A stretch of 63,676 nt of DNA from Desulfobacterales bacterium. Lineage in GTDB: Bacteria; Desulfobacterota; Desulfobacteria; Desulfobacterales; SpSt-501. The stretch is taken from NCBI GenBank assembly GCA_030834695.1, contig JAUQXK010000119.1, positions 1 to 63,676 of the forward strand, written 5' to 3'. Of the stretch, positions 1 to 63,676 are shown one piece after another (the stretch's first letter is position 1; every line of letters begins with the position of its first letter). Position numbers and translations under genes: made by a program. The notes beneath the pieces are model-generated. The model was not told where the DNA came from. It worked only from the letters and a program-made list of their open reading frames with translations, and ran no database searches.

Positions 1-1120
1 GGCTGCCCGCCTCGGCGCTGATCGCACGCGCCTTCTCCGAGTTCGAGGCGATCTCGCCGATCGTCGCACTCATCTCCTCGGTCGCCGTCGCTACCGATGA
101 AAGATTCGTCGTCGCCTGCTCCATCCCGGCCGCCACCGAGGTCGTGTTCGCGCTCAGCTCCTCAGCAGCGGTTGCTACTGTCGCCGACTTCGAACTCGTT
201 CCCTGGGCGCTGCTGGACATCTGTCCAGCAATGGCTGACATCTCCGTCGAGGAACCCGCTAGCGTTGCTGCATTTTCTCGGATATCCTTCAACATGCTTT
301 GCAGCTGTCCGCTGAAGCTATTAAAGTATCGGGCGAGATCCCCTAACTCGTCTTTGCTGCCTTCCGACAGACGAATCGTGAGATCGCCCTCTCCCTCGGC
401 GATGTCCTTCAAAGTGTAAACCGCTTTCAAAATGCCTCGGCTGATGCTGCGCGTAATGAAAAATCCCATGCTTAAGGCCAGCAAAACACCCACGATCAGT
501 GCGCTCAGACTGAACAACTTCATGAAGGCAGCGTTTGCTTCACTGGCGTGGACCGTCTGCTCAGCAACTTTATCGTTGATTTCGACGAGCTTGGTCAGCA
601 GCATCGCTGCCGATCCGTATGTTTTCATGTTAGTCACCAGTGCCTGCTCGGTCATTTTCTTGTACACCTCGTCGGCATTGGCTTTACCGGTCACCAACTT
701 GTCGTACTCCCTGGACAGGGCAGCATAGGTTTCGTGATCCTTCTTCCACGCGTTCCAGGCCGGCACGAATTGTTTCCAAACGGCCGCTTCTTCCTCGGTT
801 TGCGGCAAAGGCTCATAGATTTTCCAAGCCTTATCCACACGCCCCCAGGCAGCTTTGATCCGGTCGTACGTCTCGCCTCGCTCTTTTAGGCCGATTTCCC
901 GGCTGAGCAGGGCGTTTTCGGAGCTGTCTACGGCAGTTTGCGCTTGGCGGATGATCAATAATGATTGAACGCTCGGCAGACGAACATCGCCGATCTCCGC
1001 AATGGCATCAGAACTCTGGACGGCTCCGTAATAACCTGCCAGCCCCAGCAGCAGCGCGATCGCTCCCATGCATCCGAATCCCAGATAGAGCTTGGTGCTC
1101 AGTTTCATGTTCTTGAACAT
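1..1120 (-). CDS. Methyl-accepting chemotaxis protein (C-terminus beyond the window)
   Basis: This is a membrane chemoreceptor whose cytoplasmic tip would control CheA autophosphorylation. I translated it from the ATG at 1118-1120, which has a GAGGAG ribosome site 8 nt upstream; the frame stays open to the left edge (373 codons). Visible parts are a short basic N-terminus with TM1 near residues 9-29, a helical 4HB-like periplasmic region to about 195, TM2 near 200-221, a HAMP region to about 275, and the Ala/Ser/Glu-rich start of the signalling helix with heptads such as ATEEMSATIGEIASN. It follows the large CheA gene in the same direction, so it is probably that kinase's receptor. The ligand cannot be predicted. 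Confidence 0.93.
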   Translation of the reverse strand, partial: MFKNMKLSTKLYLGFGCMGAIALLLGLAGYYGAVQSSDAIAEIGDVRLPSVQSLLIIRQAQTAVDSSENALLSREIGLKERGETYDRIKAAWGRVDKAWKIYEPLPQTEEEAAVWKQFVPAWNAWKKDHETYAALSREYDKLVTGKANADEVYKKMTEQALVTNMKTYGSAAMLLTKLVEINDKVAEQTVHASEANAAFMKLFSLSALIVGVLLALSMGFFITRSISRGILKAVYTLKDIAEGEGDLTIRLSEGSKDELGDLARYFNSFSGQLQSMLKDIRENAATLAGSSTEMSAIAGQMSSSAQGTSSKSATVATAAEELSANTTSVAAGMEQATTNLSSVATATEEMSATIGEIASNSEKARAISAEAGS

Positions 1121-1257
1121 TTTTGATTTCTCCTCTTCGTTAACCTTTGGTCAATATAGCCAGAGAGACTCTTTGATCAGTTCAGGAGCTTCCAAGTCAG
1201 TTCGACTCTCAACCATATTTCAGAAGGTTTTGCCGGCAAACGGTATAGACCCGCTTT

Positions 1258-4200
1258 TTAAGCACTTGCTGCTCCTAAAAAACTGCCGAGCGACGATGCC
1301 AGCCGGTCCCGGTCCAGCTTGACCTGGTAGTCGTCGATGCCAGCGGCCTTGCCCTTGGCGACATCGTCCTCCCCGGCCAGAGAGGTGAGCCCGATCACCG
1401 GCAGGCGCGTGAAGCGCTGGTCGGCGCGGATGCGCTGGGTGAGGCCCAGGCCGCCCAGCCGCGGCATCTCGATGTCCGTGACCACTGCGTCGACCTTTCC
1501 GGCGTTTTCCTGCAGCAGCTGCCAGGCCAGTTCGCCGTCAGCCGCATCGAGCACTTTGAACCCGTCTTCGGTCAGGAACTTCTTCACCTGGGCGCGGAAG
1601 AAGTCCGAATCCTCGGCCAACAGAATGGTACGTTGAGCGCCGTCCGAAGCGGCCGATATTACCGGCCGCTCCGCCGCCCACTGGGGATAGACCGCATCGG
1701 CCAGCTCGTGCAGATCGACCATCAGCACCGTCTTGTCCCGGATGATGGCCGAGCCGGCCACCCCGGTCTGGCGCAGGGTCATCTGGTCCACGGCGGCCTT
1801 GGTCTCGACCACATCGACCGGCATGGCGCCGAGGAGCCCCACTTCACGGCCGTGCACGTTGAACACCACCACCGCCAGCTCCTGCTCCGGCGCGATCGGC
1901 TTGACGGACGCTACGTCGGCCAGGGTCACCAGCGGAAGGGTGGCGCCGCGGTACTGCATGGTGCGCCGCCCGCCAGTGGTCTCGATCTGGTGAGCGCCGA
2001 TCCGCTCCACACGCAGGACCAGGTCGAGAGGAACGGTGCAGGCTTCGTCGGCCGCGTTCTGGAAGAGCAGCAGCGAGTGGGTGTCCTGGCGCTGCTCCGC
2101 AGCCTCCTGTTCGGCCAGCTGCACGGCACGCGCCGAACCCGAGACCGAGGCCAGTCCGGCCTTGGCCGCCAGGCCGGATACGTCCAGAATGAGTGCGATC
2201 CGGCCGTCGCCCATGATCGTGCTGCCCGCGTATTCCTGAAGCTTTTTGAGATTCCGCCCCAGGGCCTTGACCACGATTTCCTCGGTGTTCTGCAGCCCGC
2301 CCACCACCAGTCCGTATTGAAGCGTGCCGGAGGACACCACGACGATGTTCAGGTCGGATGCCGCACCGCGGCGGCCGCCGGGGTTGCGACGGTCATAAAG
2401 CTCGGTTGCACCGGCCTCGGAGGCGGAATCCGGCGCCGAGACGTTCGACAGCGGGTGCCGGGCCGAACGCCGGTCGGCCAGGCGCTCGCGGCGGTCGATC
2501 TCGTCTTTGCCGCTGATCGGATCGGTATAGGTTCGCAGGTGCCCCAGCACGTCCGCCAGCCGGACGATCGGGATCAGGCTGCCGCGCAGCACGAGCACCT
2601 CGGCGTCGCCCACCACTTCGATTCGTTTCTGAACCTGCTCGGCGGCGATCCGGATGAGCTCGATCACGTTGACCTGGGGGATGGCGAAGCGCTGGTTGTG
2701 TTCGGTGACGATCAGCGAAGGGATGATGGCGAGCGTCAGGGGCAGCTTGATGCGGAAGAGGCTCCCGCGGCCCGGTTCGGTTTCGATCTCCACCTTGCCG
2801 CCCAGCCGGTCCAGATTGGTCTTGACCACGTCCATGCCGACGCCACGGCCCGAGACGTCCGAGACTTTTTCGGCCGTCGATAGACCGGGCAGGAAGATGA
2901 GCGCGGCCTTGTCCTTGTCCGACAGGCCCTGCAGCTTTTCGGATGTGATCAATCCTTTCTTGAGAGCACTGGCCGCGACCCGCGCCGCATCGATGCCCTT
3001 GCCGTCGTCGCCGATCTCGATCACGACCTGACCGGCCTCGTGAAACGCACGCAGCCGAACGACGCCCTCGGGCTTCTTGCCCCGGCGCGACCGTTCGTCC
3101 GGCATTTCGATGCCGTGGTCCACGGCGTTGCGCACCATGTGGGTCAGTGGATCGCTCAGCCCCTCGATCAGGGTCTTGTCCAGCTCGACCTCCCGGCCCT
3201 CGATATCGAGCCGGACCTCCTTGCCCAGACTGCGCGACAGGTCGCGCACCACGCGCGGGAACTTCCCGAAGACGTTTCCGATCGGCTGCATCCGGGTCTG
3301 CATGATGGCTTCCTGCAGGTCCGAGGTCACCAGGTTGATGCGCTGGCTCGAGGCGGCCACGGCCCGGTCGTCCTTCCGTGCCAGGGCCTCGCGCAGCTGA
3401 TTGCGGCTGAGCACCAGCTCCCCGGCCAGGTTCATGAGGGTTTCCAGGACCTCGACGTTCACCCGCAGAGTGCTCTCAGCGCTCGCGCCGGCCGTTGGAC
3501 CGGCCGGAGGCGGTGCCGCCTGCTGGGGCTGCAACTCGGGAGCGCTCGGCTTTTCCGGAATCGGCTTGACCGGAGCGGTCTCGAAGACAGGCGAGGGCTC
3601 CGCCGGCAACGGCTCTGCCATGGCTAACGACGGGGCCGGCTGGGGTACTGCCGCAGGAACGGTCGCGGCCGGTATGCCTTCGTCGAGCAGGAAGACCTTG
3701 TCTGCCTGGACGCAGGCCATCTCGGCCAGCGCATCGACCATATCCGGCTTCAAGATACTGGCCAGAACGATGTCGAGCGGGATCTCACGGCTGAGATCCT
3801 CTTCCAGACCCCCGACGGCATCGAGCTGCAGGCGCGCATCGATGATCTCGCCCACGGATATCAGCTCGTCGATCACGGAGAGCGGGGTTTTGCCCGCGCG
3901 CTCCACGTCACGGATCAGGTCGAAGCGCAGCAAATAAGTGTAGCGACCGCCTTCACGCGCCCGCACCAGGTCGATCGCAGGAATGCTCACTTTTACCCGG
4001 CCGCCGCCGAAGGAGGCTTCCGACATGGCGGTCAGGCTTTTTTTCATGTCCGGAGGCATGAAGGCGGCGCTCAGGCCCGTGAGGGCCACCACCTGCTCGG
4101 AGATGTCGGCCGCATCGCTCTGCGACGGGTCGTTCACCATTTCGCGCAGTTTGTCGAACGCCTGCAGCAGGATGTTCACCACTTCGGGGTTGACCGTCAT

Positions 4201-4449
4201 TTCCTTGGAGCGGATCTGGGACAAAGCGGTCTCGGTCTTGTGGGCCAGTTCCTGGATCTTGGACAATCCGAAAAAAGCGCTTCCGCCTTTGATGGAATGC
4301 GCCGCGCGGAACACCTTGTTGACCAGGTTCTCATCGCAGTCGGCGCCCTGCTCTTCGATGCTCAAAAGGTCCGCTTCGATGCCGGCCAGATGCTCGCGCG
4401 ACTCGGCCAGGAATTCGTTCAAGAGTTCGTCGTCGTTGCCTTTGCCCAT
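1258..4449 (-). CDS. cheA: Hybrid chemotaxis-type histidine kinase CheA with two CheW domains and a C-terminal receiver
   Basis: This cytoplasmic kinase should phosphorylate its own Hpt domain and pass phosphate to receivers. The 1063 residues show an Hpt domain with AAHSIKGGS (His51), a P2-like middle domain (about 135-260), a Pro/Ala linker, a P3 dimerisation helix pair (about 332-390), an HATPase with the N-box HMVRNAVDHGIE and a GRGVGMDVV box, a CheW domain (about 555-770), a second CheW-like domain (about 790-920), and a receiver whose phospho-Asp lies in VVTDIEMP. CheA is usually about 650-750 residues; the extra length is the second CheW and the REC. AGGAGGAAT precedes the ATG. It lies 9 nt after the STAS gene and before the chemoreceptor. 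No separate CheY, CheW, CheR or CheB is in view; they may lie left of the window. Confidence 0.93.
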   Translation of the reverse strand: MGKGNDDELLNEFLAESREHLAGIEADLLSIEEQGADCDENLVNKVFRAAHSIKGGSAFFGLSKIQELAHKTETALSQIRSKEMTVNPEVVNILLQAFDKLREMVNDPSQSDAADISEQVVALTGLSAAFMPPDMKKSLTAMSEASFGGGRVKVSIPAIDLVRAREGGRYTYLLRFDLIRDVERAGKTPLSVIDELISVGEIIDARLQLDAVGGLEEDLSREIPLDIVLASILKPDMVDALAEMACVQADKVFLLDEGIPAATVPAAVPQPAPSLAMAEPLPAEPSPVFETAPVKPIPEKPSAPELQPQQAAPPPAGPTAGASAESTLRVNVEVLETLMNLAGELVLSRNQLREALARKDDRAVAASSQRINLVTSDLQEAIMQTRMQPIGNVFGKFPRVVRDLSRSLGKEVRLDIEGREVELDKTLIEGLSDPLTHMVRNAVDHGIEMPDERSRRGKKPEGVVRLRAFHEAGQVVIEIGDDGKGIDAARVAASALKKGLITSEKLQGLSDKDKAALIFLPGLSTAEKVSDVSGRGVGMDVVKTNLDRLGGKVEIETEPGRGSLFRIKLPLTLAIIPSLIVTEHNQRFAIPQVNVIELIRIAAEQVQKRIEVVGDAEVLVLRGSLIPIVRLADVLGHLRTYTDPISGKDEIDRRERLADRRSARHPLSNVSAPDSASEAGATELYDRRNPGGRRGAASDLNIVVVSSGTLQYGLVVGGLQNTEEIVVKALGRNLKKLQEYAGSTIMGDGRIALILDVSGLAAKAGLASVSGSARAVQLAEQEAAEQRQDTHSLLLFQNAADEACTVPLDLVLRVERIGAHQIETTGGRRTMQYRGATLPLVTLADVASVKPIAPEQELAVVVFNVHGREVGLLGAMPVDVVETKAAVDQMTLRQTGVAGSAIIRDKTVLMVDLHELADAVYPQWAAERPVISAASDGAQRTILLAEDSDFFRAQVKKFLTEDGFKVLDAADGELAWQLLQENAGKVDAVVTDIEMPRLGGLGLTQRIRADQRFTRLPVIGLTSLAGEDDVAKGKAAGIDDYQVKLDRDRLASSLGSFLGAASA

Positions 4450-4458
4450 CTATTCCTC

Positions 4459-4770
4459 CTAGGCCTGTCGGCCTTCCACGCTGAAATGACGATCCAAGCG
4501 CATGGCCTTGAACAGGTTCATGATCTCAGGGGATGCGTTGGCCACGCGCAGGCGGCCGCCTTTGGTCTTCAGGGAGTTGTGTGTCGCGATCAGCAGCCCG
4601 ATCCCGCTGGAGTCCACCACATCGGCCCGGCCGAGATCGAAGACCACGCTGGAGACCCCCTCCGCCACCGCTTTCTGCAGCTGGGGGCGCAACTCCTGCG
4701 CCAGGGCGACGGTCAACGCTCCTTCCAGGGTAACGGTTGCATCGTTTTTTTGAACCTGCACGGTGGTCAT
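4459..4770 (-). CDS. STAS-domain anti-sigma factor antagonist (RsbV/SpoIIAA type)
   Basis: This 103-residue single STAS domain is the phosphorylatable switch of a partner-switching module. The signature VVDSSGIGLL gives the expected serine target (Ser54 or Ser55) of an RsbW-type kinase. In its unphosphorylated form, family members bind and titrate the kinase. A TAGGAGGGC ribosome site precedes the ATG. The kinase-like HATPase (4974-5390) and the REC-PP2C phosphatase (5387-6559) lie just upstream, and CheA follows after 9 nt, so the switch is probably co-expressed with the chemosensory kinase. Confidence 0.92.
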   Translation of the reverse strand: MTTVQVQKNDATVTLEGALTVALAQELRPQLQKAVAEGVSSVVFDLGRADVVDSSGIGLLIATHNSLKTKGGRLRVANASPEIMNLFKAMRLDRHFSVEGRQA

Positions 4771-4973
4771 ACAAAAGCCCTCCTATCGTTCAATGGCTTT
4801 AGAGCAGTCGATTTTAAAATCCCCCATAGCCCCCATTGCCAAAGGGGGAACAGGAAGGATAAAAACTGCTTCTTGTGGGAGCGGCATCTTGCCGCGATGT
4901 TGTCGTGGCTGGACACCGGCTTTCGCTGGGGCAGGCGCCACTCTCACAGGCGCGGCATGCCGTTGCCTGCCTT
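4771..4973. repeat. Intergenic palindromic repeat debris
   Basis: This non-coding gap contains runs resembling dispersed palindromes. An inverted block AATCCCCCATAGCCCCCATT is followed by CCAAAGGGGGA (about 4818-4851). Next comes GTGGGAGCGGCATCTTGCCG (about 4874-4893), which resembles part of the 130-nt repeat at 28558 and 46583. After that is CTGGACACCGGCTTTCGCTG, which resembles the ATTCCGGC...GCCGGAAT repeats elsewhere. It separates the anti-sigma kinase gene from the STAS gene. No gene or clear terminator is seen. Confidence 0.45.
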
Positions 4974-5390
4974 CTACGAAGTCATCACTTCCGCAATCCG
5001 GCGCCGCAAGCTCACGCGATTGCCGCGCCGGTTGAAATCGACCGCATCGGCGTAAAGTCGGTAAATCTCCAGGCCCCGTCCATGACAGTTTTCGATGTCC
5101 GCCCGGCACTCCAGGCGGGTAGCCCAATCGAAGCCGGGGCCGTCATCCTCGACCGTAATTTTCAGCCACTTGCGGCCGCGCTGGAGATGGCAGCGGATTT
5201 GGGCGGTTGGGTCGCCGCCGGACCCATGGAGCATGGAATTGTTCAGGCTTTCGCGCAGCAGCATCGCCACGGGGAAGCTCTCTGTCCCGAGCCCTCCCTC
5301 GATGAGCCAGGTCTCAGCGCGAGCGCACAGCGCATCAACCGCCGCGGGGTTCGCAACGATCTCAAATGCCAGGCATTTCCGGCTGTTCAT
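4974..5390 (-). CDS. RsbW-type anti-sigma factor / serine kinase (HATPase_c_2)
   Basis: This 138-residue protein is a lone GHKL ATPase domain of the kind that phosphorylates STAS antagonists and sequesters a partner such as a sigma factor. Visible motifs are the N-box LLRESLNNSMLHGSGG, the G1 box VEDDGPGFD and the G2-like HGRGLEIYRLYADAVDF. Its ATG overlaps the stop of the upstream phosphatase gene (ATGA, 5387-5390), which implies translational coupling. No sigma factor gene is in the window, so the real output partner is unknown. It could be a sigma factor elsewhere or a FlgM-like or cyclase partner, as in Hsb-type pathways of other bacteria. Confidence 0.9.
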   Translation of the reverse strand: MNSRKCLAFEIVANPAAVDALCARAETWLIEGGLGTESFPVAMLLRESLNNSMLHGSGGDPTAQIRCHLQRGRKWLKITVEDDGPGFDWATRLECRADIENCHGRGLEIYRLYADAVDFNRRGNRVSLRRRIAEVMTS

Positions 5391-6559
5391 ATCTCGATCG
5401 CCATAAGCGTAATATCGTCTGATGGGGTCGCATCCTTGAGAACATCTTCGACGAGGCCGGTTACCGTCGCACGCAGCTCCGCACCGGCATACGGCCGACA
5501 GGCCTCGATGAGCCGTTCGACCCCATTTTGCCGGTCCAGTCCCCTGGAAGATGGGCCCATGCTTTCGATCAAGGCATCGCTCAGCAGAAAAATGCGGTCA
5601 CCGGGGTTGACCACCAGCTCCAGGCAGCCGAACTCAGGCGTTTCAAAGGCCCCGACCACATCGCCTTCCTGCCACAGGGCAGCAGCCGCACCGTCGGACT
5701 TCTGCAGAATCGCCGGCGGATGACCGGCATTGGCCAGGATCAGACGGCGGGTCTGCCGGTTGACGCGGGCATACACGGCGGTCACGTACTGTCCGTCCGC
5801 GAACATCGAGCAAGCCACCCGGTTGACGGTATTCAGGATTTCAACCGGCGAGTAGAGGGCGGAGCAGTTCTGCTGCAGGAGCGCCTGAAGGGCGGCGGTG
5901 GTCATAGCGGTCCCGACATGGTGGCCGCAGACGTCGCCGACGATGTAGTCGTGCAGCGATCGGCCCACGGCCGCGACATGGCAGAAATCGCCGCCGGCCT
6001 CCTGCAATGGCTTATAGCAGAGGTGGAAACGGGCGTCCGGCATGCGCTCTGGCTGCGGCACCAGCGCCTGCTGCGCGCTGGCCAGTTGGGCGAGTTTCAG
6101 GGCCTGGAGCTCGATCACGGCGCGATGCGCGGCATGCAGCCGCAGCTGAGTGCGCACGCGGGCCACAACCTCGGCGCGGTGAAACGGCTTGGTGATGTAG
6201 TCGACCGCCCCGGCCTCGAAACCGGCAACCTTCGTTTGAACATCCTGTTCAGCGGAGAGCATGAGGACCGGGGTGTCACTGCAACGCGGCTGGTTTCGGA
6301 CCCAGCGGCACAGATCGAGACCGTTGCCGTCCGGCAGGTTGACATCCAGGACCGCCAGGTCGAACGGTTCGTCCGCCATGACGGAACGCGCCTGGTGGAC
6401 GGTGGAGGCGTTCAGCGTGCCGATTCCTTCCTGCCGCAGCATTGCGGACAGCATGTGCAGCGTGGTGACATCGTCGTCGACCAGCAGCACGACGAGCGGT
6501 CGTTCCGGAGAAGCTGAAACCCCAGGGCTGATCCGGCCAGCAGCTTGAAGCAACGACAT
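5387..6559 (-). CDS. Response regulator with PP2C/SpoIIE-type serine phosphatase output (RsbU-like)
   Basis: This 390-residue protein should dephosphorylate the STAS protein when its receiver is phosphorylated. The N-terminal REC (about 22-140) has the acidic triad LLVDDD, phospho-Asp72 in VLDVNLPDGNG and Lys in TKPF. A short coiled linker leads to a SpoIIE domain (from about 185) with the metal-binding motifs EAGGDF, VGDVCGHH, ANAGHPP and the final SDDITLMAI. Its receiver could be charged by the hybrid CheA (1258-4449) or by another kinase. It is the first gene of the set; the ATG has GGAGTGGAAGC just upstream. Confidence 0.93.
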   Translation of the reverse strand: MSLLQAAGRISPGVSASPERPLVVLLVDDDVTTLHMLSAMLRQEGIGTLNASTVHQARSVMADEPFDLAVLDVNLPDGNGLDLCRWVRNQPRCSDTPVLMLSAEQDVQTKVAGFEAGAVDYITKPFHRAEVVARVRTQLRLHAAHRAVIELQALKLAQLASAQQALVPQPERMPDARFHLCYKPLQEAGGDFCHVAAVGRSLHDYIVGDVCGHHVGTAMTTAALQALLQQNCSALYSPVEILNTVNRVACSMFADGQYVTAVYARVNRQTRRLILANAGHPPAILQKSDGAAAALWQEGDVVGAFETPEFGCLELVVNPGDRIFLLSDALIESMGPSSRGLDRQNGVERLIEACRPYAGAELRATVTGLVEDVLKDATPSDDITLMAIEI

Positions 6560-6862
6560 GCTTCCACTCCAATAGGCAATTCAGCGAGTCAACCGGCGGT
6601 CTTTCGTCAGGTCCGCATCAACTTGCTGAAAATTCAACATTAAATTCCGACATGACTCCTTCGGAGGAAATATTAAGCAAAAGGCATTCCAGGGCTCCCT
6701 GGACCCGCGGCAAGGTTGGATGAATTAGGGCAAACTCTCACCAGGCAAGCTTTTGTGGCAATCCGCAGCCGGCCGAAGCGAATTATGAGCCGGGGGAGTC
6801 TGAAGCGCGGAGTCAAAGAATTGACTGAAGGATTTCTCGATGCGCTTTAAATGACATCGGGA
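6560..6862. other. Intergenic gap, no gene seen
   Basis: These 303 nt separate the REC-HD-GYP gene from the REC-PP2C gene. A small inverted repeat, CCAGGGCTCCCTGG, lies near 6688-6701 without a T-run on either strand. The promoter of the 6559-to-left operon probably lies here, but I cannot point to convincing -35/-10 boxes. No open frame with a ribosome site is visible. Confidence 0.5.
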
Positions 6863-8017
6863 TCAGGCTGCCTGCGCTGCATGGTTTTGCACGAGTTCGT
6901 CCGCCATTTGAACAAACGCGCTTTGGCCGTTGTCCCTGTATTTGGCCTGGATCGACAGGATTTCCGCCTCGCACGCGAAGAAGGCGTCCACCACGGCCGG
7001 ATCGAAGTGGCCGCCCCGGCTGTCTTTGATAATGCCGCAAGCTTTATCCAATGAGAACGGTTCCTTATAGGGCCGCCGCGAGGTCAGGGCATCGAACACG
7101 TCGGCGATGGCGACAATCCGCCCGACCAGGGGAATGCCCTTTTCTCGCAACCCCTTGGGGTACCCGCCGCCGTCCCACTTTTCGTGATGAGTGAGCGCGA
7201 TCACCTCGGCCAAGCGGATGATCGGCGCGTCGGACCCCTCCAGGATCTTGGCTCCGATGACGGTGTGCTGGCGCATGACGGCCCACTCGCTATCGTCGAG
7301 TTTTCCCGGCTTCAGGAGAATTTTGTCCAGGATTCCAATCTTGCCGATGTCGTGCATCGGAGCCGCATAAAGAATGGCCTCGACCGTTTTATCGTTCAGT
7401 CCCATTTTTCGCGCGATGGCGGCCGAATAGTGGCTCATGCGCTGGATGTGAGCGCCGGTGTCCTCGTCCTTGTACTCGGCCGCCCGCGAAAGCCGGTAAA
7501 TGGTGTCGAGCGATCCTTTCTTGACCCTCTCGAAGGCCAGCCGCAGGTTCAGCGTCTGGCGTGCGACTTCATCTTCCAATTCCTTTTGATAGTTCCGCAT
7601 GTGATCGTTGTAAGCTTTGACTTTCAATAGCGACTTGACCCTGGCGCGCAGTTCGGTCTTGTCCACTGGTTTGTTGAGAAAGTCGTCCGCACCGGCTTCG
7701 AGCGCCCGGACCCGGTCCGCCACCTCCTTCAGGGCCGTGACCATGACGATCGGAATGACGCTCGTGCGGTCATTGGCTTTAAGCTGCTGCGCGACTTGAA
7801 AGCCGTCCATGCCCGGCATGTTGACATCGAGCAGAATCAGGTCCGGTTCGTCGGCGTCCACTTTTTGCAGTGCATCGCGGCCGTCGACCGCCAGAATGAC
7901 GGAGTGGCCCAGAGGGGCCAGCAGGGCTTCCATCAGCCGCAGGTTGCGCTCTTCATCGTCCACCACCAAAATCTTGCGAGGTCTGCCAACGTCCATATTC
8001 TCTCCCGGCATCGACAT
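6863..8017 (-). CDS. Response regulator with HD-GYP domain (c-di-GMP phosphodiesterase)
   Basis: This 384-residue cytoplasmic protein should hydrolyse cyclic di-GMP under receiver control. The REC domain (about 14-130) carries phospho-Asp64 in LLDVNMPGMDG and Lys in LNKPVD. A coiled linker (about 135-170) leads to an HD-GYP domain with the metal-binding MHDIGKIG (His222, Asp223) and an intact GYP loop HHEKWDGGGYPKGL (277-290), so it is predicted active. The start at 8017 is the longest; a downstream ATG at 7996 has a closer GGGAGAG site and is a possible alternative. It sits between the giant hybrid kinase and the partner-switch genes, and either could supply its kinase. Confidence 0.94.
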   Translation of the reverse strand: MSMPGENMDVGRPRKILVVDDEERNLRLMEALLAPLGHSVILAVDGRDALQKVDADEPDLILLDVNMPGMDGFQVAQQLKANDRTSVIPIVMVTALKEVADRVRALEAGADDFLNKPVDKTELRARVKSLLKVKAYNDHMRNYQKELEDEVARQTLNLRLAFERVKKGSLDTIYRLSRAAEYKDEDTGAHIQRMSHYSAAIARKMGLNDKTVEAILYAAPMHDIGKIGILDKILLKPGKLDDSEWAVMRQHTVIGAKILEGSDAPIIRLAEVIALTHHEKWDGGGYPKGLREKGIPLVGRIVAIADVFDALTSRRPYKEPFSLDKACGIIKDSRGGHFDPAVVDAFFACEAEILSIQAKYRDNGQSAFVQMADELVQNHAAQAA

Positions 8018-8053
8018 TTTTGGTCAGGATTGAGCCGTTAACGCTATTGACGG

Positions 8054-8222
8054 CCTCATAATGGTCTTTACGTCGTCATTCCGGCACGCTGTTAGCCGGA
8101 ATCCAGTGAATTCAACTCGCTCTGGATGCCCCCGTATCGCGGTACGGGGCAGGCTTATCAAGTCTGCCCCGGAGATCATTGATCCGGGGTCCGGCATGAC
8201 AGTACTATTTCGGGGCGATTAC
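8054..8222 (+). repeat. Dispersed palindromic repeat R1, copy 1
   Basis: This is a roughly 168-nt element beginning CTCATAATGGTCTTTACGTC. It contains nested inverted repeats: CATTCCGGC...GCCGGAATC, GTACGGGGCAGGCTT...TCTGCCCCGG and GATCATTGATC. Near-identical copies lie at 13811-13980 and 46767-46936. Together with copy 2 it fills most of the 346-nt gap between the HD-GYP gene and the hybrid kinase. It is a REP/BIME-like or MITE-like sequence; no transposase is in the window. Confidence 0.85.
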
Positions 8223-8313
8223 TAGGCCGGCAGCGAAATACGCAAATACCGTCATGCCGGACTTGATCCGGCATCCATTACCGCTCTGGATTCCGGCTTT
8301 CGCAGGAATGACA
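8223..8313 (-). repeat. Dispersed palindromic repeat R1-type, inverted copy (tail to tail with copy 1)
   Basis: Read on the minus strand, this segment starts GTCATTCCTGCGAAAGCCGG and ends GTATTTGCGTATTTCGCTGC. It matches the right half of the copy at 20893-21030 on the plus strand. It abuts copy 1 in opposite orientation, so 8054-8313 is a tail-to-tail pair just beyond the 3' end of the hybrid kinase gene. Confidence 0.75.
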
Positions 8314-8363
8314 AATCTTGGCATAGTTAATTGCTGAAGTAATAATAAATGAAACAATCCGCG

Positions 8364-11300
8364 CTATTCGGACATCAATGCCTTGGCTCCCTTTTCCTGG
8401 ATCGCATCGACCAGTGCGAGCAATTGTCTCCCACCCTCGTAGATGTCCTTGACGTATTGCATCTGCTTGTCGTTCAGGTCGCCGAAGTACTTTTCCTGGA
8501 GCACTTCCGCAAACCCGATGATGGCATTCAAGGGCGTTCGCAGCTTATGGGACATGCGCCCCAATGATTCCGATTTGGACTCCGGAGCCTCTTCGGCTTG
8601 GCTCGGGGAAGGGCCTTTTCCATCGGGCGTGCGGATCGGCTTCTGGCTGGACAGCCGCGCCGCTTTCTCCTCAACGAGATTCGGCGGCGGTTCCCCATTC
8701 AATGTATTGTCACCGCTTGCATCCAGCTCGGAATCCCGCCGGTCTCTGATCGAAGAATCGCTTATATGTTCCGGTGCGCAGCGGTGCAGCCAATGGTTGA
8801 TTTTCTCCATCAATTCTTGGGACCGCACCGGCTTGGCGATGTAATCGTCCATGCCGGCGTCCAGGCACGCCTTCATGTCGCCCTGCATGGCATTGGCCGT
8901 CATGGCGATAATGGGCACGTTGGGATTCAGCGTGGCGGGCTCGCCGGTGCGGATGCGGCGAGCCGCTTCGAAGCCGTCCATCTCGGGCATCTGACAATCC
9001 ATCAGCACCAGGTCGTAGGAAACGCGTGCAAGGGCTTCCAGCGCGGCCACGCCGTTGCCGGCCACGTCCGCGCGGAGATCGAGCTTCGTGAGCATGGCCA
9101 GGGCCACCTCTTGGTTGATCCGGTTGTCCTCGACCAGCAGCAGGCGCCTTTGGGACCGGGGCGTCTCGTCCATTACATGCCGGGTGATAAGCTGCTTGCG
9201 GCCGGTGCTGTCCAGCTGACCGTCCGGCTCCATGATGCGCACCAGGCATTCGTGCAGGTGGGTCTGCCGCACCGGTTTGGATAGGTACGCTTCAAAGCCG
9301 ACTGAGCGTATGCGGGCCGCGTCGCCCCGCTGACCCATGGACGTCAGCAGCACGAGCCGCGTGTTTTTGGCCTCGGCGGATGCCTTGATCCTTCGGCCCA
9401 GATCCTCGCCGCTCATATCCGACATCTGCATGCCCAGCAACGCAATCTCGAACGGATCGCTGCTTCGAGCGGCATCCATCAACTGATCGAATGCAGCCGC
9501 TCCGTTGCTTGCTTCACATACCCGGCATCCCCAAGCCTGCAGCATCGTGCTCAGGATGAAACGGTTGGTGTCGTGGCCGTCCACCACCAGAACGCGCTGT
9601 TCTCCCAGCCTGCCGGATCCGTCAACTGCCGGTTTGCAGACATCCGGCTGCCGACGAAACCTGGCGGTGAAGGAAAAGGCCGACCCCTTGCCGGGCTCGC
9701 TCTCCACGCCGATGGCCCCGCCCATCATCTCGGCCAGTTGTTTGGAGATGGCGAGTCCCAAGCCGGTCCCGCCGTATTTTCGGGAGCTCGAGCTGTCCAC
9801 TTGCGTGAAGGAATTGAAAAGCAGCCCCTTCTTATGCGCCGGAATGCCGATGCCGGTGTCGCGGACCGAGAATTTCAAGAAGACGTTTTCCGGATCCTTT
9901 TCCAGGCATTGCACCCGCAGGGCCACCTCGCCGCGGTCGGTGAACTTGACCCCATTGCCGATCAGGTTCACGATGATCTGGCGCAGGCGTCCGGGGTCTC
10001 CGCGCAGCAGGGTCGGAATGTCCGGATCCACCATGCCGGTGAGCTCGATCCCTTTTTCAACCGCCTTGGCCGATAGCAATTCCACCGTGTTCTCGACGGC
10101 CGACCGCAGGTCGAAATCGATGACCTCCAGTTCGAGTTTGCCGGCTTCTATTTTCGAAAAATCCAGGATGTCGTTGATGATGGCCAGCAGGGATTCGCCG
10201 CTGGAACGGATGATCTCGGCGTAGCGGCCCTGCTCGGAATTCAGCTCGGTCTCCATCAGGAGCCCGGTGGCGGCGATCACGCCGTTCATCGGCGTGCGGA
10301 TCTCGTGGCTCATGTTCGCCAGGAAATTGCTCTTGGCGATGCTGGCCATCTGCGCCTCGATGGCCATTTCATTGGTGCGGGCAATGGCCTCTTCCAGCTG
10401 CGCATAGCTTGACTCCAGGTCGGCCTTGGCCCGGTGCAGCGCCTCCTCGGAAGCCTTCCGCTGCGTGATGTCGGTCAGCACGCCTTCGACCGCCACCGGC
10501 TCTCCCGAATCGTCATTCACGACATGGGAGCTGACAATGACCGTGCTGTCCGACCCGTCGAACCGCTTCATCTTGATCTCGTAGCCCGTCACCTGTCCGC
10601 TGCGGCGCAGTTCCTCGAGCAGGGTCTGTCGGTCTTCCGGGTCGGAATAAAGCTTCTGCGCCACGTCCATGCCGATCAGACTGTCGACGGACTCGACCCC
10701 GAAGAGCTTGGCGCCCGACGGGCTGCACATGACCAATTTGCCGTCCATATCGGTCCGATAGAACACCTCCTGCATGCGCTCGATGATGTTCCGGTGTTTT
10801 CGCTCGCTGATGCGCAGCGCCTCTTCAGCCCTTTTCCGGCCCGATATGTCGATAACCACGAAAAGGGCCGCGGCGATATGGCCCTTTTCATCGCGCATGC
10901 CGTGCACCGTGGCGATCGCCGGGAAGGCTTCGCCGCTTGTGCGCTTCAAGGAAAACTCACCCGAAAGCGCCTCTGTTTCCGCGTGCGAGAAGGCCAATTG
11001 CTCCACGTGTCTTTGCAGGTCACTCGGCAGCCCCAACATCGCAGCCGGTTTTCTTAACGCCTCGCTCCGCGCACAACTGAAAATTTTCTCTGCGCCGGGG
11101 CTGAAATCCAGGATCAACGCCTCCCAGCCCACCAAATCGACGACCACAAACCCAACGTTGTCCGCAGCCTTGAAAATGGCCTCCAACCGCTCGCGTCCCT
11201 GGTGGATGGCCATCTGGTGCTTTCTGAGCTCGCGGAATCTCAGCAGCATCATGACGACGAGAAGCGCCAGCCCCACGACGGCCATCAGGCCCAGAAGGTG

Positions 11301-12185
11301 GTGCAGCGGCGCGGTTTTTCCGAAAATCAGATCGGCGGGGAGCATGGAGAGCAGGATAAAAGGCGTGCCCTGAATCAATGCGGCAGCGGCCATGTTATCC
11401 CCGAAATCACGCCGCGTCACGCGCTCGTTTACCTCCGCGACACCACTGAGCCATTCCCACACCCTGGCATCCAGAAAGCGGTCTTCAGGGCCGATCGCGG
11501 CGATCAAGTGATTTGAGTCCACCAGGCCGGTGAAGTGAAGATTGGAGCTGAATGGATCCGCTTCAGGGCTGGCTAGAAACCCCTCGAAATTGCACCAGGC
11601 GACCACTTGGGCCACGTGGTCTTCCTTGAAGAACACCGGCACGGAAACCACCACCATTTCAGCGCCGTTCAACCTTCTGTTGAAGACTGCCGGCCGGGCG
11701 CTGACCAGCGACAGCCACTCGTCGGCCGGTTGGGCGTCCGCAACGATATTGCGCCCGTCGATGAGGCGGCGGCCCTCCACGTCCGCCAAGACGATGCGCG
11801 CCCAGCGGCCGACTTCATCCATCCGGTCCCCTTGCTGAATCTCGTCGAACAGCCGGCCGATGCCTGCCAGGCTGGCGCGCAGTCCATACTGCATGGTCAT
11901 GCCCATAGACTTGTTCGCATAGTAACTGGCAAGCTCGGAGCGGGTCGCCAGCCTGCGCATATCTCTTTGGCGTTCGGCAATATAAAATTGAATCGACCGG
12001 GCCTGGTGTTCGATTTCCAATGCGAAGCGTTCTTCCGCGGTCCCTCGCAAACTGGACTGTGAAAGGTAACTGTTGGCGAAAAGATAGACGATGTAGCTCA
12101 ACAGCAGAAAGCTGCTTAACCAAAACAGGATATTCCCCTGATGGATGATCCGCTTCGGATGGGCTTCGGGTGATTCGGCGAACAT
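8364..12185 (-). CDS. Membrane hybrid sensor histidine kinase (PAS-PAS-HisKA-HATPase-REC-REC-orphan DHp)
   Basis: This 1273-residue phosphorelay kinase has TM1 near residues 20-40, a periplasmic sensor region to about 285, TM2 near 290-312, two PAS domains (about 330-575) and a coiled coil. HisKA has ANMSHEIRTPMNGV, and the HATPase has GTGLGLAISKQLAEMMGG. Receiver 1 has LLGMQMSDMSG, where Gly (codon 9432-9434) replaces the phospho-Asp. Receiver 2 is intact (LMDCQMPEMDG). A low-complexity linker follows, then a second DHp-like helix pair at the very C-terminus (GRMSHKLRTPLNAIIGFAEV) with no ATPase after it. It starts 16 nt after the binding-protein gene, so the two are probably one operon. The ligand is unknown; the neighbouring periplasmic binding protein may deliver it. 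Confidence 0.93.
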   Translation of the reverse strand: MFAESPEAHPKRIIHQGNILFWLSSFLLLSYIVYLFANSYLSQSSLRGTAEERFALEIEHQARSIQFYIAERQRDMRRLATRSELASYYANKSMGMTMQYGLRASLAGIGRLFDEIQQGDRMDEVGRWARIVLADVEGRRLIDGRNIVADAQPADEWLSLVSARPAVFNRRLNGAEMVVVSVPVFFKEDHVAQVVAWCNFEGFLASPEADPFSSNLHFTGLVDSNHLIAAIGPEDRFLDARVWEWLSGVAEVNERVTRRDFGDNMAAAALIQGTPFILLSMLPADLIFGKTAPLHHLLGLMAVVGLALLVVMMLLRFRELRKHQMAIHQGRERLEAIFKAADNVGFVVVDLVGWEALILDFSPGAEKIFSCARSEALRKPAAMLGLPSDLQRHVEQLAFSHAETEALSGEFSLKRTSGEAFPAIATVHGMRDEKGHIAAALFVVIDISGRKRAEEALRISERKHRNIIERMQEVFYRTDMDGKLVMCSPSGAKLFGVESVDSLIGMDVAQKLYSDPEDRQTLLEELRRSGQVTGYEIKMKRFDGSDSTVIVSSHVVNDDSGEPVAVEGVLTDITQRKASEEALHRAKADLESSYAQLEEAIARTNEMAIEAQMASIAKSNFLANMSHEIRTPMNGVIAATGLLMETELNSEQGRYAEIIRSSGESLLAIINDILDFSKIEAGKLELEVIDFDLRSAVENTVELLSAKAVEKGIELTGMVDPDIPTLLRGDPGRLRQIIVNLIGNGVKFTDRGEVALRVQCLEKDPENVFLKFSVRDTGIGIPAHKKGLLFNSFTQVDSSSSRKYGGTGLGLAISKQLAEMMGGAIGVESEPGKGSAFSFTARFRRQPDVCKPAVDGSGRLGEQRVLVVDGHDTNRFILSTMLQAWGCRVCEASNGAAAFDQLMDAARSSDPFEIALLGMQMSDMSGEDLGRRIKASAEAKNTRLVLLTSMGQRGDAARIRSVGFEAYLSKPVRQTHLHECLVRIMEPDGQLDSTGRKQLITRHVMDETPRSQRRLLLVEDNRINQEVALAMLTKLDLRADVAGNGVAALEALARVSYDLVLMDCQMPEMDGFEAARRIRTGEPATLNPNVPIIAMTANAMQGDMKACLDAGMDDYIAKPVRSQELMEKINHWLHRCAPEHISDSSIRDRRDSELDASGDNTLNGEPPPNLVEEKAARLSSQKPIRTPDGKGPSPSQAEEAPESKSESLGRMSHKLRTPLNAIIGFAEVLQEKYFGDLNDKQMQYVKDIYEGGRQLLALVDAIQEKGAKALMSE

Positions 12186-12201
12186 CGGTTTTTGCCCGAT
12201 C

Positions 12202-13116
12202 CTACTTTTGGGGAGCCGCGCAGCCTTCGAAAAATTTGGAATAGTAATAGACGGCGTCCGGATAGTATTTCTGGATCAGCCGGATATAGGTCCCGTCTTT
12301 CCGGCATTGATTCAGAAAATCGTTGTAAGCCTGGCGCAGCTGTCGGTCCTCCTTGCGAAATGCTTCCGCCATCTGCTGCTCGGAGCTTACCGGCCCGATG
12401 ATCTTGACTTGCCCGGCCCATTTGTTCATTGCGATCAGCGCGTCGGGCACATCCAGAATGGTGGCATCCGCACCGCCCTGCAGCATGGCTGGGAAGATCT
12501 CGTGGAGGCCTCCGGGAAACTCCATCAGCTTGGCCCCCGTTTCGGACAGCTTATAGAGGGACGGGTCCAGGCAGGTCCCTGCTTTAACAAGGAGGCTGCG
12601 GCCTTTGAGCATTTTTTTGACCTGCTGGATGTCTGCTTCGATGTCGTTTGACGGCGTGATGGGGTTCAGCGCCGAGCTGGGCGCCGTGATCAGCCAGACC
12701 TGGGTCGGAAAGCTCGGATCGGAAAAAGCCACCAGCTCTTCGCGCCAGGCCAGAACCGTTAATCCCGCGGCAATGACATCCCCTTTTGCTTGAATCAGTT
12801 GGACGACGTCCTTCCCCTTTTTATCCTTGACGTGCACCTTTCCCGTCAGATCCGGAATAGCCGATGCGAACGTCGTGTCGATGTATTCGTATCGCACCCC
12901 GAGATGCTTCGCAAAAATCCGCATGAGATCGACGCTCAGGCCGTCGCCGGCCCCGCTGACGAAGTTGGCGTAAGGGATCCCAAGGTGGCGCAGCACGCCT
13001 CGCTCTTTTAAAGCGTCCAGATCCTGAGCGGCACTCCCTGTGCAAGGTTGCACAAGCGTCAGAATACTGGCGATGAATAGAAGCAATGTCCAATAGGCGC
13101 AAGGCCTGGTCCTCAT
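12202..13116 (-). CDS. Periplasmic amino-acid-type solute-binding protein (SBP_bac_3)
   Basis: This 304-residue protein has a cleavable signal peptide (hydrophobic TLLLFIASILTLV, cleavage near GSAAQ). A family-3 solute-binding fold follows: KERGVLRHLGIPY, GLSVDLMRIFAKHLGV, a lobe with DVVQLIQAKGDVIAAGLTV and the C-terminal FLNQCRKDGTYIRLIQKYYP. No ABC permease or ATPase is next to it; the next gene, 16 nt on, is the membrane hybrid kinase. It is therefore more likely a ligand-presenting partner of that kinase than part of an importer. That role is inference. Two cysteines near the end of the mature protein (NQC, EGC) could form a disulfide. Confidence 0.88.
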   Translation of the reverse strand: MRTRPCAYWTLLLFIASILTLVQPCTGSAAQDLDALKERGVLRHLGIPYANFVSGAGDGLSVDLMRIFAKHLGVRYEYIDTTFASAIPDLTGKVHVKDKKGKDVVQLIQAKGDVIAAGLTVLAWREELVAFSDPSFPTQVWLITAPSSALNPITPSNDIEADIQQVKKMLKGRSLLVKAGTCLDPSLYKLSETGAKLMEFPGGLHEIFPAMLQGGADATILDVPDALIAMNKWAGQVKIIGPVSSEQQMAEAFRKEDRQLRQAYNDFLNQCRKDGTYIRLIQKYYPDAVYYYSKFFEGCAAPQK

Positions 13117-13182
13117 GGCGCACCTCTCCTTTTTTGGGTTGTGACTAGTATTCGGTTGGCAGTCTGAGAAACATTAAGCGTT

Positions 13183-13554
13183 TTATTCCGTCTTTCCGCC
13201 GAGTTCTTCCTTCTGGCGGTAAAAGTTCGCCCGGATTATTCCAGTCACGAATTTGTGCCTATCCCCCTTTGAGCCCGCGAACGTCAGCCCGGAGTTTGCA
13301 ACCCCGTTGCTTGCTTGCAGGAAGTAGACTCTTTTGCATCTGATCTCCGTAGTCCGCTCCTCGACGTCTGCAAAGCTGATGAGCACATCCTCGCCGGGTT
13401 GCGCGCCGGAGGATCTTAAAAGCACCCCTCCCGGGCTCACATCGATCACGACGCCGGGATGCGGTTCGAGCGGTTCCTCATCGGCGTTCAGAGTTCGATA
13501 CACCACCGGCACATGGATGCTGATGCGAGGGTGTCTGCGACGATTCATGGGCAT
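13183..13554 (-). CDS. PilZ-domain protein (probable c-di-GMP receptor)
   Basis: This 123-residue single PilZ domain shows the c-di-GMP-binding signature: the N-terminal arginine block RRRHPRISIHVPV and, about 30 residues later, DVSPGGVLLRS (the D/NxSxxG element). It probably acts as a small effector or adaptor. It lies 66 nt upstream of the binding-protein/hybrid-kinase pair and may be in the same transcript. With the HD-GYP phosphodiesterase nearby, it makes a local c-di-GMP theme. An AGGA site precedes the ATG at close spacing. The target is not known. Confidence 0.85.
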   Translation of the reverse strand: MPMNRRRHPRISIHVPVVYRTLNADEEPLEPHPGVVIDVSPGGVLLRSSGAQPGEDVLISFADVEERTTEIRCKRVYFLQASNGVANSGLTFAGSKGDRHKFVTGIIRANFYRQKEELGGKTE

Positions 13555-13810
13555 AGGATCCTAAGAAACCAGATTAGCGCCGCGGTTCGGGCGTGCGGCA
13601 ACCGGATGAAATTATGCAATAAGGAATATCGGATCGAGCGAGGCGGAACTTGAGCGATGGGGCCGTTCCGCCACACGGCCTCTCGGTTCCATCGGCAACG
13701 CACCGATACCTAACAAAAAATTGGAGTGGCGAAACGGTTACAATTCGGGCCGCAGAGGGAACGCCGGCAGGCTCACGAAAGGCATAGGGCGGGTAAACGG
13801 ATATATAAAG

Positions 13811-13980
13811 GGTCTCATAATTGTCTTTACGTCGTCATTCCGGCATGCTTTTAGCCGGAATCCAGTAAATCCAACCAGTTCTGGATGCCCCCGTATCGTG
13901 GTACGGGGCAGGCTTATCAAGCCTGCCCCGGAGATCATTGATCCGGGGCCCGGCATGACGGTACTATTTCGAGACGATTA
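13811..13980 (+). repeat. Dispersed palindromic repeat R1, copy 3
   Basis: This 170-nt element runs from GGTCTCATAATTGTC to CGAGACGATTA, with short inverted ends GTCTC/GAGAC and several internal hairpins. By my manual comparison it differs from the copy at 46767-46936 at about five positions with no length change. It lies in the 468-nt gap 13555-14022 between the kinase operon and the PilZ gene. The rest of that gap (13555-13810) shows no gene. Confidence 0.88.
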
Positions 13981-14022
13981 ATCCCGTGGGAAACGATCGT
14001 TTCGATTGCGAAATCGATTGAA

Positions 14023-16929
14023 TCAATTCCGCTTCTCGTCCCCTTCGAACGAGAAGGGCGGCAAGGCTCTCTCTATGGTGTCGGACCCGTCGAGCGCATT
14101 TCTGACGGAATTGGCGAGATCTTGGATGGTGACGGGTTTGGTCAGGATTTCCCTGATCCCGAGCAACCCGGCTTCATGGGGGTTGATCTTCTCGGTATTG
14201 CCGGTGCACAGGATGACCGGCAGGCCGGGACGAATTCGCAGCAGCTCGGCCGCGAGTTTCACCCCGCTCATCTGCGGCATGGTCAGGTCGGTGATGACCA
14301 GGTCGAATTCGCCGGGACTCGACCGGAAGACGTCAAGCGCCGCAACCGGGCTGTTCTGAGTGTTCACCTGGTAGCCGAGATGGCGGAGCGTCATCTCGCC
14401 GACGCGCGCCAGGGCTTTTTCGTCATCGATGAAAAGAATGCGCTCCCTGCCCTTCGGCAGCAGGCCCAGCGGGGTCGATTCCGGCTTCGGCTCCGATGGG
14501 ATGCGCGGGAGAAAAACATGAAATGTCGCCCCTTTTCCGGCCTTGCTGTCGACTTTTATCGATCCGCCGTGCGATGCGACGATCCCGTGAACGACGGAGA
14601 GCCCCAGCCCCTGGCCTTTGCCGATCTCGCGGGTCGTAAAGAATGGCTCGAAGATCCGCTCCCGTACAGTCGGCTCGATCCCGGCGCCGGTGTCGGATAC
14701 GATGATCTCAACAAAATCCCCCCCAGCCGAGTGGCCAGGAAATTGAATCGCTTCTTGGCTGAGGGCGGTATTCGTCAACCGGATCGTCAACGTGCCTCCG
14801 TCATCTTCCATGGCCTGGGCGGCATTGGTGCAAAGATTGATCAGGACCTGCTGCATTTGGCCCGGATCGGCCGACACCGTTCCGGCATCAGCGTCAAGAT
14901 CGACGACCAATTGAATGTTCGAGGATAGTGAAGAACGCAGGAACTCGGCGGTTTCCTTGATCAAGGGCCGCAGGCTGATGGGTATTCGTTCCATCCGCCC
15001 TCGCCGGCTGAGCATCAATATCTGTTTGACCGTGTTCTTGGCCCGCATGGATGCGGAAAGGATCTGCTTGACGGATTCGGCGGCCGGCCCGGTCACCGCC
15101 CCCTTCAGCTGCAGCATCTCCGCATTGCCCACGATCAACCCGAGGACGTTGTTGAAATCATGGGCGATCCCGGCCGCCAACGTACCGACGGCCTGCATCT
15201 TCTGAGCTTCGCGGTAATTCTGCTCAAGCTCCAACTCTTTGGTGATGTCGTGCTTGACGGCGACATAGTTGCTGATCGCTCCGGACGCGTCGCGCACCGG
15301 TGAGATCTTCGCTTTCTCGGTGTACAGGCGGCCGTCTTTACGTTTGTTGACCAAATGCCCCTGCCAGGTCCCCCCTGAAACCAACGTGTTCCACATGTCG
15401 CGGTAGAACGCGTCGTCGTGCTTGCCGCTCTTGAGAATGCTCGGATTTTTGCCGATCGCCTCTTCACGGCGGTAGCCGGTTTCTTGTTCGAAGGCGGGGT
15501 TCACATATTGAATGGCTCCGGCGGCATCCGTGACCACGACCGTCTCGGCCGCCTGTTCGATGGCCGCGGCCAACCGTTTCAACTCTTTCTGCGCGGTCTG
15601 CAATTCGGTCAAGTCGCGTGCAACAACCATCGCGCCGACCACCTCGGAGGCCCGGTTTCGGCAGGGCGATAAGGTGATCTGCATGTATCGCCGGCTCTGG
15701 GCGGGATAATCGAACCAATCCGAATAGCTGACCGCTTCGCCGGCCAGACATCGGTCCAGCCGCGCTTGGATGACGTTTTCGAAAAGCGGTTTGCCGAGGA
15801 CATCCGCCACGGTTTTCCCCATGATGGTGTCCGGCTTGAGGCCCACCTCCTGCAGGTAGGCTTGGTTGGCGATTCGGTAGGCATAGTCCCTTCCCACCAG
15901 GCACATGGCGTCTTGAGCGGAGGCGACCATCTGCCGGAAGACCGACAGATCCTCCTCCGCCTGCTTGCGCGCGGTGATGTCGGTGGACATGCCGAAGGCG
16001 CCTCGGAATCGGCCCTCCGCATCCAGGATCGGGGTCGCCGATACGAGCGCCCATACGGCTTGTCCGTCCTTACGCCGAAAGCGCCGCTCGTACACCTCGT
16101 TGACCCCGCGACGGCGGGCCGCCAGCTTGGCGGCATGGTCCGGCAGGTCCTCCTCGAAGAAAAAGGAATCCCCCGGCCGTCCGACCATCTCCTCGATCGC
16201 ATATCCCAGCATGTCCGCCATGCGCCGGTTGACCAGGGTCACCCGCTTCTGATCGTCCACCGCCATGATCGCTTCGCTGGTCGTCTCGAACATCCGCCGG
16301 TATTTCGCCTCGCTTTCGATCAGCGCCGCCTCCATGCGCCGGCGCCCGGTGACATCGCGGACGGCGGTGCAGCGGGTTCGGAGGTTTCCGAGTTCGACGG
16401 GTCTGCCGTGAGCCTCGACGGAGATCCGCGACCCGTCCTTTCGGATCATCTCGTGCGCGAGGACATCTTCCCGGTTCAGCGCGAAGTTTTCCGAGACGTG
16501 GGCCCTGGCGTCATCGGCGATCAGGTCGCTCAACGGGCTGCCGAGCAGCTCGTCTCGCGAGTACCCCAGCATGCGTGCGAATTGATCGTTGCAATCCACG
16601 ACTCGGCCGGCCTCGCTGAACACGATCCCCTCGAAGGTTGCGGCCGCAAAGGTCTGCAGACGCGATTCGCTTTCCGCCAGGTTCTTTTCGGCGGCGGCGT
16701 ATTTTCTTATCTCCCGGCGCAGCAGAAAAAAGATCAACCACCCGGTAACGAGAATGAACGCCCAGCCTTTCAGCATGGCCACCTGCGTCACGACCGCTAT
16801 GTCGGCGGCGTGCCGGCCGAGCAGATGATCGGAAAGGAGGATGTAAGCCGATGAGACGGCGGCGTAGATAAGCGCGGCGGCGGCGGCAGACCGCACGGGA
16901 GAAGGCCTTGTGGCGTTTGGCTTCGTCAT
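14023..16929 (-). CDS. Membrane PAS hybrid histidine kinase with C-terminal receiver
   Basis: This 968-residue kinase has two N-terminal membrane segments (ALIYAAVSSAYILLSDHLL and MLKGWAFILVTGWLIFFLL) with almost no periplasmic loop, then four PAS domains (about 80-560). A DFNN-type DHp follows (VGTLAAGIAHDFNNVLG), an HATPase with ISTGAGIE-like G1 (VSDTGAGIE) and GQGLGLSVVHG, and a receiver (FIDDEKALA, phospho-Asp in VITDLTMPQMSG). I chose the ATG at 16927-16929, 13 nt after the stop of the single receiver gene. A longer frame to 17034 would overlap that gene and adds no recognisable domain. It is last in the kinase-receiver-kinase operon. The sensed signal is probably cytoplasmic or redox, through PAS; this is inference. 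Confidence 0.92.
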   Translation of the reverse strand: MTKPNATRPSPVRSAAAAALIYAAVSSAYILLSDHLLGRHAADIAVVTQVAMLKGWAFILVTGWLIFFLLRREIRKYAAAEKNLAESESRLQTFAAATFEGIVFSEAGRVVDCNDQFARMLGYSRDELLGSPLSDLIADDARAHVSENFALNREDVLAHEMIRKDGSRISVEAHGRPVELGNLRTRCTAVRDVTGRRRMEAALIESEAKYRRMFETTSEAIMAVDDQKRVTLVNRRMADMLGYAIEEMVGRPGDSFFFEEDLPDHAAKLAARRRGVNEVYERRFRRKDGQAVWALVSATPILDAEGRFRGAFGMSTDITARKQAEEDLSVFRQMVASAQDAMCLVGRDYAYRIANQAYLQEVGLKPDTIMGKTVADVLGKPLFENVIQARLDRCLAGEAVSYSDWFDYPAQSRRYMQITLSPCRNRASEVVGAMVVARDLTELQTAQKELKRLAAAIEQAAETVVVTDAAGAIQYVNPAFEQETGYRREEAIGKNPSILKSGKHDDAFYRDMWNTLVSGGTWQGHLVNKRKDGRLYTEKAKISPVRDASGAISNYVAVKHDITKELELEQNYREAQKMQAVGTLAAGIAHDFNNVLGLIVGNAEMLQLKGAVTGPAAESVKQILSASMRAKNTVKQILMLSRRGRMERIPISLRPLIKETAEFLRSSLSSNIQLVVDLDADAGTVSADPGQMQQVLINLCTNAAQAMEDDGGTLTIRLTNTALSQEAIQFPGHSAGGDFVEIIVSDTGAGIEPTVRERIFEPFFTTREIGKGQGLGLSVVHGIVASHGGSIKVDSKAGKGATFHVFLPRIPSEPKPESTPLGLLPKGRERILFIDDEKALARVGEMTLRHLGYQVNTQNSPVAALDVFRSSPGEFDLVITDLTMPQMSGVKLAAELLRIRPGLPVILCTGNTEKINPHEAGLLGIREILTKPVTIQDLANSVRNALDGSDTIERALPPFSFEGDEKRN

Positions 16930-16942
16930 TTTTTTCGCGTTT

Positions 16943-17311
16943 TCACGATTCCAGCAGGATGGAGACTTTTTCCAGAAGCTCATCAAGGCTGAAAGGCTTG
17001 TACAAGGTATCGGCCGCGCCGAAACGCTTGGCAAGCGTCAGGCGCAGGGCGGGGTCGGTGGTTCCGCCGCCGGTAACGGCCAGCACTTTTAATTGCGGGT
17101 GTTCCTTCTGCAGGTTTCGGATCAACTCCAGGCCGTCCATGTCAGGCATGACGATATCGGAAATAATCAGTTCCGGAACGTGTTCCTGAATTTGCCGGGT
17201 GGCCGCGAGCCCATTCGGGGCTTCCGCCACCTGATGGCCGGCCATGGTAAGGCGCCGGCATACGAGGCGGCGCAACTCATCGTCATCTTCCACCACGAGG
17301 ATCTCAGCCAT
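16943..17311 (-). CDS. Single-domain response regulator (CheY-like)
   Basis: This 122-residue stand-alone receiver has the acidic pocket VVEDDDE, phospho-Asp52 in IISDIVMPDMDG, the Thr switch position in VLAVTGGG and Lys in LYKPFS. It has no output domain. It lies between two hybrid kinases in one operon (34 nt after the upstream kinase, 13 nt before the next), so it is likely a phosphate shuttle or connector between them. Confidence 0.93.
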   Translation of the reverse strand: MAEILVVEDDDELRRLVCRRLTMAGHQVAEAPNGLAATRQIQEHVPELIISDIVMPDMDGLELIRNLQKEHPQLKVLAVTGGGTTDPALRLTLAKRFGAADTLYKPFSLDELLEKVSILLES

Positions 17312-17344
17312 AACAACTCCGCTAATTATAAAGTCTTTGAATCT

Positions 17345-20300
17345 TCAAACCGGCCGGGAATCGAGCGTTTTCCTCACTGCCTCGGCCAGCTCGTTGGCGA
17401 CCAGCGGCTTCAGCAGGAATGCCTGGATGCCTGCAGAAAGCATCTGATTTGCATCGATCTGGTCGCTGAAGCCCGTGCACAAGATGATCGGCAATCCCGG
17501 ACGGATCTGAACCAATTGCCTCGCCAGTTTCATGCCGGTCATCTGCGGCATGGTCATATCGGTGATGACCAGATCGAATTTTTCAGGGTTGGACCGAAAG
17601 GCTTCCAGGGCCTCGACGGCACTGGTCCTGATCTCGACATCGTATCCCAGCAGGTCGAGCATCTGCTTTTCAATATCGGCAAGGCTCTTTTCGTCATCCA
17701 CCAGTAAAATGCGCTCGTTGCCGCCGCGAAGGATCGGAGCAAGAGCGCTTTCGGGTGCGCCATAACCTTCCATGCCGGGAAGAAAGACGTGAAAGGTTGT
17801 TCCCTGCCCTACCTCGCTGTAGACTTTGATCGCCCCGCCATGCGCTTTTACAATTCCATGCACGACGGCCAGTCCCAGGCCGGTGCCCTTGCCCTTTTCC
17901 TTGGTCGTGAAATAGGGGTCGAAAATTCGCTGTAAGACTTCCGCGTCGATGCCGTGGCCCGTATCCGAGACGGCCAGTCGGACGTATTCACCCGGCTCCA
18001 GATCCGAATCGAAGCGCACCTCATCTGGATTCAGAACGACGTTGGCAAGTTGGACGCGGAGAACACCGCCGGTCTTATCCATGGCATGCGCCGCATTGGT
18101 GCACAGATTCATTAATACCTGCTGCATCTGGGTCGGATCCGCGATGACCGTGCCCCCCTTGGGGTCAAACTGCTGGCGCAATTCGATCGTGGCGGGAAGG
18201 GAGGCACGCAGGAACTCGAACGTCTCTTTGATGATGGCCTTCAAATTGAGCAGAATTTTTTCCTGCTTGGCGTGCCGGCTGAACGCCAGAATCTGGCGCA
18301 CCAGGTCCTTGGCCCGCTGGGAGGCCGTCAAGACGTTGCCCAGCGTGTCCCGCGACGATGGCTCGACGGCGTTCGTCATGGCGAGCAGCTCCGAGCTGCC
18401 GATGATGACGCCCAGAATGTTGTTGAAATCATGGGCGATGCCGCCGGCAAGCGTTCCCAGGGATTCCATCTTCTGCGCCTGCTGCAGCTGGGTTTCGAGC
18501 TTCTCTTTTTCCTGATACGCTTTTTTGCGTTCGCCAATATCACGAAAAATTCCGAATGTTTGAATTCCACCTTGAAACTTGGCCGGAACCCCGGTCGATT
18601 CGACCTCAACCACCCGGCCGTCCAGGGCTAAAAGCCGATGCTCGCGAACCGGAGCAACCAATCCATCTTCTATGCTCTTTCTCACCCGCTCGACCGACTC
18701 TGCACGGTCGTCGGGGTGAACCAGATCCAAATACGCCTTTCCAATCAAATCCTGTTCGTTGGTTGCTCCAAGAAGCCTCACCGCTGCCGGGTTTGCATAG
18801 GTGATCAGCCCCTCGAAACGGACCAAAATGGCATCCGGTGATGCCTCGATCAGGCGACGGTTGCGCTCTTCGCTCTCACGCAGTGTCTGCTCCGCAAGGT
18901 TATTCTCCGTGATGTCACGATGGCTTCCCCGTCGTCCGGCATAAACCCGGTCTTCCGTAAAAACGCTCCAGCATGTGTGCAAAATCCAGCGCGTTTCTCC
19001 GTCTGTGCGGATGATGCGAAACTTCAGCTCGCAAGGGATGGGGTCGTCTTCGGCGGCATCACTGAGGTGCAGCTCTAATATGCGCCGATCTTCAGGGTGG
19101 ACGATATTAAGCAGCGCATCGGGGTCTTCCAGAAAATAGGAGGGCGGGTAGCCGGACACCCGTTCGCAGGAGGGGGAGACATAAATAAGCCTCCTGGTTG
19201 GATCGATCCAGTACTCCCAGTCATAGGTAAAGTCCGCCACCAACCGATAGCGTTCCCGGCTCTCCTTCAGCCGAGCCTCGGCCTTCCTGCGGTCGGTGAT
19301 GTCGGTAAACATCGCGAAGGAGCCGGCGAAATTACCCTCGGCGTCCTGCAGTGCGGTAGCCGACACGATGCTCCAAAGTTCTTCGCCGTCCTTGCGGCGG
19401 AAGCGCCGCTCATAAGCACCGTTTCCCCCGTGTTGCCGCACCGCCATCTTGGCTGCGTGATCCTGGAGGTCCTCGCTGAACATGAACGAGTGGACCGGAC
19501 GGCCGATCATCTCCTCAGGAAGGTATCCCAGCATGTCGGCCATGTGCCGGTTGACGAAGGTCGTGAGATAGTTGCCGTCCATAGCCCAGATGCCCTCATG
19601 GGCCGTCTCGACGATGCGGCGGTGTTTCTCCTCGCTTTCCCGCAACGCCGCTTCAGCCCGCTTCCGATCCTCGACTTCCGATCGCAGGCGGACCGCTTCG
19701 CGCCGGGCGGCCCAGGCCGAGCTGAGCATGAGGACCAGCACGCTGGTAAGGATTGCAGCGAAAGCCCCCCCGATATAGACCACCATGCGGGTGGGTGCAT
19801 AGGGCTGCTCGACGGCAGCGGCCGGGGCTGCGATCACCACCTGCCATCCGCTCTCCGCTACCGAAGCCCAGGCCTTATAATCGGAACCGCCCGCCAGGTA
19901 ACCTTCTACGCTGATCGGGATGTCCCAGGGCAAGGGCTTGCCGGCCGGCGCCGGCGAACCGGGCGTTGCAGCGATCACTATTCCATCACTCCCGACAATA
20001 GTCGCCTGCCATGGCTGGTTCTCGACATGCTCTATGAGCTGATCGCTGAAGTACTGCGGGTTAGTCGGCACGACAATGGTGTAAGCCATTCGACCGTTCC
20101 GCACCACGGGGGCCCGGATCCCCACATAGCCGTGCGCAAGATTTCCTGCAATCGCCCGGCCGGTGGCCCATACCTGTGCCAGGGATTCCGGGTCGCGCAA
20201 CGGCGTTATCGGTTCGCCGGGTGGGAAGTGCAGGTTGAAAAGCGGCCGATGCTCGTCGGTCACGATGACCGTGCGCCACTCCGGGTGCAAATCCCAGAGC

Positions 20301-20629
20301 CGCTCGGATTCCTTCCGGACGGTTTCCAGATCCCATCGATCGAAAGCGAGCGAGGCGGCCAAGCCTTTCAATATTCCGATCTGATCGTGTACGGCGCGCT
20401 CGATCAGATGCGCCGCGCCGCTGGCCGCCTCCCGAAGCGAATGTTCGATCGCCTGCTCCTGCTGGCGTTTGAACGTGAGCAGCATGGCGATGCTGAACAT
20501 AAGCAGCGGCAGCAATCCAGCCGCAACCCAGAACAAACGGCGGTCGAATATGGTTGCCCCGGCCGTCCGACCGGATGCCGGTCGATCGTTCAAGCGGGCT
20601 GCGCCAATCTGCTCGGGGACTGTTTCCAC
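17345..20629 (-). CDS. Membrane hybrid histidine kinase with dCache-like sensor, three PAS domains and a receiver
   Basis: This 1094-residue kinase has TM1 (about 32-52), a periplasmic dCache-like sensor (about 55-280, with KGLAASLAFDRWD and VIAAPAAAVEQPYAP), TM2 (about 285-307) and three PAS domains (about 335-715). The DFNN-type DHp is SLGTLAGGIAHDFNNILG, the HATPase has VSDTGHGID and GTGLGLAVVHG, and the terminal receiver has LLVDDEKS and VITDMTMPQMTG. The start is a GTG at 20627-20629 with AAAGGA 8 nt upstream. Its catalytic half closely resembles that of the kinase two genes on, which suggests duplication. It is first in a three-gene signalling operon. Confidence 0.92.
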   Translation of the reverse strand: METVPEQIGAARLNDRPASGRTAGATIFDRRLFWVAAGLLPLLMFSIAMLLTFKRQQEQAIEHSLREAASGAAHLIERAVHDQIGILKGLAASLAFDRWDLETVRKESERLWDLHPEWRTVIVTDEHRPLFNLHFPPGEPITPLRDPESLAQVWATGRAIAGNLAHGYVGIRAPVVRNGRMAYTIVVPTNPQYFSDQLIEHVENQPWQATIVGSDGIVIAATPGSPAPAGKPLPWDIPISVEGYLAGGSDYKAWASVAESGWQVVIAAPAAAVEQPYAPTRMVVYIGGAFAAILTSVLVLMLSSAWAARREAVRLRSEVEDRKRAEAALRESEEKHRRIVETAHEGIWAMDGNYLTTFVNRHMADMLGYLPEEMIGRPVHSFMFSEDLQDHAAKMAVRQHGGNGAYERRFRRKDGEELWSIVSATALQDAEGNFAGSFAMFTDITDRRKAEARLKESRERYRLVADFTYDWEYWIDPTRRLIYVSPSCERVSGYPPSYFLEDPDALLNIVHPEDRRILELHLSDAAEDDPIPCELKFRIIRTDGETRWILHTCWSVFTEDRVYAGRRGSHRDITENNLAEQTLRESEERNRRLIEASPDAILVRFEGLITYANPAAVRLLGATNEQDLIGKAYLDLVHPDDRAESVERVRKSIEDGLVAPVREHRLLALDGRVVEVESTGVPAKFQGGIQTFGIFRDIGERKKAYQEKEKLETQLQQAQKMESLGTLAGGIAHDFNNILGVIIGSSELLAMTNAVEPSSRDTLGNVLTASQRAKDLVRQILAFSRHAKQEKILLNLKAIIKETFEFLRASLPATIELRQQFDPKGGTVIADPTQMQQVLMNLCTNAAHAMDKTGGVLRVQLANVVLNPDEVRFDSDLEPGEYVRLAVSDTGHGIDAEVLQRIFDPYFTTKEKGKGTGLGLAVVHGIVKAHGGAIKVYSEVGQGTTFHVFLPGMEGYGAPESALAPILRGGNERILLVDDEKSLADIEKQMLDLLGYDVEIRTSAVEALEAFRSNPEKFDLVITDMTMPQMTGMKLARQLVQIRPGLPIILCTGFSDQIDANQMLSAGIQAFLLKPLVANELAEAVRKTLDSRPV

Positions 20630-20892
20630 CTCCGGTGGTCCTTTCGGTCGCGAGTGAACGGTACCAACAGGAAAACGGAACTCGCTACCAGTGCATTATA
20701 CCATCGACCTGTCTCAAAGAAAAATTTATATCACGTTTTGTAGATAAGCTGGTTGGAAGCCGGGGTATCCATATCTTCAGGGGTGTGTTTAAGCTGCCGC
20801 AAGCCAGCCGCTTTTGGGCACGGGCATGGAGAAATGGAGGTTCAACGGATGGTGAAGAGATTTATCTCCTCACTCGAAATGAAAATTCAATT

Positions 20893-21030
20893 GTCTCATA
20901 ATAGTCTTTACGTTGTCATTCCGGCGAAGGCCGGAATCCAGTGGTTGTCTGTATACCGGATCCGTCATCCCGGACTTGATCCGGGACCGGCATGACGGTA
21001 TTTGCGTATTTCGCTGCCGGTCTAGTAATA
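20893..21030 (+). repeat. Dispersed palindromic repeat R1-type, copy 4
   Basis: This begins GTCTCATAATAGTCTTTACG like the other R1 copies. It has a shorter middle (CATTCCGGCGAAGGCCGGAATC, CCGGACTTGATCCGGGACCGG) and ends GTATTTGCGTATTTCGCTGC, which matches the inverted copy at 8223-8313. It lies in the 506-nt gap 20630-21135. The rest of that gap must hold the promoter of the 20629 operon, but I see no gene or convincing boxes. Confidence 0.8.
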
Positions 21031-21135
21031 ATGGCGAGGCTTCTTAGGGACCGATAGGGGTTGACTTAAAAAACCATACAAGGTTGCCTACCGAAGTATG
21101 GCGAAGAAGCATCGAATGGCATCCGCTGCCACGAT

Positions 21136-21657
21136 TCATTTCTTGAGAATGACCGGCTGGGGATCAAATTGGCCGGAGGTCACCTGCGCCCAGAAGGTCT
21201 GCTCGTCTTCCATCCACTTCGATCCGAATTTCTTGTTGAAGAACCCCCCGAGCCGCTGGAACATCTTCTGAACGTTCGAGCCGTGGGCCAGGGTCATGAC
21301 GTCTTCCAGGAAGGCGGCGATGTCGATCATCTTCTCCTTCGGGATGTAGGCGCGCGCGCCCATCTCGATGGATTTCTTGAGCGCATCGGCCGAAAGAGCA
21401 TGCGCGGTGAGCATCACGGTCGGAAAACCCAGGTGGACGGAGGCATTGAGCAGGTCGAATCCCCGTACGCCCATGATGTCCAGGATGACGGCATCGTAGC
21501 TCCATGAGCGCAGCAAGTGAAAGCCGGTCTCGTAATCCGTGGCGCGGTCGAGGGTCAGGCCGGCGTATTCCCCGAGCAGGTCCGCCAGCGTGTCGAGCAC
21601 GTCCGGTTCGTCGTCCACGGCCAGGATTCGTTTATTTTCCAGTACGCTGGGTGCCAT
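21136..21657 (-). CDS. Atypical response regulator with conserved C-terminal RLGG-FG extension
   Basis: This 173-residue protein has an N-terminal receiver (AVDDEPD, phospho-Asp60 in VILDIMGVRG). The usual Pro after the Asp loop is missing: DIMGV in place of D-x-x-MP. Thr and Lys positions are seen in VMLTAHA and YIPKE. Beyond the receiver, residues 135-156 (QRLGGFFNKKFGSKW...FW) match the tail of the receiver at 29285-29842, so the tail is a conserved element rather than a random end. It overlaps the end of the acyl-CoA synthetase gene by 26 nt and has its own GGAGACAAACC site. No DNA-binding domain is present. Confidence 0.85.
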   Translation of the reverse strand: MAPSVLENKRILAVDDEPDVLDTLADLLGEYAGLTLDRATDYETGFHLLRSWSYDAVILDIMGVRGFDLLNASVHLGFPTVMLTAHALSADALKKSIEMGARAYIPKEKMIDIAAFLEDVMTLAHGSNVQKMFQRLGGFFNKKFGSKWMEDEQTFWAQVTSGQFDPQPVILKK

Positions 21658-23320
21658 GAGGTTTGTCTCCGTCTTTTGAAATTCTGCGGCGCTCGTCGTC
21701 TCGGACTTCGCGCCGCAAGAGCTTGCCGACCTTTGATTTCGGCAGCATGTCTCTGAATTCGATGTACGCGGGTACCTTATAAGCGGCCAACCGCTCCCGG
21801 CACCACCGCATCAATTCGGTGCCGCCCACTCCGCGGGCGTCTTCCTTGAGCACCACGATGGCCTTGATCCGCTCCCCCACCTTGGGGTCGGGGATCCCCA
21901 CCACACAGGCCCCGACCACGGTCGGGTGGTCCTGCAGCGCGGCTTCGACCTCCGAGGCCGACACCCGGTAGCCCTTGTGCTTGATGATGTCCGCCGAGCG
22001 CTCGACGTAAATCAGCTCCCCCGAGGGCAGGGCGCTCACGAAGTCGCCCATGCGGCACCAGGTCCGGCCGTTGACTTCGACAAACGCCCGGCGGGTTTCT
22101 TCGGGCTTTTCGAAGTAATGTTTCAATGTATACGGCGACGTGACCAGCAGTTCCCCGCTTTCCCCCGGAGCCACCGGCGCCAGCGTTTCGGGATCCACGA
22201 CCAGGCACTGGCGGCTTTTCAGGGGAAACCCGATGGCCCGCGGGCTGGGCTCCTGGCCGATGCGGCTGTAGGCCACATGCCCCACTTCGGTGGAACCATA
22301 AACCTGATAGATCGGAACCCCGCAGCGTTCCCGCCAGCGCAGTTTGACTTCCTCCGGCAGGACGTCGCCCCCGCAAAAGCAGAACTTCAGGGACTGCAGA
22401 TTGTAGCGCTCAATGCGGTCATTTTCAAGTATCATCCGATAAAGCGCCGGAACTCCCAGCAGCCAACGGACGGCGCGGCGCTCGATGCTTTCCAGGATCG
22501 AATCCACTTCCGGGACCGGCATGAGGACGGTGCAGTTTCCCTTGTTCAGCCCGATGGCCATGAAAAGCCCCAGGGCCATGATGTGAAAGAGCGGGTTGAC
22601 GGCGATATAGGTGTCTCCGCCTTCGAGCAGGTGCTCGGCCGCCACGTCCTCGGTGACGTCGTTGACGTAGGAGGTCATCCCGACGTGCGTGCCCGGAACG
22701 CCTTTCGGGAAGCCGGTGGTGCCGCCGGTGTACAAAATATAGGAAAGATCCGTTTCGGGGTCGATGGAGGCTGCCGCCGCCGGGCGGTGCCGCAGCAGAG
22801 AACGGAACCGGTGGACGGTCGGCCCCCAATTGACTTTCCCGGTGGGGATCTTGTCGAACAGCCGGCCCAGCGTCTTTTTCCAGAACGGCAGCAGATCGGC
22901 CACGTTCGCCACGATCACTTGCCGGACGCCGGTCTGGGCCATTGCCTCCTGGACGTAGCCGAAGTTGGTGTCCATGCAGATGACCGCCTGGACGCCGCAG
23001 TCCCGGATCATGTAGGTAATTTCATGAGATGTGTAGATCGGCGAGACCGGCACGACGACGGCGCCGATTTTTTGGATTCCCAGGAAGGCGATCACCCATT
23101 GAATGGAGTTGGCGATGTAAATCATCACGCGATCGCCCTTCGCGATGCCCATATCAGCCAGGGCACCCGCGAAGCGCCCGCTCAAATCGTGCAGACGCCG
23201 GTAGGAAAAGGATTCTCCCAGATAGATGACGGCCGGCCGCTCCGGGTATTTGGCGCACATGCGCTCAAAGCGGGTGAAGGTCAGTTCCTTTTCGCTGGCA
23301 GCGGGGTTGAGTTTGGTCAT
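21632..23320 (-). CDS. AMP-dependent acyl-CoA synthetase/ligase
   Basis: This 562-residue adenylate-forming enzyme activates a carboxylic acid to its acyl-CoA with ATP. Motifs are the P-loop-like YILYTGGTTGFPKG, IYQVYGSTEVGH, the hinge region WCRMGDF, KHKGYRVSASEVEAAL and the catalytic lysine end PKSKVGKLLRREVRD. The length fits the FadD/medium-chain ligase group. The start is taken as the ATG at 23318-23320; a GTG 15 nt further up is also open. It follows the liv-type ABC importer on the same strand, so it probably activates the acid that system brings in. The substrate (fatty, branched or aromatic acid) cannot be fixed. Confidence 0.92.
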   Translation of the reverse strand: MTKLNPAASEKELTFTRFERMCAKYPERPAVIYLGESFSYRRLHDLSGRFAGALADMGIAKGDRVMIYIANSIQWVIAFLGIQKIGAVVVPVSPIYTSHEITYMIRDCGVQAVICMDTNFGYVQEAMAQTGVRQVIVANVADLLPFWKKTLGRLFDKIPTGKVNWGPTVHRFRSLLRHRPAAAASIDPETDLSYILYTGGTTGFPKGVPGTHVGMTSYVNDVTEDVAAEHLLEGGDTYIAVNPLFHIMALGLFMAIGLNKGNCTVLMPVPEVDSILESIERRAVRWLLGVPALYRMILENDRIERYNLQSLKFCFCGGDVLPEEVKLRWRERCGVPIYQVYGSTEVGHVAYSRIGQEPSPRAIGFPLKSRQCLVVDPETLAPVAPGESGELLVTSPYTLKHYFEKPEETRRAFVEVNGRTWCRMGDFVSALPSGELIYVERSADIIKHKGYRVSASEVEAALQDHPTVVGACVVGIPDPKVGERIKAIVVLKEDARGVGGTELMRWCRERLAAYKVPAYIEFRDMLPKSKVGKLLRREVRDDERRRISKDGDKPHGTQRTGK

Positions 23321-23334
23321 GAGGCAGACATCCA

Positions 23335-23476
23335 CTGTGTCGTTCCGGCAGTCCCCGGATGACTAATTTCCGGGGCAGGCTTTCAGCCGGAACCAATTGT
23401 TTACTGACTGTCGCAAACTTTCTGGACTCCGGCGCTTGCCCCGGACATGATCCGGGGTCCGCCGGAGTGACGGCAT
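23335..23476 (+). repeat. Dispersed palindromic repeat, R1-like variant
   Basis: This contains two palindromic blocks, CGTTCCGGCAGTCCCCGG...CCGGGGCAGGC...GCCGGAAC and CTGGACTCCGGCGCTTG...GTCCGCCGGAGTGACGG. They share the ATTCCGGC/GCCGGAAT and CCCCGGA-x-ATGATCCGGGG logic of R1. It fills the gap between the livF-type gene and the acyl-CoA synthetase gene, inside a probable operon. Confidence 0.65.
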
Positions 23477-23505
23477 TATTAAAAAATTATCAAGTGATCA
23501 CCCGG

Positions 23506-24244
<739 letters not shown>

Positions 24245-24252
<8 letters not shown>

Positions 24253-25033
24253 GGACCATCACCTCCTCGACCGCCTCGGAACCGAAATAGGCCTCACGGA
24301 CGCGCGCGTCGGCCATCACTTCCCCGGAGCTGCCCTCCACGAGTTTTTCGCCGAAATTGAGCACCATCACCCGATTGGCCACCTGAAACAGCTCCCGGAG
24401 CCGGTGCTCGATCATGATCAGGGTGATCCCCTCCATTTGCAGGCGTTCGATCAGAGGCACCATGCTGGCGATTTCACTCATGCTCAATCCGGAGAACACT
24501 TCATCGCAAATGATCAATTCAGGCTTCAATGCCAGGCAGCGCGCCAGTTCCAGGCGTTTGAGATACCCCGTGGGCAGGGTGGACGTAACCTTGTAAGGCA
24601 CGTAGGAATCACGTTCGAAACCGATCTCCTCCAGAATGTCGATGCCGACGGTGTTCCGGTCGCCCATCCGCCCGCCGCCCCGCCATCCGCCGGTCCGCCG
24701 CGCCCGCGGGGAAAACAGCGGGATCACCAGATTCTTGTAGGCCGGCAGGCTGTAGTAGGGGCGCATAATCTGGAAGGTGCGCGTGACTCCCAGGCCGGCG
24801 ATTTGGTGCGGCGGCCTGGAGGTAATGTCCCTGCCTCGGAAGAAAACGCGGCCGGCCGTTACCTTGACGAAGCCGGTAATGCAGTTCACCACCGTGGTTT
24901 TGCCGGATCCGTTGGGTCCGATGATGCCCAGGATTTCGCCTTCACGCACCTCAAAGCTCACCCGGTTGAGCGCGATGATTCCCCCGAAGGTTTTGGTCAC
25001 CTCTTGGACCTGCAGAATCGGTTGACCGGTCAT
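24245..25033 (-). CDS. livG: Branched-chain amino-acid-type ABC transporter ATPase (LivG)
   Basis: This 262-residue ABC ATPase has Walker A IGPNGSGKTTVVN, the signature-equivalent LPTGYLKRLELARCL, Walker B LIICDEVFSGLS and H-loop LIMIEHRL. The signature has TGYLKR where LSGGQ is usual, a known LivG-type divergence, and Walker B ends DEV rather than DEP. It starts at the ATG whose first bases overlap the livM stop (ATGA, 25030-25033); a GTG 12 nt upstream is less likely. It is the partner of the 23506-24252 ATPase. Confidence 0.93.
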
Positions 25034-26049
25034 ATGGATTTCCACCTTTCAAACTGATGGTATTTGCGCTGGCCGAACACCATCAGTCCTTCGCTGCGAA
25101 AGACGGTAAAGCCGAGAAGGATCAGTGAATAGAACACGATGCGCAGCGTGCCGAAATCCCGGAGGAGTTCGGACACCGGCACCAGGATGAGGCACCCGAG
25201 CAGCGGGCCGACCAGCGTGCCGCTGCCGCCGATGACCGTGGCCGCGATGGGCAGCACCGAGAAATCCAGGGCGAAAGTGGAAATCCCTGCCCACATGTAA
25301 ATATGGACCAGGCAGGCGCCGGCCAGGCAGCCGATGCTGGCCCCGATGAAGACCCCCAGGGCCTTATAAAAAGTGACGTTCATGGCCGAGGCCCGGACCG
25401 CCTGGTCGTTGTCCTTGACGGCCCGCAGGACCAGCCCGAGATCGGTGTTGACCAGCCGTCGCAGCCCGAAGAGAAAAACCAGCACCAGGACAATCACCAG
25501 ATATTGCTCGATCCAGGCGCTGGGGAAGCTGTCGATGCCCATGATGCCGTCGGTCCCGCCCAGGATGTTCAGGGCTTCGATCACGCGCGCCAGCAGCAGC
25601 GGGTACATCAACGTGACGATGGCGAAGTACACCCCGCGGAGGGGCAGGCAAGGCAGGAGCAGCAGGGTGCACAGGGCACCGCCCAACAGGGTCGCCCCCG
25701 GAACGCAAAGCAGCGGCGGCAGCCCCAGCTTGATGTTTAAAATCGCCGACAGGTAGCCGCCGGTTCCGACGAAAAAGGCGCCTCCCAATGAAACCAGTCC
25801 TACGAAATGGGCCAGAAAATCGAACACGATGGCCAGCAGGGCATAAATGCAGACGATCGAGATCACGCGCTTCCAGTACATACCGGGCATCATCATCGGG
25901 AGGCCGAGCAAGCCCACGATGAGCACGAGCCGCGGCAGGATCAGATAGGAAAGCTCCCGCCAGGACATCAGGGCGTAGAGCCCGGCCGTGCGGACCTTGA
26001 TGCCGCGGTCGATGCGTTCCCTGCGGCGCGATGGGGTTTCCGCGCTCAT
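25030..26049 (-). CDS. livM: Branched-chain amino-acid-type ABC transporter permease (LivM)
   Basis: This 339-residue inner-membrane permease has about 8-10 hydrophobic segments, beginning LPRLVLIVGLLGLPMMMPG. It has the LivM-family stretches LVSLGGAFFVGTGGYLSA and GSGTLVGPLLGCLILVPVSE, and the cytoplasmic EAA-like loop RAVKDNDQAVRASAMNV. GGAGGAACGGGT precedes the ATG, which overlaps the livH stop by 4 nt (26046-26049). It forms the channel with LivH. Confidence 0.94.
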   Translation of the reverse strand: MSAETPSRRRERIDRGIKVRTAGLYALMSWRELSYLILPRLVLIVGLLGLPMMMPGMYWKRVISIVCIYALLAIVFDFLAHFVGLVSLGGAFFVGTGGYLSAILNIKLGLPPLLCVPGATLLGGALCTLLLLPCLPLRGVYFAIVTLMYPLLLARVIEALNILGGTDGIMGIDSFPSAWIEQYLVIVLVLVFLFGLRRLVNTDLGLVLRAVKDNDQAVRASAMNVTFYKALGVFIGASIGCLAGACLVHIYMWAGISTFALDFSVLPIAATVIGGSGTLVGPLLGCLILVPVSELLRDFGTLRIVFYSLILLGFTVFRSEGLMVFGQRKYHQFERWKSI

Positions 26050-26912
26050 ACCCGTTCCTCCAGTTCTTTTTGCTGGCCGAAAAGCCCCGAGGGCTTCAGA
26101 ATCAGGGTCAGGATGATCGCCAGCAGGGCCACGACCATTTGATAATGAGCTCCCAGGTATACGACGGTCAAAATCTGCGCGAACCCGATCAGGAAGGCGG
26201 CCATCACGGCGCCGGCCCAGCTGCCGATGCCCCCGACGATGCAGACCGCAATGGCCAGGATGAGCACGTTGTACCCGGATTCCACGACGATGTTGCCGAG
26301 GGGAAGCAGCATGAGGGCGGCCAGAGCAGCCAGCATGGAACCCAGCCCCATGGCCACCACGGCCATGACGTCCGAGTCGATCCCCAGCATGAGCGCGGCT
26401 CTTTCATCCTGGGCCATCCCCCGCAACGCCAGCCCGATGCGGGTGTGATGAGTGAAAACCCACAGGAAGGCCACCAGCGCCGCCCCCACGCCCACCACCA
26501 GCAGACGCTGGTAATCGACCGAAACGCCGGCAATGGAGGTGCTCCCTTCGATGAACACCGGCAGGGTATAAGTCATGCCCTTGAACCCTTTCCAGCGCAG
26601 GCCTTCCAGGATGGCCAAGGCGATGGCGTAAGAGGCGATGATCTCGGAGATCGCCATCCCCCGCACGCGGATCAGAAAGATCAGGTATATCGCCGACCCG
26701 ATCAGCGCCGTGACGACCATCGTAATAACGATGGCGAGCAGATGGTTAAGCCCCAAGGTGTTGATGACGCTCCAGGCGATGAATCCGCTGAGCACATAGA
26801 TTGCCCCATGCGCGAAATTAGGCAGCCGGCTGACGCCGTAAACCAGAGCGAAGCCGAGCGCGTAGAGCGCCAGGGTTACGCTGTTGATCGTGCCGTAGAT
26901 TAAGATGTCCAT
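26046..26912 (-). CDS. livH: Branched-chain amino-acid-type ABC transporter permease (LivH)
   Basis: This 288-residue polytopic permease has LivH hallmarks: MDILIYGTINSVTLALYALG, NFAHGAIYVLSGF, LRGMAQDERAALMLGID and AVCIVGGIGSWAGAVMAA. The ATG at 26910-26912 has AAGGA 8 nt upstream; the 30 extra in-frame residues further up look non-native. A palindromic repeat (26998-27068) lies between it and the binding-protein gene, so some attenuation between SBP and permease expression is possible. Confidence 0.94.
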   Translation of the reverse strand: MDILIYGTINSVTLALYALGFALVYGVSRLPNFAHGAIYVLSGFIAWSVINTLGLNHLLAIVITMVVTALIGSAIYLIFLIRVRGMAISEIIASYAIALAILEGLRWKGFKGMTYTLPVFIEGSTSIAGVSVDYQRLLVVGVGAALVAFLWVFTHHTRIGLALRGMAQDERAALMLGIDSDVMAVVAMGLGSMLAALAALMLLPLGNIVVESGYNVLILAIAVCIVGGIGSWAGAVMAAFLIGFAQILTVVYLGAHYQMVVALLAIILTLILKPSGLFGQQKELEERV

Positions 26913-26997
26913 TCGCGTCCTTGCGCTGGGTTCTATCCAAATGGAAGACGGTTTAAAGTTGATGAACTCGTAGAAAAACCGTAATCCAGCGGCATTT

Positions 26998-27068
26998 GTC
27001 ATTCCGGCGAACGCCGGAATCCAGTTATTTCATTATGTCCTGGACCCCGGCGTTCGCCGGGGTGACGA
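26998..27068 (+). repeat. Dispersed palindromic repeat, short R1-like unit
   Basis: Two hairpin blocks lie head to tail: CATTCCGGCGAACGCCGGAATC and CTGGACCCCGGCGTTCGCCGGGGTGAC. They sit in the 195-nt gap between the binding-protein gene and livH. The units resemble those in R1 copies at 8054, 13811, 20893 and 46767. They could act as an intra-operon mRNA stabiliser, favouring more binding protein than permease. Confidence 0.75.
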
Positions 27069-27107
27069 ATTGGTTTCGAGCTTCGTGCTTCGGGTTTCGG
27101 ATTTTTC

Positions 27108-28382
27108 TCACTTCTTCATCCAGGGCGGCAGCTGGATCTCGCCCATGGCAATGCTCTTGGGATAGACCACCACGCGCTTGCCGGCCTGCCATTGCAGGAT
27201 GCTGCCGACGGCGCCCTCCTTGGGGTCGGTGGCGGGGATGACCTGGTGACTCTTGGGATCGAAGCGCAGGCGCCCATAAACTCCCATCAGGTCCGTTTTT
27301 TCGAGCTCGGCAACGATCTTGTCGGAATCCAGGCTCTTGGCGCGTTCGATCGCATCTTTAAGCACATACACGGCCATATAGCTGCTGGAGGTGCCCAGGC
27401 CCTCGGGTTCGACGTTCCAGCGTTTGGTATAAGCATTGTAAAACTTCATCGTCCATTCGGTGGCATTGGAGGGAGCGTTGCCGGCATTGACCACGTTGCA
27501 GAGCGTGTATTCACCCTTGCCTTCCGTGGCTTTCCAAAAACCGGGCTGTTCGGCGGCGGCCAGCGTCGATCCGAACGGCAGCGCCGGCACCTTCATGTCG
27601 AACCATTGTTTGAGCAGGATTGCGGATTCGGGCATGTCCATCCAGATATTGATGATTTCGGTCTTGGTGTCCTTGGCTTTGAGCAAACCCAGGGAAAAAT
27701 CGGTGGCCCCGGTCGGGTAGATCTCCAGGCCGGTGACGTTCCAGCCCTTGTCGGTGGCAATCTTCTTAACGATATCGGCCGCGCCCCGCGCATGGCTGAC
27801 ATCCTGTGCCATGATGAACAGGTTGTTGAATCCGTATTTTTCCTTGAGCTGGCTGAAATTGGCAAATATTTCACCCACGAGGTTCGTGGCCTCTCCATGA
27901 ATACGGAAACAGTACTTGAACTTGTCGTACTGTTCGGCGACCATGGCGTGGTATTTCGGCGTCAGGACCCCGCTGGTGAGGATCGACACTTTTTTGTATT
28001 TGGACAGCAGGGCCATGGCCGCGAGGGCCGCTTCCGAACGGACCGGCCCCCCAAGGATGAAGCTGGCTTTTTTATCTAGGATGAGTTTTTCCACGGCCAA
28101 CAACGCCTCGCTCACTGGAACGCCGGGTTCCAGATCGCGCGTGTCGATAACTTCCATTTTAAATGGCCGCTTTTCGGTCCCAACCTGCACCCCGCCGGCG
28201 GCATTGATTTCTTCCACTGCCAGGGTAAACCCGCGTTCGGCATCCCAGCCATACAAAAAGGCCGTTGAAAGCGGGCATCCCAACACGATGGGGTCAGCCG
28301 CCCGAACCGGCGCCACGAGCACAAACGACAACACCGTCATCAATAGAAACATTGATAAAACAACGCTTCTCCTTCTGCTCAT
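27108..28382 (-). CDS. ABC transporter periplasmic substrate-binding protein (LivJ-like, Peripla_BP_6)
   Basis: This 424-residue periplasmic receptor belongs to the liv-type importer. The start at 28380-28382 follows GGGGGTGCAGG and gives a clean signal peptide (RRRSVVLSMFLLMTVLSFVLVAPVRAADP). The mature protein shows family-typical FTLAVEEINAAGGVQVG, FILGGPVRSEAALAAM and TGATDFSLGLLKAKDTKTEI. It is larger than LivJ (about 345), as in the aromatic/organic-acid binding subgroup. It is the first gene of the liv-acyl-CoA synthetase operon. A candidate operator (28510-28524) lies 128 nt upstream. The substrate is unknown. Confidence 0.93.
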   Translation of the reverse strand: MSRRRSVVLSMFLLMTVLSFVLVAPVRAADPIVLGCPLSTAFLYGWDAERGFTLAVEEINAAGGVQVGTEKRPFKMEVIDTRDLEPGVPVSEALLAVEKLILDKKASFILGGPVRSEAALAAMALLSKYKKVSILTSGVLTPKYHAMVAEQYDKFKYCFRIHGEATNLVGEIFANFSQLKEKYGFNNLFIMAQDVSHARGAADIVKKIATDKGWNVTGLEIYPTGATDFSLGLLKAKDTKTEIINIWMDMPESAILLKQWFDMKVPALPFGSTLAAAEQPGFWKATEGKGEYTLCNVVNAGNAPSNATEWTMKFYNAYTKRWNVEPEGLGTSSSYMAVYVLKDAIERAKSLDSDKIVAELEKTDLMGVYGRLRFDPKSHQVIPATDPKEGAVGSILQWQAGKRVVVYPKSIAMGEIQLPPWMKK

Positions 28383-28509
28383 CCTGCACCCCCTTTTTAG
28401 TCGAAGTGGCATTTTTAGATGCGCCAACATGAGAAAAAAATTAAATGAAAGCCGTTTAGCAAGAATAGAAACGATCAGATTTTAAAATTTAACTTTTTAA
28501 CTTGTGAGC

Positions 28510-28524
28510 GCTATAATATAGCTG
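28510..28524 (-). promoter_or_regulatory. Candidate operator upstream of the liv operon (shared 15-mer)
   Basis: Read toward the gene it is CAGCTATATTATAGC, containing the perfect palindrome GCTATA-T-TATAGC. Related 15-mers lie upstream of the iron-sulfur/flavin pair (35031-35045) and dctP (45625-45639) in the same orientation to their genes. A TTGATT lies 6 nt upstream of it. Its role as a regulator site is inferred from recurrence only. Confidence 0.45.
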
Positions 28525-28557
28525 TAAAAAAATCAAGTGTTTTTTTTAGTCGGCTGA

Positions 28558-28687
28558 GCCAGCCATGGCGCGCGGCGCCACTTTATCGGCAAGAAAGTTT
28601 TTTTGTGGGAGAGGCTTTCAGCCTCGATCGTCGCGGCTGGAAAGCCGCTCCCACAAAAAATGACCCAACTTACTTGAAAGGGTCAAG
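28558..28687 (+). repeat. Dispersed repeat R2, copy 1
   Basis: This 130-nt element starts GCCAGCCATGGCGCGCGGCG. It contains a long imperfect hairpin, TTGTGGGAGAGGCTTTCAGC paired with GCGGCTGGAAAGCCGCTCCC, and ends GACCCAACTTACTTGAAAG. A second copy in the same orientation lies at 46583-46712. It sits in the 340-nt divergent gap 28383-28722 between livJ and the thioesterase gene. Apart from the candidate operator nothing else is recognised there. Confidence 0.85.
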
Positions 28688-28722
28688 ATAGATAAGAAAG
28701 AAAGGAAGTTGAGAGGTGCTCA

Positions 28723-29145
28723 ATGGATGATGCCATCAAGGCGGCCATCGCCGATGCTGTGACGCGGGAGCCCTTTGCACGATCCTTCGGAATCGAGCTG
28801 CTCCTCCTGGAAGACGGGTTTTCCCGGGTGGAAATGACCTACGACCCGGCGCGGCAGAACAACATCTACGGCCGCGCGCACGGGGGGGCGGTGTTCGGGC
28901 TGATCGACGAGGCATTTGAGACGGCGGCCCAGACCGACGGCACCGTGGCAGTGGCCATGAACGTCAACGTGACCTATATCGCCAGTCCGGAGCCTGGAGC
29001 CCGCCTATGGGCCGAAGCCCGGCGCATGGCCCAGACCAAACGCACGGCAACCTACGATATTCGCGTCGGCGATGCGAACGGGCGGCTGATCGCGGTCTGT
29101 CAGGCGCTGGCCTTCCGCACCGGAAAGCCCATTCCCTTTTTATGA
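28723..29145 (+). CDS. PaaI-type hotdog-fold acyl-CoA thioesterase
   Basis: This 140-residue hotdog-fold protein is predicted to hydrolyse acyl- or aryl-CoA thioesters. The family signature RAHGGAVFGLIDEAF includes the conserved HGG and the Asp/Glu in the central helix; MNVNVTYIASPEPGARLWAEA is the following strand region. GAGAGGTG precedes the ATG. It is divergent from the liv/acyl-CoA synthetase operon across a repeat-bearing promoter region, which suggests a role in releasing CoA from stalled intermediates of the same pathway. The exact substrate is unknown. Confidence 0.9.
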   Translation: MDDAIKAAIADAVTREPFARSFGIELLLLEDGFSRVEMTYDPARQNNIYGRAHGGAVFGLIDEAFETAAQTDGTVAVAMNVNVTYIASPEPGARLWAEARRMAQTKRTATYDIRVGDANGRLIAVCQALAFRTGKPIPFL

Positions 29146-29230
29146 AAGCAGCCTTTTATTGCTCCGGCAGTAAAATATGTTCAATGCGGCCCGATCACTC
29201 ATCGGCGCCTTCCAAGTTTGTTTCGGATGT

Positions 29231-29268
29231 CGCCTGCCCTCGCCGCAACGGCTACGCGCAGGCAGGCG
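29231..29268. terminator. Inverted repeat between convergent genes
   Basis: CGCCTGCC (29231-29238) is complementary to GGCAGGCG (29261-29268). On the plus strand GCTTCGAATTTTA follows. It lies between the end of the thioesterase gene and the end of the receiver gene and could end transcription of one or both. The T-run is weak. Confidence 0.35.
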
Positions 29269-29284
29269 CTTCGAATTTTAAAGC

Positions 29285-29842
29285 TTATATACCTTTGCCC
29301 AAGATTTTGGGGTCGTGCTTCAGCCGCTCCTGGATCCCCTTGCCGATCTGGTAAGTGCGGCTGAACTCCGACCAAAACTCCCGATCCCTGGCTTGCCAGT
29401 CCGGCCCGAAGCGCTTATCGAAATAGCCGCCCAGCCGCTCGAACAGAAGCTTCCAGGGCGGCTCGCCGCTCTCGTAGGCCTTTAGCAAGCTGTTCAACAG
29501 ATCTTCCAGCTCGGCCAGCGTTTCCTTCGGCAGATAGGAGATGGCACCCTTGCGAATGGACTCCATCAGGGTCTCCGGGTTGATGGCATGGGCGGTCAGC
29601 ATAACGGTGGGGATGCCCCGATCGACCGTCTCTTCGAGCAGTTTCAGCCCGTTGACGCCCATGATGTCCAGAACCGCGAGGTCGTAGGGATGCTCCCTGA
29701 TTTTGCGGGAGGCTGTCTCGTAATCGGCCGCCCGGTCCACATGAGCGTCTTCCAGAATGTCTGCGATGGTGTCCAGAATGTCTTTCTCGTCATCCACGAC
29801 CAGCACATGCTTGCCCTTGAGGTAGGATTTTGTATCCGCCAT
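29285..29842 (-). CDS. Atypical response regulator with conserved C-terminal RLGG-FG extension (paralogue)
   Basis: This 185-residue protein has receiver motifs VVDDEKD, phospho-Asp59 in VLDIMGVNG (again without the canonical Pro), VMLTAHA and YLPKE. Residues 136-157 (RLGGYFDKRFG..W....FW) match the tail of the receiver at 21136-21657, and the tail here is longer by about 25 residues. It is last in the MFS-ACT-kinase-kinase operon, 64 nt after the small kinase, with AAGGAG upstream. No DNA-binding or enzymatic output domain is recognised, so the tail may be a docking element. Confidence 0.86.
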   Translation of the reverse strand: MADTKSYLKGKHVLVVDDEKDILDTIADILEDAHVDRAADYETASRKIREHPYDLAVLDIMGVNGLKLLEETVDRGIPTVMLTAHAINPETLMESIRKGAISYLPKETLAELEDLLNSLLKAYESGEPPWKLLFERLGGYFDKRFGPDWQARDREFWSEFSRTYQIGKGIQERLKHDPKILGKGI

Positions 29843-29906
29843 CTGCGATCTCCTTGCTTGTGGCAGCGCTCGTCGGCTGCCGTCTGATCAATTGCGGGTG
29901 GAGGGA

Positions 29907-30710
29907 CTAAGGCTGTTCCAGCTTCAGCGGCAATGTCAGGCGGAATGTCGCTCCCGCACCCTTGCGGCTGCTGACCTCGATGTCACCGCCCAGAGACCGG
30001 GCCATGATCAGCGACCCGGCCAGCCCGATCCCATGGCCCTTGCGCTCGACCATGGAACACTCCTTAACCTGAGCGTAGCGTTTAAAAATAAGCTCATGGT
30101 GGTCGGGCTCGATCCCCGGGCCGTCGTCGATCACCGCTACCGCCAACCGGTCGTCCCGAACGTCCATGTGCACGTCGATCCGCTGCCGGCGATGATGCAG
30201 CGCGTTCTTAAACAGGTTGCCGGCGATCTGGCGAAACTTGGTTTCATCCTGGAACATCTCGATGGCCGCCGCGGCGGCCGGCAGATGCAGGAAGATGCCG
30301 TTGCGGTTCAACAGAGCGATGAGCTCGGCTTCGACCTGATACTTGCCGATCGCTTCGGAGGCCGGCCCGGTCACGGTCTCCAAAGCATCCTTGAGCGCCT
30401 GCTGCAGCGAGGTGAGCGCCGTGAAGCGACGGCAGACCAGGCAGCCGGATTCGGATCGACCGATCTCCAGCAGATCGTTCAGAATCCCCCAGGCCTTGCG
30501 GGTGTTGCGCAGGCTGCGCATCAGCGTGTTGGACTGCTTGGTGGTGAGCGGTCCGTACTTATCCTGCTTTTCCAGCACCGTACGCAGACCGGTTTCGATG
30601 ATCGCAATCGGGTCCTTGAGTTCGTGAATCAGGAACTCGATGCTGATTTCCTGAAAAAACCCGGCCGTCGCCACCGTGGTTCCAGATGGTCTGTCGTTGG
30701 AAGCACTCAT
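29907..30710 (-). CDS. Soluble histidine kinase (DHp-HATPase only)
   Basis: This 267-residue kinase starts at the ATG 30708-30710, preceded by GGAGGAG. The longer open frame overlaps the upstream kinase gene and is not needed. The DHp has FLIHELKDPIAIIETG (His29). The HATPase has the N-box QIAGNLFKNALHH, G1 VIDDGPGIE and G2 GHGIGLAGSLIMARSLGG. There is no sensor or membrane segment, so it probably works with the larger kinase 35 nt upstream or responds to a protein partner. The receiver 64 nt downstream is the obvious target. Confidence 0.88.
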   Translation of the reverse strand: MSASNDRPSGTTVATAGFFQEISIEFLIHELKDPIAIIETGLRTVLEKQDKYGPLTTKQSNTLMRSLRNTRKAWGILNDLLEIGRSESGCLVCRRFTALTSLQQALKDALETVTGPASEAIGKYQVEAELIALLNRNGIFLHLPAAAAAIEMFQDETKFRQIAGNLFKNALHHRRQRIDVHMDVRDDRLAVAVIDDGPGIEPDHHELIFKRYAQVKECSMVERKGHGIGLAGSLIMARSLGGDIEVSSRKGAGATFRLTLPLKLEQP

Positions 30711-30745
30711 ACCGGACTCTCCTCCGCCGATTGAAGGTGACCGCA

Positions 30746-33112
30746 TCAAGATGTTGCCGGCACCGGGTCCGCCGCGGCGGCGAACCGGACGGTGACGATG
30801 GTGCCGCCGGTTTCGCTGCATTGGTCGGGGTGGCTCAAATGCCCGCATCCGCCGACATCCCCCGGGCACTCGTCCTTGTCGTTGGGAATGAACCGACAGC
30901 GCGTTGAGTTCATGAGAATCTTGAACCCGTAACGCTCGGCGAACATCTGCATGCGCAACAGGTCGAAGCCCTTCCCGCCGGCCTTGAAATCATACGGGCG
31001 GCGGGTGGAGTATTGCAGCGGTTCATAGGCTGTGAAAAAATTGCCGAAAATCAATTGCTGGTTTTCCACGGTGATGCCGACCCCGCTGTCCCGGATTTCA
31101 AGTTCCGGCCCCGCATTCCCCCTGCGGACGATGACCCGGACCTCGCCGCCGTCCGGGGTGTTTTCCACCGCGTTGCGGACCAATCCCTCGACGACCTTGC
31201 CCAGCACGTCGGCCGGAACAAACACCGGAGGCGTGTCTTCCAGGCGGGTCTCCAACCGCACCCGGCGGTGCTCGAATTGGGGTTTGAGAATTTTGACGGA
31301 TTCGCCCGTAAACCGCATGAGGTTTATGTTTTCGGGGCGCGCGTCCCGCGGCCCGAACAGCCAGTCGATGCGGCGGCGCAACCGGTCGGTGACGCTTTCC
31401 TCTCCGAAAGCTTCGGCCGCCAGCGCCTCCAACTCGTCGGTGCACTGGTCCAACAGCACCGACAGCATGCGATGAGGCGTCACGTCCTTTTCCTGCAGCA
31501 GGTCTTCGATCTGGTATTGCATGTCCAGCAGGCGTTGAAGATTGCGCCGGGCGCGATCCAGTGTTGTCTCCCACCGTCCGCCGCTGCTCAGCGCGGCCAG
31601 CTGCTTGGCCATCAGATTCAGCGATGCGGACAGCACCGACAGCGGCGTCTTGAGCTCGTGGGACAGGTGATGGATCACGCGGTCCTTGGCGCGGTTCAGG
31701 CTCTTGACCGCTTGAAGCGATCGCTCCAGCGCCTCGTTGATGCCGGCGTTCTCGATCGGCAGCGACACGAGGTTGGCCAGGGTCGAAAGCAGCGCCAGGT
31801 CGCTTTCGGTAAAAGGGCCGTCTTTCTTGTTCACGGCGCACAGAACGCCGATCATGCGTTCCTGCGTGACCAATGGAACATCTAACACGCTGCGCGTGCG
31901 GTAACCGGCCTTTTCATCCACCCGGGCGAAAAAGAACGGGTCTTGCGAAGTGTCGTTGACCATCAGCGGCTTGCCGCTTCGATACACTTCTCCCGCGACT
32001 CCCTTGTCCACGGGAAACCGGATCTCCTTCATGCGCTGGCCGGTATCCAGGTTGTCAAAGACGGACTCGCGGAAGAAAAACTCTTTCCGATCCTCGTCCA
32101 GAAGGATCACGCTCGCGCCCTCGACGTCGAGCAACTGCCGCACCTCGCGCGTGATGAACTCCAGGCGCGCGTCGAGGGTCCGGAATTGATACAACGCCCG
32201 AGCGATGCGGAACAGGGCCTGATTGACGCGCGCGGTATGCTTGTCCTGGGTCACATCCCGCAGCGTGATGACCTGCCCCGCCGGTCGACCGGCTTCATCG
32301 TAAAAAATGGCGCCGTCGATGACGATGTCGAGCAGGCGGCCGTCCTTGGTCAGACGCCGGGTTTCGAAATTGTGGATGACTTTTTCGCGGTACAGCCGTG
32401 CGAGCCCCTCGCGGGTCTGGGCCCTGCAATCCTCCGGGACGAAGGGGATGATTTTGCCCTGGAGTTCCTCTAGGCTCCAGCCGAACACCCTTTCGAAGGC
32501 CGGATTCAAATAGGACACCGTGCTGTCCTGATTGAACACGAAGACCGGATCCGGCAAGAAATTGAGAAAGGCGCGATAGCGCTGTTCGGCCTGCCGGCTG
32601 GTTTCGGACAGTTCCAACGCACACGTTTGTGAGGCCTGCAACGCTTTCTGGGCGAGGTGTCGGTCGGTGATGTCGCGGGCGATGCCTCGAAAACCGGTCT
32701 TGCGACCGCGGGCATCCGTAATCAGCTTGGCGGATATCTCCAGAAAACGCCGTTCGGAATCCGGGCGGATGATCTCCCAGGTCATCTCGACGCTGCCCCC
32801 TTCCCGAAAGATCCGGTTGAAGGCCTCAAAGGCGATCCGGGCATTCTCCGCGTCCATGAACTCCGCGTAGTTACGATCCTGAATCGCCCGGCGCGGATGG
32901 CCGAAAATTCGGCACAAGGCGTCATTGAAGAACTTGAAATTCCCGCGCAGGTCGACCTCGTAAAACCCGTCCGCGACGTCTTCGATCAGGACCCGATAGC
33001 GTTCCTCCTGCACACGGGTCGTCTTTTTTCGCGGCGGGACGGCCGACGAAGGAGTCGCTGCCGGGCGCAAGCCCGCCACCGAATCCATTTTTCTGGTTCT
33101 TCCGGAAGCCAT
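30746..33112 (-). CDS. PAS-PAS-GAF histidine kinase with Cys-rich insertion in the ATPase domain
   Basis: This 788-residue soluble kinase starts at the ATG 33110-33112 behind AAAGGAG. It has two PAS domains (about 35-290), a GAF domain (about 315-475), a DHp with HHLSHELKTPLSVLS, and an HATPase with the N-box GLVRNAVENTPDGG and G1 EIRDSGVGI. The G2 region reads GGKGFDLLRMQMFAERYG and is followed by an insertion with four cysteines (CRFIPN.., ECPG, GCGH, DQC; codons 30818-30898) before the last strand TIVTVRF. The cysteines suggest metal or redox control of the catalytic domain. It is third in the MFS-ACT-kinase-kinase-receiver operon. Confidence 0.9.
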   Translation of the reverse strand: MASGRTRKMDSVAGLRPAATPSSAVPPRKKTTRVQEERYRVLIEDVADGFYEVDLRGNFKFFNDALCRIFGHPRRAIQDRNYAEFMDAENARIAFEAFNRIFREGGSVEMTWEIIRPDSERRFLEISAKLITDARGRKTGFRGIARDITDRHLAQKALQASQTCALELSETSRQAEQRYRAFLNFLPDPVFVFNQDSTVSYLNPAFERVFGWSLEELQGKIIPFVPEDCRAQTREGLARLYREKVIHNFETRRLTKDGRLLDIVIDGAIFYDEAGRPAGQVITLRDVTQDKHTARVNQALFRIARALYQFRTLDARLEFITREVRQLLDVEGASVILLDEDRKEFFFRESVFDNLDTGQRMKEIRFPVDKGVAGEVYRSGKPLMVNDTSQDPFFFARVDEKAGYRTRSVLDVPLVTQERMIGVLCAVNKKDGPFTESDLALLSTLANLVSLPIENAGINEALERSLQAVKSLNRAKDRVIHHLSHELKTPLSVLSASLNLMAKQLAALSSGGRWETTLDRARRNLQRLLDMQYQIEDLLQEKDVTPHRMLSVLLDQCTDELEALAAEAFGEESVTDRLRRRIDWLFGPRDARPENINLMRFTGESVKILKPQFEHRRVRLETRLEDTPPVFVPADVLGKVVEGLVRNAVENTPDGGEVRVIVRRGNAGPELEIRDSGVGITVENQQLIFGNFFTAYEPLQYSTRRPYDFKAGGKGFDLLRMQMFAERYGFKILMNSTRCRFIPNDKDECPGDVGGCGHLSHPDQCSETGGTIVTVRFAAAADPVPATS

Positions 33113-33134
33113 CGCGGCTCCTTTAAACCCCAAG

Positions 33135-33578
33135 TTAACCTTCGGTTTCGAGGATACCGAAACTCTCGGCGTCGAGCAGCTTCAGCCCGTTGGTCTGGAG
33201 CACCGCAATTGCTCGATCATTATCGCTGAACCGGAAGATCATGACCGCTTTACCGGACGAAAACCGCAGGAAGGCGTACATGAACACGACGTTGACGTTG
33301 GCCTCGGTCAACGGTTTGAGCAGCTGGGCGAGGCTGCCGGGCCGGTCCTCGATTTCAACGGCGACGACATCATTGACATAAGCGGGGATCTGCAGCTTCA
33401 TCAAAACGCGCCTGGCCTTGGCCACATCCGAAACCAGAAGCCGCAGCTGTCCGAACGCCCCCGTGTCCACCAGGTTGAGCGCTCTCAGGTTGATGCCGGC
33501 CTTGCCCAGGGCTTCGGTCACTTCAAACAGCCGGCCGGGCGCATTTTCAATCGAAACCACGATCTGTTTCAGTTTCAT
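33135..33578 (-). CDS. Tandem ACT-domain protein
   Basis: This 147-residue protein is made of two ACT domains (about 1-68 and 69-142). Each opens with a conserved glycine turn: SIENAPGRLFEVTEAL and EIEDRPGSLAQLLKPL. Such small proteins bind amino acids or similar ligands and act as allosteric partners. In many anaerobes they sit next to phenylacetate-CoA ligases; here no ligase is adjacent. It lies 17 nt after an MFS transporter gene and 22 nt before a sensor kinase, and AAGGAG precedes the ATG. It may report substrate level from transporter to kinase; this is inference. Confidence 0.9.
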   Translation of the reverse strand: MKLKQIVVSIENAPGRLFEVTEALGKAGINLRALNLVDTGAFGQLRLLVSDVAKARRVLMKLQIPAYVNDVVAVEIEDRPGSLAQLLKPLTEANVNVVFMYAFLRFSSGKAVMIFRFSDNDRAIAVLQTNGLKLLDAESFGILETEG

Positions 33579-33595
33579 AAACCCATCTCCTTGTG

Positions 33596-34873
33596 CTATC
33601 GATGCTTAATGGATTCCCGAACCATGCAGCTGGCCGCAAAAGCGACCAGGGAACACCCGAACAAGGCCAGAAACGCCTGCTGGTAACCGGCCAGAGTAAA
33701 CGCACCGTCAACCGTCCGGCCTTGAGCTTCAAGCAGATGACCGAGAACGGGTTGAAAGACGGCGCCGCCCGCAAACGGAAACAGGTTGACCAGGCCGGTG
33801 GCGGTCCCGGCCATCTGGACCGGGAAAAGCTCCTTGTTGCTGGTGAAACCGATCACCACGACGGCGCTTGTAAACATTCCCAGCCCGAAGCACAGCGCAT
33901 AGAGCGTGATCGTCGAAACCTCGGCCGTCCGAAACGCCAACAGGGCGCTGAGGAGGACCGTAATGAGGCTGGAGATGATCAGGACCGGCTTGCGGGCCTT
34001 GAAGATCCGGTTGGACGCATAGCTCAAAAGCGGACTGCCCACGATCATCCCGACGGCCAGCATGGACAGCACGTGCGAGGCCTGCTCCCGGCTGAGATGA
34101 TGAACCTGGATCAGATAGGGCCCGCCCCACAGACCACCGAATGAAAAAAACACGGCACAGTCAAAGAAAAACCATGCGGCCAGCGGCCAGAAGGCCGTAC
34201 ACCCGATCACCCGGCGGATGGCATTGCGAAGCGAGATGGGGTCGGGCCTGGACTGCTGGTGTTCGGCCGGCGACGGCCAACCGAGTTCCTGCGGTCGGTC
34301 GCGCACGATGACCCACACCAGCACCGCCAGGGCCAGCGTGAGCGCGCCCACCACGACAAACGACATGCGCCACCCGATCCAGGCGCTGAGCACCGCCAGG
34401 GGAGCGGCGGCGATCAGAGACCCCAGCCCGCCGATGGCCATCAGGATGCCGGTCATCAGAGCGAACTCGCCCACCCGAAACCACTCGGCGAGAATCTTCA
34501 TGGTCGGCACGAACAGCATGGCCACGCCGATTCCGACCAGTGCCCGGCCGGCCACGGCCCAGAACGCCGACGGCGCATAACCGAGCAGAACCGAACCGCC
34601 GAATGCCACGCCGAAAAAGATGGTGATGGTCTTGCGGGGTCCCCACGAATCCGAAAGCAGGCCGGCCGGCAACTGCATCAGCGCATAGGGATAGAAGTAA
34701 GCCGCCGACAGCAGCCCTGTCAAGGTTCCGCCGGTCTTCAGGTCCTGCATCATGTCCACCGCTACGATGGCCGGGCACAGGCGGTGGAAGTAGACCAAAA
34801 CGTATCCGCCGGATAGAACCCAGAAGATCGCCCAGCGGTAACGCATCGCTTTACGCAGACCAGTGTTTTCCAT
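33596..34873 (-). CDS. Major facilitator superfamily transporter
   Basis: This 425-residue transporter has about 12 membrane segments. The MFS loop 2-3 signature is GLLSDSWGPRKT, and an arginine-rich segment after TM2-3 (GRALVGIGVAMLFVPTMK) is typical of the family. It resembles organophosphate/organic-anion symporters (GlpT/NarK-like shape), but the substrate is not identifiable. GGAGAG precedes the ATG. It is the first gene of the operon that continues with an ACT protein, two kinases and a receiver, and is divergent from the iron-sulfur/flavin pair. It could be the transporter that the signalling genes monitor. Confidence 0.9.
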   Translation of the reverse strand: MENTGLRKAMRYRWAIFWVLSGGYVLVYFHRLCPAIVAVDMMQDLKTGGTLTGLLSAAYFYPYALMQLPAGLLSDSWGPRKTITIFFGVAFGGSVLLGYAPSAFWAVAGRALVGIGVAMLFVPTMKILAEWFRVGEFALMTGILMAIGGLGSLIAAAPLAVLSAWIGWRMSFVVVGALTLALAVLVWVIVRDRPQELGWPSPAEHQQSRPDPISLRNAIRRVIGCTAFWPLAAWFFFDCAVFFSFGGLWGGPYLIQVHHLSREQASHVLSMLAVGMIVGSPLLSYASNRIFKARKPVLIISSLITVLLSALLAFRTAEVSTITLYALCFGLGMFTSAVVVIGFTSNKELFPVQMAGTATGLVNLFPFAGGAVFQPVLGHLLEAQGRTVDGAFTLAGYQQAFLALFGCSLVAFAASCMVRESIKHR

Positions 34874-35005
34874 GCCCGCTCTCCATCTGGCTTGAACGAT
34901 TGATCGAGCTTGAATGTGGGCCGGGCAGGCCCTACCTCTTTGTAGACGATCCGGCAGGGTGCCCTAAAAACTCAGGCTGGTATCCGATTCATTTTTTAAT
35001 TGAAC

Positions 35006-35045
35006 TTGACAAATTTTTCAAGATATAAAATAGCTACTTTATAGC
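35006..35045 (+). promoter_or_regulatory. Promoter and candidate operator of the iron-sulfur/flavin pair
   Basis: TTGACA (35006-35011) is a consensus -35. An A/T-rich -10 region lies near 35026-35034 (TAAAAT or AAATAG, neither at perfect spacing). The 15-mer TAGCTACTTTATAGC (35031-35045) matches the motifs upstream of livJ and dctP and would overlap the transcription start. The ATG follows 20 nt later behind AAGGGA. Confidence 0.5.
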
Positions 35046-35065
35046 CAATCGCTAAGGGATTGTTC

Positions 35066-35578
35066 ATGCCGAAAAACAACAGTGCCATCCTCCTCATTGA
35101 TTCTGAAAAATGCACCGGGTGCCGCTTGTGCGAAATGGCCTGTTCCATGCTGCACCACGGAATTTTAAGCCCTCATCGCGCCCGGCTGCGCGTGCTGCGG
35201 TTTGACAACGGCCGCTGCAACGTACCGGTGGTCTGCCAGGCCTGTGAAGACGCGCCCTGCATCAAGACCTGCCCCATGAACGCCCGCCGCCGAATCGGCA
35301 ACCAAGCCGTGATCACGGATGAAGACCGTTGCATCGGCTGCCGCGCCTGCGTCTATGTTTGCCCTTTCGGCGCTCCGGTGGTCAACCCGGACGACGGCAA
35401 GACCCTGACCTGCGACCGGTGCTCGGATGAGGACGGACCGCCGTGGTGCGTCAGGGCGTGCCGCGATTGCGGCGCCCTGAAAACCGTAACGGCCGAGGAG
35501 GCGGTTGCACGCAAATCCAGGCAGCGCGCCGAACAGGCGCGGGCCGCCTACCCGCCGAAAAAGCGACCCGCCGCATGA
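35066..35578 (+). CDS. Four-cluster 4Fe-4S ferredoxin-like subunit (HycB/AorA type)
   Basis: This 170-residue electron-transfer protein has 16 cysteines in four groups: CTGCRLCEMAC, CQACEDAPCIKTCP, CIGCRACVYVCP and CDRCSD...CVRACRDC, enough for four [4Fe-4S] clusters. It matches the small iron-sulfur subunit of enzymes such as AOR (AorA), formate hydrogenlyase (HycB) or DMSO reductase-type oxidoreductases. The ATG at 35066 has AAGGGA upstream; a TTG two codons earlier is open. Its stop overlaps the next gene's ATG (ATGA). No signal peptide is seen, so it is cytoplasmic. Confidence 0.9.
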   Translation: MPKNNSAILLIDSEKCTGCRLCEMACSMLHHGILSPHRARLRVLRFDNGRCNVPVVCQACEDAPCIKTCPMNARRRIGNQAVITDEDRCIGCRACVYVCPFGAPVVNPDDGKTLTCDRCSDEDGPPWCVRACRDCGALKTVTAEEAVARKSRQRAEQARAAYPPKKRPAA

Positions 35579-36840
35579 ACGTGCTGATCATCGGAAACGG
35601 CATCGCCGGCAATGAAGTCGCTTTCTTCCTGAGGCGGGCACGGCCGGACTGCCGGATCACGATCCTTTCGGCCGAGCGCTTTCCGGAATACGATCCCTGC
35701 TCGCTGCCCTATTTCATCGGCCGGGACGTGCCCCGGGACGCCGTTTTCCGCAAGGACTGGCAGGACTACCGCACGCACCGCATCCAGTTGGTTCTCGATC
35801 ATCCGGCGACCGCCATCGACCCGGCGGCCAGAGAAGTCACCACGGCACCGGGGATGAGGTTCGGCTACGACCGGCTGGTATTGGCCCACGGCGGAAGCCT
35901 CTATATCCCGCCCATCGAAGGGATCGACAGGGACGGCGTTCACAGCTGCAAGCAATTGGGGTCCGCCGATCGGCTGGATCAATCCGGCGGGTCCGCCGCG
36001 GTGGTGATCGGCTCGGGCGCCATCGGGATCGAAGCCGCGGAAGCCCTCAAGAAGCGGGGCTACGAGGTCACCATCGTCGAGCTGCTCGACTGGATTCTGC
36101 CGGCGCTCTTCGATCCGGAGACCTCGCAGCGGCTGGCTGCGAATCTGGAAGGCTGCGGCATCCGGGTCTTGACGTCGGAGAAAGTGCTGCGCATCGAAGG
36201 CGCGGAAAAAGTCTCTGCCGTCGTCACGGACAAGCGCCGCATCCCGTGCGACACCGTGGTCATCGCCACCGGCGTCGTGCCCGGCAAGGCGCTGGCCCAA
36301 ACGGCCGGAATCGACGTGGCTCGCGGCATCCGCGTCGACGCGCATCTGCAGACCAGCGCGGCCGGCATTTACGCCTGCGGAGACTGCGTGGAGACGGTCG
36401 ACGCCTGCACGGGCGAAGACGCCATGTTCCAGCTCAAACACAACGCCGTCGAGCAGGCCCGGGTGGTCGCACGCAACCTGATCGGCGAACCGGCCGCCTA
36501 TCCCGGCGCATGGGCGTTCGCCCGGGCGCATTTTTTCGACACCCATGCCGTTACCTTCGGAAAGACCACTCGGGCCACCCAATGCGAGCTGGGTCAGCTT
36601 GAAATCATCGAGCGCGACGAGGGCGCGGACTACCTGCGAATCATCACCAAGGAAGGACGGGTGGTCGGAGGCCAGGCCATCGGCCGATTCGGCGACGTCA
36701 TCGGGCTTTTCATCGGCGCCATGTGGCGCAAGGACGCGATTCCGGATATCCGGGCGAACTGGCCCCACATCATCCGCAAAGGCTCGCCCTACCCATGGAC
36801 CCACCGCCAGCTCGGAGAGTCGATCGGCTTAAAACCTTGA
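35575..36840 (+). CDS. FAD/NAD(P)-dependent oxidoreductase (AorC/CoA-disulfide-reductase-like)
   Basis: This 421-residue flavoprotein starts at the ATG overlapping the ferredoxin stop. It shows an FAD Rossmann motif VLIIGNGIAGNE, an NAD(P) motif VVIGSGAIGIEAAE and the second FAD motif GIYACGDCVE. The DPCSLPYFIG stretch (Cys42) matches the redox-active single cysteine of the NADH oxidase/CoA-disulfide reductase class. With the four-cluster protein it would exchange electrons between NAD(P)H and ferredoxin-type carriers. In Aromatoleum, AorA and AorC flank the tungsten enzyme AorB; here no AorB-like gene is in the window. The pair may serve an enzyme encoded elsewhere. Confidence 0.88.
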   Translation: MNVLIIGNGIAGNEVAFFLRRARPDCRITILSAERFPEYDPCSLPYFIGRDVPRDAVFRKDWQDYRTHRIQLVLDHPATAIDPAAREVTTAPGMRFGYDRLVLAHGGSLYIPPIEGIDRDGVHSCKQLGSADRLDQSGGSAAVVIGSGAIGIEAAEALKKRGYEVTIVELLDWILPALFDPETSQRLAANLEGCGIRVLTSEKVLRIEGAEKVSAVVTDKRRIPCDTVVIATGVVPGKALAQTAGIDVARGIRVDAHLQTSAAGIYACGDCVETVDACTGEDAMFQLKHNAVEQARVVARNLIGEPAAYPGAWAFARAHFFDTHAVTFGKTTRATQCELGQLEIIERDEGADYLRIITKEGRVVGGQAIGRFGDVIGLFIGAMWRKDAIPDIRANWPHIIRKGSPYPWTHRQLGESIGLKP

Positions 36841-36867
36841 CGGTGCCTCAGGCGCCGTCAAGGTTTT
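36831..36867. terminator. Bidirectional intrinsic terminator
   Basis: AAAACCTTGACGG (36831-36843) pairs perfectly with CCGTCAAGGTTTT (36855-36867). On each strand the stem ends in T's. It overlaps the stop codons of the convergent oxidoreductase (36838-36840) and CMD (36866-36868) genes and should end transcription from both sides. Confidence 0.85.
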
Positions 36868-37255
36868 ATTCATTCCAGAGGCCTTTTTCGATCAAGACGG
36901 TTCGCAGGGTTTTCAATGCCTGGTTGGTGGCCGGCATGCCGCCGTAGACGAAGGTTTGGAAGATGACTTCGGCGATCTCCGCCGGGCTGCAACCGACGTT
37001 GAGCGCCGCCTGGATGTGGAGCTTGAGCTCATCCAGCCGGGAGAGCACGGTCAGGCAGGCCACCGTGACCAATTGCCGGGTCCGGTGGGGGATCTTCTCG
37101 CGGGCATACATCTGACCGGTGATGAAAAGGGAAAGGTCTTTCGCCAACTCCTTGTCGAAGGACTTCCACAGATCAAAGGGCCGCTCGTCCGCGACGCCCT
37201 TGAAATAGAGTTCAGCGGTCTTCTTGGTCTTTTCGACAATATCCTTGTCCGCCAT
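36866..37255 (-). CDS. Carboxymuconolactone decarboxylase (CMD/AhpD-like) family protein
   Basis: This 129-residue all-helical protein belongs to the CMD family: KIPHRTRQLVTVACLTVL, LKLHIQAALNVGCSPAEIAEVIFQTFVYGGMPATNQAL. The AhpD CxxC peroxidase pair is absent; a lone Cys sits at the corresponding helix. It is therefore unlikely to be an alkylhydroperoxidase. AGGAGAAGC precedes the ATG. It is the last gene downstream of ETF-QO. The function is unknown; a role in the local acyl-CoA pathway is possible by position only. Confidence 0.87.
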   Translation of the reverse strand: MADKDIVEKTKKTAELYFKGVADERPFDLWKSFDKELAKDLSLFITGQMYAREKIPHRTRQLVTVACLTVLSRLDELKLHIQAALNVGCSPAEIAEVIFQTFVYGGMPATNQALKTLRTVLIEKGLWNE

Positions 37256-37371
37256 GCTTCTCCTGATGAGCTGAAACGAAAACCGTCAAGTCGTTAAACC
37301 GGGAAAATCCCCGGGGAAGGGAAAACGGTTTACGGAAAGCGGTTCCCGTTTTAGCGGGTTAAGAAGTCCGA

Positions 37372-39021
37372 TCATACGATTGAATACTTCGGTCCCCCGC
37401 CCCCTTCGGGGCAGGTCCAGATGATGTTCTTAAAGGGGTCCTTGATCTCGCACGTTTTGCAGTGCAGGCAGTTCGAAGGGTTCAATTTCAGCCGCGGCAG
37501 GCCCTCGTCGGTCGTGTCCATTTCATACACCTGGCCGGGACAGAACCGGGTGCAGGGGCTGCGGAAAGTCTCCCAGCAGCGCGTGACGCACAGGTTCGCG
37601 TCGGGGATGACCAGATGGCACGGCTGGTCTTCTTCGTGCTTGGTTCCGGAGAGATAGACGCCGGTCAGCTTGTCGAGATAGAGTTGGCCGTCGAGGTCTT
37701 GGACCGGTGGCGGCGGCGCCCCGCGGCCCGGCTTCAAGCTGTCCGCATCGTCGCTGATTTTCATCGGATCGACGAACCCGCGGCCGCCGCTGACGAATTG
37801 AGCGCCCAGGGCGATGAACTTGGCCACTCCCTTGCGCGACAGGGCCTGGCCGAAATTGCGGGCGGCGTAAAGCTCGCCTTGAATCCAGCTGCCCTCCAGT
37901 CTGACGCGGTAGTCGTCGAGAACCGACGCGCGAACGTCGTCCTTCGTGACGGCCGCCAGGATCGTCTCGGCCGCCAGCATGCCGGATTTCATGGCGGTGT
38001 GAATGCCTTTCAGCCGCTGCACGTTCAGCATCGACGCACTGTCGCCGACAAAGACCGCACCGTCCACGGCCAGCTGCGGCAGAGTGTACCAGCCGCCCGC
38101 CGCCAGGGTCTTGGCCCCCTGCTGCAGCACCTTGCCGCCGCCGATGATGTCGGCGATCAGCGGATGCTTCTTGAACCTCAAAAACTCCTGATAGGGCTCC
38201 AGCAGCGCATCCTCGTAATCCAGCCCCACCACCAGCCCGAGGGACACCCGGTTGGCTTTCATCCGATAAAGAAACCCGCCGCCCCTGGTGTTGAGCCCCA
38301 GAGGATAACCGAAGGTGTGCACCACTGTGAACGGTGCGTTCAGAAAGGGGTTGGATGCCGGGATTTCGATCACTTCCTTGATGGCGGTCTCGAACACCTG
38401 GGGCATTCGGCCGGTGAAGATACCCAGTTTGTTGCCGACTTCTCGGATCAGGCTCCCCTTGGGCCCTTCACCGAAAACCGTCACCTTGGCCAGCAGATCG
38501 ACCCCCGGTTCGAAATTGGACTTGGGTTTGCCCTCCTTGTTGATGCCCTTGTCGCCCGTACGAACCCCGATCACACGCCGGCCGGACTCGTCGTAAAGCG
38601 CTTCCACGCCGGCAAACCCCGGAAAGACATTCACCCCGAGTTCCTCGGCGATGGATCCGAGCCAGGCGCAGAACTTCGACAGGCTGATGATGAAACAGCC
38701 TTCGTTGTGCATGTAGGGGGGGACATAAGGCAACCGGAATTGACCGCCGGCCGTCAGATAGAAGACCGCATCGCGCAGGTCCGTTTCCTCGATCGGGCAG
38801 TCCCGCTCCCGAAAATCCGGCAACAGTTCCCGCAGCGCCCGCGGATCCAGTACGGCCCCGCTCAGGGAATGGGCGCCGATCGATTCGGCCTTTTCGATAA
38901 CGGCGACTTCAATTTCCCGGCCATTCTGCTGAGCGAGTTTTTTCAGGTGGATGGCACCGGCGAGATTGGCCGGCCCCGCGCCCACGAAGAGAACGTCGAA
39001 TTCGAGCTGTTCGCGTTGCAT
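37372..39021 (-). CDS. Electron transfer flavoprotein-ubiquinone oxidoreductase (ETF-QO)
   Basis: This 549-residue membrane-associated enzyme takes electrons from reduced ETF and passes them to the quinone pool (menaquinone is expected in this group). The FAD site is VLFVGAGPANLAGAIHLK. The C-terminal cluster domain has the cysteines CVTRC, SPCTRFC and, in the canonical form, NCLHCKTCEIKDP followed by CPEGGGGPKYS. The length matches the family (about 550). It follows etfA by 162 nt on the same strand, completing the electron path from the acyl-CoA dehydrogenase. Confidence 0.96.
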   Translation of the reverse strand: MQREQLEFDVLFVGAGPANLAGAIHLKKLAQQNGREIEVAVIEKAESIGAHSLSGAVLDPRALRELLPDFRERDCPIEETDLRDAVFYLTAGGQFRLPYVPPYMHNEGCFIISLSKFCAWLGSIAEELGVNVFPGFAGVEALYDESGRRVIGVRTGDKGINKEGKPKSNFEPGVDLLAKVTVFGEGPKGSLIREVGNKLGIFTGRMPQVFETAIKEVIEIPASNPFLNAPFTVVHTFGYPLGLNTRGGGFLYRMKANRVSLGLVVGLDYEDALLEPYQEFLRFKKHPLIADIIGGGKVLQQGAKTLAAGGWYTLPQLAVDGAVFVGDSASMLNVQRLKGIHTAMKSGMLAAETILAAVTKDDVRASVLDDYRVRLEGSWIQGELYAARNFGQALSRKGVAKFIALGAQFVSGGRGFVDPMKISDDADSLKPGRGAPPPPVQDLDGQLYLDKLTGVYLSGTKHEEDQPCHLVIPDANLCVTRCWETFRSPCTRFCPGQVYEMDTTDEGLPRLKLNPSNCLHCKTCEIKDPFKNIIWTCPEGGGGPKYSIV

Positions 39022-39133
39022 GGTGAACGTGTCTCGTGTTGGGTGGTTTGAGTTTGGGGTTTAGGGTCGGGTGTTACGCTGTTGGGGCGGTTTAGGGGCC
39101 GGGAGGCGTATCGCGAACCTGATTCGATGGGGC

Positions 39134-39154
39134 CGAGGGTCCCCTGAACCCTCG
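39134..39154 (-). other. Small intercistronic inverted repeat
   Basis: CGAGGGT (39134-39140) pairs with ACCCTCG (39148-39154) in the etfA/ETF-QO gap. There is no U-tract, so it is not a clear terminator. It may only stabilise or separate the messages. Confidence 0.35.
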
Positions 39155-39183
39155 ACCCCTTGAATCCTTGCCTTCTCGACCCC

Positions 39184-40149
39184 TTACCCTTTCAGCTTCT
39201 TCACCGCCTCGGTGACTGCGGGCAGGATCTGGAAGATGTCGCCGCACGCGCCGTAGTCCGCCTTTGAAAAAATAGGCGCCTCCGCGTCCTTGTTGATGGC
39301 CACGATCACCTTGGAGGTCGACATGCCGGCCAGGTGCTGGATCGCTCCCGAGATGCCGCAGGCCACGTACAACGCCGGCGACACCACCTTGCCGGTCTGC
39401 CCCACCTGATCCCCGTGTTTGCGCCAGCCCTCGTCCACCGCCGAACGCGACGCCCCCACGGCCCCGTTCAGCGCCGCCGCCAACTCCTCAATCGGGACGA
39501 AGTTGCCGCCGGTCCCGCGACCGCCCGAGACGATCACGTCCGCCTCGGTCAACTCCACCTTGCTGCCAGCATCCATCGTCTTGGCTACCACCGCCGTACG
39601 GATCTCGCCCAGCTGCGGGGCGGGCTTCTCGACCGCACTTTCTTTCGGCGATTCGGCGATCCGCATCACGTTCGGCCGCACGGCGATGATCTGCGGAGAA
39701 CCCTGGATTTGAACGTCGGCGAAAATCTTCCCGCCGAACATCGGCCGCGTGCAGGTGAGCACTCCGCCCTGAAGTGACACGGCCGTACAATCCATCGCAA
39801 GCCCCGCATCCAGGCGCGCCGCCAGACGCGCTGCCAGGTCCTTGCCCTGTGCCGTGGCCCCGGTGAGAATCACCGCCGGCGCGGCACCGCTGAGCCAGCC
39901 CGCCAGAACATTGGTGTATGCGTCGGTCCGGTAATCGGCAAGCTCCGGGGCGTCCAGGACCACGACGGTGTCCGCACCGTAGGACTTGACTTCAGCCGCC
40001 AGCGCGTCCATCCCCGACCCCATGACGACCGCCGTCAGCTGGCAACCCAGCCCGTCGGCCAGCCGCCGGCCTTCGCTGACCACCTCATAGGACACCTTGC
40101 GGAACCGGCCATCCCGCTGTTCGGTAATTGCAACCACGCCTTGTGACAT
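39184..40149 (-). CDS. etfA: Electron transfer flavoprotein alpha subunit
   Basis: This 321-residue FAD-binding ETF subunit has the FAD-domain motifs VSGGRGTGG and [18 protein letters not shown], and then [28 protein letters not shown]. The N-terminal domain begins [26 protein letters not shown] precedes the ATG, 22 nt after etfB. It would carry electrons from the acyl-CoA dehydrogenase to ETF-QO. The short N-terminus without ferredoxin domains, plus the adjacent ETF-QO, favours ordinary rather than bifurcating ETF. Confidence 0.96.
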
Positions 40150-40171
40150 ATCCGTCTCCTTTCCAGCATCC

Positions 40172-40960
40172 TCAGATCAACCGGGCTTCTTCGTGCAGCA
40201 CTCGGACCAGCTCAGCGGCGATGGCAGCCGGCGTCTCCCCTGCGATCATGCGCACGGCCTTGCGCTCCGGCGGCAGGCGCAGCGCCTTGACCACGACCTT
40301 GCGCCCGGCGGCGCCGACCCGTGCCGGATCCAGCCCCAGTGCGGCGACGGTCTTCACCTCCAACGGCTTTTTCTTCGCCTTCATGATGCCGGGCAGGGAC
40401 GCGTAGCGCGGCTCGTTCAGGCCCCGCTGCGTGGTGAACAGGGCCGGCAGCGGCGCTTCCACTGTAACCGAACCGCCCTCCACCGCCCGCTGGCATCGGA
40501 TCCGGCCCTCCAGCAGCTCCGCCTTGGACACCAGTGAAACATGCGGGATGCCGAGAAATTCCGCCACCGCCGCACCCACCTGGTAGTTGTCCTCGTCCAC
40601 GGCCCGCTGCCCCGCGATAATCAAATCAAACGGCAGGTTTTTCACTGCAGCGGCCAGAATGCGCGCGGTCGCCAGCGCATCGCCGCCTTCCGCCGCGGGG
40701 TCGTTGACCAGCAGCCCCTTGTCGGCGCCCATGGCCAGCGCCGTGCGGATGGTCTCCTGGGCCTTCTGCGCCCCCACGGAAAGAACGGTCACCGTGCCGC
40801 CCTTGGCCTCCTTGATCCGCAGAGCCTCTTCCACCGCCAGCTCGTCATACGGGTTCATGATCCACTTGATGTCGTCCTTCTTGATCGACACGCCGTCGCC
40901 GGCAATCTGCACCAGCGATTCCGTGTCCGGCACCTGCTTCACCAAGACCACGATGTCCAT
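40172..40960 (-). CDS. etfB: Electron transfer flavoprotein beta subunit
   Basis: This 262-residue ETF beta subunit opens MDIVVLVKQVPDTESLVQI and contains the AMP/FAD-site motifs ALAMGADKGLLV and DLIIAGQRAVDEDNYQVGA. The latter holds the loop (GxQAxDgDxxQVG type) typical of the family. AAAGGAG precedes the ATG. It is directly upstream of etfA and downstream of the acyl-CoA dehydrogenase, with 115 nt between. Confidence 0.96.
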   Translation of the reverse strand: MDIVVLVKQVPDTESLVQIAGDGVSIKKDDIKWIMNPYDELAVEEALRIKEAKGGTVTVLSVGAQKAQETIRTALAMGADKGLLVNDPAAEGGDALATARILAAAVKNLPFDLIIAGQRAVDEDNYQVGAAVAEFLGIPHVSLVSKAELLEGRIRCQRAVEGGSVTVEAPLPALFTTQRGLNEPRYASLPGIMKAKKKPLEVKTVAALGLDPARVGAAGRKVVVKALRLPPERKAVRMIAGETPAAIAAELVRVLHEEARLI

Positions 40961-41075
40961 GCAGAACTCCTTTCCCTATGAGAAAATCGGCAAAGAGCAG
41001 AGTGCAGCGAGCAAAGGGTTTAAAAAGAAAGGAATCAACGTCTTCTTTACTCTATGCCCAATGCCCTATGCTTTA

Positions 41076-42239
41076 TCACCGGTTCGCCTTGCGGATCCCG
41101 AGCTGATCCAAAGCGATGATCCATTTGCAGATGTTGGCCGATCCTTCGACCATGGTGTAGGTCGGAGCATCCCGGTAATACCGGGCCACGGGGTATTCCG
41201 TTGAGTACCCGTAAGCGCCTAAAATGCGCATGGCGTAAGTGGCGCACTTGGTGACGACTTCGCCGGCGAAATATTTGGCATGGGCCACGTCCAGGCCGTT
41301 TTCATGCCGGCCCTGGTCCTTGGCCCAGGCGGCTTTATAGACCAGCAGCCGCGCGGCCTCGATCTCGGCCGACATCTGCGCGATCAGGTCCTGGTTCATC
41401 TGAAATTCACCGATCTTCTTGCCGAACTGCTTGCGGGTATTGGCGTATTTCACGGCGCTGTCGAGGCAGGCCTGAGCCAGGCCCACGGCGCCGGCGGCTG
41501 CCGACAGGCGGGTTTGGTTGAGCGAACTGAACACGATCTTGGCGCCGTCCCCGGGCGCACCCAGAATGTTCTCCTTGGGCACGCGGCAGTCGGAAAGGAA
41601 GACCTCGCCGGTGGGAGAGGAGTGCGAACCCATCTTCTCCAGCTGGGACGTCTTGACGCCGTTGAAATTTTTAGTCTCCAGCACGAAGGCCGACAGCCCG
41701 CGGGATTCCTTGGACCGGTCGGTATAAGCGTAGTAGATGAGCACATCGGAAATGTGCGCGTTGGAGATCCAGGTCTTGGATCCGTTGAGCAGCCAGTGGT
41801 CGCCCTTGTCTTCGGCCGTGGACCCCATGGCCATGACGTCCGAGCCGGCGTCCGGCTCGGTGATGGCAAAACCGCCCAGATACTCGCCGCTGACCAGTTT
41901 GGGGATGTACTTTTTGCGCACGGCCTCGCTGCCGTACTTGTAAATGGTGTAGGCGCAGCCCAGCATCTGCATGTTCACCTGCACCCGCAGCGAACTGGAG
42001 GCCCGGGCAATCTCCTCGGTGATGATCATGGCCGCCAGGAACCCCATGCCTTCGCCGTCGTATTCTTCCGGGATCACCGCCCCGAAGAAGCCAAGTTCCC
42101 CCATGGGTTTGATGGCTTCCTTGTACGGAAAATGGTGCTTGGCATCCCATTCGTCAGCATACGGTGCGATTTTCTTCTCCGCGAACTCCCGCACCGCCTT
42201 CCGCAGCATTTCCAGCTCCTTTGAAAGCGCAAAATCCAT
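41076..42239 (-). CDS. Acyl-CoA dehydrogenase, closest in recall to non-decarboxylating glutaryl-CoA dehydrogenase
   Basis: This 387-residue flavoenzyme oxidises an acyl-CoA to the enoyl-CoA and reduces ETF. Family motifs are GFAITEPDAGSDVMAM, WLLNGSKTWISNA, RKQFGKKIGEFQMNQD and ILGAYGYSTEYPVARYYRDA, with the catalytic-base Glu in MVEGSANICKWIIALDQLG. From memory, the start MDFALSKELEMLRKAVREF and long stretches of the body match the glutaryl-CoA dehydrogenase of Desulfococcus multivorans very closely. That enzyme yields glutaconyl-CoA without decarboxylation. I cannot run the alignment. GGGAGGAG precedes the ATG at 42239. The neighbours (TRAP importer, glutaconate-CoA-transferase-like genes, ETF) fit glutarate use. 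Confidence 0.92.
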   Translation of the reverse strand: MDFALSKELEMLRKAVREFAEKKIAPYADEWDAKHHFPYKEAIKPMGELGFFGAVIPEEYDGEGMGFLAAMIITEEIARASSSLRVQVNMQMLGCAYTIYKYGSEAVRKKYIPKLVSGEYLGGFAITEPDAGSDVMAMGSTAEDKGDHWLLNGSKTWISNAHISDVLIYYAYTDRSKESRGLSAFVLETKNFNGVKTSQLEKMGSHSSPTGEVFLSDCRVPKENILGAPGDGAKIVFSSLNQTRLSAAAGAVGLAQACLDSAVKYANTRKQFGKKIGEFQMNQDLIAQMSAEIEAARLLVYKAAWAKDQGRHENGLDVAHAKYFAGEVVTKCATYAMRILGAYGYSTEYPVARYYRDAPTYTMVEGSANICKWIIALDQLGIRKANR

Positions 42240-42393
42240 ACCTTGATCTCCTCCCTTTGAAATGATCCACCACAGCCTGGATGGAGCTAAATACCGGCCG
42301 CGATAATAGCGGGCAGATCCGTTAAAGTCAACGCCGCCCACGCAGCACGATATGCCCCTATTCGGAGTCCCTCGTCCCGTGAATGGCCTAAGA

Positions 42394-42425
42394 CAGCACG
42401 GGGGCGGACAGGTCCGGCCCCCGCA
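42394..42425. other. GC-rich hairpin between dctM and the acyl-CoA dehydrogenase
   Basis: GCACGGGGGCGGAC and GTCCGGCCCCCGCAC form a strong near-perfect stem in the 279-nt gap 42240-42518. No U-tract follows on the minus strand, so it is at best a factor-dependent terminator or an mRNA-processing site between the transporter and enzyme genes. The rest of the gap shows no gene. Confidence 0.45.
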
Positions 42426-42518
42426 CTTCCAAGCACCAGCTGAAAAAGATGCCCGATGGTCCATTCCATCCGTGGCGCGCCTTGGATGAAAAAATTTCAG
42501 CCAGCGTTCTAAAGCGGA

Positions 42519-43844
42519 TCACAAGGCGGGCATGCTGCTTTCGATGGCCTCCCAGAACCCCATGGCCTTTGGCAGCCATAGCACCAGATCCGGAATATAG
42601 GTCATTATGAACAGAACCGTGATCTGGATGATGAGGAAGGGAATGACTGCCTTCGTAACGTACACGATATCCTTGTTGGTCATCGCGCCGGTGATGTACA
42701 TGCTCACCCCCACGGGAGGGGTACAATAGCCGATGGCCAGGTTCACCGTCATGAGCAGCCCGAAGTGCATGAAGTCGATATCGAAGGTGGGCAGCAACGG
42801 GATCACCACCGGTCCGATGATCAGGGTGGCGGAGATCACGTCCAGGAACATCCCCACCACCAGAAAGAAAAGATTGATGATCAGTAAAAACGTAACGGGG
42901 GACTGGATGTTTTCGACCACCGCCTCGGCAATCTTGCCGGGGACGTTCTCGAAGGTCAGGTAGCGGCCGAAACAGGTGGCACCGGCCACGATGATGAGCA
43001 GCGTGGCCGAGGTCACGGCTGACCCGACGATGACTTTTTTCATATCCTTGAACTTCATGGACTTGTGGATGAAGAGTTCCACGATGAACGCATAGATGCA
43101 GGCCACCACCGCGGCTTCGTTGGCCGTAAAGACACCGGAAAAGGTTCCCACAAAAATTATCACGGGAAGCATCAGCGACCAGAACCCTTCCCTGAGGATG
43201 GATAGGACTTCGCTGAAGTTGGGCACCGGCAGACGCTCGATGGCGGTGTCGTCCTTGAAAATAAAATAGGTATAAATGCAGGTCAGGCCCATGATGAAAA
43301 TGCCTGGGACAAAACCAGTCAGGAACAGCCCCTGCAGGGAGACGTTGGTGATCATGCAGTAGAGAATCATGCTGATGGAGGGCGGGATGATGATCCCCAG
43401 GTTGGGCGAAGTGGTCATCAGGCCGATGGTGTATTTTTCCGGATAGCCCTTTTTCATCAGCGCCGGAATCATAAAGCCGCCGATGGCCACCACCGTGGCC
43501 ACGGTGGAGCCGGAGATGGCGCCGAACAGTCCGCAGGCCAAGCATCCGGCCATGCCAAGCCCTCCGGGCGCCCAACTGACCAGCACGTTGACCACTTTGA
43601 GCAGTTTTTCAACGATCGTACCGGCGGTCATGATATTGCCGCACAGGATGAAAAAGAGCACCACCACCAGGGCGAAGTTGTCCATGCTCTTGAAAAAGCT
43701 TTGGGCCAGCATCAGGGTCTGAGGATCCGGCGCGAAAAAGATAAAGCCCAGCACACCGGTGAAGAAAAGACTCATGTAGACCGGGACGTAGGCAGCCATG
43801 GCCCCCAACAGCATCAGCAGTATTGCGATTACACTGAATTCCAT
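42519..43844 (-). CDS. dctM: TRAP transporter large permease (DctM)
   Basis: This 441-residue DctM subunit has about 11-12 membrane segments. The family-typical start is MEFSVIAILLMLLGAMAAYVPVYMSLFFTGVLGFI, and family motifs are GLFGAISGSTVATVVAIGGFMIPALMKKGY, TTSPNLGIIIPPSISMILY, and TVNLAIGYCTPPVGVSMYI. It works with DctQ and the binding protein to import an organic anion using a sodium gradient. It lies 45 nt after dctQ. Confidence 0.96.
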   Translation of the reverse strand: MEFSVIAILLMLLGAMAAYVPVYMSLFFTGVLGFIFFAPDPQTLMLAQSFFKSMDNFALVVVLFFILCGNIMTAGTIVEKLLKVVNVLVSWAPGGLGMAGCLACGLFGAISGSTVATVVAIGGFMIPALMKKGYPEKYTIGLMTTSPNLGIIIPPSISMILYCMITNVSLQGLFLTGFVPGIFIMGLTCIYTYFIFKDDTAIERLPVPNFSEVLSILREGFWSLMLPVIIFVGTFSGVFTANEAAVVACIYAFIVELFIHKSMKFKDMKKVIVGSAVTSATLLIIVAGATCFGRYLTFENVPGKIAEAVVENIQSPVTFLLIINLFFLVVGMFLDVISATLIIGPVVIPLLPTFDIDFMHFGLLMTVNLAIGYCTPPVGVSMYITGAMTNKDIVYVTKAVIPFLIIQITVLFIMTYIPDLVLWLPKAMGFWEAIESSMPAL

Positions 43845-43889
43845 TTGGATTCGGCTCCTTCAGCAGCAGGCGGTGTCATCCGCTCCTCG

Positions 43890-44387
43890 TCAGCGCTGGG
43901 TCGCGGCGCTGTGAGCGCGGATATCCGTGTACATCACCATGAGCACTCGAACGAACATCATAACGCCCATCAAGGGCAGAATCGCGTAGAGGTAGACGGT
44001 GGGTATCTGGAGGATCAACGTCGTCTGATTGCTTTCCACCTGCAGGACGCACAATAGATAGCCGAAATAGATCATCACTGCGGCGAATACCACGTTGACC
44101 GCATAGCTGAAAATTGCCAGCGGGTACTGGAGCCTGGGAACCAGCTGAACCAGCGCGTCGATGCGAACGGTGGAGCGATTCTTGATGGCGACGCTACAGC
44201 CGATGAAAGTGGTGTAGAGAATGACCTCGCGCACCAACTCCTCGGACCAGGCCAGGGAGTAAGAAAACCCATAGCGCAGGATCACGTTGAAGAAAAGCGC
44301 CACCATGGCCGCCAGGACCGTGACAAACAGCGTCCACTCCTCAAAAAACGTCAGCACTTTGTCCAGGACTGAAAGAAATTTTGCCAT
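43890..44387 (-). CDS. dctQ: TRAP transporter small permease (DctQ)
   Basis: This 165-residue protein has four membrane segments: the first around WTLFVTVLAAMVALFFNVILRYGF, then LAWSEELVREVILYTTFIGCSVAIKNRSTVRIDAL (the conserved W-x-E-E-L motif), then FSYAVNVVFAAVMIYFGYLL and a final helix. The ATG at 44387 is favoured because an upstream extension gives non-family sequence. It lies between dctP and dctM. Confidence 0.93.
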   Translation of the reverse strand: MAKFLSVLDKVLTFFEEWTLFVTVLAAMVALFFNVILRYGFSYSLAWSEELVREVILYTTFIGCSVAIKNRSTVRIDALVQLVPRLQYPLAIFSYAVNVVFAAVMIYFGYLLCVLQVESNQTTLILQIPTVYLYAILPLMGVMMFVRVLMVMYTDIRAHSAATQR

Positions 44388-44477
44388 TGCCTGTCCCACA
44401 TCCAAAGAAGACGGTTCAACCGCACAAAAGGGGAGGCGCCAGCCGCCTCCCCTTCTGATCATAGAGCATCGCAGGAA

Positions 44478-45563
44478 CTACTGCTTGTACCCCATGAAAT
44501 CCTGGACTTCCTTCAGGTAATCCTGCGGTTTGTAGGTGTCGCTCGGGTAGAGTTGGTTGATCTCTTTGCTGTATTTGTAGAACACGGGGTCACCCAATTT
44601 TCTCAGGTTGGCCAGATCCGCCGCAGGCAGGGTAAAGAACGTCACGCCGGCGGACTTGGCCTTGGCGATTTCTTCCTCCTCCTGGGCCTTGGTCTGCTTG
44701 CGGATGTCGGCGCAAACGTCGTGAACGGTCTGAACGAATGTCTTCTGAAGATCGGCAGGCAAGGTTTTAAACCACGCCTTGCTGAAGATCCAGATGAAGA
44801 GCCCCTGGGCGTAGTTGAGCTGGGTGAAGTACTTCGCATCTTCAAACTTCTTGGTCAAATTGCAAACGGCCGGGGTGTGGTCCAGACCGTCGATCACTCC
44901 CTGCTTGAGAGCCATGGGAACGTCCGGCCAGGGCATGACCACGGGGTTGATGCCCCAGGCGTTGTAAGTGAGCTTGTTGACCTCGGCTTCGGCGATGCGG
45001 AACTTGACCTTCTTGGCGTCATCGTAAGTCTTGACCGGAGTCTTGGTGGCCCAGCCGTAGTTGCCATACCCGGTGATGTCCAGCCCCATGATGCCCTGGT
45101 GTTCCATGGCGTTCATGAAGTGGTCGAACAGCTTCTTGTTGGCGACGAATTTATCCAGTTTCTCGAATGAGTCAATGAGGTAGGGCAGGTTGACTACGCC
45201 GAAACGAGGCCCCAGATTGGTGGAGGCGACCGAGCTGACCGCCATGCCCTGAATGGCGCCCATTTTTAATTGATTGAGCACCTCCACTTCGCCGCCCAGC
45301 ATCGAAAACGGCTTGAACTCGAAGTAGATCTGCCCGTTGGTTCGCTTCCAGAGCTCATCTCGGATGGCGAACCCGGCAAATACCCCCTTGAGGGCGGGCG
45401 TCGACACGTTGGAGACGACCAGCTTGTACTTGGCACCGGAGGGATCAAACGCCGGCTTCCAGGCGTCCAGTGGGGATTTCTGTTGAGCTGAAGCGGGCAA
45501 CACAGAAAACGCCAAGAGCATTAGAACCGCTACGCAGTAAAATAACGCCTTGCTTTGTTTCAT
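44478..45563 (-). CDS. dctP: TRAP transporter periplasmic solute-binding protein (DctP)
   Basis: This 361-residue protein has a signal peptide (KALFYCVAVLMLLAFSVLPASAQQ). The DctP-family fold shows IYFEFKPFSMLGGEVEVLNQLKMGAIQGM, DITGYGNYGWATKTPVKTYDDAKKVKFRI and MPWPDVPMALKQGVIDGLDHTP. The Arg in VKFRIAE is the likely carboxylate-binding residue of the family. GGAGGAACG precedes the ATG. It heads the dctPQM set, and a -35/-10 pair with the shared 15-mer lies about 60-90 nt upstream. A dicarboxylate such as glutarate is proposed from context only. Confidence 0.95.
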   Translation of the reverse strand: MKQSKALFYCVAVLMLLAFSVLPASAQQKSPLDAWKPAFDPSGAKYKLVVSNVSTPALKGVFAGFAIRDELWKRTNGQIYFEFKPFSMLGGEVEVLNQLKMGAIQGMAVSSVASTNLGPRFGVVNLPYLIDSFEKLDKFVANKKLFDHFMNAMEHQGIMGLDITGYGNYGWATKTPVKTYDDAKKVKFRIAEAEVNKLTYNAWGINPVVMPWPDVPMALKQGVIDGLDHTPAVCNLTKKFEDAKYFTQLNYAQGLFIWIFSKAWFKTLPADLQKTFVQTVHDVCADIRKQTKAQEEEEIAKAKSAGVTFFTLPAADLANLRKLGDPVFYKYSKEINQLYPSDTYKPQDYLKEVQDFMGYKQ

Positions 45564-45624
45564 CGTTCCTCCTTCTGCCCTCTAGTTTATAAACCCCGTT
45601 CATTTGCCATAGGATTCTACAGTA

Positions 45625-45655
45625 GCTATAAAACAGCTGACAGAATTTTTGTCAA
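45625..45655 (-). promoter_or_regulatory. Promoter and candidate operator upstream of dctP
   Basis: On the minus strand TTGACA (45655-45650) is followed after 18-19 nt by TTATAG/TATAGC (about 45631-45625), a fair sigma-70-type pair. The 15-mer CAGCTGTTTTATAGC (45639-45625) covers the -10 element and matches those at 28510-28524 and 35031-35045, so a repressor there would block transcription. Confidence 0.55.
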
Positions 45656-45749
45656 GAGGAAATAAAGGCGCTTGGCCGCCATGCTATCCGTCGTAACCGG
45701 TTAGCATACAGATATTATTTATTACGATAGATTGACGACGGCAAACGCG

Positions 45750-46529
45750 TTACCCCGTCCAATAGCCTTGAGGATCAAAGCGCGTAATAGCGTCAAGCTC
45801 CTGAAGCGCAGGAGCCGGCGTTTGCTCAATACCGGAGGACACGCGGAGCGGCCAACCGGTGTTGGCCTGAACCTCGTCAACGGTTACGCCGGGGTGTACA
45901 GAAGCAAGGACCATTTCGCAGGTCGATTGCTCGAAACGAAAAATCCCCAGGGTGGTGATCACGGCCGCTGGCCCGCCGCGCGGCAGGCCAACAGCCCGCC
46001 GCCAGCCGGGTCCATTCCCGTATCCAGGTGAAGTAATGTAGTCGACGCGCGGTACGAACCGCCGCCGTTCATGCGCCATGATGATGATGTGCCGTCTGGC
46101 CAGACAGGCGAGATCGCAGGCCCCGCCGCTTCCCGGCAGGCGGGTTTCTGGCGCCGTCGCTCCGCCGATGTAGCTCGTGTTGAGATTCCCGAATCGGTCG
46201 ATCTGGGCGCCGCCGATGAAACTCACGTCCACCGAGCCGTTCTGGAGCAATCCCATGACGTCGGCCGTGTCGGCCAGCCACAGCGAGCGATAAAGATTGG
46301 GCAGGTCGCCCATGGTCAGAATGGCCTCGGGCGCCACGTCATCCCGCACGACTCCCAACTCGTAAACCCCCACGGCGTCAGGGGCGTGGGCGGACTTGGC
46401 CAGCAAAAAGCCGAGCAGCGGCAACCGCATTCCGACGAAAACGACCTCGCCGTCCGCAATTTCCCGCGCCGCGGCAGCGACCATCAATTGCGCAGGAGTG
46501 TATGCAGGCATTCTCTTAAGCTGTGCCAT
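45750..46529 (-). CDS. CoA-transferase subunit B (glutaconate CoA-transferase beta type)
   Basis: This 259-residue family-I CoA-transferase subunit carries the catalytic glutamate in VGVYELGVVRDD (Glu57), matching the VESG position of glutaconate CoA-transferase beta. Other family blocks are VSFIGGAQIDRFGNLNTSYIGG, LPGSGGACDLACLARRHIIIM and VDYITSPGYGNGPGWR. It would form a thioester-exchange enzyme with the subunit encoded at 46970-47878, activating a dicarboxylate from an acyl-CoA donor. The two genes are usually adjacent; here 440 nt of repeat DNA lies between them. Confidence 0.92.
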   Translation of the reverse strand: MAQLKRMPAYTPAQLMVAAAAREIADGEVVFVGMRLPLLGFLLAKSAHAPDAVGVYELGVVRDDVAPEAILTMGDLPNLYRSLWLADTADVMGLLQNGSVDVSFIGGAQIDRFGNLNTSYIGGATAPETRLPGSGGACDLACLARRHIIIMAHERRRFVPRVDYITSPGYGNGPGWRRAVGLPRGGPAAVITTLGIFRFEQSTCEMVLASVHPGVTVDEVQANTGWPLRVSSGIEQTPAPALQELDAITRFDPQGYWTG

Positions 46530-46582
46530 GTGAATTTGGTCTTTCCGTGCAACTCAGGAAAGTTTTAAGTTTTCCGTGTTAA

Positions 46583-46712
46583 GCCAGCCATGGCGCGCGG
46601 CGCCACTTTATCGGCAAGAACGTTTTTGGGTGGGAGAGGACTTCAGCCTCGATCATCGCGGCTGGAAAGCCGCTCCCACAGAAAATGACCCAGCTTACTT
46701 GAAAGTGTTAAG
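46583..46712 (+). repeat. Dispersed repeat R2, copy 2
   Basis: This 130-nt element starts GCCAGCCATGGCGCGCGGCG and has the same hairpin (TGGGAGAGGACTTCAGCC with GGCTGGAAAGCCGCTCCCA) as the copy at 28558-28687. It is in the same orientation and of the same length. It lies between the two CoA-transferase genes, 54 nt from an R1 copy. Confidence 0.85.
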
Positions 46713-46766
46713 CGAAAAATAACGGAATCCTCATGACAAAACATCATCCATCTGCCGCTTATTAAG

Positions 46767-46936
46767 GGTCTCATAATTGTCTTTACGTCGTCATTCCGGC
46801 ATGCTGTTAGCCGGAATCCAGTGAATTCAACCCGTTCTGGATGCCCCCGTATCGTGGTACGGGGCAGGCTTATCAAGCCTGCCCCGGAGATCATTGATCC
46901 GGGGTCCGGCATGACGGTACTATTTCGAGACGATTA
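46767..46936 (+). repeat. Dispersed palindromic repeat R1, copy 7
   Basis: This is a full 170-nt R1 element, GGTCTCATAATTGTC to CGAGACGATTA, nearly identical to 13811-13980. It fills, with R2 copy 2, the 440-nt gap 46530-46969 between the CoA-transferase subunits. No gene is present in the gap. The hairpins could end or weaken transcription from the first subunit gene into the second. Confidence 0.88.
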
Positions 46937-46969
46937 ATAACGCTTAAAACCTGAAACTTAAAACCGTCA

Positions 46970-47878
46970 TCAATACCCATAATCCACCGGCTCGGAGCAT
47001 AGGTGGTTCTTCAGCCGCAAGGCCTCCATGCGTTCGCGCCCGAGAAGGTTCCGATAGTCCTCCGGCGTCCGGACGTCGTTCACCCAACGCTGAAGCCAGC
47101 GCGCAAACGCCGTGACGGTTTTGCTTTCCTCGCTATAGTCGATGAAAGCCTGGTGGTCGCGGTTATAGTGGCCCGGAACTGGAGATGGATGCCCGCCCCA
47201 GGGGGCGTGAACCACCGCGCTCACCCGAAAACCGGGGGTGATTACCCGGTTGGGGTCGCTGGTGATGGTGGCCGTCGAAACAATCTGCTCGGCCGTGATG
47301 ATCACCTGACGGCTGGCCAAACAGCCGTCGCGCACGACCCCGAGGTTGCCCCAGGCATGGGCGTTGCCGTATTCGTCGGCGCGCTGGACATGAATGATCG
47401 CGACATCCGGGCGGATGGCGGCGACGGCGGCCAGGGCTTCTCCGCTGAAGGGGCAGTTGAGTGGCTTGAGCGCGGAGTTGGTAGTAAAAAGATCGCTGCC
47501 CAACGCGCTGCGCACGGGGAGAAACGGAACCCCGAGAGCAGCGGCCTTGAGCGCCATCGCCAACGTCAGGTTGGAATGATCTTCTAAATGCAGGCGGCCA
47601 GATTCCACCGCCCGCCTGAAATGGTAGCCGGAACCGGTAATGACGTTTCCGACCCAGGCGGCACGCACACCGCTCACGCAGCCGGCGCCGATCAACTGAT
47701 CAAACAGCATATCCGAAATCGGCCCGATGAGCGTCAGCCCGCGTTTGCGTTGCCGCATGATCTCATGCCCGGCGGCAAATGGGATCAGCGCTTCGAGGCC
47801 GAGGCCGGCCGCCACCGAGCCGCCGTCCGGGACCCATCGGGTTATCGCCTCCGAAAGGGATATGAGTTTTGACTTCGT
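46970..47878 (-). CDS. CoA-transferase subunit A (glutaconate CoA-transferase alpha type), apparent ACG start
   Basis: From the ACG at 47876-47878 the frame gives 302 residues. The first 22 (TKSKLISLSEAITRWVPDGG, then SV) align with the normal N-terminus of the family (x-K-x-x-x-L-x-x-A-I-x-x-x-V-x-x-G), followed by AAGLGLEALIPFAAGHEIMRQ. Later blocks are HFRRAVESGRLHLEDHSNLT, ALGVPFLPV, PDVAIIHVQRADEYGNAHAWG and VVHAPWGGHPSPVPGHYNRD. GAGG lies 5 nt before the ACG, and a TAG closes the frame at 47891-47893, so no ATG/GTG/TTG is available for the full protein. The next legal start is GTG at 47813-47815, which would cut off the conserved N-terminus. Either ACG is used or the start codon has mutated. 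Confidence 0.85.
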   Translation of the reverse strand, partial: TKSKLISLSEAITRWVPDGGSVAAGLGLEALIPFAAGHEIMRQRKRGLTLIGPISDMLFDQLIGAGCVSGVRAAWVGNVITGSGYHFRRAVESGRLHLEDHSNLTLAMALKAAALGVPFLPVRSALGSDLFTTNSALKPLNCPFSGEALAAVAAIRPDVAIIHVQRADEYGNAHAWGNLGVVRDGCLASRQVIITAEQIVSTATITSDPNRVITPGFRVSAVVHAPWGGHPSPVPGHYNRDHQAFIDYSEESKTVTAFARWLQRWVNDVRTPEDYRNLLGRERMEALRLKNHLCSEPVDYGY

Positions 47879-48038
47879 CGCCGCCTCGTTCTAAATTGGT
47901 TTCAATATGGATCAGGGCCTCCCCTTAACACCTTCCTGCGGGTATCGTCAACCGGGCGATGATCGGGTCAAGATGGATTGCCACCAAGGGGCTTAAGAGG
48001 AATGCGGCGCCGGTGCGACCGGCGCTGCGGCAAAGAAG

Positions 48039-48998
48039 ATGATGACGTTGAGTGATGAAACACAGCTTCGGAACGCGCGCCGCGAGGTGAGCGACGGCAC
48101 GGTTTTGAGGTTGATGGTGACCCCGGACGTACGCAGCTTGGAACTGGCCCAATTCTGCGAACGCGTGGCGGCGATCCTCCCCCAGGTTTCCATCGCCCGC
48201 GAGGAAGGCTCCGAACAGGAGCATCCGTTGATCCGGTTGCCCAATGGCGTCCGCTACCAGGGGCCGCCAAGAGGCAATGAAGTGCCGCCCTTCATCGATG
48301 CGCTCACAGGGAGAATCCCGCCTTTGAGCGGCCGGTTCCGAGAACGATTGGATGCCGCCGCCCTTCATCCCGCCGAGTTGGAGCTTTTTGTGGCGCCCCC
48401 GTGCACCTTCTGCCCCGGCATGGTGCGCGAGTTGATGCCCCTGTCCGCGGCTAACCACCGCATCCAGCTTACCATTATCGATGCCAGTCTTTTTACGGAA
48501 ATGGCGGAATCCCGGGGCATCCGAGCAGTGCCAGCACTGGTGCTGGACGGGCAGTTCCGCTGGACGGGTTCATGCGTGATTGAGGAACTGATCGACCTCT
48601 TGATCACCCGCGACCCGGCCTCGATGGGGCCCGCCGCGACCGAAATGCTGCTGAGGGAAGGAGCCGCGCCGCGTCTGGCGCGGATGATGGCGGATCGCAA
48701 CCGGATCTTCCCGGCCCTTATTGAACTGTTGTCCCACCCCCAGTGGCCCGTGCGCCTGGGCGCCATGGTCGCCGTGGAAGAATTGTACGCGTTGGCGCCT
48801 GCCCTGGGACGAAAAGTGATCGATGCGGCCTGGAATCGCTTCGACGCGGTTTCCGATCAGGCGAAAGGCGACTTTCTTTTCCTATGCACGGAAGTCGGTG
48901 AATCGGCGGACGTCCCCCGCATCAAGGCCATGCTGCAGCGCGAGGTGTCCATCGACGTGAGGCAAGCCGCCGAGGAAGCCCTTGAAAAGTTGAAGTGA
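48039..48998 (+). CDS. Double thioredoxin-fold protein with C-terminal HEAT-like repeats
   Basis: This 319-residue protein resembles the N-terminal domain of AhpF/PDO: a first thioredoxin fold without cysteines (about 1-95), then a second with the redox motif APPCTFCPG (Cys122, Cys125) and the cis-Pro loop IRAVPALVLDG. From about 215 onward it has helical HEAT-like units (LIELLSHPQWPVRLGAMVAVEEL, MLQREVSIDVRQAAEEALEKL). There is no flavin domain, so it is not AhpF itself. A cytoplasmic disulfide or redox adaptor with a protein-binding tail is the likely role; the partner is unknown. It is divergent from the CoA-transferase gene and convergent with the ribosomal operon. The ribosome site is weak (AAAGAAG). 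Confidence 0.82.
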   Translation: MMTLSDETQLRNARREVSDGTVLRLMVTPDVRSLELAQFCERVAAILPQVSIAREEGSEQEHPLIRLPNGVRYQGPPRGNEVPPFIDALTGRIPPLSGRFRERLDAAALHPAELELFVAPPCTFCPGMVRELMPLSAANHRIQLTIIDASLFTEMAESRGIRAVPALVLDGQFRWTGSCVIEELIDLLITRDPASMGPAATEMLLREGAAPRLARMMADRNRIFPALIELLSHPQWPVRLGAMVAVEELYALAPALGRKVIDAAWNRFDAVSDQAKGDFLFLCTEVGESADVPRIKAMLQREVSIDVRQAAEEALEKLK

Positions 48999-49085
48999 CC
49001 CAATCATTCGGGTTCCAGGTCTCGACGTGGCCGGCCGATTCGCTTGAAGGATAGTCATGACCAGCCAGGCGCGCGCCGGGCGCAC

Positions 49086-49116
49086 AAAAAAAGCCCCGGC
49101 CAACGGCCGGGGCTTT
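49086..49116 (-). terminator. Intrinsic terminator of the ribosomal protein operon
   Basis: On the minus strand GCCCCGGCC-GTT-GGCCGGGGC (49113-49093) is followed by seven T's (49092-49086). It lies about 95 nt after the rplQ stop and should end the whole S10-spc-alpha transcript. On the plus strand only three T's follow. Confidence 0.93.
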
Positions 49117-49209
49117 GGAGGTGGCTTTCGCTCGGTTTTTTTAACCCTGCTTTTTCGGGCTTCGGCTGCTGATTCGACGTAGCGAAGGCTATCCTGCAGG
49201 GCTTCCGCT

Positions 49210-49716
49210 TCAGCCCGCTTCCTTCGGCGAGGAATCTCCCGCAGGAGTCTCCTTGCTGGCCTTCTCTTTGGCCTCGGCTTTGGGCCCCGCAGCCTTCTTC
49301 TTTCCTGCCGTTGACGGCGCGGCCTTTTTCCGGCCTTTTTTCTTTTTCTTACCCTGCACTTCGGCGCCCATCAGTTCCACCAGGGTCATGGGCGCAGCAT
49401 CGCCGGGGCGGGCGCCCAGCTTAGCCAGGCGCGTGTAGCCGCCGGCCGTCTGGCCGAATCGCTCGCCGGCTTTTTCGAATAGGGCATGGACCACGGCCGG
49501 CTCCTGGACAATCGCCAGTGCCTGACGCCGGGCGTGCAGGTCTCCGCGCTTGGCCAACGTAATCAGATGGTCCGCCCAGCGCCGAAGCTCCTTGGCCTTG
49601 GTGTCGGTCGTACGGATGCGGTCGTGCTTCAACAACGAGGTCACCAGATTGCGGAACATCGAATTCAGGTGCCCGGTTTTTCGACTCAGCTTAAGGCCGG
49701 CCTTGCGGTGTCTCAT
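49210..49716 (-). CDS. rplQ: 50S ribosomal protein L17 with long Lys/Ala tail
   Basis: The L17 core (about 1-118) opens [20 protein letters not shown] and includes [23 protein letters not shown]. Bacterial L17 is usually about 120-130 residues; this one is 168 because of a basic tail ([20 protein letters not shown]...) that ends acidic. The tail is low complexity and probably disordered. It is the last gene of the alpha operon, after rpoA. Confidence 0.97.
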
Positions 49717-49724
49717 AAAGCCGA

Positions 49725-50744
49725 TTATTCTCCTTCCTCGTTGTCTTCCTGGGGCGGTGAAAACCCATCCAACTTCATCCCCAGGGACAGCCCCATTTCG
49801 GACAAAACTTCTTTGATCTCGTTAAGCGATTTTCTGCCGAAATTCTTGGTTTTGAGCATTTCCGACTCGGACTTGCTCACCAATTGCCAGATTTTGTGAA
49901 TATCAGCATTCTTCAGGCAGTTGGCGCTGCGGACGGACAGTTCCAGTTCGTCCACGCTGCGCAACAAATTCTCGTTGAACCGTGGCTTGTCCCGAGAATC
50001 CAGCTGACGGTCCGGATTCGGTTCACGCTCCTCGTCAAACCCGATGAACATATTCATCTGTTCTTTTAGGATCTTGGCGCCATAGGCGACCGCATCCTCC
50101 GGCTTGAGGCTGCCGTCGGTCCAAACTTCCATCGTGAGCTTATCGTAATCGGTCCGCTGCCCAACGCGTGCATTTCCGACAACATAATTCACCCTTTTGA
50201 TCGGAGAGTACACCGCGTCGATGGGGATCATACCGGCCGGCGCGTCTTCATCTTTGTTGGCCTCCGCCAACGAATACCCCTTGCCGACCCTAACCGTCAT
50301 GGTCATTTTCAGGGAGGCCCTCTCCGTCAGCGTGGCAATATGCAGCTTGGGGTTTAGCACCGTGCAGCGGCCGTCGTCACTGAGGATATCGCCGGCGACC
50401 ACATCTTTCTCGCCGGTGAGATCGATGCGAACGGTCTTGGGTTTGGGGTCTTCCACCCGAAAACGGACTTCTTTCAAATTGAGGATAATCTCCGACACGT
50501 CCTCCAATACGCCGGGGACGACGCTGAACTCGTGCATCACGCCCTCAAACTTCACAGCGGTGATCGCCACTCCGTAAAGCGAAGACAGGATGACCCGCCG
50601 CAGCGAATTGCCGATGGTAATTCCAAATCCGCGCTCCAGCGGCTCGCAGACGAATTTGCCGTAAGTCGGGTTGCTGGTAACCTGAATCTTTTCAGGCCGA
50701 ATCATCTGCTGCCAATTCATGTAAATGAGTGCATCAGACGGCAT
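49725..50744 (-). CDS. rpoA: DNA-directed RNA polymerase alpha subunit
   Basis: At 339 residues this is normal alpha size. The N-terminal dimerisation domain includes [28 protein letters not shown] and the C-terminal domain has [16 protein letters not shown] and [23 protein letters not shown], the DNA- and activator-contacting helix-hairpin-helix region. AGGAGAAC precedes the ATG. It lies between rpsD and rplQ. Confidence 0.98.
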
Positions 50745-50835
50745 GGTGTGTTCTCCTCATTATCCTCAGGGTTAATGCCGCGGACCGCACGGGTCGGCCT
50801 GCCAGCCGCTGCGTAAAAGCGGCGTTGCCGCTCGT

Positions 50836-51465
50836 CTACTTCGAGTAGAGTTCGACGACGAGCTGCTCTTGCATGGGCATGGTGAGGTCTTCACGAACCG
50901 GCAGACTCTTAATCACGCCTTTGAGGTTGTCTTTTTCCAGGTCGAGCCACTGCGGAACGCCGCGCCGCACGACAGCGTCCAAGGAGTCCTGGATCAACTG
51001 AATCTTGCGGCTACGCTCCCGCACCTCGACGACATCCCCCACTCGGACCAGCATCGAGGGAATATTCACCTTTTTGCCGTTCACGAGGAAATGGCTATGC
51101 TGGACCAACTGGCGTGCCTGAGTACGGGAATTGGAAAATCCCAGACGATACACGACGTTGTCGAGCCGGCGCTCCAGAGCGATTAGCAGGTTGGCACCGG
51201 TAATGCCTTTCTGGCGGTCCGCCCGCTCGAAGAAAAGGTGAAACTGTTTTTCGGAAAGGCCGTAGATGCGCTTGATTTTCTGCTTCTCTCTCAGTTGGAT
51301 GCCGTAGTCGGATATCTTACGGCCGCGACGCTCGCCGTGTTCTCCCGGAGGATAGGACCGCCGGTCGAAGGCACATTTGTCGGAGTAGCACCGATCCCCT
51401 TTAAGAAAAAGCTTTACGTTTTCACGCCGGCAAATCCGGCAGTCAGATCCCATATAATTGGCCAA
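50836..51465 (-). CDS. rpsD: 30S ribosomal protein S4 (zinc-binding type)
   Basis: This 209-residue primary 16S rRNA binder has a C+ type N-terminus with CRIC and CYSDKC, a four-cysteine zinc site. The S4 RNA-binding domain includes [38 protein letters not shown]. In the classical alpha operon S4 is the autoregulator; here it sits between rpsK and rpoA as usual. Confidence 0.98.
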
Positions 51466-51530
51466 AACGACCTCCCTCTGATTCCCTAATCATGCTGTGA
51501 ATGCGTCACTCGTTCGGTCCGGTCGGCCGA

Positions 51531-51920
51531 TCACACGCGCCGGCGCTTCGGCGGCCGACATCCGTTGTGGGGAACGGGGGTGACGTCTTTGATCGATGTA
51601 ACATGAAAGCCGGTATTCTGCAGGGCCCGCAGCGCGGATTCCCGTCCGGGCCCGGGTCCCTTGATGAACACCTCCACATTCTTCATGCCCGCTTCCACGG
51701 CCTTCTTAGCCGCGTCCTCGGCAGCGACCTGCGCAGCAAACGGCGTGCTTTTGCGAGACCCCTTGAACCCCAGCACGCCGGCGCTGGACCACGCCACGGT
51801 ATTGCCGGCACCGTCGGTAATGGTCACGATCGTGTTGTTGAAAGTGGATTGGATATGAACGACGCCGTTGGCGACGCTCCGCTTGACTTTCTTTTTCGTT
51901 TGCGCGGTCTTGGTTGCCAT
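51531..51920 (-). CDS. rpsK: 30S ribosomal protein S11
   Basis: This 129-residue platform protein of the 30S subunit shows the invariant blocks [18 protein letters not shown] and [13 protein letters not shown], and ends [18 protein letters not shown]. It lies between rpsM and rpsD in the alpha part of the operon. Confidence 0.98.
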
Positions 51921-51977
51921 AAACCTCTACCTCTTCATTCCCGAAAAAGGCCCAACCTGCGGCCGATAACCCGGGGA

Positions 51978-52358
51978 CTATTTTTTGGTGACGACCTTCT
52001 TCTTGACGGTTCCGCGCCGCGGGCCTTTCCGTGTGCGCGAATTGGTATGCGTGCGTTGGCCCCGAACCGGCAACGATTTGCGATGCCTCAGACCGCGGTA
52101 ACAACCGAGGTCCATCAGCCGCTTGATGCTCATGGACACCTCGGTCCGCAACTCACCTTCTACCTTGTGATCGCCGTCGATGACCTTGCGGATGGCGTTG
52201 ATTTGAGATTCGGTCAGATCATCGGTCTTCATGTTTGGATCGATGCGGAGTTGTTCGAGAATCTTCCGGGAACTGGATCGACCGATCCCGTAAATGTAGG
52301 TCAACCCGATCTCAACCCGCTTATTTCTGGGCAAGTCTACGCCCGCTATACGTGCCAA
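51978..52358 (-). CDS. rpsM: 30S ribosomal protein S13
   Basis: This 126-residue head protein of the 30S subunit starts [28 protein letters not shown] and carries [24 protein letters not shown] with a basic tail. It lies directly after rpmJ, the first gene of the alpha section. Confidence 0.98.
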
Positions 52359-52372
52359 GGTTGTGGCCCTCC

Positions 52373-52486
52373 TTATCCTTGTCGCTGTTTGTGCCGTTTG
52401 TTTTCACAGATCACGCGCACCACACCCTTGCGTCGCACGATCTTACACTTGGGACAGATTTTTTTTGTAGATGCCCTGACTTTCAT
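52373..52486 (-). CDS. rpmJ: 50S ribosomal protein L36
   Basis: I translated this short gene by hand from the ATG at 52484-52486. It gives 37 residues, [20 protein letters not shown] then [17 protein letters not shown]. The CPKC...C...H pattern is the zinc site of the C+ form. It lies between infA and rpsM as in most bacteria. Confidence 0.96.
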
Positions 52487-52551
52487 GAAAACCGTCTCTT
52501 TCTGTTGGCCGTTGCCGCGCGCGACGGGCTGAATCCAGCGCGCCCCGCGTT

Positions 52552-52770
52552 CTATTTCGACCGATAAATGATGCGCCCCCGGCTGAGGTCATAGGGCGAC
52601 AATTCCAGCGTAACCTTGTCTCCTGGAAGAATCTTGATAAAATGCATCCGCATCTTGCCGGAAATGTGGGCCAGCACCCGGTGCTTATTTTCGAGCTCGA
52701 CCCTGAACATGGCGTTGGGCAGGGTCTCGAGCACGACCCCTTCCACCCGTATGGATTCCTCTTTGGCCAT
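52552..52770 (-). CDS. infA: Translation initiation factor IF-1
   Basis: This 72-residue OB-fold protein binds the 30S A site during initiation. Sequence blocks are [26 protein letters not shown] and [25 protein letters not shown]. The length is exact for the family. It follows secY directly; the adk and map genes often found here are absent. Confidence 0.98.
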
Positions 52771-52816
52771 GAATCACTCCTGCCGTAATATGCCATCCGC
52801 GAGGTTGGGGTCTTTT

Positions 52817-54133
52817 CTAATACCGGCCGCGCACGCGCCCGGCGCCGCCTTTTAGAAACCCTTCATAGTGACGCGTCAGCATGTGGCTTTCGATCTGTGA
52901 AATGGTATCAATGGCCACCCCCACTACAATCAGGAGTGCGGTTCCACCGAAGTAAAAAGGAACGTTGAACTGAGCAATCAGAATCGATGGCAGCACGCAC
53001 ACCAACGACACATAGGCAGCGCCCCCGAGCGTGATACGGGAGAGCACCTTGTCGATATACTCCGAGGTGCGTTTGCCCGGCCGAATGCCCGGGATGAACC
53101 CTCCGGCCTTCTTCATGTTGTCGGCCACATCGACGGGATTGAACGTTACCGCCGTATAAAAATAGCAGAAGAAAAAGATGAACCCGACGTACAGCAACTC
53201 ATAGATGGCTTGCCCGGGTCGCATGGCATCGGCAATGCTCTGCATCCAGGGAACCTTAATGAAGCTCGCAATGGTTGCCGGGAACATAATGATCGAAGAC
53301 GCGAATATCGGCGGGATGACGCCGGAACTGTTTATTTTCAGCGGCAGATGAGTGCTCTGACCACCGTACATCCGGCGGCCGACCACGCGTTTGGCATACT
53401 GGACCGGAATGCGCCGCTGCCCTTGTTCCACAAAAATGATGACCCCCACCACCACAATCATCAACGCAGCGATGGTGATCACCAGGAACAGCCCGATCTC
53501 GCCCGTCGCCAGCAGTTGGAAGGTCTGCCCGACCGCCACCGGCATCCGGCAGACGATGCCGGAAAAAATAATCAGTGAAATCCCGTTGCCAATTCCGCGC
53601 TCGGTGATCTGCTCGCCCAACCACATGATGAAGGCCGTGCCGGCGGTGAGCGTGATCACCGTCATCAAACGGAAACTCCAGCCCGGGTGCAAAACGACCG
53701 CCGCGCCGCCGGGGGCGGTCATGGTCTCCAACCCCACCGCGATGCCGAAGCCCTGGATGATGCTCAGGACGACCGTTCCGTAGCGGGTGTATTGGGTAAT
53801 CTTCTTGCGTCCCTGCTCACCCTCTTTTTTCAGCTGCTCCAAATGCGGGACCACCACCGTCAGCAGCTGCAAGATGATCGAGGAACTGATGTAGGGCATG
53901 ATGCCCAGAGCAAACACCGACAGCCGTTCCAATGCGCCGCCCGAGAACATGTCCACCAGTCCGAGCAAAGTTCCCTTGGCGGTGGCGAAAATAGCCGCCA
54001 ATGCACCGCTATCCACCCCGGGAACCGGGATCTGCACCCCCACCCGGTAGACGATCAACAGCCCTAGTGTAAACAGAATGCGCTGCTTCAGTTCGGGGAT
54101 CTTGAACAGATTGGCAAAACCGCTGCCGATCAT
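52817..54133 (-). CDS. secY: Preprotein translocase subunit SecY
   Basis: This 438-residue protein-conducting channel has about ten membrane segments. Characteristic parts are the N-terminal [41 protein letters not shown], the plug-side [32 protein letters not shown], and the cytoplasmic loop [27 protein letters not shown]. Its ATG overlaps the rplO stop by 4 nt. Confidence 0.98.
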
Positions 54134-54573
54134 GAAACGACCTCGACCTTTCCGCCGGCGGCCTCAATTTTCTCCTTGGCCGCTCCGCTGACCAGTTCCA
54201 GCTGGATGTTCAGTGGATGTTTGATCTCGCCGTTTCCTAGCAGTTTGACGCCGTCCCAGCTGCCCTTAAGTATTCCGGCTTTGATTAAAGCAGCCCGGTC
54301 CACCACGCTGCCGCTCTCGAAACGGTGGAGGTCGCGGATATTGACAATGGCGATCCGTTTACGAAAGATGTTTGCAAATCCGCGCTTGGGCAATCGCCGC
54401 TGCAACGGCATCTGCCCGCCTTCGAATCCCGGGGGAGTCTGCCCCCCGGAGCGTTGCTTGTGACCCTTGTTGCCCCGGCCGGCGGTTTTGCCCCAACCGG
54501 AAGCCACTCCGCGGCCGACGCGCTTCGGTCCTTTGCGAGAGTGGGTCGCCGGTTTTAGCTCATGTAGCTTCAT
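54130..54573 (-). CDS. rplO: 50S ribosomal protein L15
   Basis: This 147-residue protein opens [22 protein letters not shown], and the glycine-rich [19 protein letters not shown] is the unmistakable L15 N-terminal arm. It overlaps rpmD upstream and secY downstream by 4 nt each, so the three are translationally coupled. Confidence 0.98.
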
Positions 54574-54758
54574 GCCACTTTCTCCTCAGCTTTCACCAAA
54601 TGGCACACGTGGCTCACCATCCCCCGGATCGAAGGTGTGTCCGCCAGCTCTACGGTTTTATTGAGCCGGGTCAGCCCCATGCCCCTCAAGATCTGCCGCT
54701 GCTTTTCCGGCTTGCCGATCATGCTTTTGATGAGAGTAATTTTCAAAATTCCAGCCAT
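54570..54758 (-). CDS. rpmD: 50S ribosomal protein L30
   Basis: This 62-residue L30 contains IKSMIGKPEKQRQILRGMGLTRLNKTVELADTPSIRGM, the family core including the GL-x-R-LN motif. It lies between rpsE and rplO. Confidence 0.97.
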   Translation of the reverse strand: MAGILKITLIKSMIGKPEKQRQILRGMGLTRLNKTVELADTPSIRGMVSHVCHLVKAEEKVA

Positions 54759-54804
54759 GACTTGCGTCCCTCCACGCCGACCATCCGCCCTTCAATCGTC
54801 CGAC

Positions 54805-55299
54805 TCAGGTCAGCTGTTCGGCCCCGATGCCGCGCCGTCCGGCCACTTGTTCGCGGCTTTCCAACTGCTGCAGCCCCTGAACAGTGGCTCGCACCAAATT
54901 GTGCGGGTTATGAGATCCGATGCATTTGGTGAGAATATTCTGGATACCGACCGCTTCCAACACCGCGCGCACGGCGCCTCCGGCGATCAACCCGGTTCCC
55001 TGGGTGGCCGGCCGCAGCATCACTTTGCCGGCGCCGAATTTTCCCAACACTTCAAACGGAATCGTTCCCTTGATCAGGGGCACCGTCACCATGTTCTTCT
55101 TGGCCTTCTCCACTCCTTTGCGAATCGCCTCCGGAACTTCGTTGGCTTTTCCAAGGCCGTAGCCCACCGATCCCCTGCCGTCGCCGACCACTACGATCGC
55201 GCTGAATCCGAAGCGCCGACCGCCCTTCACCACCTTGGCGACACGGTTGATGTGGACCACTTTGTCGATGAACTGATCTTCGTTATCCTGCTTATACAA
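54805..55299 (-). CDS. rpsE: 30S ribosomal protein S5 (TTG start favoured)
   Basis: This is 164 residues from the TTG at 55297-55299. Blocks are [39 protein letters not shown] and [40 protein letters not shown] lies 8 nt before the TTG, and the first residues then match the family start. A GTG ten codons upstream is open but has no comparable site. S5 acts in decoding accuracy. Confidence 0.95.
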
Positions 55300-55347
55300 G
55301 GGCCTGCCTCCTTCACCTCGATGCGTCACCCAGAAAAATACGGTCCG

Positions 55348-55713
55348 TTAAAACTGCAACCCCGCCTCGCGCGCGCCGGCCGAAACTGCCTTCACCCGGC
55401 CGTGATATAGGAAGCCGTTGCGGTCGAACACTACCTTGGCGATGCCCTTAACTTTGGCGCGTTCGGCAACTAGTTTTCCGACCATCACGGCTTGGTCGAC
55501 CTTTTTCTTGCCGGCTCCCGCTTCCGCCAGAGACTTCTCTTGGCTGCTGGCCGCTACCAGCGTACTACCGCAGGTGTCGTCGATAATTTGGGCATAGATA
55601 TGCCGTGCACTGCGGAAAACGGACAGCCTCGGGCGATCGTGCGTCCCCATAACTTTTTTGCGAATCCGGCTCTTGCGCCGCACCCGTGCATTCGCTTTAA
55701 CTTTTATGCCCAT
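55348..55713 (-). CDS. rplR: 50S ribosomal protein L18
   Basis: This 121-residue 5S rRNA-binding protein has [37 protein letters not shown] and ends [29 protein letters not shown], the standard L18 termini. It lies between rplF and rpsE. Confidence 0.98.
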
Positions 55714-55745
55714 GGTCTTTCAGACCCCCCCGTCGGAGTTGGCGT

Positions 55746-56285
55746 TTACTTGGTTCCGGTCTTGCCGGCCTTTTTCTGGATGCGCTCTTCCGCGTATTTG
55801 ATCCCCTTGCCCTTGTAAGGCTCCGGGGGTCTCAACCGTCGGATAGACGCCGCAACCCGCCCCAGTTCTTCCTTGTCGATCCCGGCCAGCTTGATGATCG
55901 TGTTTTTCTCGATGGTGGCGGTGACCCCCGCCGGCAGTTCAAATTCTTTCGGGGTGGAGAATCCCAGTTGAAACACGAGGGTCTTGCCCTTCACCTCCGC
56001 CCGATAGCCGATCCCGTTGATTTCCAACACCCGCTCGAAACCCTGGGAGACGCCGATCAGCATATTGGCGACAAGACTGCGCGTCAGTCCCTGCAACGCC
56101 CGGCTGGTCTTTGTCTCCATCGCCAGCCGGACATGGACGACCCCGTCGCCGATGGTCAGATCCACTGCCGGATGGATCTCCCGGCTCAGTTTGCCTTTAT
56201 GGCCTTCGATGGTCAGCGCTCGATCCTGATAGGATATTCGGGTGTTGGCCGGAACTGGAATTGGTTTTTTGCCCACTCGTGACAT
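55746..56285 (-). CDS. rplF: 50S ribosomal protein L6
   Basis: This is 179 residues from MSRVGKKPIPVPANTRISY; the longer open frame upstream has no family match. The C-terminal signature is RRLRPPEPYKGKGIKYAEE. GGGAGCAGGG lies just before the ATG at 56285. It sits between rpsH and rplR. Confidence 0.97.
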   Translation of the reverse strand: MSRVGKKPIPVPANTRISYQDRALTIEGHKGKLSREIHPAVDLTIGDGVVHVRLAMETKTSRALQGLTRSLVANMLIGVSQGFERVLEINGIGYRAEVKGKTLVFQLGFSTPKEFELPAGVTATIEKNTIIKLAGIDKEELGRVAASIRRLRPPEPYKGKGIKYAEERIQKKAGKTGTK

Positions 56286-56329
56286 AATACCCTGCTCCCT
56301 TGCTCGATCAAATGCACCCCGGCCGCTCA

Positions 56330-56728
56330 TCAGCTGACGGTGCACAAAATCTCTCCACCGACGTTTTCCTTGCGCGCCTGCTTGTCCGTCATCACGCCCC
56401 GGGAGGTTGACAGAATCGATATCCCCATGCCATTCAAAACCGGTTTGAGGTCTTTGCTCTTGACGTAAAAACGCCGGCCCGGTTTGCTGACCCGCTTCAG
56501 GTGATGAATCGTCTGAGTCTGCCCCTGGCCGTACTTCAGGTAGACTCGCAGGATTCCCTGCTTGCCGTCTTTGAGAAACTTATAGTTTTTGATAAACCCT
56601 TCGTCTTTCAACAGCCGAGCCAACTCGACTTTGAGCTGGGAGCCGGGGATATCGACACTGCTGAACTTGGCCTTGGCCGCGTTTCGGATTCGCGTCAGCA
56701 TGTCGGCGACGGGATCATTGATTGCCAT
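56330..56728 (-). CDS. rpsH: 30S ribosomal protein S8
   Basis: This is 132 residues from [17 protein letters not shown], with AGAGGAGA upstream of the ATG at 56728. The C-terminal block [32 protein letters not shown] is the family signature. S8 is a primary 16S rRNA binder and, in enterics, the spc-operon autoregulator. Confidence 0.97.
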
Positions 56729-56818
56729 AACATTCTCCTCTGTGCACACGGGCGTCCCGGCGATCGCCGGCAACGCACGAATCGGGGCCATCGCCGGTGG
56801 GACACCGGCACCTGGCCT

Positions 56819-57004
56819 TTACCAGCTAGACTTGATGACTCCCGGCAGCTTGCCCAGGGAGGCCATGCTCCGGAAGCAGATCCGACAGACGCCGAATTTC
56901 CGTAAAAAGGCCCGCGGCCGGCCGCAGATCGGGCACCGGTTGTACGTCCGGACCTTGAACTTCGGGGTCCGCATTGCTTTCAGCCTGAGCGACTTCTTTG
57001 CCAA
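56819..57004 (-). CDS. rpsN: 30S ribosomal protein S14, zinc-binding short form
   Basis: This 61-residue type Z S14 has [23 protein letters not shown], two CxxC pairs binding zinc. The short length and cysteines separate it from the about 100-residue zinc-free form. It lies between rplE and rpsH. Confidence 0.97.
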
Positions 57005-57059
57005 ATCATCCTCCTTGGAATCCAGCTTCTATACGCTTTGCGCGAAACCGCCGGTCCAC

Positions 57060-57599
57060 TTAGTTGCGGAAAGGCATGCCGAGCAGCCGAAGCAACTCTC
57101 GGCCTTCCTCGTCGGTCCGTGCGCTGGTCACGATGCTGATGTTCAATCCCTTGATCTGGTCGATTTTGTCATAGTCGATTTCGGGAAAAATAATGTGTTC
57201 CTTGATCCCGAGCGCGTAATTGCCCCGACCGTCAAACGCCTTGTTGGAGATGCCGCGAAAGTCACGCACGCGCGGTAGCGCCACATTCACCAGCTTCTGC
57301 AAGAAATCGTACATGCGACCGTGGCGCAGCGTCACCATGCAGCCAATGGGCATCCCTTCGCGCAGTTTGAACGCGGCGATGGATTTTTTGGCTTTGGTCA
57401 CCACCGGCTGCTGCCCGGCGATGGCCTTGAGTTCCGCAGTCGCAGTTTCCAGCACCTTGATGTTTTGGATGGCTTCCCCGAGCCCCATGTTCAATACAAT
57501 TTTCTTCAGCTTCGGAACCTGCATCACATTCTTGTACTGAAAGGTTTCGATCAGTTTGGGGACGACTTCTTTTCCGTAACGCTTCTTCAATTCAGACAT
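57060..57599 (-). CDS. rplE: 50S ribosomal protein L5
   Basis: This is 179 residues from [20 protein letters not shown] at 57599; the longer frame overlaps rplX and is not needed. Blocks are [47 protein letters not shown] and the end [21 protein letters not shown]. It contacts 5S rRNA and the P-site tRNA. Confidence 0.98.
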
Positions 57600-57621
57600 G
57601 CGACTCCTCCGCCGGCCGGCA

Positions 57622-57951
57622 TCAAGACTCGATGGCCTCACCGCATTTGGCACACGTGCGGATTTTTTTCCCATCCTCCAGGGCTTTGTGCGTCACCCGC
57701 GTGGCGGCCATACACTTGTTGCACATCAGCATCACATTGGACCAGGGGATCGGCGCTTCCGTTTCCATGATACCGCCCTGTCGATTCTTGGCATTCGGCC
57801 GAGTATGACGCTTGATGATGTTCACCTTCTCGACCAAGATACGGTCTTTCTTGCGGAGCACTTTGAGCACCTTGCCGATTTTGCCCCGGTCCTTGCCTGT
57901 GATCACCTTGACCTTGTCGTCTTTTTTTATCGCTACTTTATCGAACTTCAT
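57622..57951 (-). CDS. rplX: 50S ribosomal protein L24
   Basis: This 109-residue assembly-initiator protein has the KOW motif [22 protein letters not shown] and the family block [11 protein letters not shown]. The C-terminal part has CNKC and CAKC, a likely zinc ribbon seen in many bacterial L24s. It lies between rplN and rplE. Confidence 0.97.
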
Positions 57952-57993
57952 ACGCCGTTTCTCCCGCCGGGCTGCCGCGTCAATACCGCTCTG

Positions 57994-58362
57994 CTAAAGC
58001 ACTTCAGGCGCCAGGGATATGATTTTCATGAACCGCTTGGCACGCAGCTCACGCGCCACGGGCCCAAAGATACGGGTCCCGATGGGTTCCTTGGCCTGGT
58101 TGATCAGGACCGCTGAGTTCTCGTCGAATCGAATATAAGAACCGTCCGGCCGCCGCACTTCCTTTTTGGTCCGGACCACGACGGCCTTAAGCACATCCCC
58201 TTTTTTGACTTTAGCGTTGGGCATGGCTTCTTTGACCGAAACGACAATGATGTCGCCGACTGTGGCGTAACGCCGGCGGGACCCGCCCAACACCTTGATG
58301 CAGTAGAGCACCTTGGCTCCGGAATTGTCGGCCGCCTTTAATCGTGTTTCAACCTGAATCAT
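57994..58362 (-). CDS. rplN: 50S ribosomal protein L14
   Basis: This 122-residue protein opens [27 protein letters not shown] and contains [37 protein letters not shown], the L14 signature. It lies between rpsQ and rplX. Confidence 0.98.
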
Positions 58363-58382
58363 GGGTCACGTCCTTTTGCGCG

Positions 58383-58640
58383 TTAGGCCGCTTTTTCGAC
58401 AATTTTGCTGACCCGCCAGCGTTTGGTACGGCTGAGGGGGCGGGATTCGGTGATTTGCACCGTGTCCCCGATTTGGCAGCTGTTGGTCTCGTCGTGAGCG
58501 GAGAACTTGGTCTGGCGCTTGACATACTTCTGGTACATGCGATGTTTGACCAGGCGCTCGACCGCAACGACCACCGTCTTGTTCATCCGGTTGCTGACCA
58601 CGACGCCGACGACCTGTCGTTTCATTCCTCGTTCTTTCAT
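58383..58640 (-). CDS. rpsQ: 30S ribosomal protein S17
   Basis: This 85-residue OB-fold protein has [34 protein letters not shown] and [20 protein letters not shown]. The start could be the first ATG (58640) or the ATG five codons on (58625), which sits directly after GAGGA. Both leave the family core intact. Confidence 0.97.
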
Positions 58641-58648
58641 GGATGCAC

Positions 58649-58858
58649 TTATGCTTTCACGGGTTGCAGGTTGTTGGAAACTTCACGAATCACGGTCAAC
58701 AGACGGGCAATGTCCTGTTTGGTCTGTCGGATTCTGGCCCGGTTCTCAAGTTGTCCGATCTCATGCTGAAACCGCAGGTTAAACAGCTCTTGCTTGAGAT
58801 CGTTCACTTTGCGCTGCATTTCATCAGCCGTCATTTCGCGGATCTCGCTGCCCTTCAT
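58649..58858 (-). CDS. rpmC: 50S ribosomal protein L29
   Basis: This 69-residue coiled-coil protein has [39 protein letters not shown] and the [14 protein letters not shown] block typical of L29 near the peptide exit. Its ATG overlaps the rplP stop by 4 nt. Confidence 0.97.
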
Positions 58859-59271
58859 AGCAACTCGCTCCTCTCCACGAATTTGGTCTGGATCGAAAGC
58901 TTATGCGCCGCCAGCCGAAAAGCCTCCGCGGCCATCTGCCGGGAAACTCCCTGCATCTCGTAAAGGATGCGGCCGGGGCGAACCACCGCCACCCATCCCT
59001 CGGGGGCACCTTTGCCTTTGCCCATGCGGGTTTCCGCCGGCTTCTTCGTAAATGGTTTATCGGGGAACACCCGAATCCAGATGCGGCCGCCGCGTTTCAC
59101 ATGCCGTGTCATGGCGATACGAGCGGCCTCGATTTCTTTCGCACTCACCCATCCGGCGGAGACGGCCTGCAATCCGAATTCACCGAAGTTGAGCGCACTG
59201 CCCCGCCGGGCCGCTCCCCGCATGCGACCCTTCATCTGCTTGCGAAATTTAACTTTCTTGGGACTCAGCAT
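58855..59271 (-). CDS. rplP: 50S ribosomal protein L16
   Basis: This 138-residue protein opens [24 protein letters not shown], with [33 protein letters not shown]; the PxTxxPxExRMGxGKG stretch is the L16 signature. It organises the tRNA elbow region of the 50S subunit. Confidence 0.98.
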
Positions 59272-59289
59272 TTTCCGTTCTCCTGTGCG

Positions 59290-59949
59290 TTACCCCTGTT
59301 CGGCGACCGGCTGGTCTTTGCGCAGGACCTCTCCTTTAAAGATGGTGACCTTTACCCCCACCACCCCGTAAGTGGTCCGTGCTTCGGCCACGCCGTAATC
59401 GATGTCCGCCCGCAACGTATGCAGGGGAACGCGCCCTTCCCGGTACCATTCGGTTCGGGCGATTTCTGCGCCCCCCAGTCGGCCCGCGCAGATCACCTTG
59501 ATGCCGAGCGCGCCGAAACGCAGCGCCGACTGCACCGCACGCTTCATCGCACGCCGGAAGGCAACCCGCCGCTCGAGCTGAGTGGCCACATTCTCCGCCA
59601 CCAATTGCGCATCAATTTCAGGTTTGCGAATCTCCTGAATATCGATCAGTACCTCGTGGACGGTCAGTTTCTCGATTTCCTTCTTGAGCTGGGCAATCTC
59701 CGCACCCTTCTTGCCGATGACAATGCCCGGTCGGGCGGTATAGATGCGCAACCGAATGCGCTTCGCCGATCGCTCGATTTCGATCCGGGAGACGCCGGCG
59801 TGATACAGCTTCTGCTTGACAAACTTGCGAAGCTTGTGGTCCTCAAAGATGTACTGAGCGTAATTTTTACCGCCGAACCACCGGGACTCCCAGGTCTTGA
59901 TAATGCCTAATCTTAAACCGATCGGGTTGACTTTCTGGCCCAAGCTCAA
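59290..59949 (-). CDS. rpsC: 30S ribosomal protein S3
   Basis: This 219-residue protein has an N-terminal [25 protein letters not shown] and the KH domain with [13 protein letters not shown] (the GxxG loop). The C-terminal block is [31 protein letters not shown]. It lies at the mRNA entry site. It sits between rplV and rplP. Confidence 0.98.
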
Positions 59950-59959
59950 ACCTCCTTTG

Positions 59960-60301
59960 CTAAACCGAAGACGTTTCCGACAACACCACCGTAATGTGGC
60001 AAGTCGGCTTCAGGATTCGGGTGCCTCTTCCGCGTGCCTTGGTGCCCCAACGTTTCAGCACCGGGCCGTCGTCGGCCGTGATAGTTCTTATAACCAACCG
60101 GTCGACGTCGATGTTGGGTTTCTGGTCCGCGTTGGCGACGGCCGAACGGATCAATTTCTCCAACATCTTAGCCGCCTTCTGGGGCATGAACTTCAGAATG
60201 TTCAGAGCGTCTCCCACCGGCCGGCCTTTGACGGCGGCCGACACCTTTACTATCTTTAGGGAAGATACGCGTGCATATCGCGATACCGCTTTAGACTCCA
60301 T
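59960..60301 (-). CDS. rplV: 50S ribosomal protein L22
   Basis: This 113-residue protein has [40 protein letters not shown] and the tunnel-loop end [24 protein letters not shown], where macrolide-related changes occur in other species. It lies between rpsS and rpsC. Confidence 0.97.
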
Positions 60302-60345
60302 CTCTGTTGTCCCTCTTCCTTCCGAACACCGGCTTCACGACGATT

Positions 60346-60624
60346 TCAGGCGGCTTTCGACTTCTTGTCGCCCGAATGCCCGTGGAACGTCCGCGTCGGC
60401 GAGAACTCCCCCAGTTTGTGCCCAACCATATTTTCGGAAATGAACACCGGAATGAACTTGCGGCCGTTGTGAACCGCCAGGGTTAAGCCGACCATCTCGG
60501 GCACAATGGTGGACCGCCGCGACCAGGTCTTGATGACTCGGTTGCTGCGTGAATCCTGTGCCACCTGTACTTTTTTTAACAATTGGCCCTCAATGTATGG
60601 ACCTTTTTTCAGCGACCTCGACAT
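60346..60624 (-). CDS. rpsS: 30S ribosomal protein S19
   Basis: This is 92 residues from [19 protein letters not shown] at 60624; nine upstream in-frame residues are not family-like. Conserved blocks are [42 protein letters not shown] and PTRTFHGH. It lies between rplB and rplV. Confidence 0.97.
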
Positions 60625-60702
60625 AGTGTCTCCCGAAATTCTTGATTCCAATCCATCCGCTCCGCACGACCGCCCGACGACCGTGCCGCGCCGATGGCGA
60701 AC

Positions 60703-61524
60703 TTATCGCCGCCGCTTGACGATCAAGCGATCACTGGGTTTTTTCTTGCGGGTTTTGTGCCCTTTCGTCGGGATGCCCCAGGGGCTGCACGGATGCCGTC
60801 CACCGGACGATTTGCCTTCACCGCCGCCCATCGGATGATCGATCGGGTTCATCGCCACACCCCGCGTATGCGGCCGCAGTCCGTGCCAACGCTTGCGACC
60901 GGCCTTGCCGTATGAAACATTTTCGTGCTGCACATTGCCGACTTGCCCCACGGTCGCTCGGCAGTCCAACAGCACCTTGCGGACCTCGCCAGATGGCAGT
61001 TTCAGCAGCGCATAGTTGCCTTCTTTGGCCATGAGCTGCGCGTATCCGCCGGCGCTGCGCACGATCTGGCCGCCCTTGCCGAGTCTCAACTCAATGTTGT
61101 GGACCTGGGTGCCCAGCGGCATGTTGCGCAGCGGCAGGCTGTTGCCAGGCTTGATATCCGCTTTCGGACCGGCTTCAACGACATCGTTCACGCGAAGATC
61201 CACCGGTGCCAGAATGTATCGTTTGTCTCCGTCCGCATAATGCAGCAGTGCAATCCGGGCCGAACGGTTCGGATCGTATTCGATGGCGGCGACGCGGGCC
61301 GGCACCCCGATTTTATCGCGCTTGAAGTCGATCACCCGGTAGTGACGCTTGTGGCCGCCGCCGCGCTGCCAGGCCGTTACCCGCCCGTAGCAGTTGCGCC
61401 CGCCGCTTCGTCGAACCGGCTGCAAAAGACTTTTCTCCGGAGTCGTCTTGGTAATCTCCCCAAAATCGGCATACGTCTGGAAACGTCTGCCGGGAGAGGT
61501 CGGTTTGACTTTTTTGATGCCCAT
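60703..61524 (-). CDS. rplB: 50S ribosomal protein L2
   Basis: This 273-residue protein is required for subunit joining and the peptidyl-transferase centre. Blocks are [33 protein letters not shown] and the catalytic-region [32 protein letters not shown], including the conserved His of the GVAMNPxDHPxGGGEG loop. Confidence 0.98.
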
Positions 61525-61542
61525 CGCCTGCTCCTTAACCTC

Positions 61543-61830
61543 TTATGCGCCCTCGAAGAATTCGATGCGTTCGCCCGGCATCAGCCGTACGATGGCCTTT
61601 TTCCAATCGCGGCGTTTGCCCTGAATCCGCCCGCGCTGGGTGCTTTTTCCGCTCATCTGCATCGTTCGAACGGAAGCCACCCGCACCTTGAACCCCTTTT
61701 CGACGGCCCGCTTAATCTCGATGCGGTTGGCATGCCGGCCCACCTCGAAGGAGACCTGATTGTAAAGCTCCTTTTGGAGGTTGGTCTTCTCCGTGACCAG
61801 GGGGCGGATGATGATATCGTAGTAATTCAT
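61543..61830 (-). CDS. rplW: 50S ribosomal protein L23
   Basis: This 95-residue protein of the peptide exit site docks trigger factor and SRP. It has [51 protein letters not shown]. Its ATG overlaps the rplD stop by 4 nt. Confidence 0.97.
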
Positions 61831-62450
61831 GGAATCAGCCTCTCCTCGATGGTCTTGATCGCCGGCTGCAGCAGCACAAGCGTATCGTACTTGAGCACGT
61901 CGTAAACGTTCAACCCTTCGCTGCGCAGAACCTTAACGTCCGGAACATTGCGAGAGGAACGTTCCAACGTTTCATGTTTAGCCTCGGTGACGATCAGCGC
62001 GCTCTTGAGATTGAGCGCCTTGATGGCCGTCACAAAGGTCTTGGTCTTAATCGGGTCGATATCGAATCGATCCACCACCATCAGCGCACGGTCCTGCAGC
62101 TTGCTGCTCAAGGCCATCTTCAGCGCCAGCTGGCGAACTTTTTTCGGCAGCTGACGGGTGTACAAGCGACCATCCGGGCCGAAAATAACACCGCCGCCTC
62201 TGAGCAACGGAGACTTGATGTCGCCTCGCCGCGCACGGCCGGTTCCCTTCTGCTTATAAAGCTTGCGGGTGCTGCCGGCCACATCGCCGCGATGCTTGAC
62301 TTTGGGGTTCGCCGATCGTCGATTGGCAAGCTGCATGGTCACCACCGTGTGCAGAACATGCGGCTTAACCGGAACGTTGAAGACCGCATCCGGCAGATCC
62401 ACCTGCGCAACCGGCTTCCCTTCTATATTGTGAACCTCTACGACGGCCAT
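61827..62450 (-). CDS. rplD: 50S ribosomal protein L4
   Basis: This is 207 residues from [20 protein letters not shown] at 62450, preceded by GAAGGTGA. The tunnel loop [31 protein letters not shown] is diagnostic. In enterics L4 autoregulates the S10 operon; I see no evidence about that here. Confidence 0.97.
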
Positions 62451-62478
62451 AATATCACCTTCACGCAGCGCCAACTCG

Positions 62479-63117
62479 CTATTTTTTCTTGAGGATTTTT
62501 GGTTTTTTGATGGCTACCAGGCCCGTGGCCGGGCCCGGTACGGCACCCCTCACCAACAGGATGTGATCTTCTGGCCGGATATCGACGATTTCGATGCCCT
62601 GCATCGTCTGATGCTCGACCCCGTAATGCCCTGGCATCCCCTTTCCTTTGAAAACCCGCGACGGCCAGGCACTGGAACCGATTGAACCGGGGATGCGGTG
62701 GCATTTGCTGCCATGGGTGGTTCGTCCGCCGCTGAAGCCTTCCTTTTTTATAACACCGGCAAAACCACGACCCTTGGTGGTCCCGCTGACATTCACCCGC
62801 TCGCCCACCGCAAAAATGTCCAGGGTGATCTGCTGACCGACGCTGTAGTCCTCCGGACGATCGACCGGAAACTCCTGCACATAGCGAAAGCAGCTCTCGC
62901 CGCTTTTCCGAAAATGGCCCTGACGCGGCTTGGTGACATGCCGGGGTTTGACTTCGTCAAAGCCGAGCTGCAGCGCGTTGTAACCGTCCGTGGCCCGTGT
63001 TTTGATCTGGGTCACCACACAGGGCCCGGCCTGAATGACGGTCACCGGTATCACGCGCCCATCAGAGGCGAACAACCCGGTCATTCCCAGCTTTTTCCCC
63101 ATTAATCCTTTACACAT
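62479..63117 (-). CDS. rplC: 50S ribosomal protein L3
   Basis: This is 212 residues from MCKGLMGKKLGMTGLFASDG at 63117. A GTG three codons upstream, which is closer to an AAGGATGA site, is an alternative. The L3 signature SGTTKGRGFAGVIKKEGFSGGRTTHGSKCHRIPGSIG is intact, including the Gln-methylation region neighbours. It lies between rpsJ and rplD. Confidence 0.97.
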   Translation of the reverse strand: MCKGLMGKKLGMTGLFASDGRVIPVTVIQAGPCVVTQIKTRATDGYNALQLGFDEVKPRHVTKPRQGHFRKSGESCFRYVQEFPVDRPEDYSVGQQITLDIFAVGERVNVSGTTKGRGFAGVIKKEGFSGGRTTHGSKCHRIPGSIGSSAWPSRVFKGKGMPGHYGVEHQTMQGIEIVDIRPEDHILLVRGAVPGPATGLVAIKKPKILKKK

Positions 63118-63197
63118 AACAATCACTCATCCTTCCCGCGGACACCGGTAACAGCCGTGTGCCGGATGCAGCATCCGGTACATGTTCCGGGCGAGGT

Positions 63198-63503
63198 TTA
63201 GAGCTTGATCTCCACGTCCACTCCCGGCGACAGGTCCAGCTTCATCAGCGCGTCGACGGTCTGCTGCGTCGGGTCTATAATGTCCAACAGCCGCTTGTGG
63301 GTGCGCATCTCGAACTGCTCGCGCGATTTCTTGTCCACGTGCGGCGAGCGCAGCACCGTATATTTGTTGATCCGCGTCGGCAATGGGATCGGACCCACCA
63401 CCTTGGCTCCGGTCTTGGAGGCCGTATCGACGATGTCGGATGCGGACTGGTCGAGCAGTTTATGATCGTAAGCTTTTAGTCGGATCCGAATTTTCGTGTT
63501 CAT
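63198..63503 (-). CDS. rpsJ: 30S ribosomal protein S10
   Basis: This is 101 residues from [21 protein letters not shown] at 63503. The signature [41 protein letters not shown] is intact. S10 also pairs with NusB in antitermination. It starts 22 nt after the tuf stop, so the S10 operon is probably co-transcribed with tuf. Confidence 0.97.
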
Positions 63504-63525
63504 AATCATGAGAGTGTCATTCCTT

Positions 63526-63676
63526 CTATTCGATAACCTCGGCGACCACGCCGGCGCCCACCGTGCGGCCGCCTTCCCGTACCGCAAACCGCAGCTCCTT
63601 CTCCATCGCTATCGGGGTGATCAGCTCCGCGGTGATCGATACGTTGTCCCCCGGCATCACCATCTCCACCCCCTCC
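63526..63676 (-). CDS. tuf: Elongation factor Tu, C-terminal end (partial)
   Basis: I translated the last 49 residues by hand from the window's right edge: [49 protein letters not shown], then TAG at 63526-63528. This is the C-terminal beta-barrel of EF-Tu. The position before rpsJ is the standard str-S10 junction. Confidence 0.97.

Follow-up and report, generated by a model that had tools for sequence, protein, structure and literature searches.

Single-domain receivers of the CheY/Spo0F type that work with a HisKA kinase carry canonical phosphorylation-site residues and no recognised output domain, and systems of the UhpABC type use an MFS protein as their sensor. In the phenylacetate module of Desulfococcus multivorans, Dmul_C24760-80 encode a CheY-like regulator together with a pair of sensor histidine kinases, and the TRAP transporter of the phenylacetate/phenylpyruvate cluster is formed on phenylacetate and phenylpyruvate; in the available text of that genome paper the regulators are named without domain analysis or test (PMC5109826). 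In another known system, the single-domain receiver FixT inhibits the kinase FixL (PMC7078487). The regulators of catabolic clusters are regarded as mostly single-component activators, and the catabolic and regulatory networks of the Desulfobacteraceae, which carry out a large share of sulfate-reducer carbon oxidation in marine sediments, are called essentially unknown (PMC11887813). A conserved module tying a kinase pair to aryl- or dicarboxylate loci would be a concrete, testable regulator.

The DNA analysed here, hereafter the window, comprises 63,676 nt of contig JAUQXK010000119.1 (GCA_030834695.1) from a Desulfobacterales bacterium of the lineage SpSt-501. The genes under study and their relevant parts are the following.

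33596..34873, minus strand, MFS transporter (425 aa; Pfam MFS_1)
33135..33578, minus strand, tandem ACT protein (147 aa; PF19571 ACT_8, 'ACT domain pair')
30746..33112, minus strand, HK1, a PAS-PAS-GAF-HisKA-HATPase_c kinase (788 aa; H-box HELKTP)
30818..30898, minus strand, Cys cluster of HK1, C-X9-CPG-X4-C-X8-C, close to the end of the catalytic domain
29907..30710, minus strand, HK2, a sensorless histidine kinase (267 aa; H-box HELKDP)
29285..29842, minus strand, single-domain response regulator, the tailed receiver (185 aa; Response_reg 50.6 bits)
29288..29470, minus strand, receiver tail, residues 125-185

An earlier note on this DNA had described five genes separated by gaps of 17, 22, 35 and 64 nt, which is borne out with the starts given here (HK1 begins at an ATG with AAAGGAG upstream; an alternative TTG lies at 33133). 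A Pfam search returned the same domain contents for the transporter, the tandem ACT protein, the PAS-PAS-GAF kinase and the sensorless kinase. The note's statement that no described system has this set holds only in part, since the kinases and the CheY-like regulator are already named in the D. multivorans genome paper (PMC5109826). In that genome we found a contiguous TRAP-HK1-HK2-receiver block at 2.780-2.787 Mb, with identities to the window of 64% for the receiver, 45% for HK1, 41% for HK2 and 71% for DctP. Dmul_C24760-80 are thus the probable orthologs of HK1, HK2 and the receiver, matched by position, gene order and sequence rather than by locus tags. The block differs from the window in that the MFS gene is absent from the stretch read and the ACT gene is 13.6 kb away from HK2, with genes for a CoA-ligase, an activase and a dehydrogenase in front of it.

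The CheY/Spo0F type shares the phosphorylation-site residues and the absence of a recognised output domain, to which the module described here adds a conserved, helical tail some 60 residues long, two kinases whose H-boxes differ and a Cys cluster. As in UhpABC, an MFS gene adjoins the kinase and receiver genes, but here it is optional, and a UhpC-type MFS sensor was rejected because the transporter scores far under the NCBIfam UhpC cut-off (71.7 versus 564 bits); among the NCBIfam matches listed for this protein, none reaches its cut-off. The likeness to FixL-FixT consists of a stand-alone receiver and a four-Cys motif within the system, although the motif is on the receiver in FixT and in the kinase catalytic domain here (PMC7078487).

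Conservation of the gene set was assessed first around the receiver. In a neighbourhood survey the best 80 of 120 receiver relatives were kept, and the 43 with a receiver identity of at least 59% were counted (loci L059-L100 and L102; 37 excluded), with identity limits of 45% for HK1, 40% for HK2 and 60% for ACT, MFS, DctP and DctM. Of 39 loci eligible for HK2, 32 had it no more than 2 kb away from the receiver; HK1 and HK2 were both near the receiver in 26 of 34, neither kinase was found in 5 of 34 (L062, L077, L088, L090, L100), and 16 of 29 had ACT at a distance of up to 7 kb. These are raw counts without a random-neighbour baseline. Where the upstream sequence extended over at least 9 kb (24 loci), an MFS ortholog was present in 5, TRAP in 9, either in 10 and neither in 14.

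A class survey covered 147 genomes and 39 strong HK2 loci (matches with E above 1e-30, 10 of 64, were dropped), and took in 36 places with an ACT match (E up to 4e-46) as well as 31 of those found for the glutaryl-CoA dehydrogenase gene, Acd. A kinase with the Cys cluster (Cys-kinase) was located within 2.5 kb of HK2 in 33 of the 39 loci, a tailed receiver in 25, and an ACT ortholog within 6 kb in 16. Cys-kinases were found in 56 of these genomes, tailed receivers in 56 and both in 52; four of the 56 genomes with a Cys-kinase had no receiver, and four of 56 showed the reverse. The two surveys share genomes and are therefore not independent. When presence of the two proteins was compared across 198 Desulfobacterota genomes in a phylum survey, all 23 genomes with the one and 23 of the 24 with the other had both Cys-kinases and tailed receivers. 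At the level of sequence, these comparisons show that HK1, HK2 and the tailed receiver form a conserved unit, in many cases set among genes for ACT and for catabolism or transport. The note's interpretation is partly supported: a signalling core of two kinases and a receiver is conserved in transport and catabolic loci, often together with ACT, with the MFS and TRAP transporters optional (MFS in 5 of 24 loci).

The near-perfect co-occurrence of Cys-kinases and tailed receivers appears to be new here, as does the numerical excess of the receivers (146 versus 86 Cys-kinases in the class survey). For 57 of the 86 Cys-kinases, no receiver lay within 3 kb among the matches listed. Because the receivers outnumber the Cys-kinases, HK1 and HK2 may serve several receivers at different transport operons. 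The genome of the window has four tailed receivers and one Cys-kinase; a second tailed receiver, about 44% identical to the first, lies in the window itself.

21139..21657, minus strand, second tailed receiver, which follows an AMP-ligase gene and an ABC transporter of the branched-chain type

The receiver residues D17, D18, D59, T83 and K106 are invariant in 31 aligned rows and provide the DD, D, T/S and K of a phosphorylation site. The receiver had been called atypical with a conserved tail; its phosphorylation site is canonical, and it is atypical solely in the conserved tail and the absence of a recognised output domain. Pfam yields Response_reg alone, with no DNA-binding domain. The tail is predicted to form helices at 129-145, 149-152 and 154-175; W149 is invariant, and W130, F134, L137, F141, F145 and G146 are at least 90% conserved in the 31 rows. 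Among the 50 fold matches listed of 1662, the well-fitting ones (rmsd below 5) align over 115-148 columns, which correspond to the receiver part, and none of them matches the tail; the longer alignments in this list, to RssB and PorX, span 168-216 columns at an rmsd above 12.

These features could also be those of a receiver that serves the kinases as a phosphate sink or inhibits them by feedback, like FixT for FixL, with the true output regulator elsewhere. The lack of an output domain in Pfam, the restriction of the well-fitting folds to the receiver part, the inhibition of FixL by a single-domain receiver (PMC7078487), the excess of receivers over Cys-kinases and one FIST-GAF-HK hybrid that ends in a tailed receiver are all in line with such a role. 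We nevertheless consider it quite unlikely, given that the tail is conserved, that several tailed receivers adjoin differing transport or CoA-ligase genes (such neighbours were not recognised at several others, e.g. L101, L105, L108, L111, L113 and L114) and that no DNA-binding regulator was recognised within the module. The reading that we prefer is output through the tail: the phosphorylated receiver would contact a partner protein via its helices and would have no direct action on DNA.

Both HATPase_c and HisKA of HK1 score above the Pfam cut-off, and its phospho-His and the residues of the HATPase N, G1, F and G2 boxes are invariant or nearly so in the alignment. A Thr follows four residues after the His in 29 of 29 sequences, which corresponds to the H-E/D-x-x-T/N motif of bifunctional HisKA kinases. 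With its PAS-PAS-GAF domains and HELKT motif, HK1 would be the sensing kinase/phosphatase. The Cys-rich insertion in its catalytic region, proposed earlier, is real and consists of four Cys after the G2 box (C739-X9-C749-PG-X4-C756-X8-C765). An alignment of 25 HK1 sequences shows no change at C739, C756 or C765 and a loss of C749 in two, and the exact spacing is found in 34 of 39 Cys-kinase loci, several of which had themselves contributed to the search profile. Searched against the PDB as a profile, the Cys region gave five matches with E values of 0.11 or worse, none covering the cluster, and the predicted structure of the HK1 core is of moderate confidence (pLDDT 67). The cluster may hold a metal or Fe-S centre that makes phosphorylation dependent on redox or metal state.

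In HK2, HATPase_c scores 82 bits and HisKA is below threshold (21.8 bits versus a cut-off of 26.9); the phospho-His (residue 29) and the HATPase box residues are invariant or nearly so, and Pfam finds no domain ahead of the His. By these residues HK1, HK2 and the receiver are two predicted kinases and a receiver of the two-component type. The position four residues after the His in HK2 is neither Thr nor Asn; it is Asp in 32 of 32 sequences, and Val and Gly occupy it in two more distant HK2-like proteins (L192, L251). A Thr or Asn at this site is required for the phosphatase activity of HisKA proteins, and the kinase activity of CrdS N375D was not measurable (PMC3510030). Because Asp replaces Thr/Asn, HK2 should be without phosphatase and perhaps without autokinase activity, and it would act jointly with HK1 as its HELKD partner. 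One 807-aa ORF, found in a single genome, is a fusion of HK1 (51% identical) and HK2 (45%). The HELKT/HELKD division between the two kinases and this fusion seem to be new here, and such a conserved split, sometimes fused, and a Cys cluster in the catalytic domain would extend what is known of HisKA kinases.

The ACT protein matches PF19571 with 80.6 bits (gathering cut-off 23.5) over residues 1-139, as a tandem ACT protein, and its closest solved relative by sequence is 2f06. ACT domains commonly regulate enzymes, and the genes could be independent passengers of catabolic loci, ACT regulating enzymes and the kinases answering redox alone through the PAS/GAF domains and the Cys cluster. In 23 of the 39 strong HK2 loci ACT is not within 6 kb, and in L019 a PaaK-like ORF (recognised by eye) is followed by a paralog of the ACT pair with no such kinase there. 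The proximity of ACT to the receiver in the neighbourhood survey, and a distant ACT protein (27% identical) whose gene is separated by 39 nt from that of a further tailed receiver (L243), make us regard this explanation as improbable. Under the alternative that we favour, ACT is the candidate sensor: it would bind a metabolite resembling an amino acid, aromatic or otherwise, and adjust the kinases.

The genes surrounding the module are the following.

28723..29145, plus strand, PaaI-like hotdog thioesterase (TIGR02286 82 bits, below the cut-off of 118.9)
36866..37255, minus strand, member of the carboxymuconolactone decarboxylase family (present in L059, L060, L066, L087 and L102 as well)
37372..39021, minus strand, ETF:quinone oxidoreductase
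39187..40149, minus strand, electron transfer flavoprotein alpha
40175..40960, minus strand, electron transfer flavoprotein, presumed beta subunit (ETF domain)
41079..42239, minus strand, glutaryl-CoA dehydrogenase of the Desulfococcus type (NF045552, 775.6 bits versus an equivalog cut-off of 470; best PDB match 3mpi)
42522..43844, minus strand, TRAP transporter DctM
43893..44462, minus strand, TRAP transporter DctQ
44481..45563, minus strand, TRAP transporter DctP (the protein 71% identical to that beside the D. multivorans kinases and receiver)
45753..46529, minus strand, CoA-transferase subunit B (best PDB match glutaconate CoA-transferase 1poi_B)
46973..47815, minus strand, CoA-transferase subunit A (start uncertain)

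The TRAP operon lies 7.6-10.7 kb upstream of the MFS gene, on the same strand as the five genes, and the run of CoA-transferase, TRAP, Acd, Etf and ETF-QO genes would fit a module specific for glutarate or glutaconate, with import by TRAP and MFS, activation by the CoA-transferase and oxidation by glutaryl-CoA dehydrogenase and ETF. The receiver between DctM and Acd in L066, L069, L193 and L194 points the same way. We had considered a pure glutarate system and now treat it as a doubtful alternative, because the related TRAP transporter of D. multivorans is formed on phenylacetate and phenylpyruvate (PMC5109826), glutaryl-CoA dehydrogenase also serves aromatic degradation via benzoyl-CoA (PMC13416013), and Acd is within 20 kb of HK2 in 6 of 39 class-survey loci, three of them in the genus of the window (by eye, the Acd places in the remaining HK2 genomes are on other contigs or far off). 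In L197 and L200, IorA/POR-type and PaaK-type genes are immediately upstream of HK1. The substrate of the module is probably an arylacetate- or arylpyruvate-type acid or glutarate.

On balance we lean slightly toward a cytoplasmic two-component module that would tune organic acid uptake and CoA-dependent oxidation in Desulfobacterota. Several points count against it: the 14 of 24 loci with neither TRAP nor MFS, the 5 of 34 with neither kinase, the presence of ACT near the receiver in 16 of 29, the scarcity of Acd near HK2, the 57 Cys-kinases with no listed receiver close by, the genomes with just one of the two proteins, the tailed receivers at which no transport or CoA-ligase neighbour was recognised, the occurrence of the fusion in one genome, and the published view of single-component activators in such clusters (PMC11887813). 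A bolder proposal, which we hold to be rather unlikely, is that Cys-kinases and tailed receivers constitute a distinct Desulfobacterota signalling lineage with a metal- or Fe-S-gated ATPase, a phosphatase-dead obligate partner and one kinase pair feeding several receivers at different transporter and CoA-activation operons; if true, one redox- and metabolite-sensing hub would set substrate choice.

Transcription signals were also scanned. Sigma-54 promoters, allowing up to two mismatches, gave 23 matches versus 31.9 by chance and hence no support, and terminator-like sites in 28400-48200 were at chance level (20 versus 21.7 expected). Sigma-70 promoter-like sites in the same interval numbered 10 versus 5.5 expected and were given no weight. 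At L059, L060, L061, L070 and L081, too, the hotdog thioesterase gene lies next to the receiver in divergent orientation.

The five minus-strand genes that the earlier note had placed at 29285-34873, namely an MFS transporter, an ACT protein, two histidine kinases (HK1 and HK2) and a response regulator with a conserved C-terminal tail (the tailed receiver), were borne out at these positions, and starts at 33578 (ACT), 33112 (HK1), 30710 (HK2) and 29842 (receiver) give intergenic gaps of 17, 22, 35 and 64 nt. The Pfam domain order of HK1 is PAS-PAS-GAF-HisKA-HATPase_c, nothing from Pfam matches HK2 N-terminal of the phospho-His, and the ACT protein matches the ACT-pair family PF19571 at 80.6 bits (cut-off 23.5). 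The receiver had been described as atypical with a conserved tail; the tail is present, but the active-site residues are canonical. Its model (mean pLDDT 79) has tail helices at 129-145, 149-152 and 154-175, with confidence dropping toward the C-terminal end. Among 50 of the 1662 PDB matches to this model, those that fit well span the receiver part only, and RssB and PorX give longer alignments with a poor fit. The HK1 core model is weak (pLDDT 67).

An ACT ortholog was present in 7/7 family genomes examined, with 84-98% identity in the six besides the window's. For the neighbourhood analysis, the best 80 of 120 loci from a receiver search of genome contigs were kept, and the 43 with a receiver identity of at least 59% were counted, denominators being the loci with enough upstream sequence. 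In raw counts, taken without a random-neighbour baseline, HK2 lies within 2 kb of the receiver in 32/39 eligible loci, both kinases lie near it in 26/34 (neither in 5/34), and ACT lies within 7 kb in 16/29; a TRAP ortholog (DctP/DctM) occurs anywhere in the locus in 9/24, MFS in 5/24, either in 10/24 and neither in 14/24. The complete five-gene set occurs in 6 of the 43 loci, including L059 and L060 from the window's genus, and ACT, HK1, HK2, receiver and TRAP were found together in 8. These counts indicate that the core is HK1-HK2-receiver, with ACT a frequent member and transporters optional.

A class-wide survey of 147 genomes gave 39 strong HK2 matches (one per genome) and 15 weaker ones, with 10 left out. 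Near the strong matches we found a kinase of the HK1 type, with C-X9-CPG-X4-C-X8-C in the catalytic domain (Cys-kinase), within 2.5 kb in 33, a tailed receiver in 25, an ACT ortholog within 6 kb in 16 and a glutaryl-CoA dehydrogenase within 20 kb in 6, three of them from the window's genus. Of the weaker matches, 13 lie within 2.5 kb of a tailed receiver encoded on the other strand, and 1 has a Cys-kinase.

The two kinases are split by their H-boxes. That of HK1 reads HELKTP in 28 sequences and HEIKTP in 1 (29/29 with Thr), and that of HK2 reads HELKDP or HDLKDP in 32/32. According to PMC3510030, phosphatase activity of HisKA kinases requires Thr or Asn four residues past the His, and kinase activity of CrdS N375D was not measurable. 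Because HK2 has Asp at this position, it should lack phosphatase activity and may not autophosphorylate alone. HK1 would act as the kinase/phosphatase, and HK2 as its partner. A natural GAF-HK1-HK2 fusion, known from one genome, was found as a single 807-aa frame in a Desulfosarcinaceae MAG (L096, 7561-9981, plus strand); its residues 25-504 show 51% identity to HK1 and 549-791 show 45% to HK2, it retains the Cys cluster and both H-boxes, and the receiver gene overlaps or comes after it.

Profile A5, built on the catalytic domain, detected 86 Cys-kinases in 56/147 class genomes, HK1 being the only one in the window's genome, and profile A2 detected 146 tailed receivers, also in 56/147. The exact cysteine spacing is kept in 34/39 Cys-kinase loci, some being profile rows themselves; the other five have lost the second Cys (2) or the Pro (1), have a shorter last gap (1) or are unreadable (1). 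The cluster may bind a metal. Both proteins occur in 52 class genomes, the kinase alone in 4 and the receiver alone in 4 (Fisher p 5e-30, genome kinship ignored); among 198 phylum genomes the kinase occurs in 23, the receiver in 24 and both in 23. This near-perfect co-occurrence points to Cys-kinases and tailed receivers as cognate partners. Among the matches listed, 29/86 Cys-kinases have a tailed receiver within 3 kb, and tailed receivers outnumber Cys-kinases in 31/56 genomes, so if this pairing is right, many of the receivers have to be reached by kinases encoded far away. The window's genome has four tailed receivers (two of them on G000:C114 and G000:C80) against one Cys-kinase. One kinase pair might serve several receivers, whose tails would provide the output.

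Tailed receivers adjoin Liv-type ABC, TRAP, CoA-ligase or acyl-CoA dehydrogenase genes in a number of loci (L098, L100, L106, L110, L240, L249), and no such gene was recognised beside them in others (L101, L105, L108, L111, L113, L114). In L246 (3028-6444, plus strand), a FIST-GAF-HisKA_2/HWE kinase hybrid that adjoins a Liv-type ABC operon ends in a tailed-receiver domain. Uncharacterised proteins of ~200 aa with similar N-terminal starts lie directly 3' of tailed receivers in L104 (10517-11113; no Pfam family match at 1e-5) and L103 (6183-6833).

A catabolic gene region lies upstream of the module on the same strand, and further genes flank the module:

46973-47815, minus strand: CoA-transferase A
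45753-46529, minus strand: CoA-transferase B
44481-45563, minus strand: TRAP DctP
43893-44462, minus strand: TRAP DctQ
42522-43844, minus strand: TRAP DctM
41079-42239, minus strand: acyl-CoA dehydrogenase, Desulfococcus-type glutaryl-CoA dehydrogenase (NF045552, 775.6 bits, cut-off 470)
Within the catabolic region, minus strand: two ETF proteins, ETF:quinone oxidoreductase, carboxymuconolactone-decarboxylase family protein (CMD)
35060-36840, plus strand: ferredoxin-like and FAD oxidoreductase genes, between catabolic region and module
Other side of the module, plus strand: PaaI-like thioesterase (score below cut-off)
Other side of the module: branched-chain-type ABC operon with AMP-ligase, then a second tailed receiver (21139-21657, minus strand)

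The genes at 35060-36840, divergent from the MFS gene, resemble phenylglyoxylate dehydrogenase PadI/PadH below cut-off, and their relatives come after HK1-HK2-receiver in L202.

Glutarate is a rival candidate for the substrate at the window's own locus. The top PDB match of the dehydrogenase at 41079-42239 is 3mpi, and in L066, L069, L193 and L194 the receiver sits between DctM and glutaryl-CoA dehydrogenase, with CMD-ACT-HK1-HK2 further down in L066, L193 and L194. Other contexts favour arylacetate/arylpyruvate-type acids as substrates of the module. Desulfococcus multivorans DSM 2059 carries receiver, HK2, HK1, DctM, DctQ and DctP as one uninterrupted block at 2.780-2.787 Mb, and their identities to the window's proteins are 64, 41, 45, 64, 52 and 71%, respectively. 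Next come a pair of AMP-ligase genes, a gene for a BcrAD/BadFG-type activase, one for a ketopantoate-reductase-type dehydrogenase, and an ACT gene (67% identical) that adjoins a POR-family subunit. In two other genomes, genes of the arylpyruvate/arylacetate type precede HK1-HK2: L197 has IorA (765.7, cut-off 650.9) together with a POR-family subunit, and L200 has a PaaK-like ligase, which at 533.8 misses its cut-off of 646.3, alongside a POR-family subunit.

The D. multivorans block was matched, by position and gene order rather than sequence, to a CheY-like regulator and two sensor histidine kinases (Dmul_C24760-80) that PMC5109826 lists in its phenylacetate/phenylpyruvate module; the paper also describes this TRAP as substrate-induced. 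Part of the arrangement, which the earlier note had considered undescribed, was thus already noted in 2016; for the pairing of Cys-kinases with tailed receivers and for the HELKT/HELKD split, we found no description in the open-licence literature, supplements aside. The component parts are of known kinds. What comparison shows is the HK1-HK2-receiver unit, the co-occurrence, the H-box split, the fusion and the catabolic context. PMC11887813 describes most regulators in the catabolic clusters of Desulfobacteraceae as single-component activators, which counts against a general rule.

By sequence, 2f06 is the nearest solved relative of the ACT protein (E 4e-19; the match spans residues 3-138 of 147). 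An ACT-pair paralog follows a PaaK-like ORF, recognised by eye, in the window's genome (L019). In L243 (5704-6744, plus strand), three genes lie in series, namely an ORF resembling acyl-CoA dehydrogenase, one for a distant ACT protein (27% identical) and one for a tailed receiver, the latter two 39 nt apart, and the sole Cys-kinase of that genome sits on a different contig. These contexts support a link of ACT proteins with aryl-acid metabolism and tailed receivers, not direct action on the kinases. The ACT protein would serve as a metabolite sensor.
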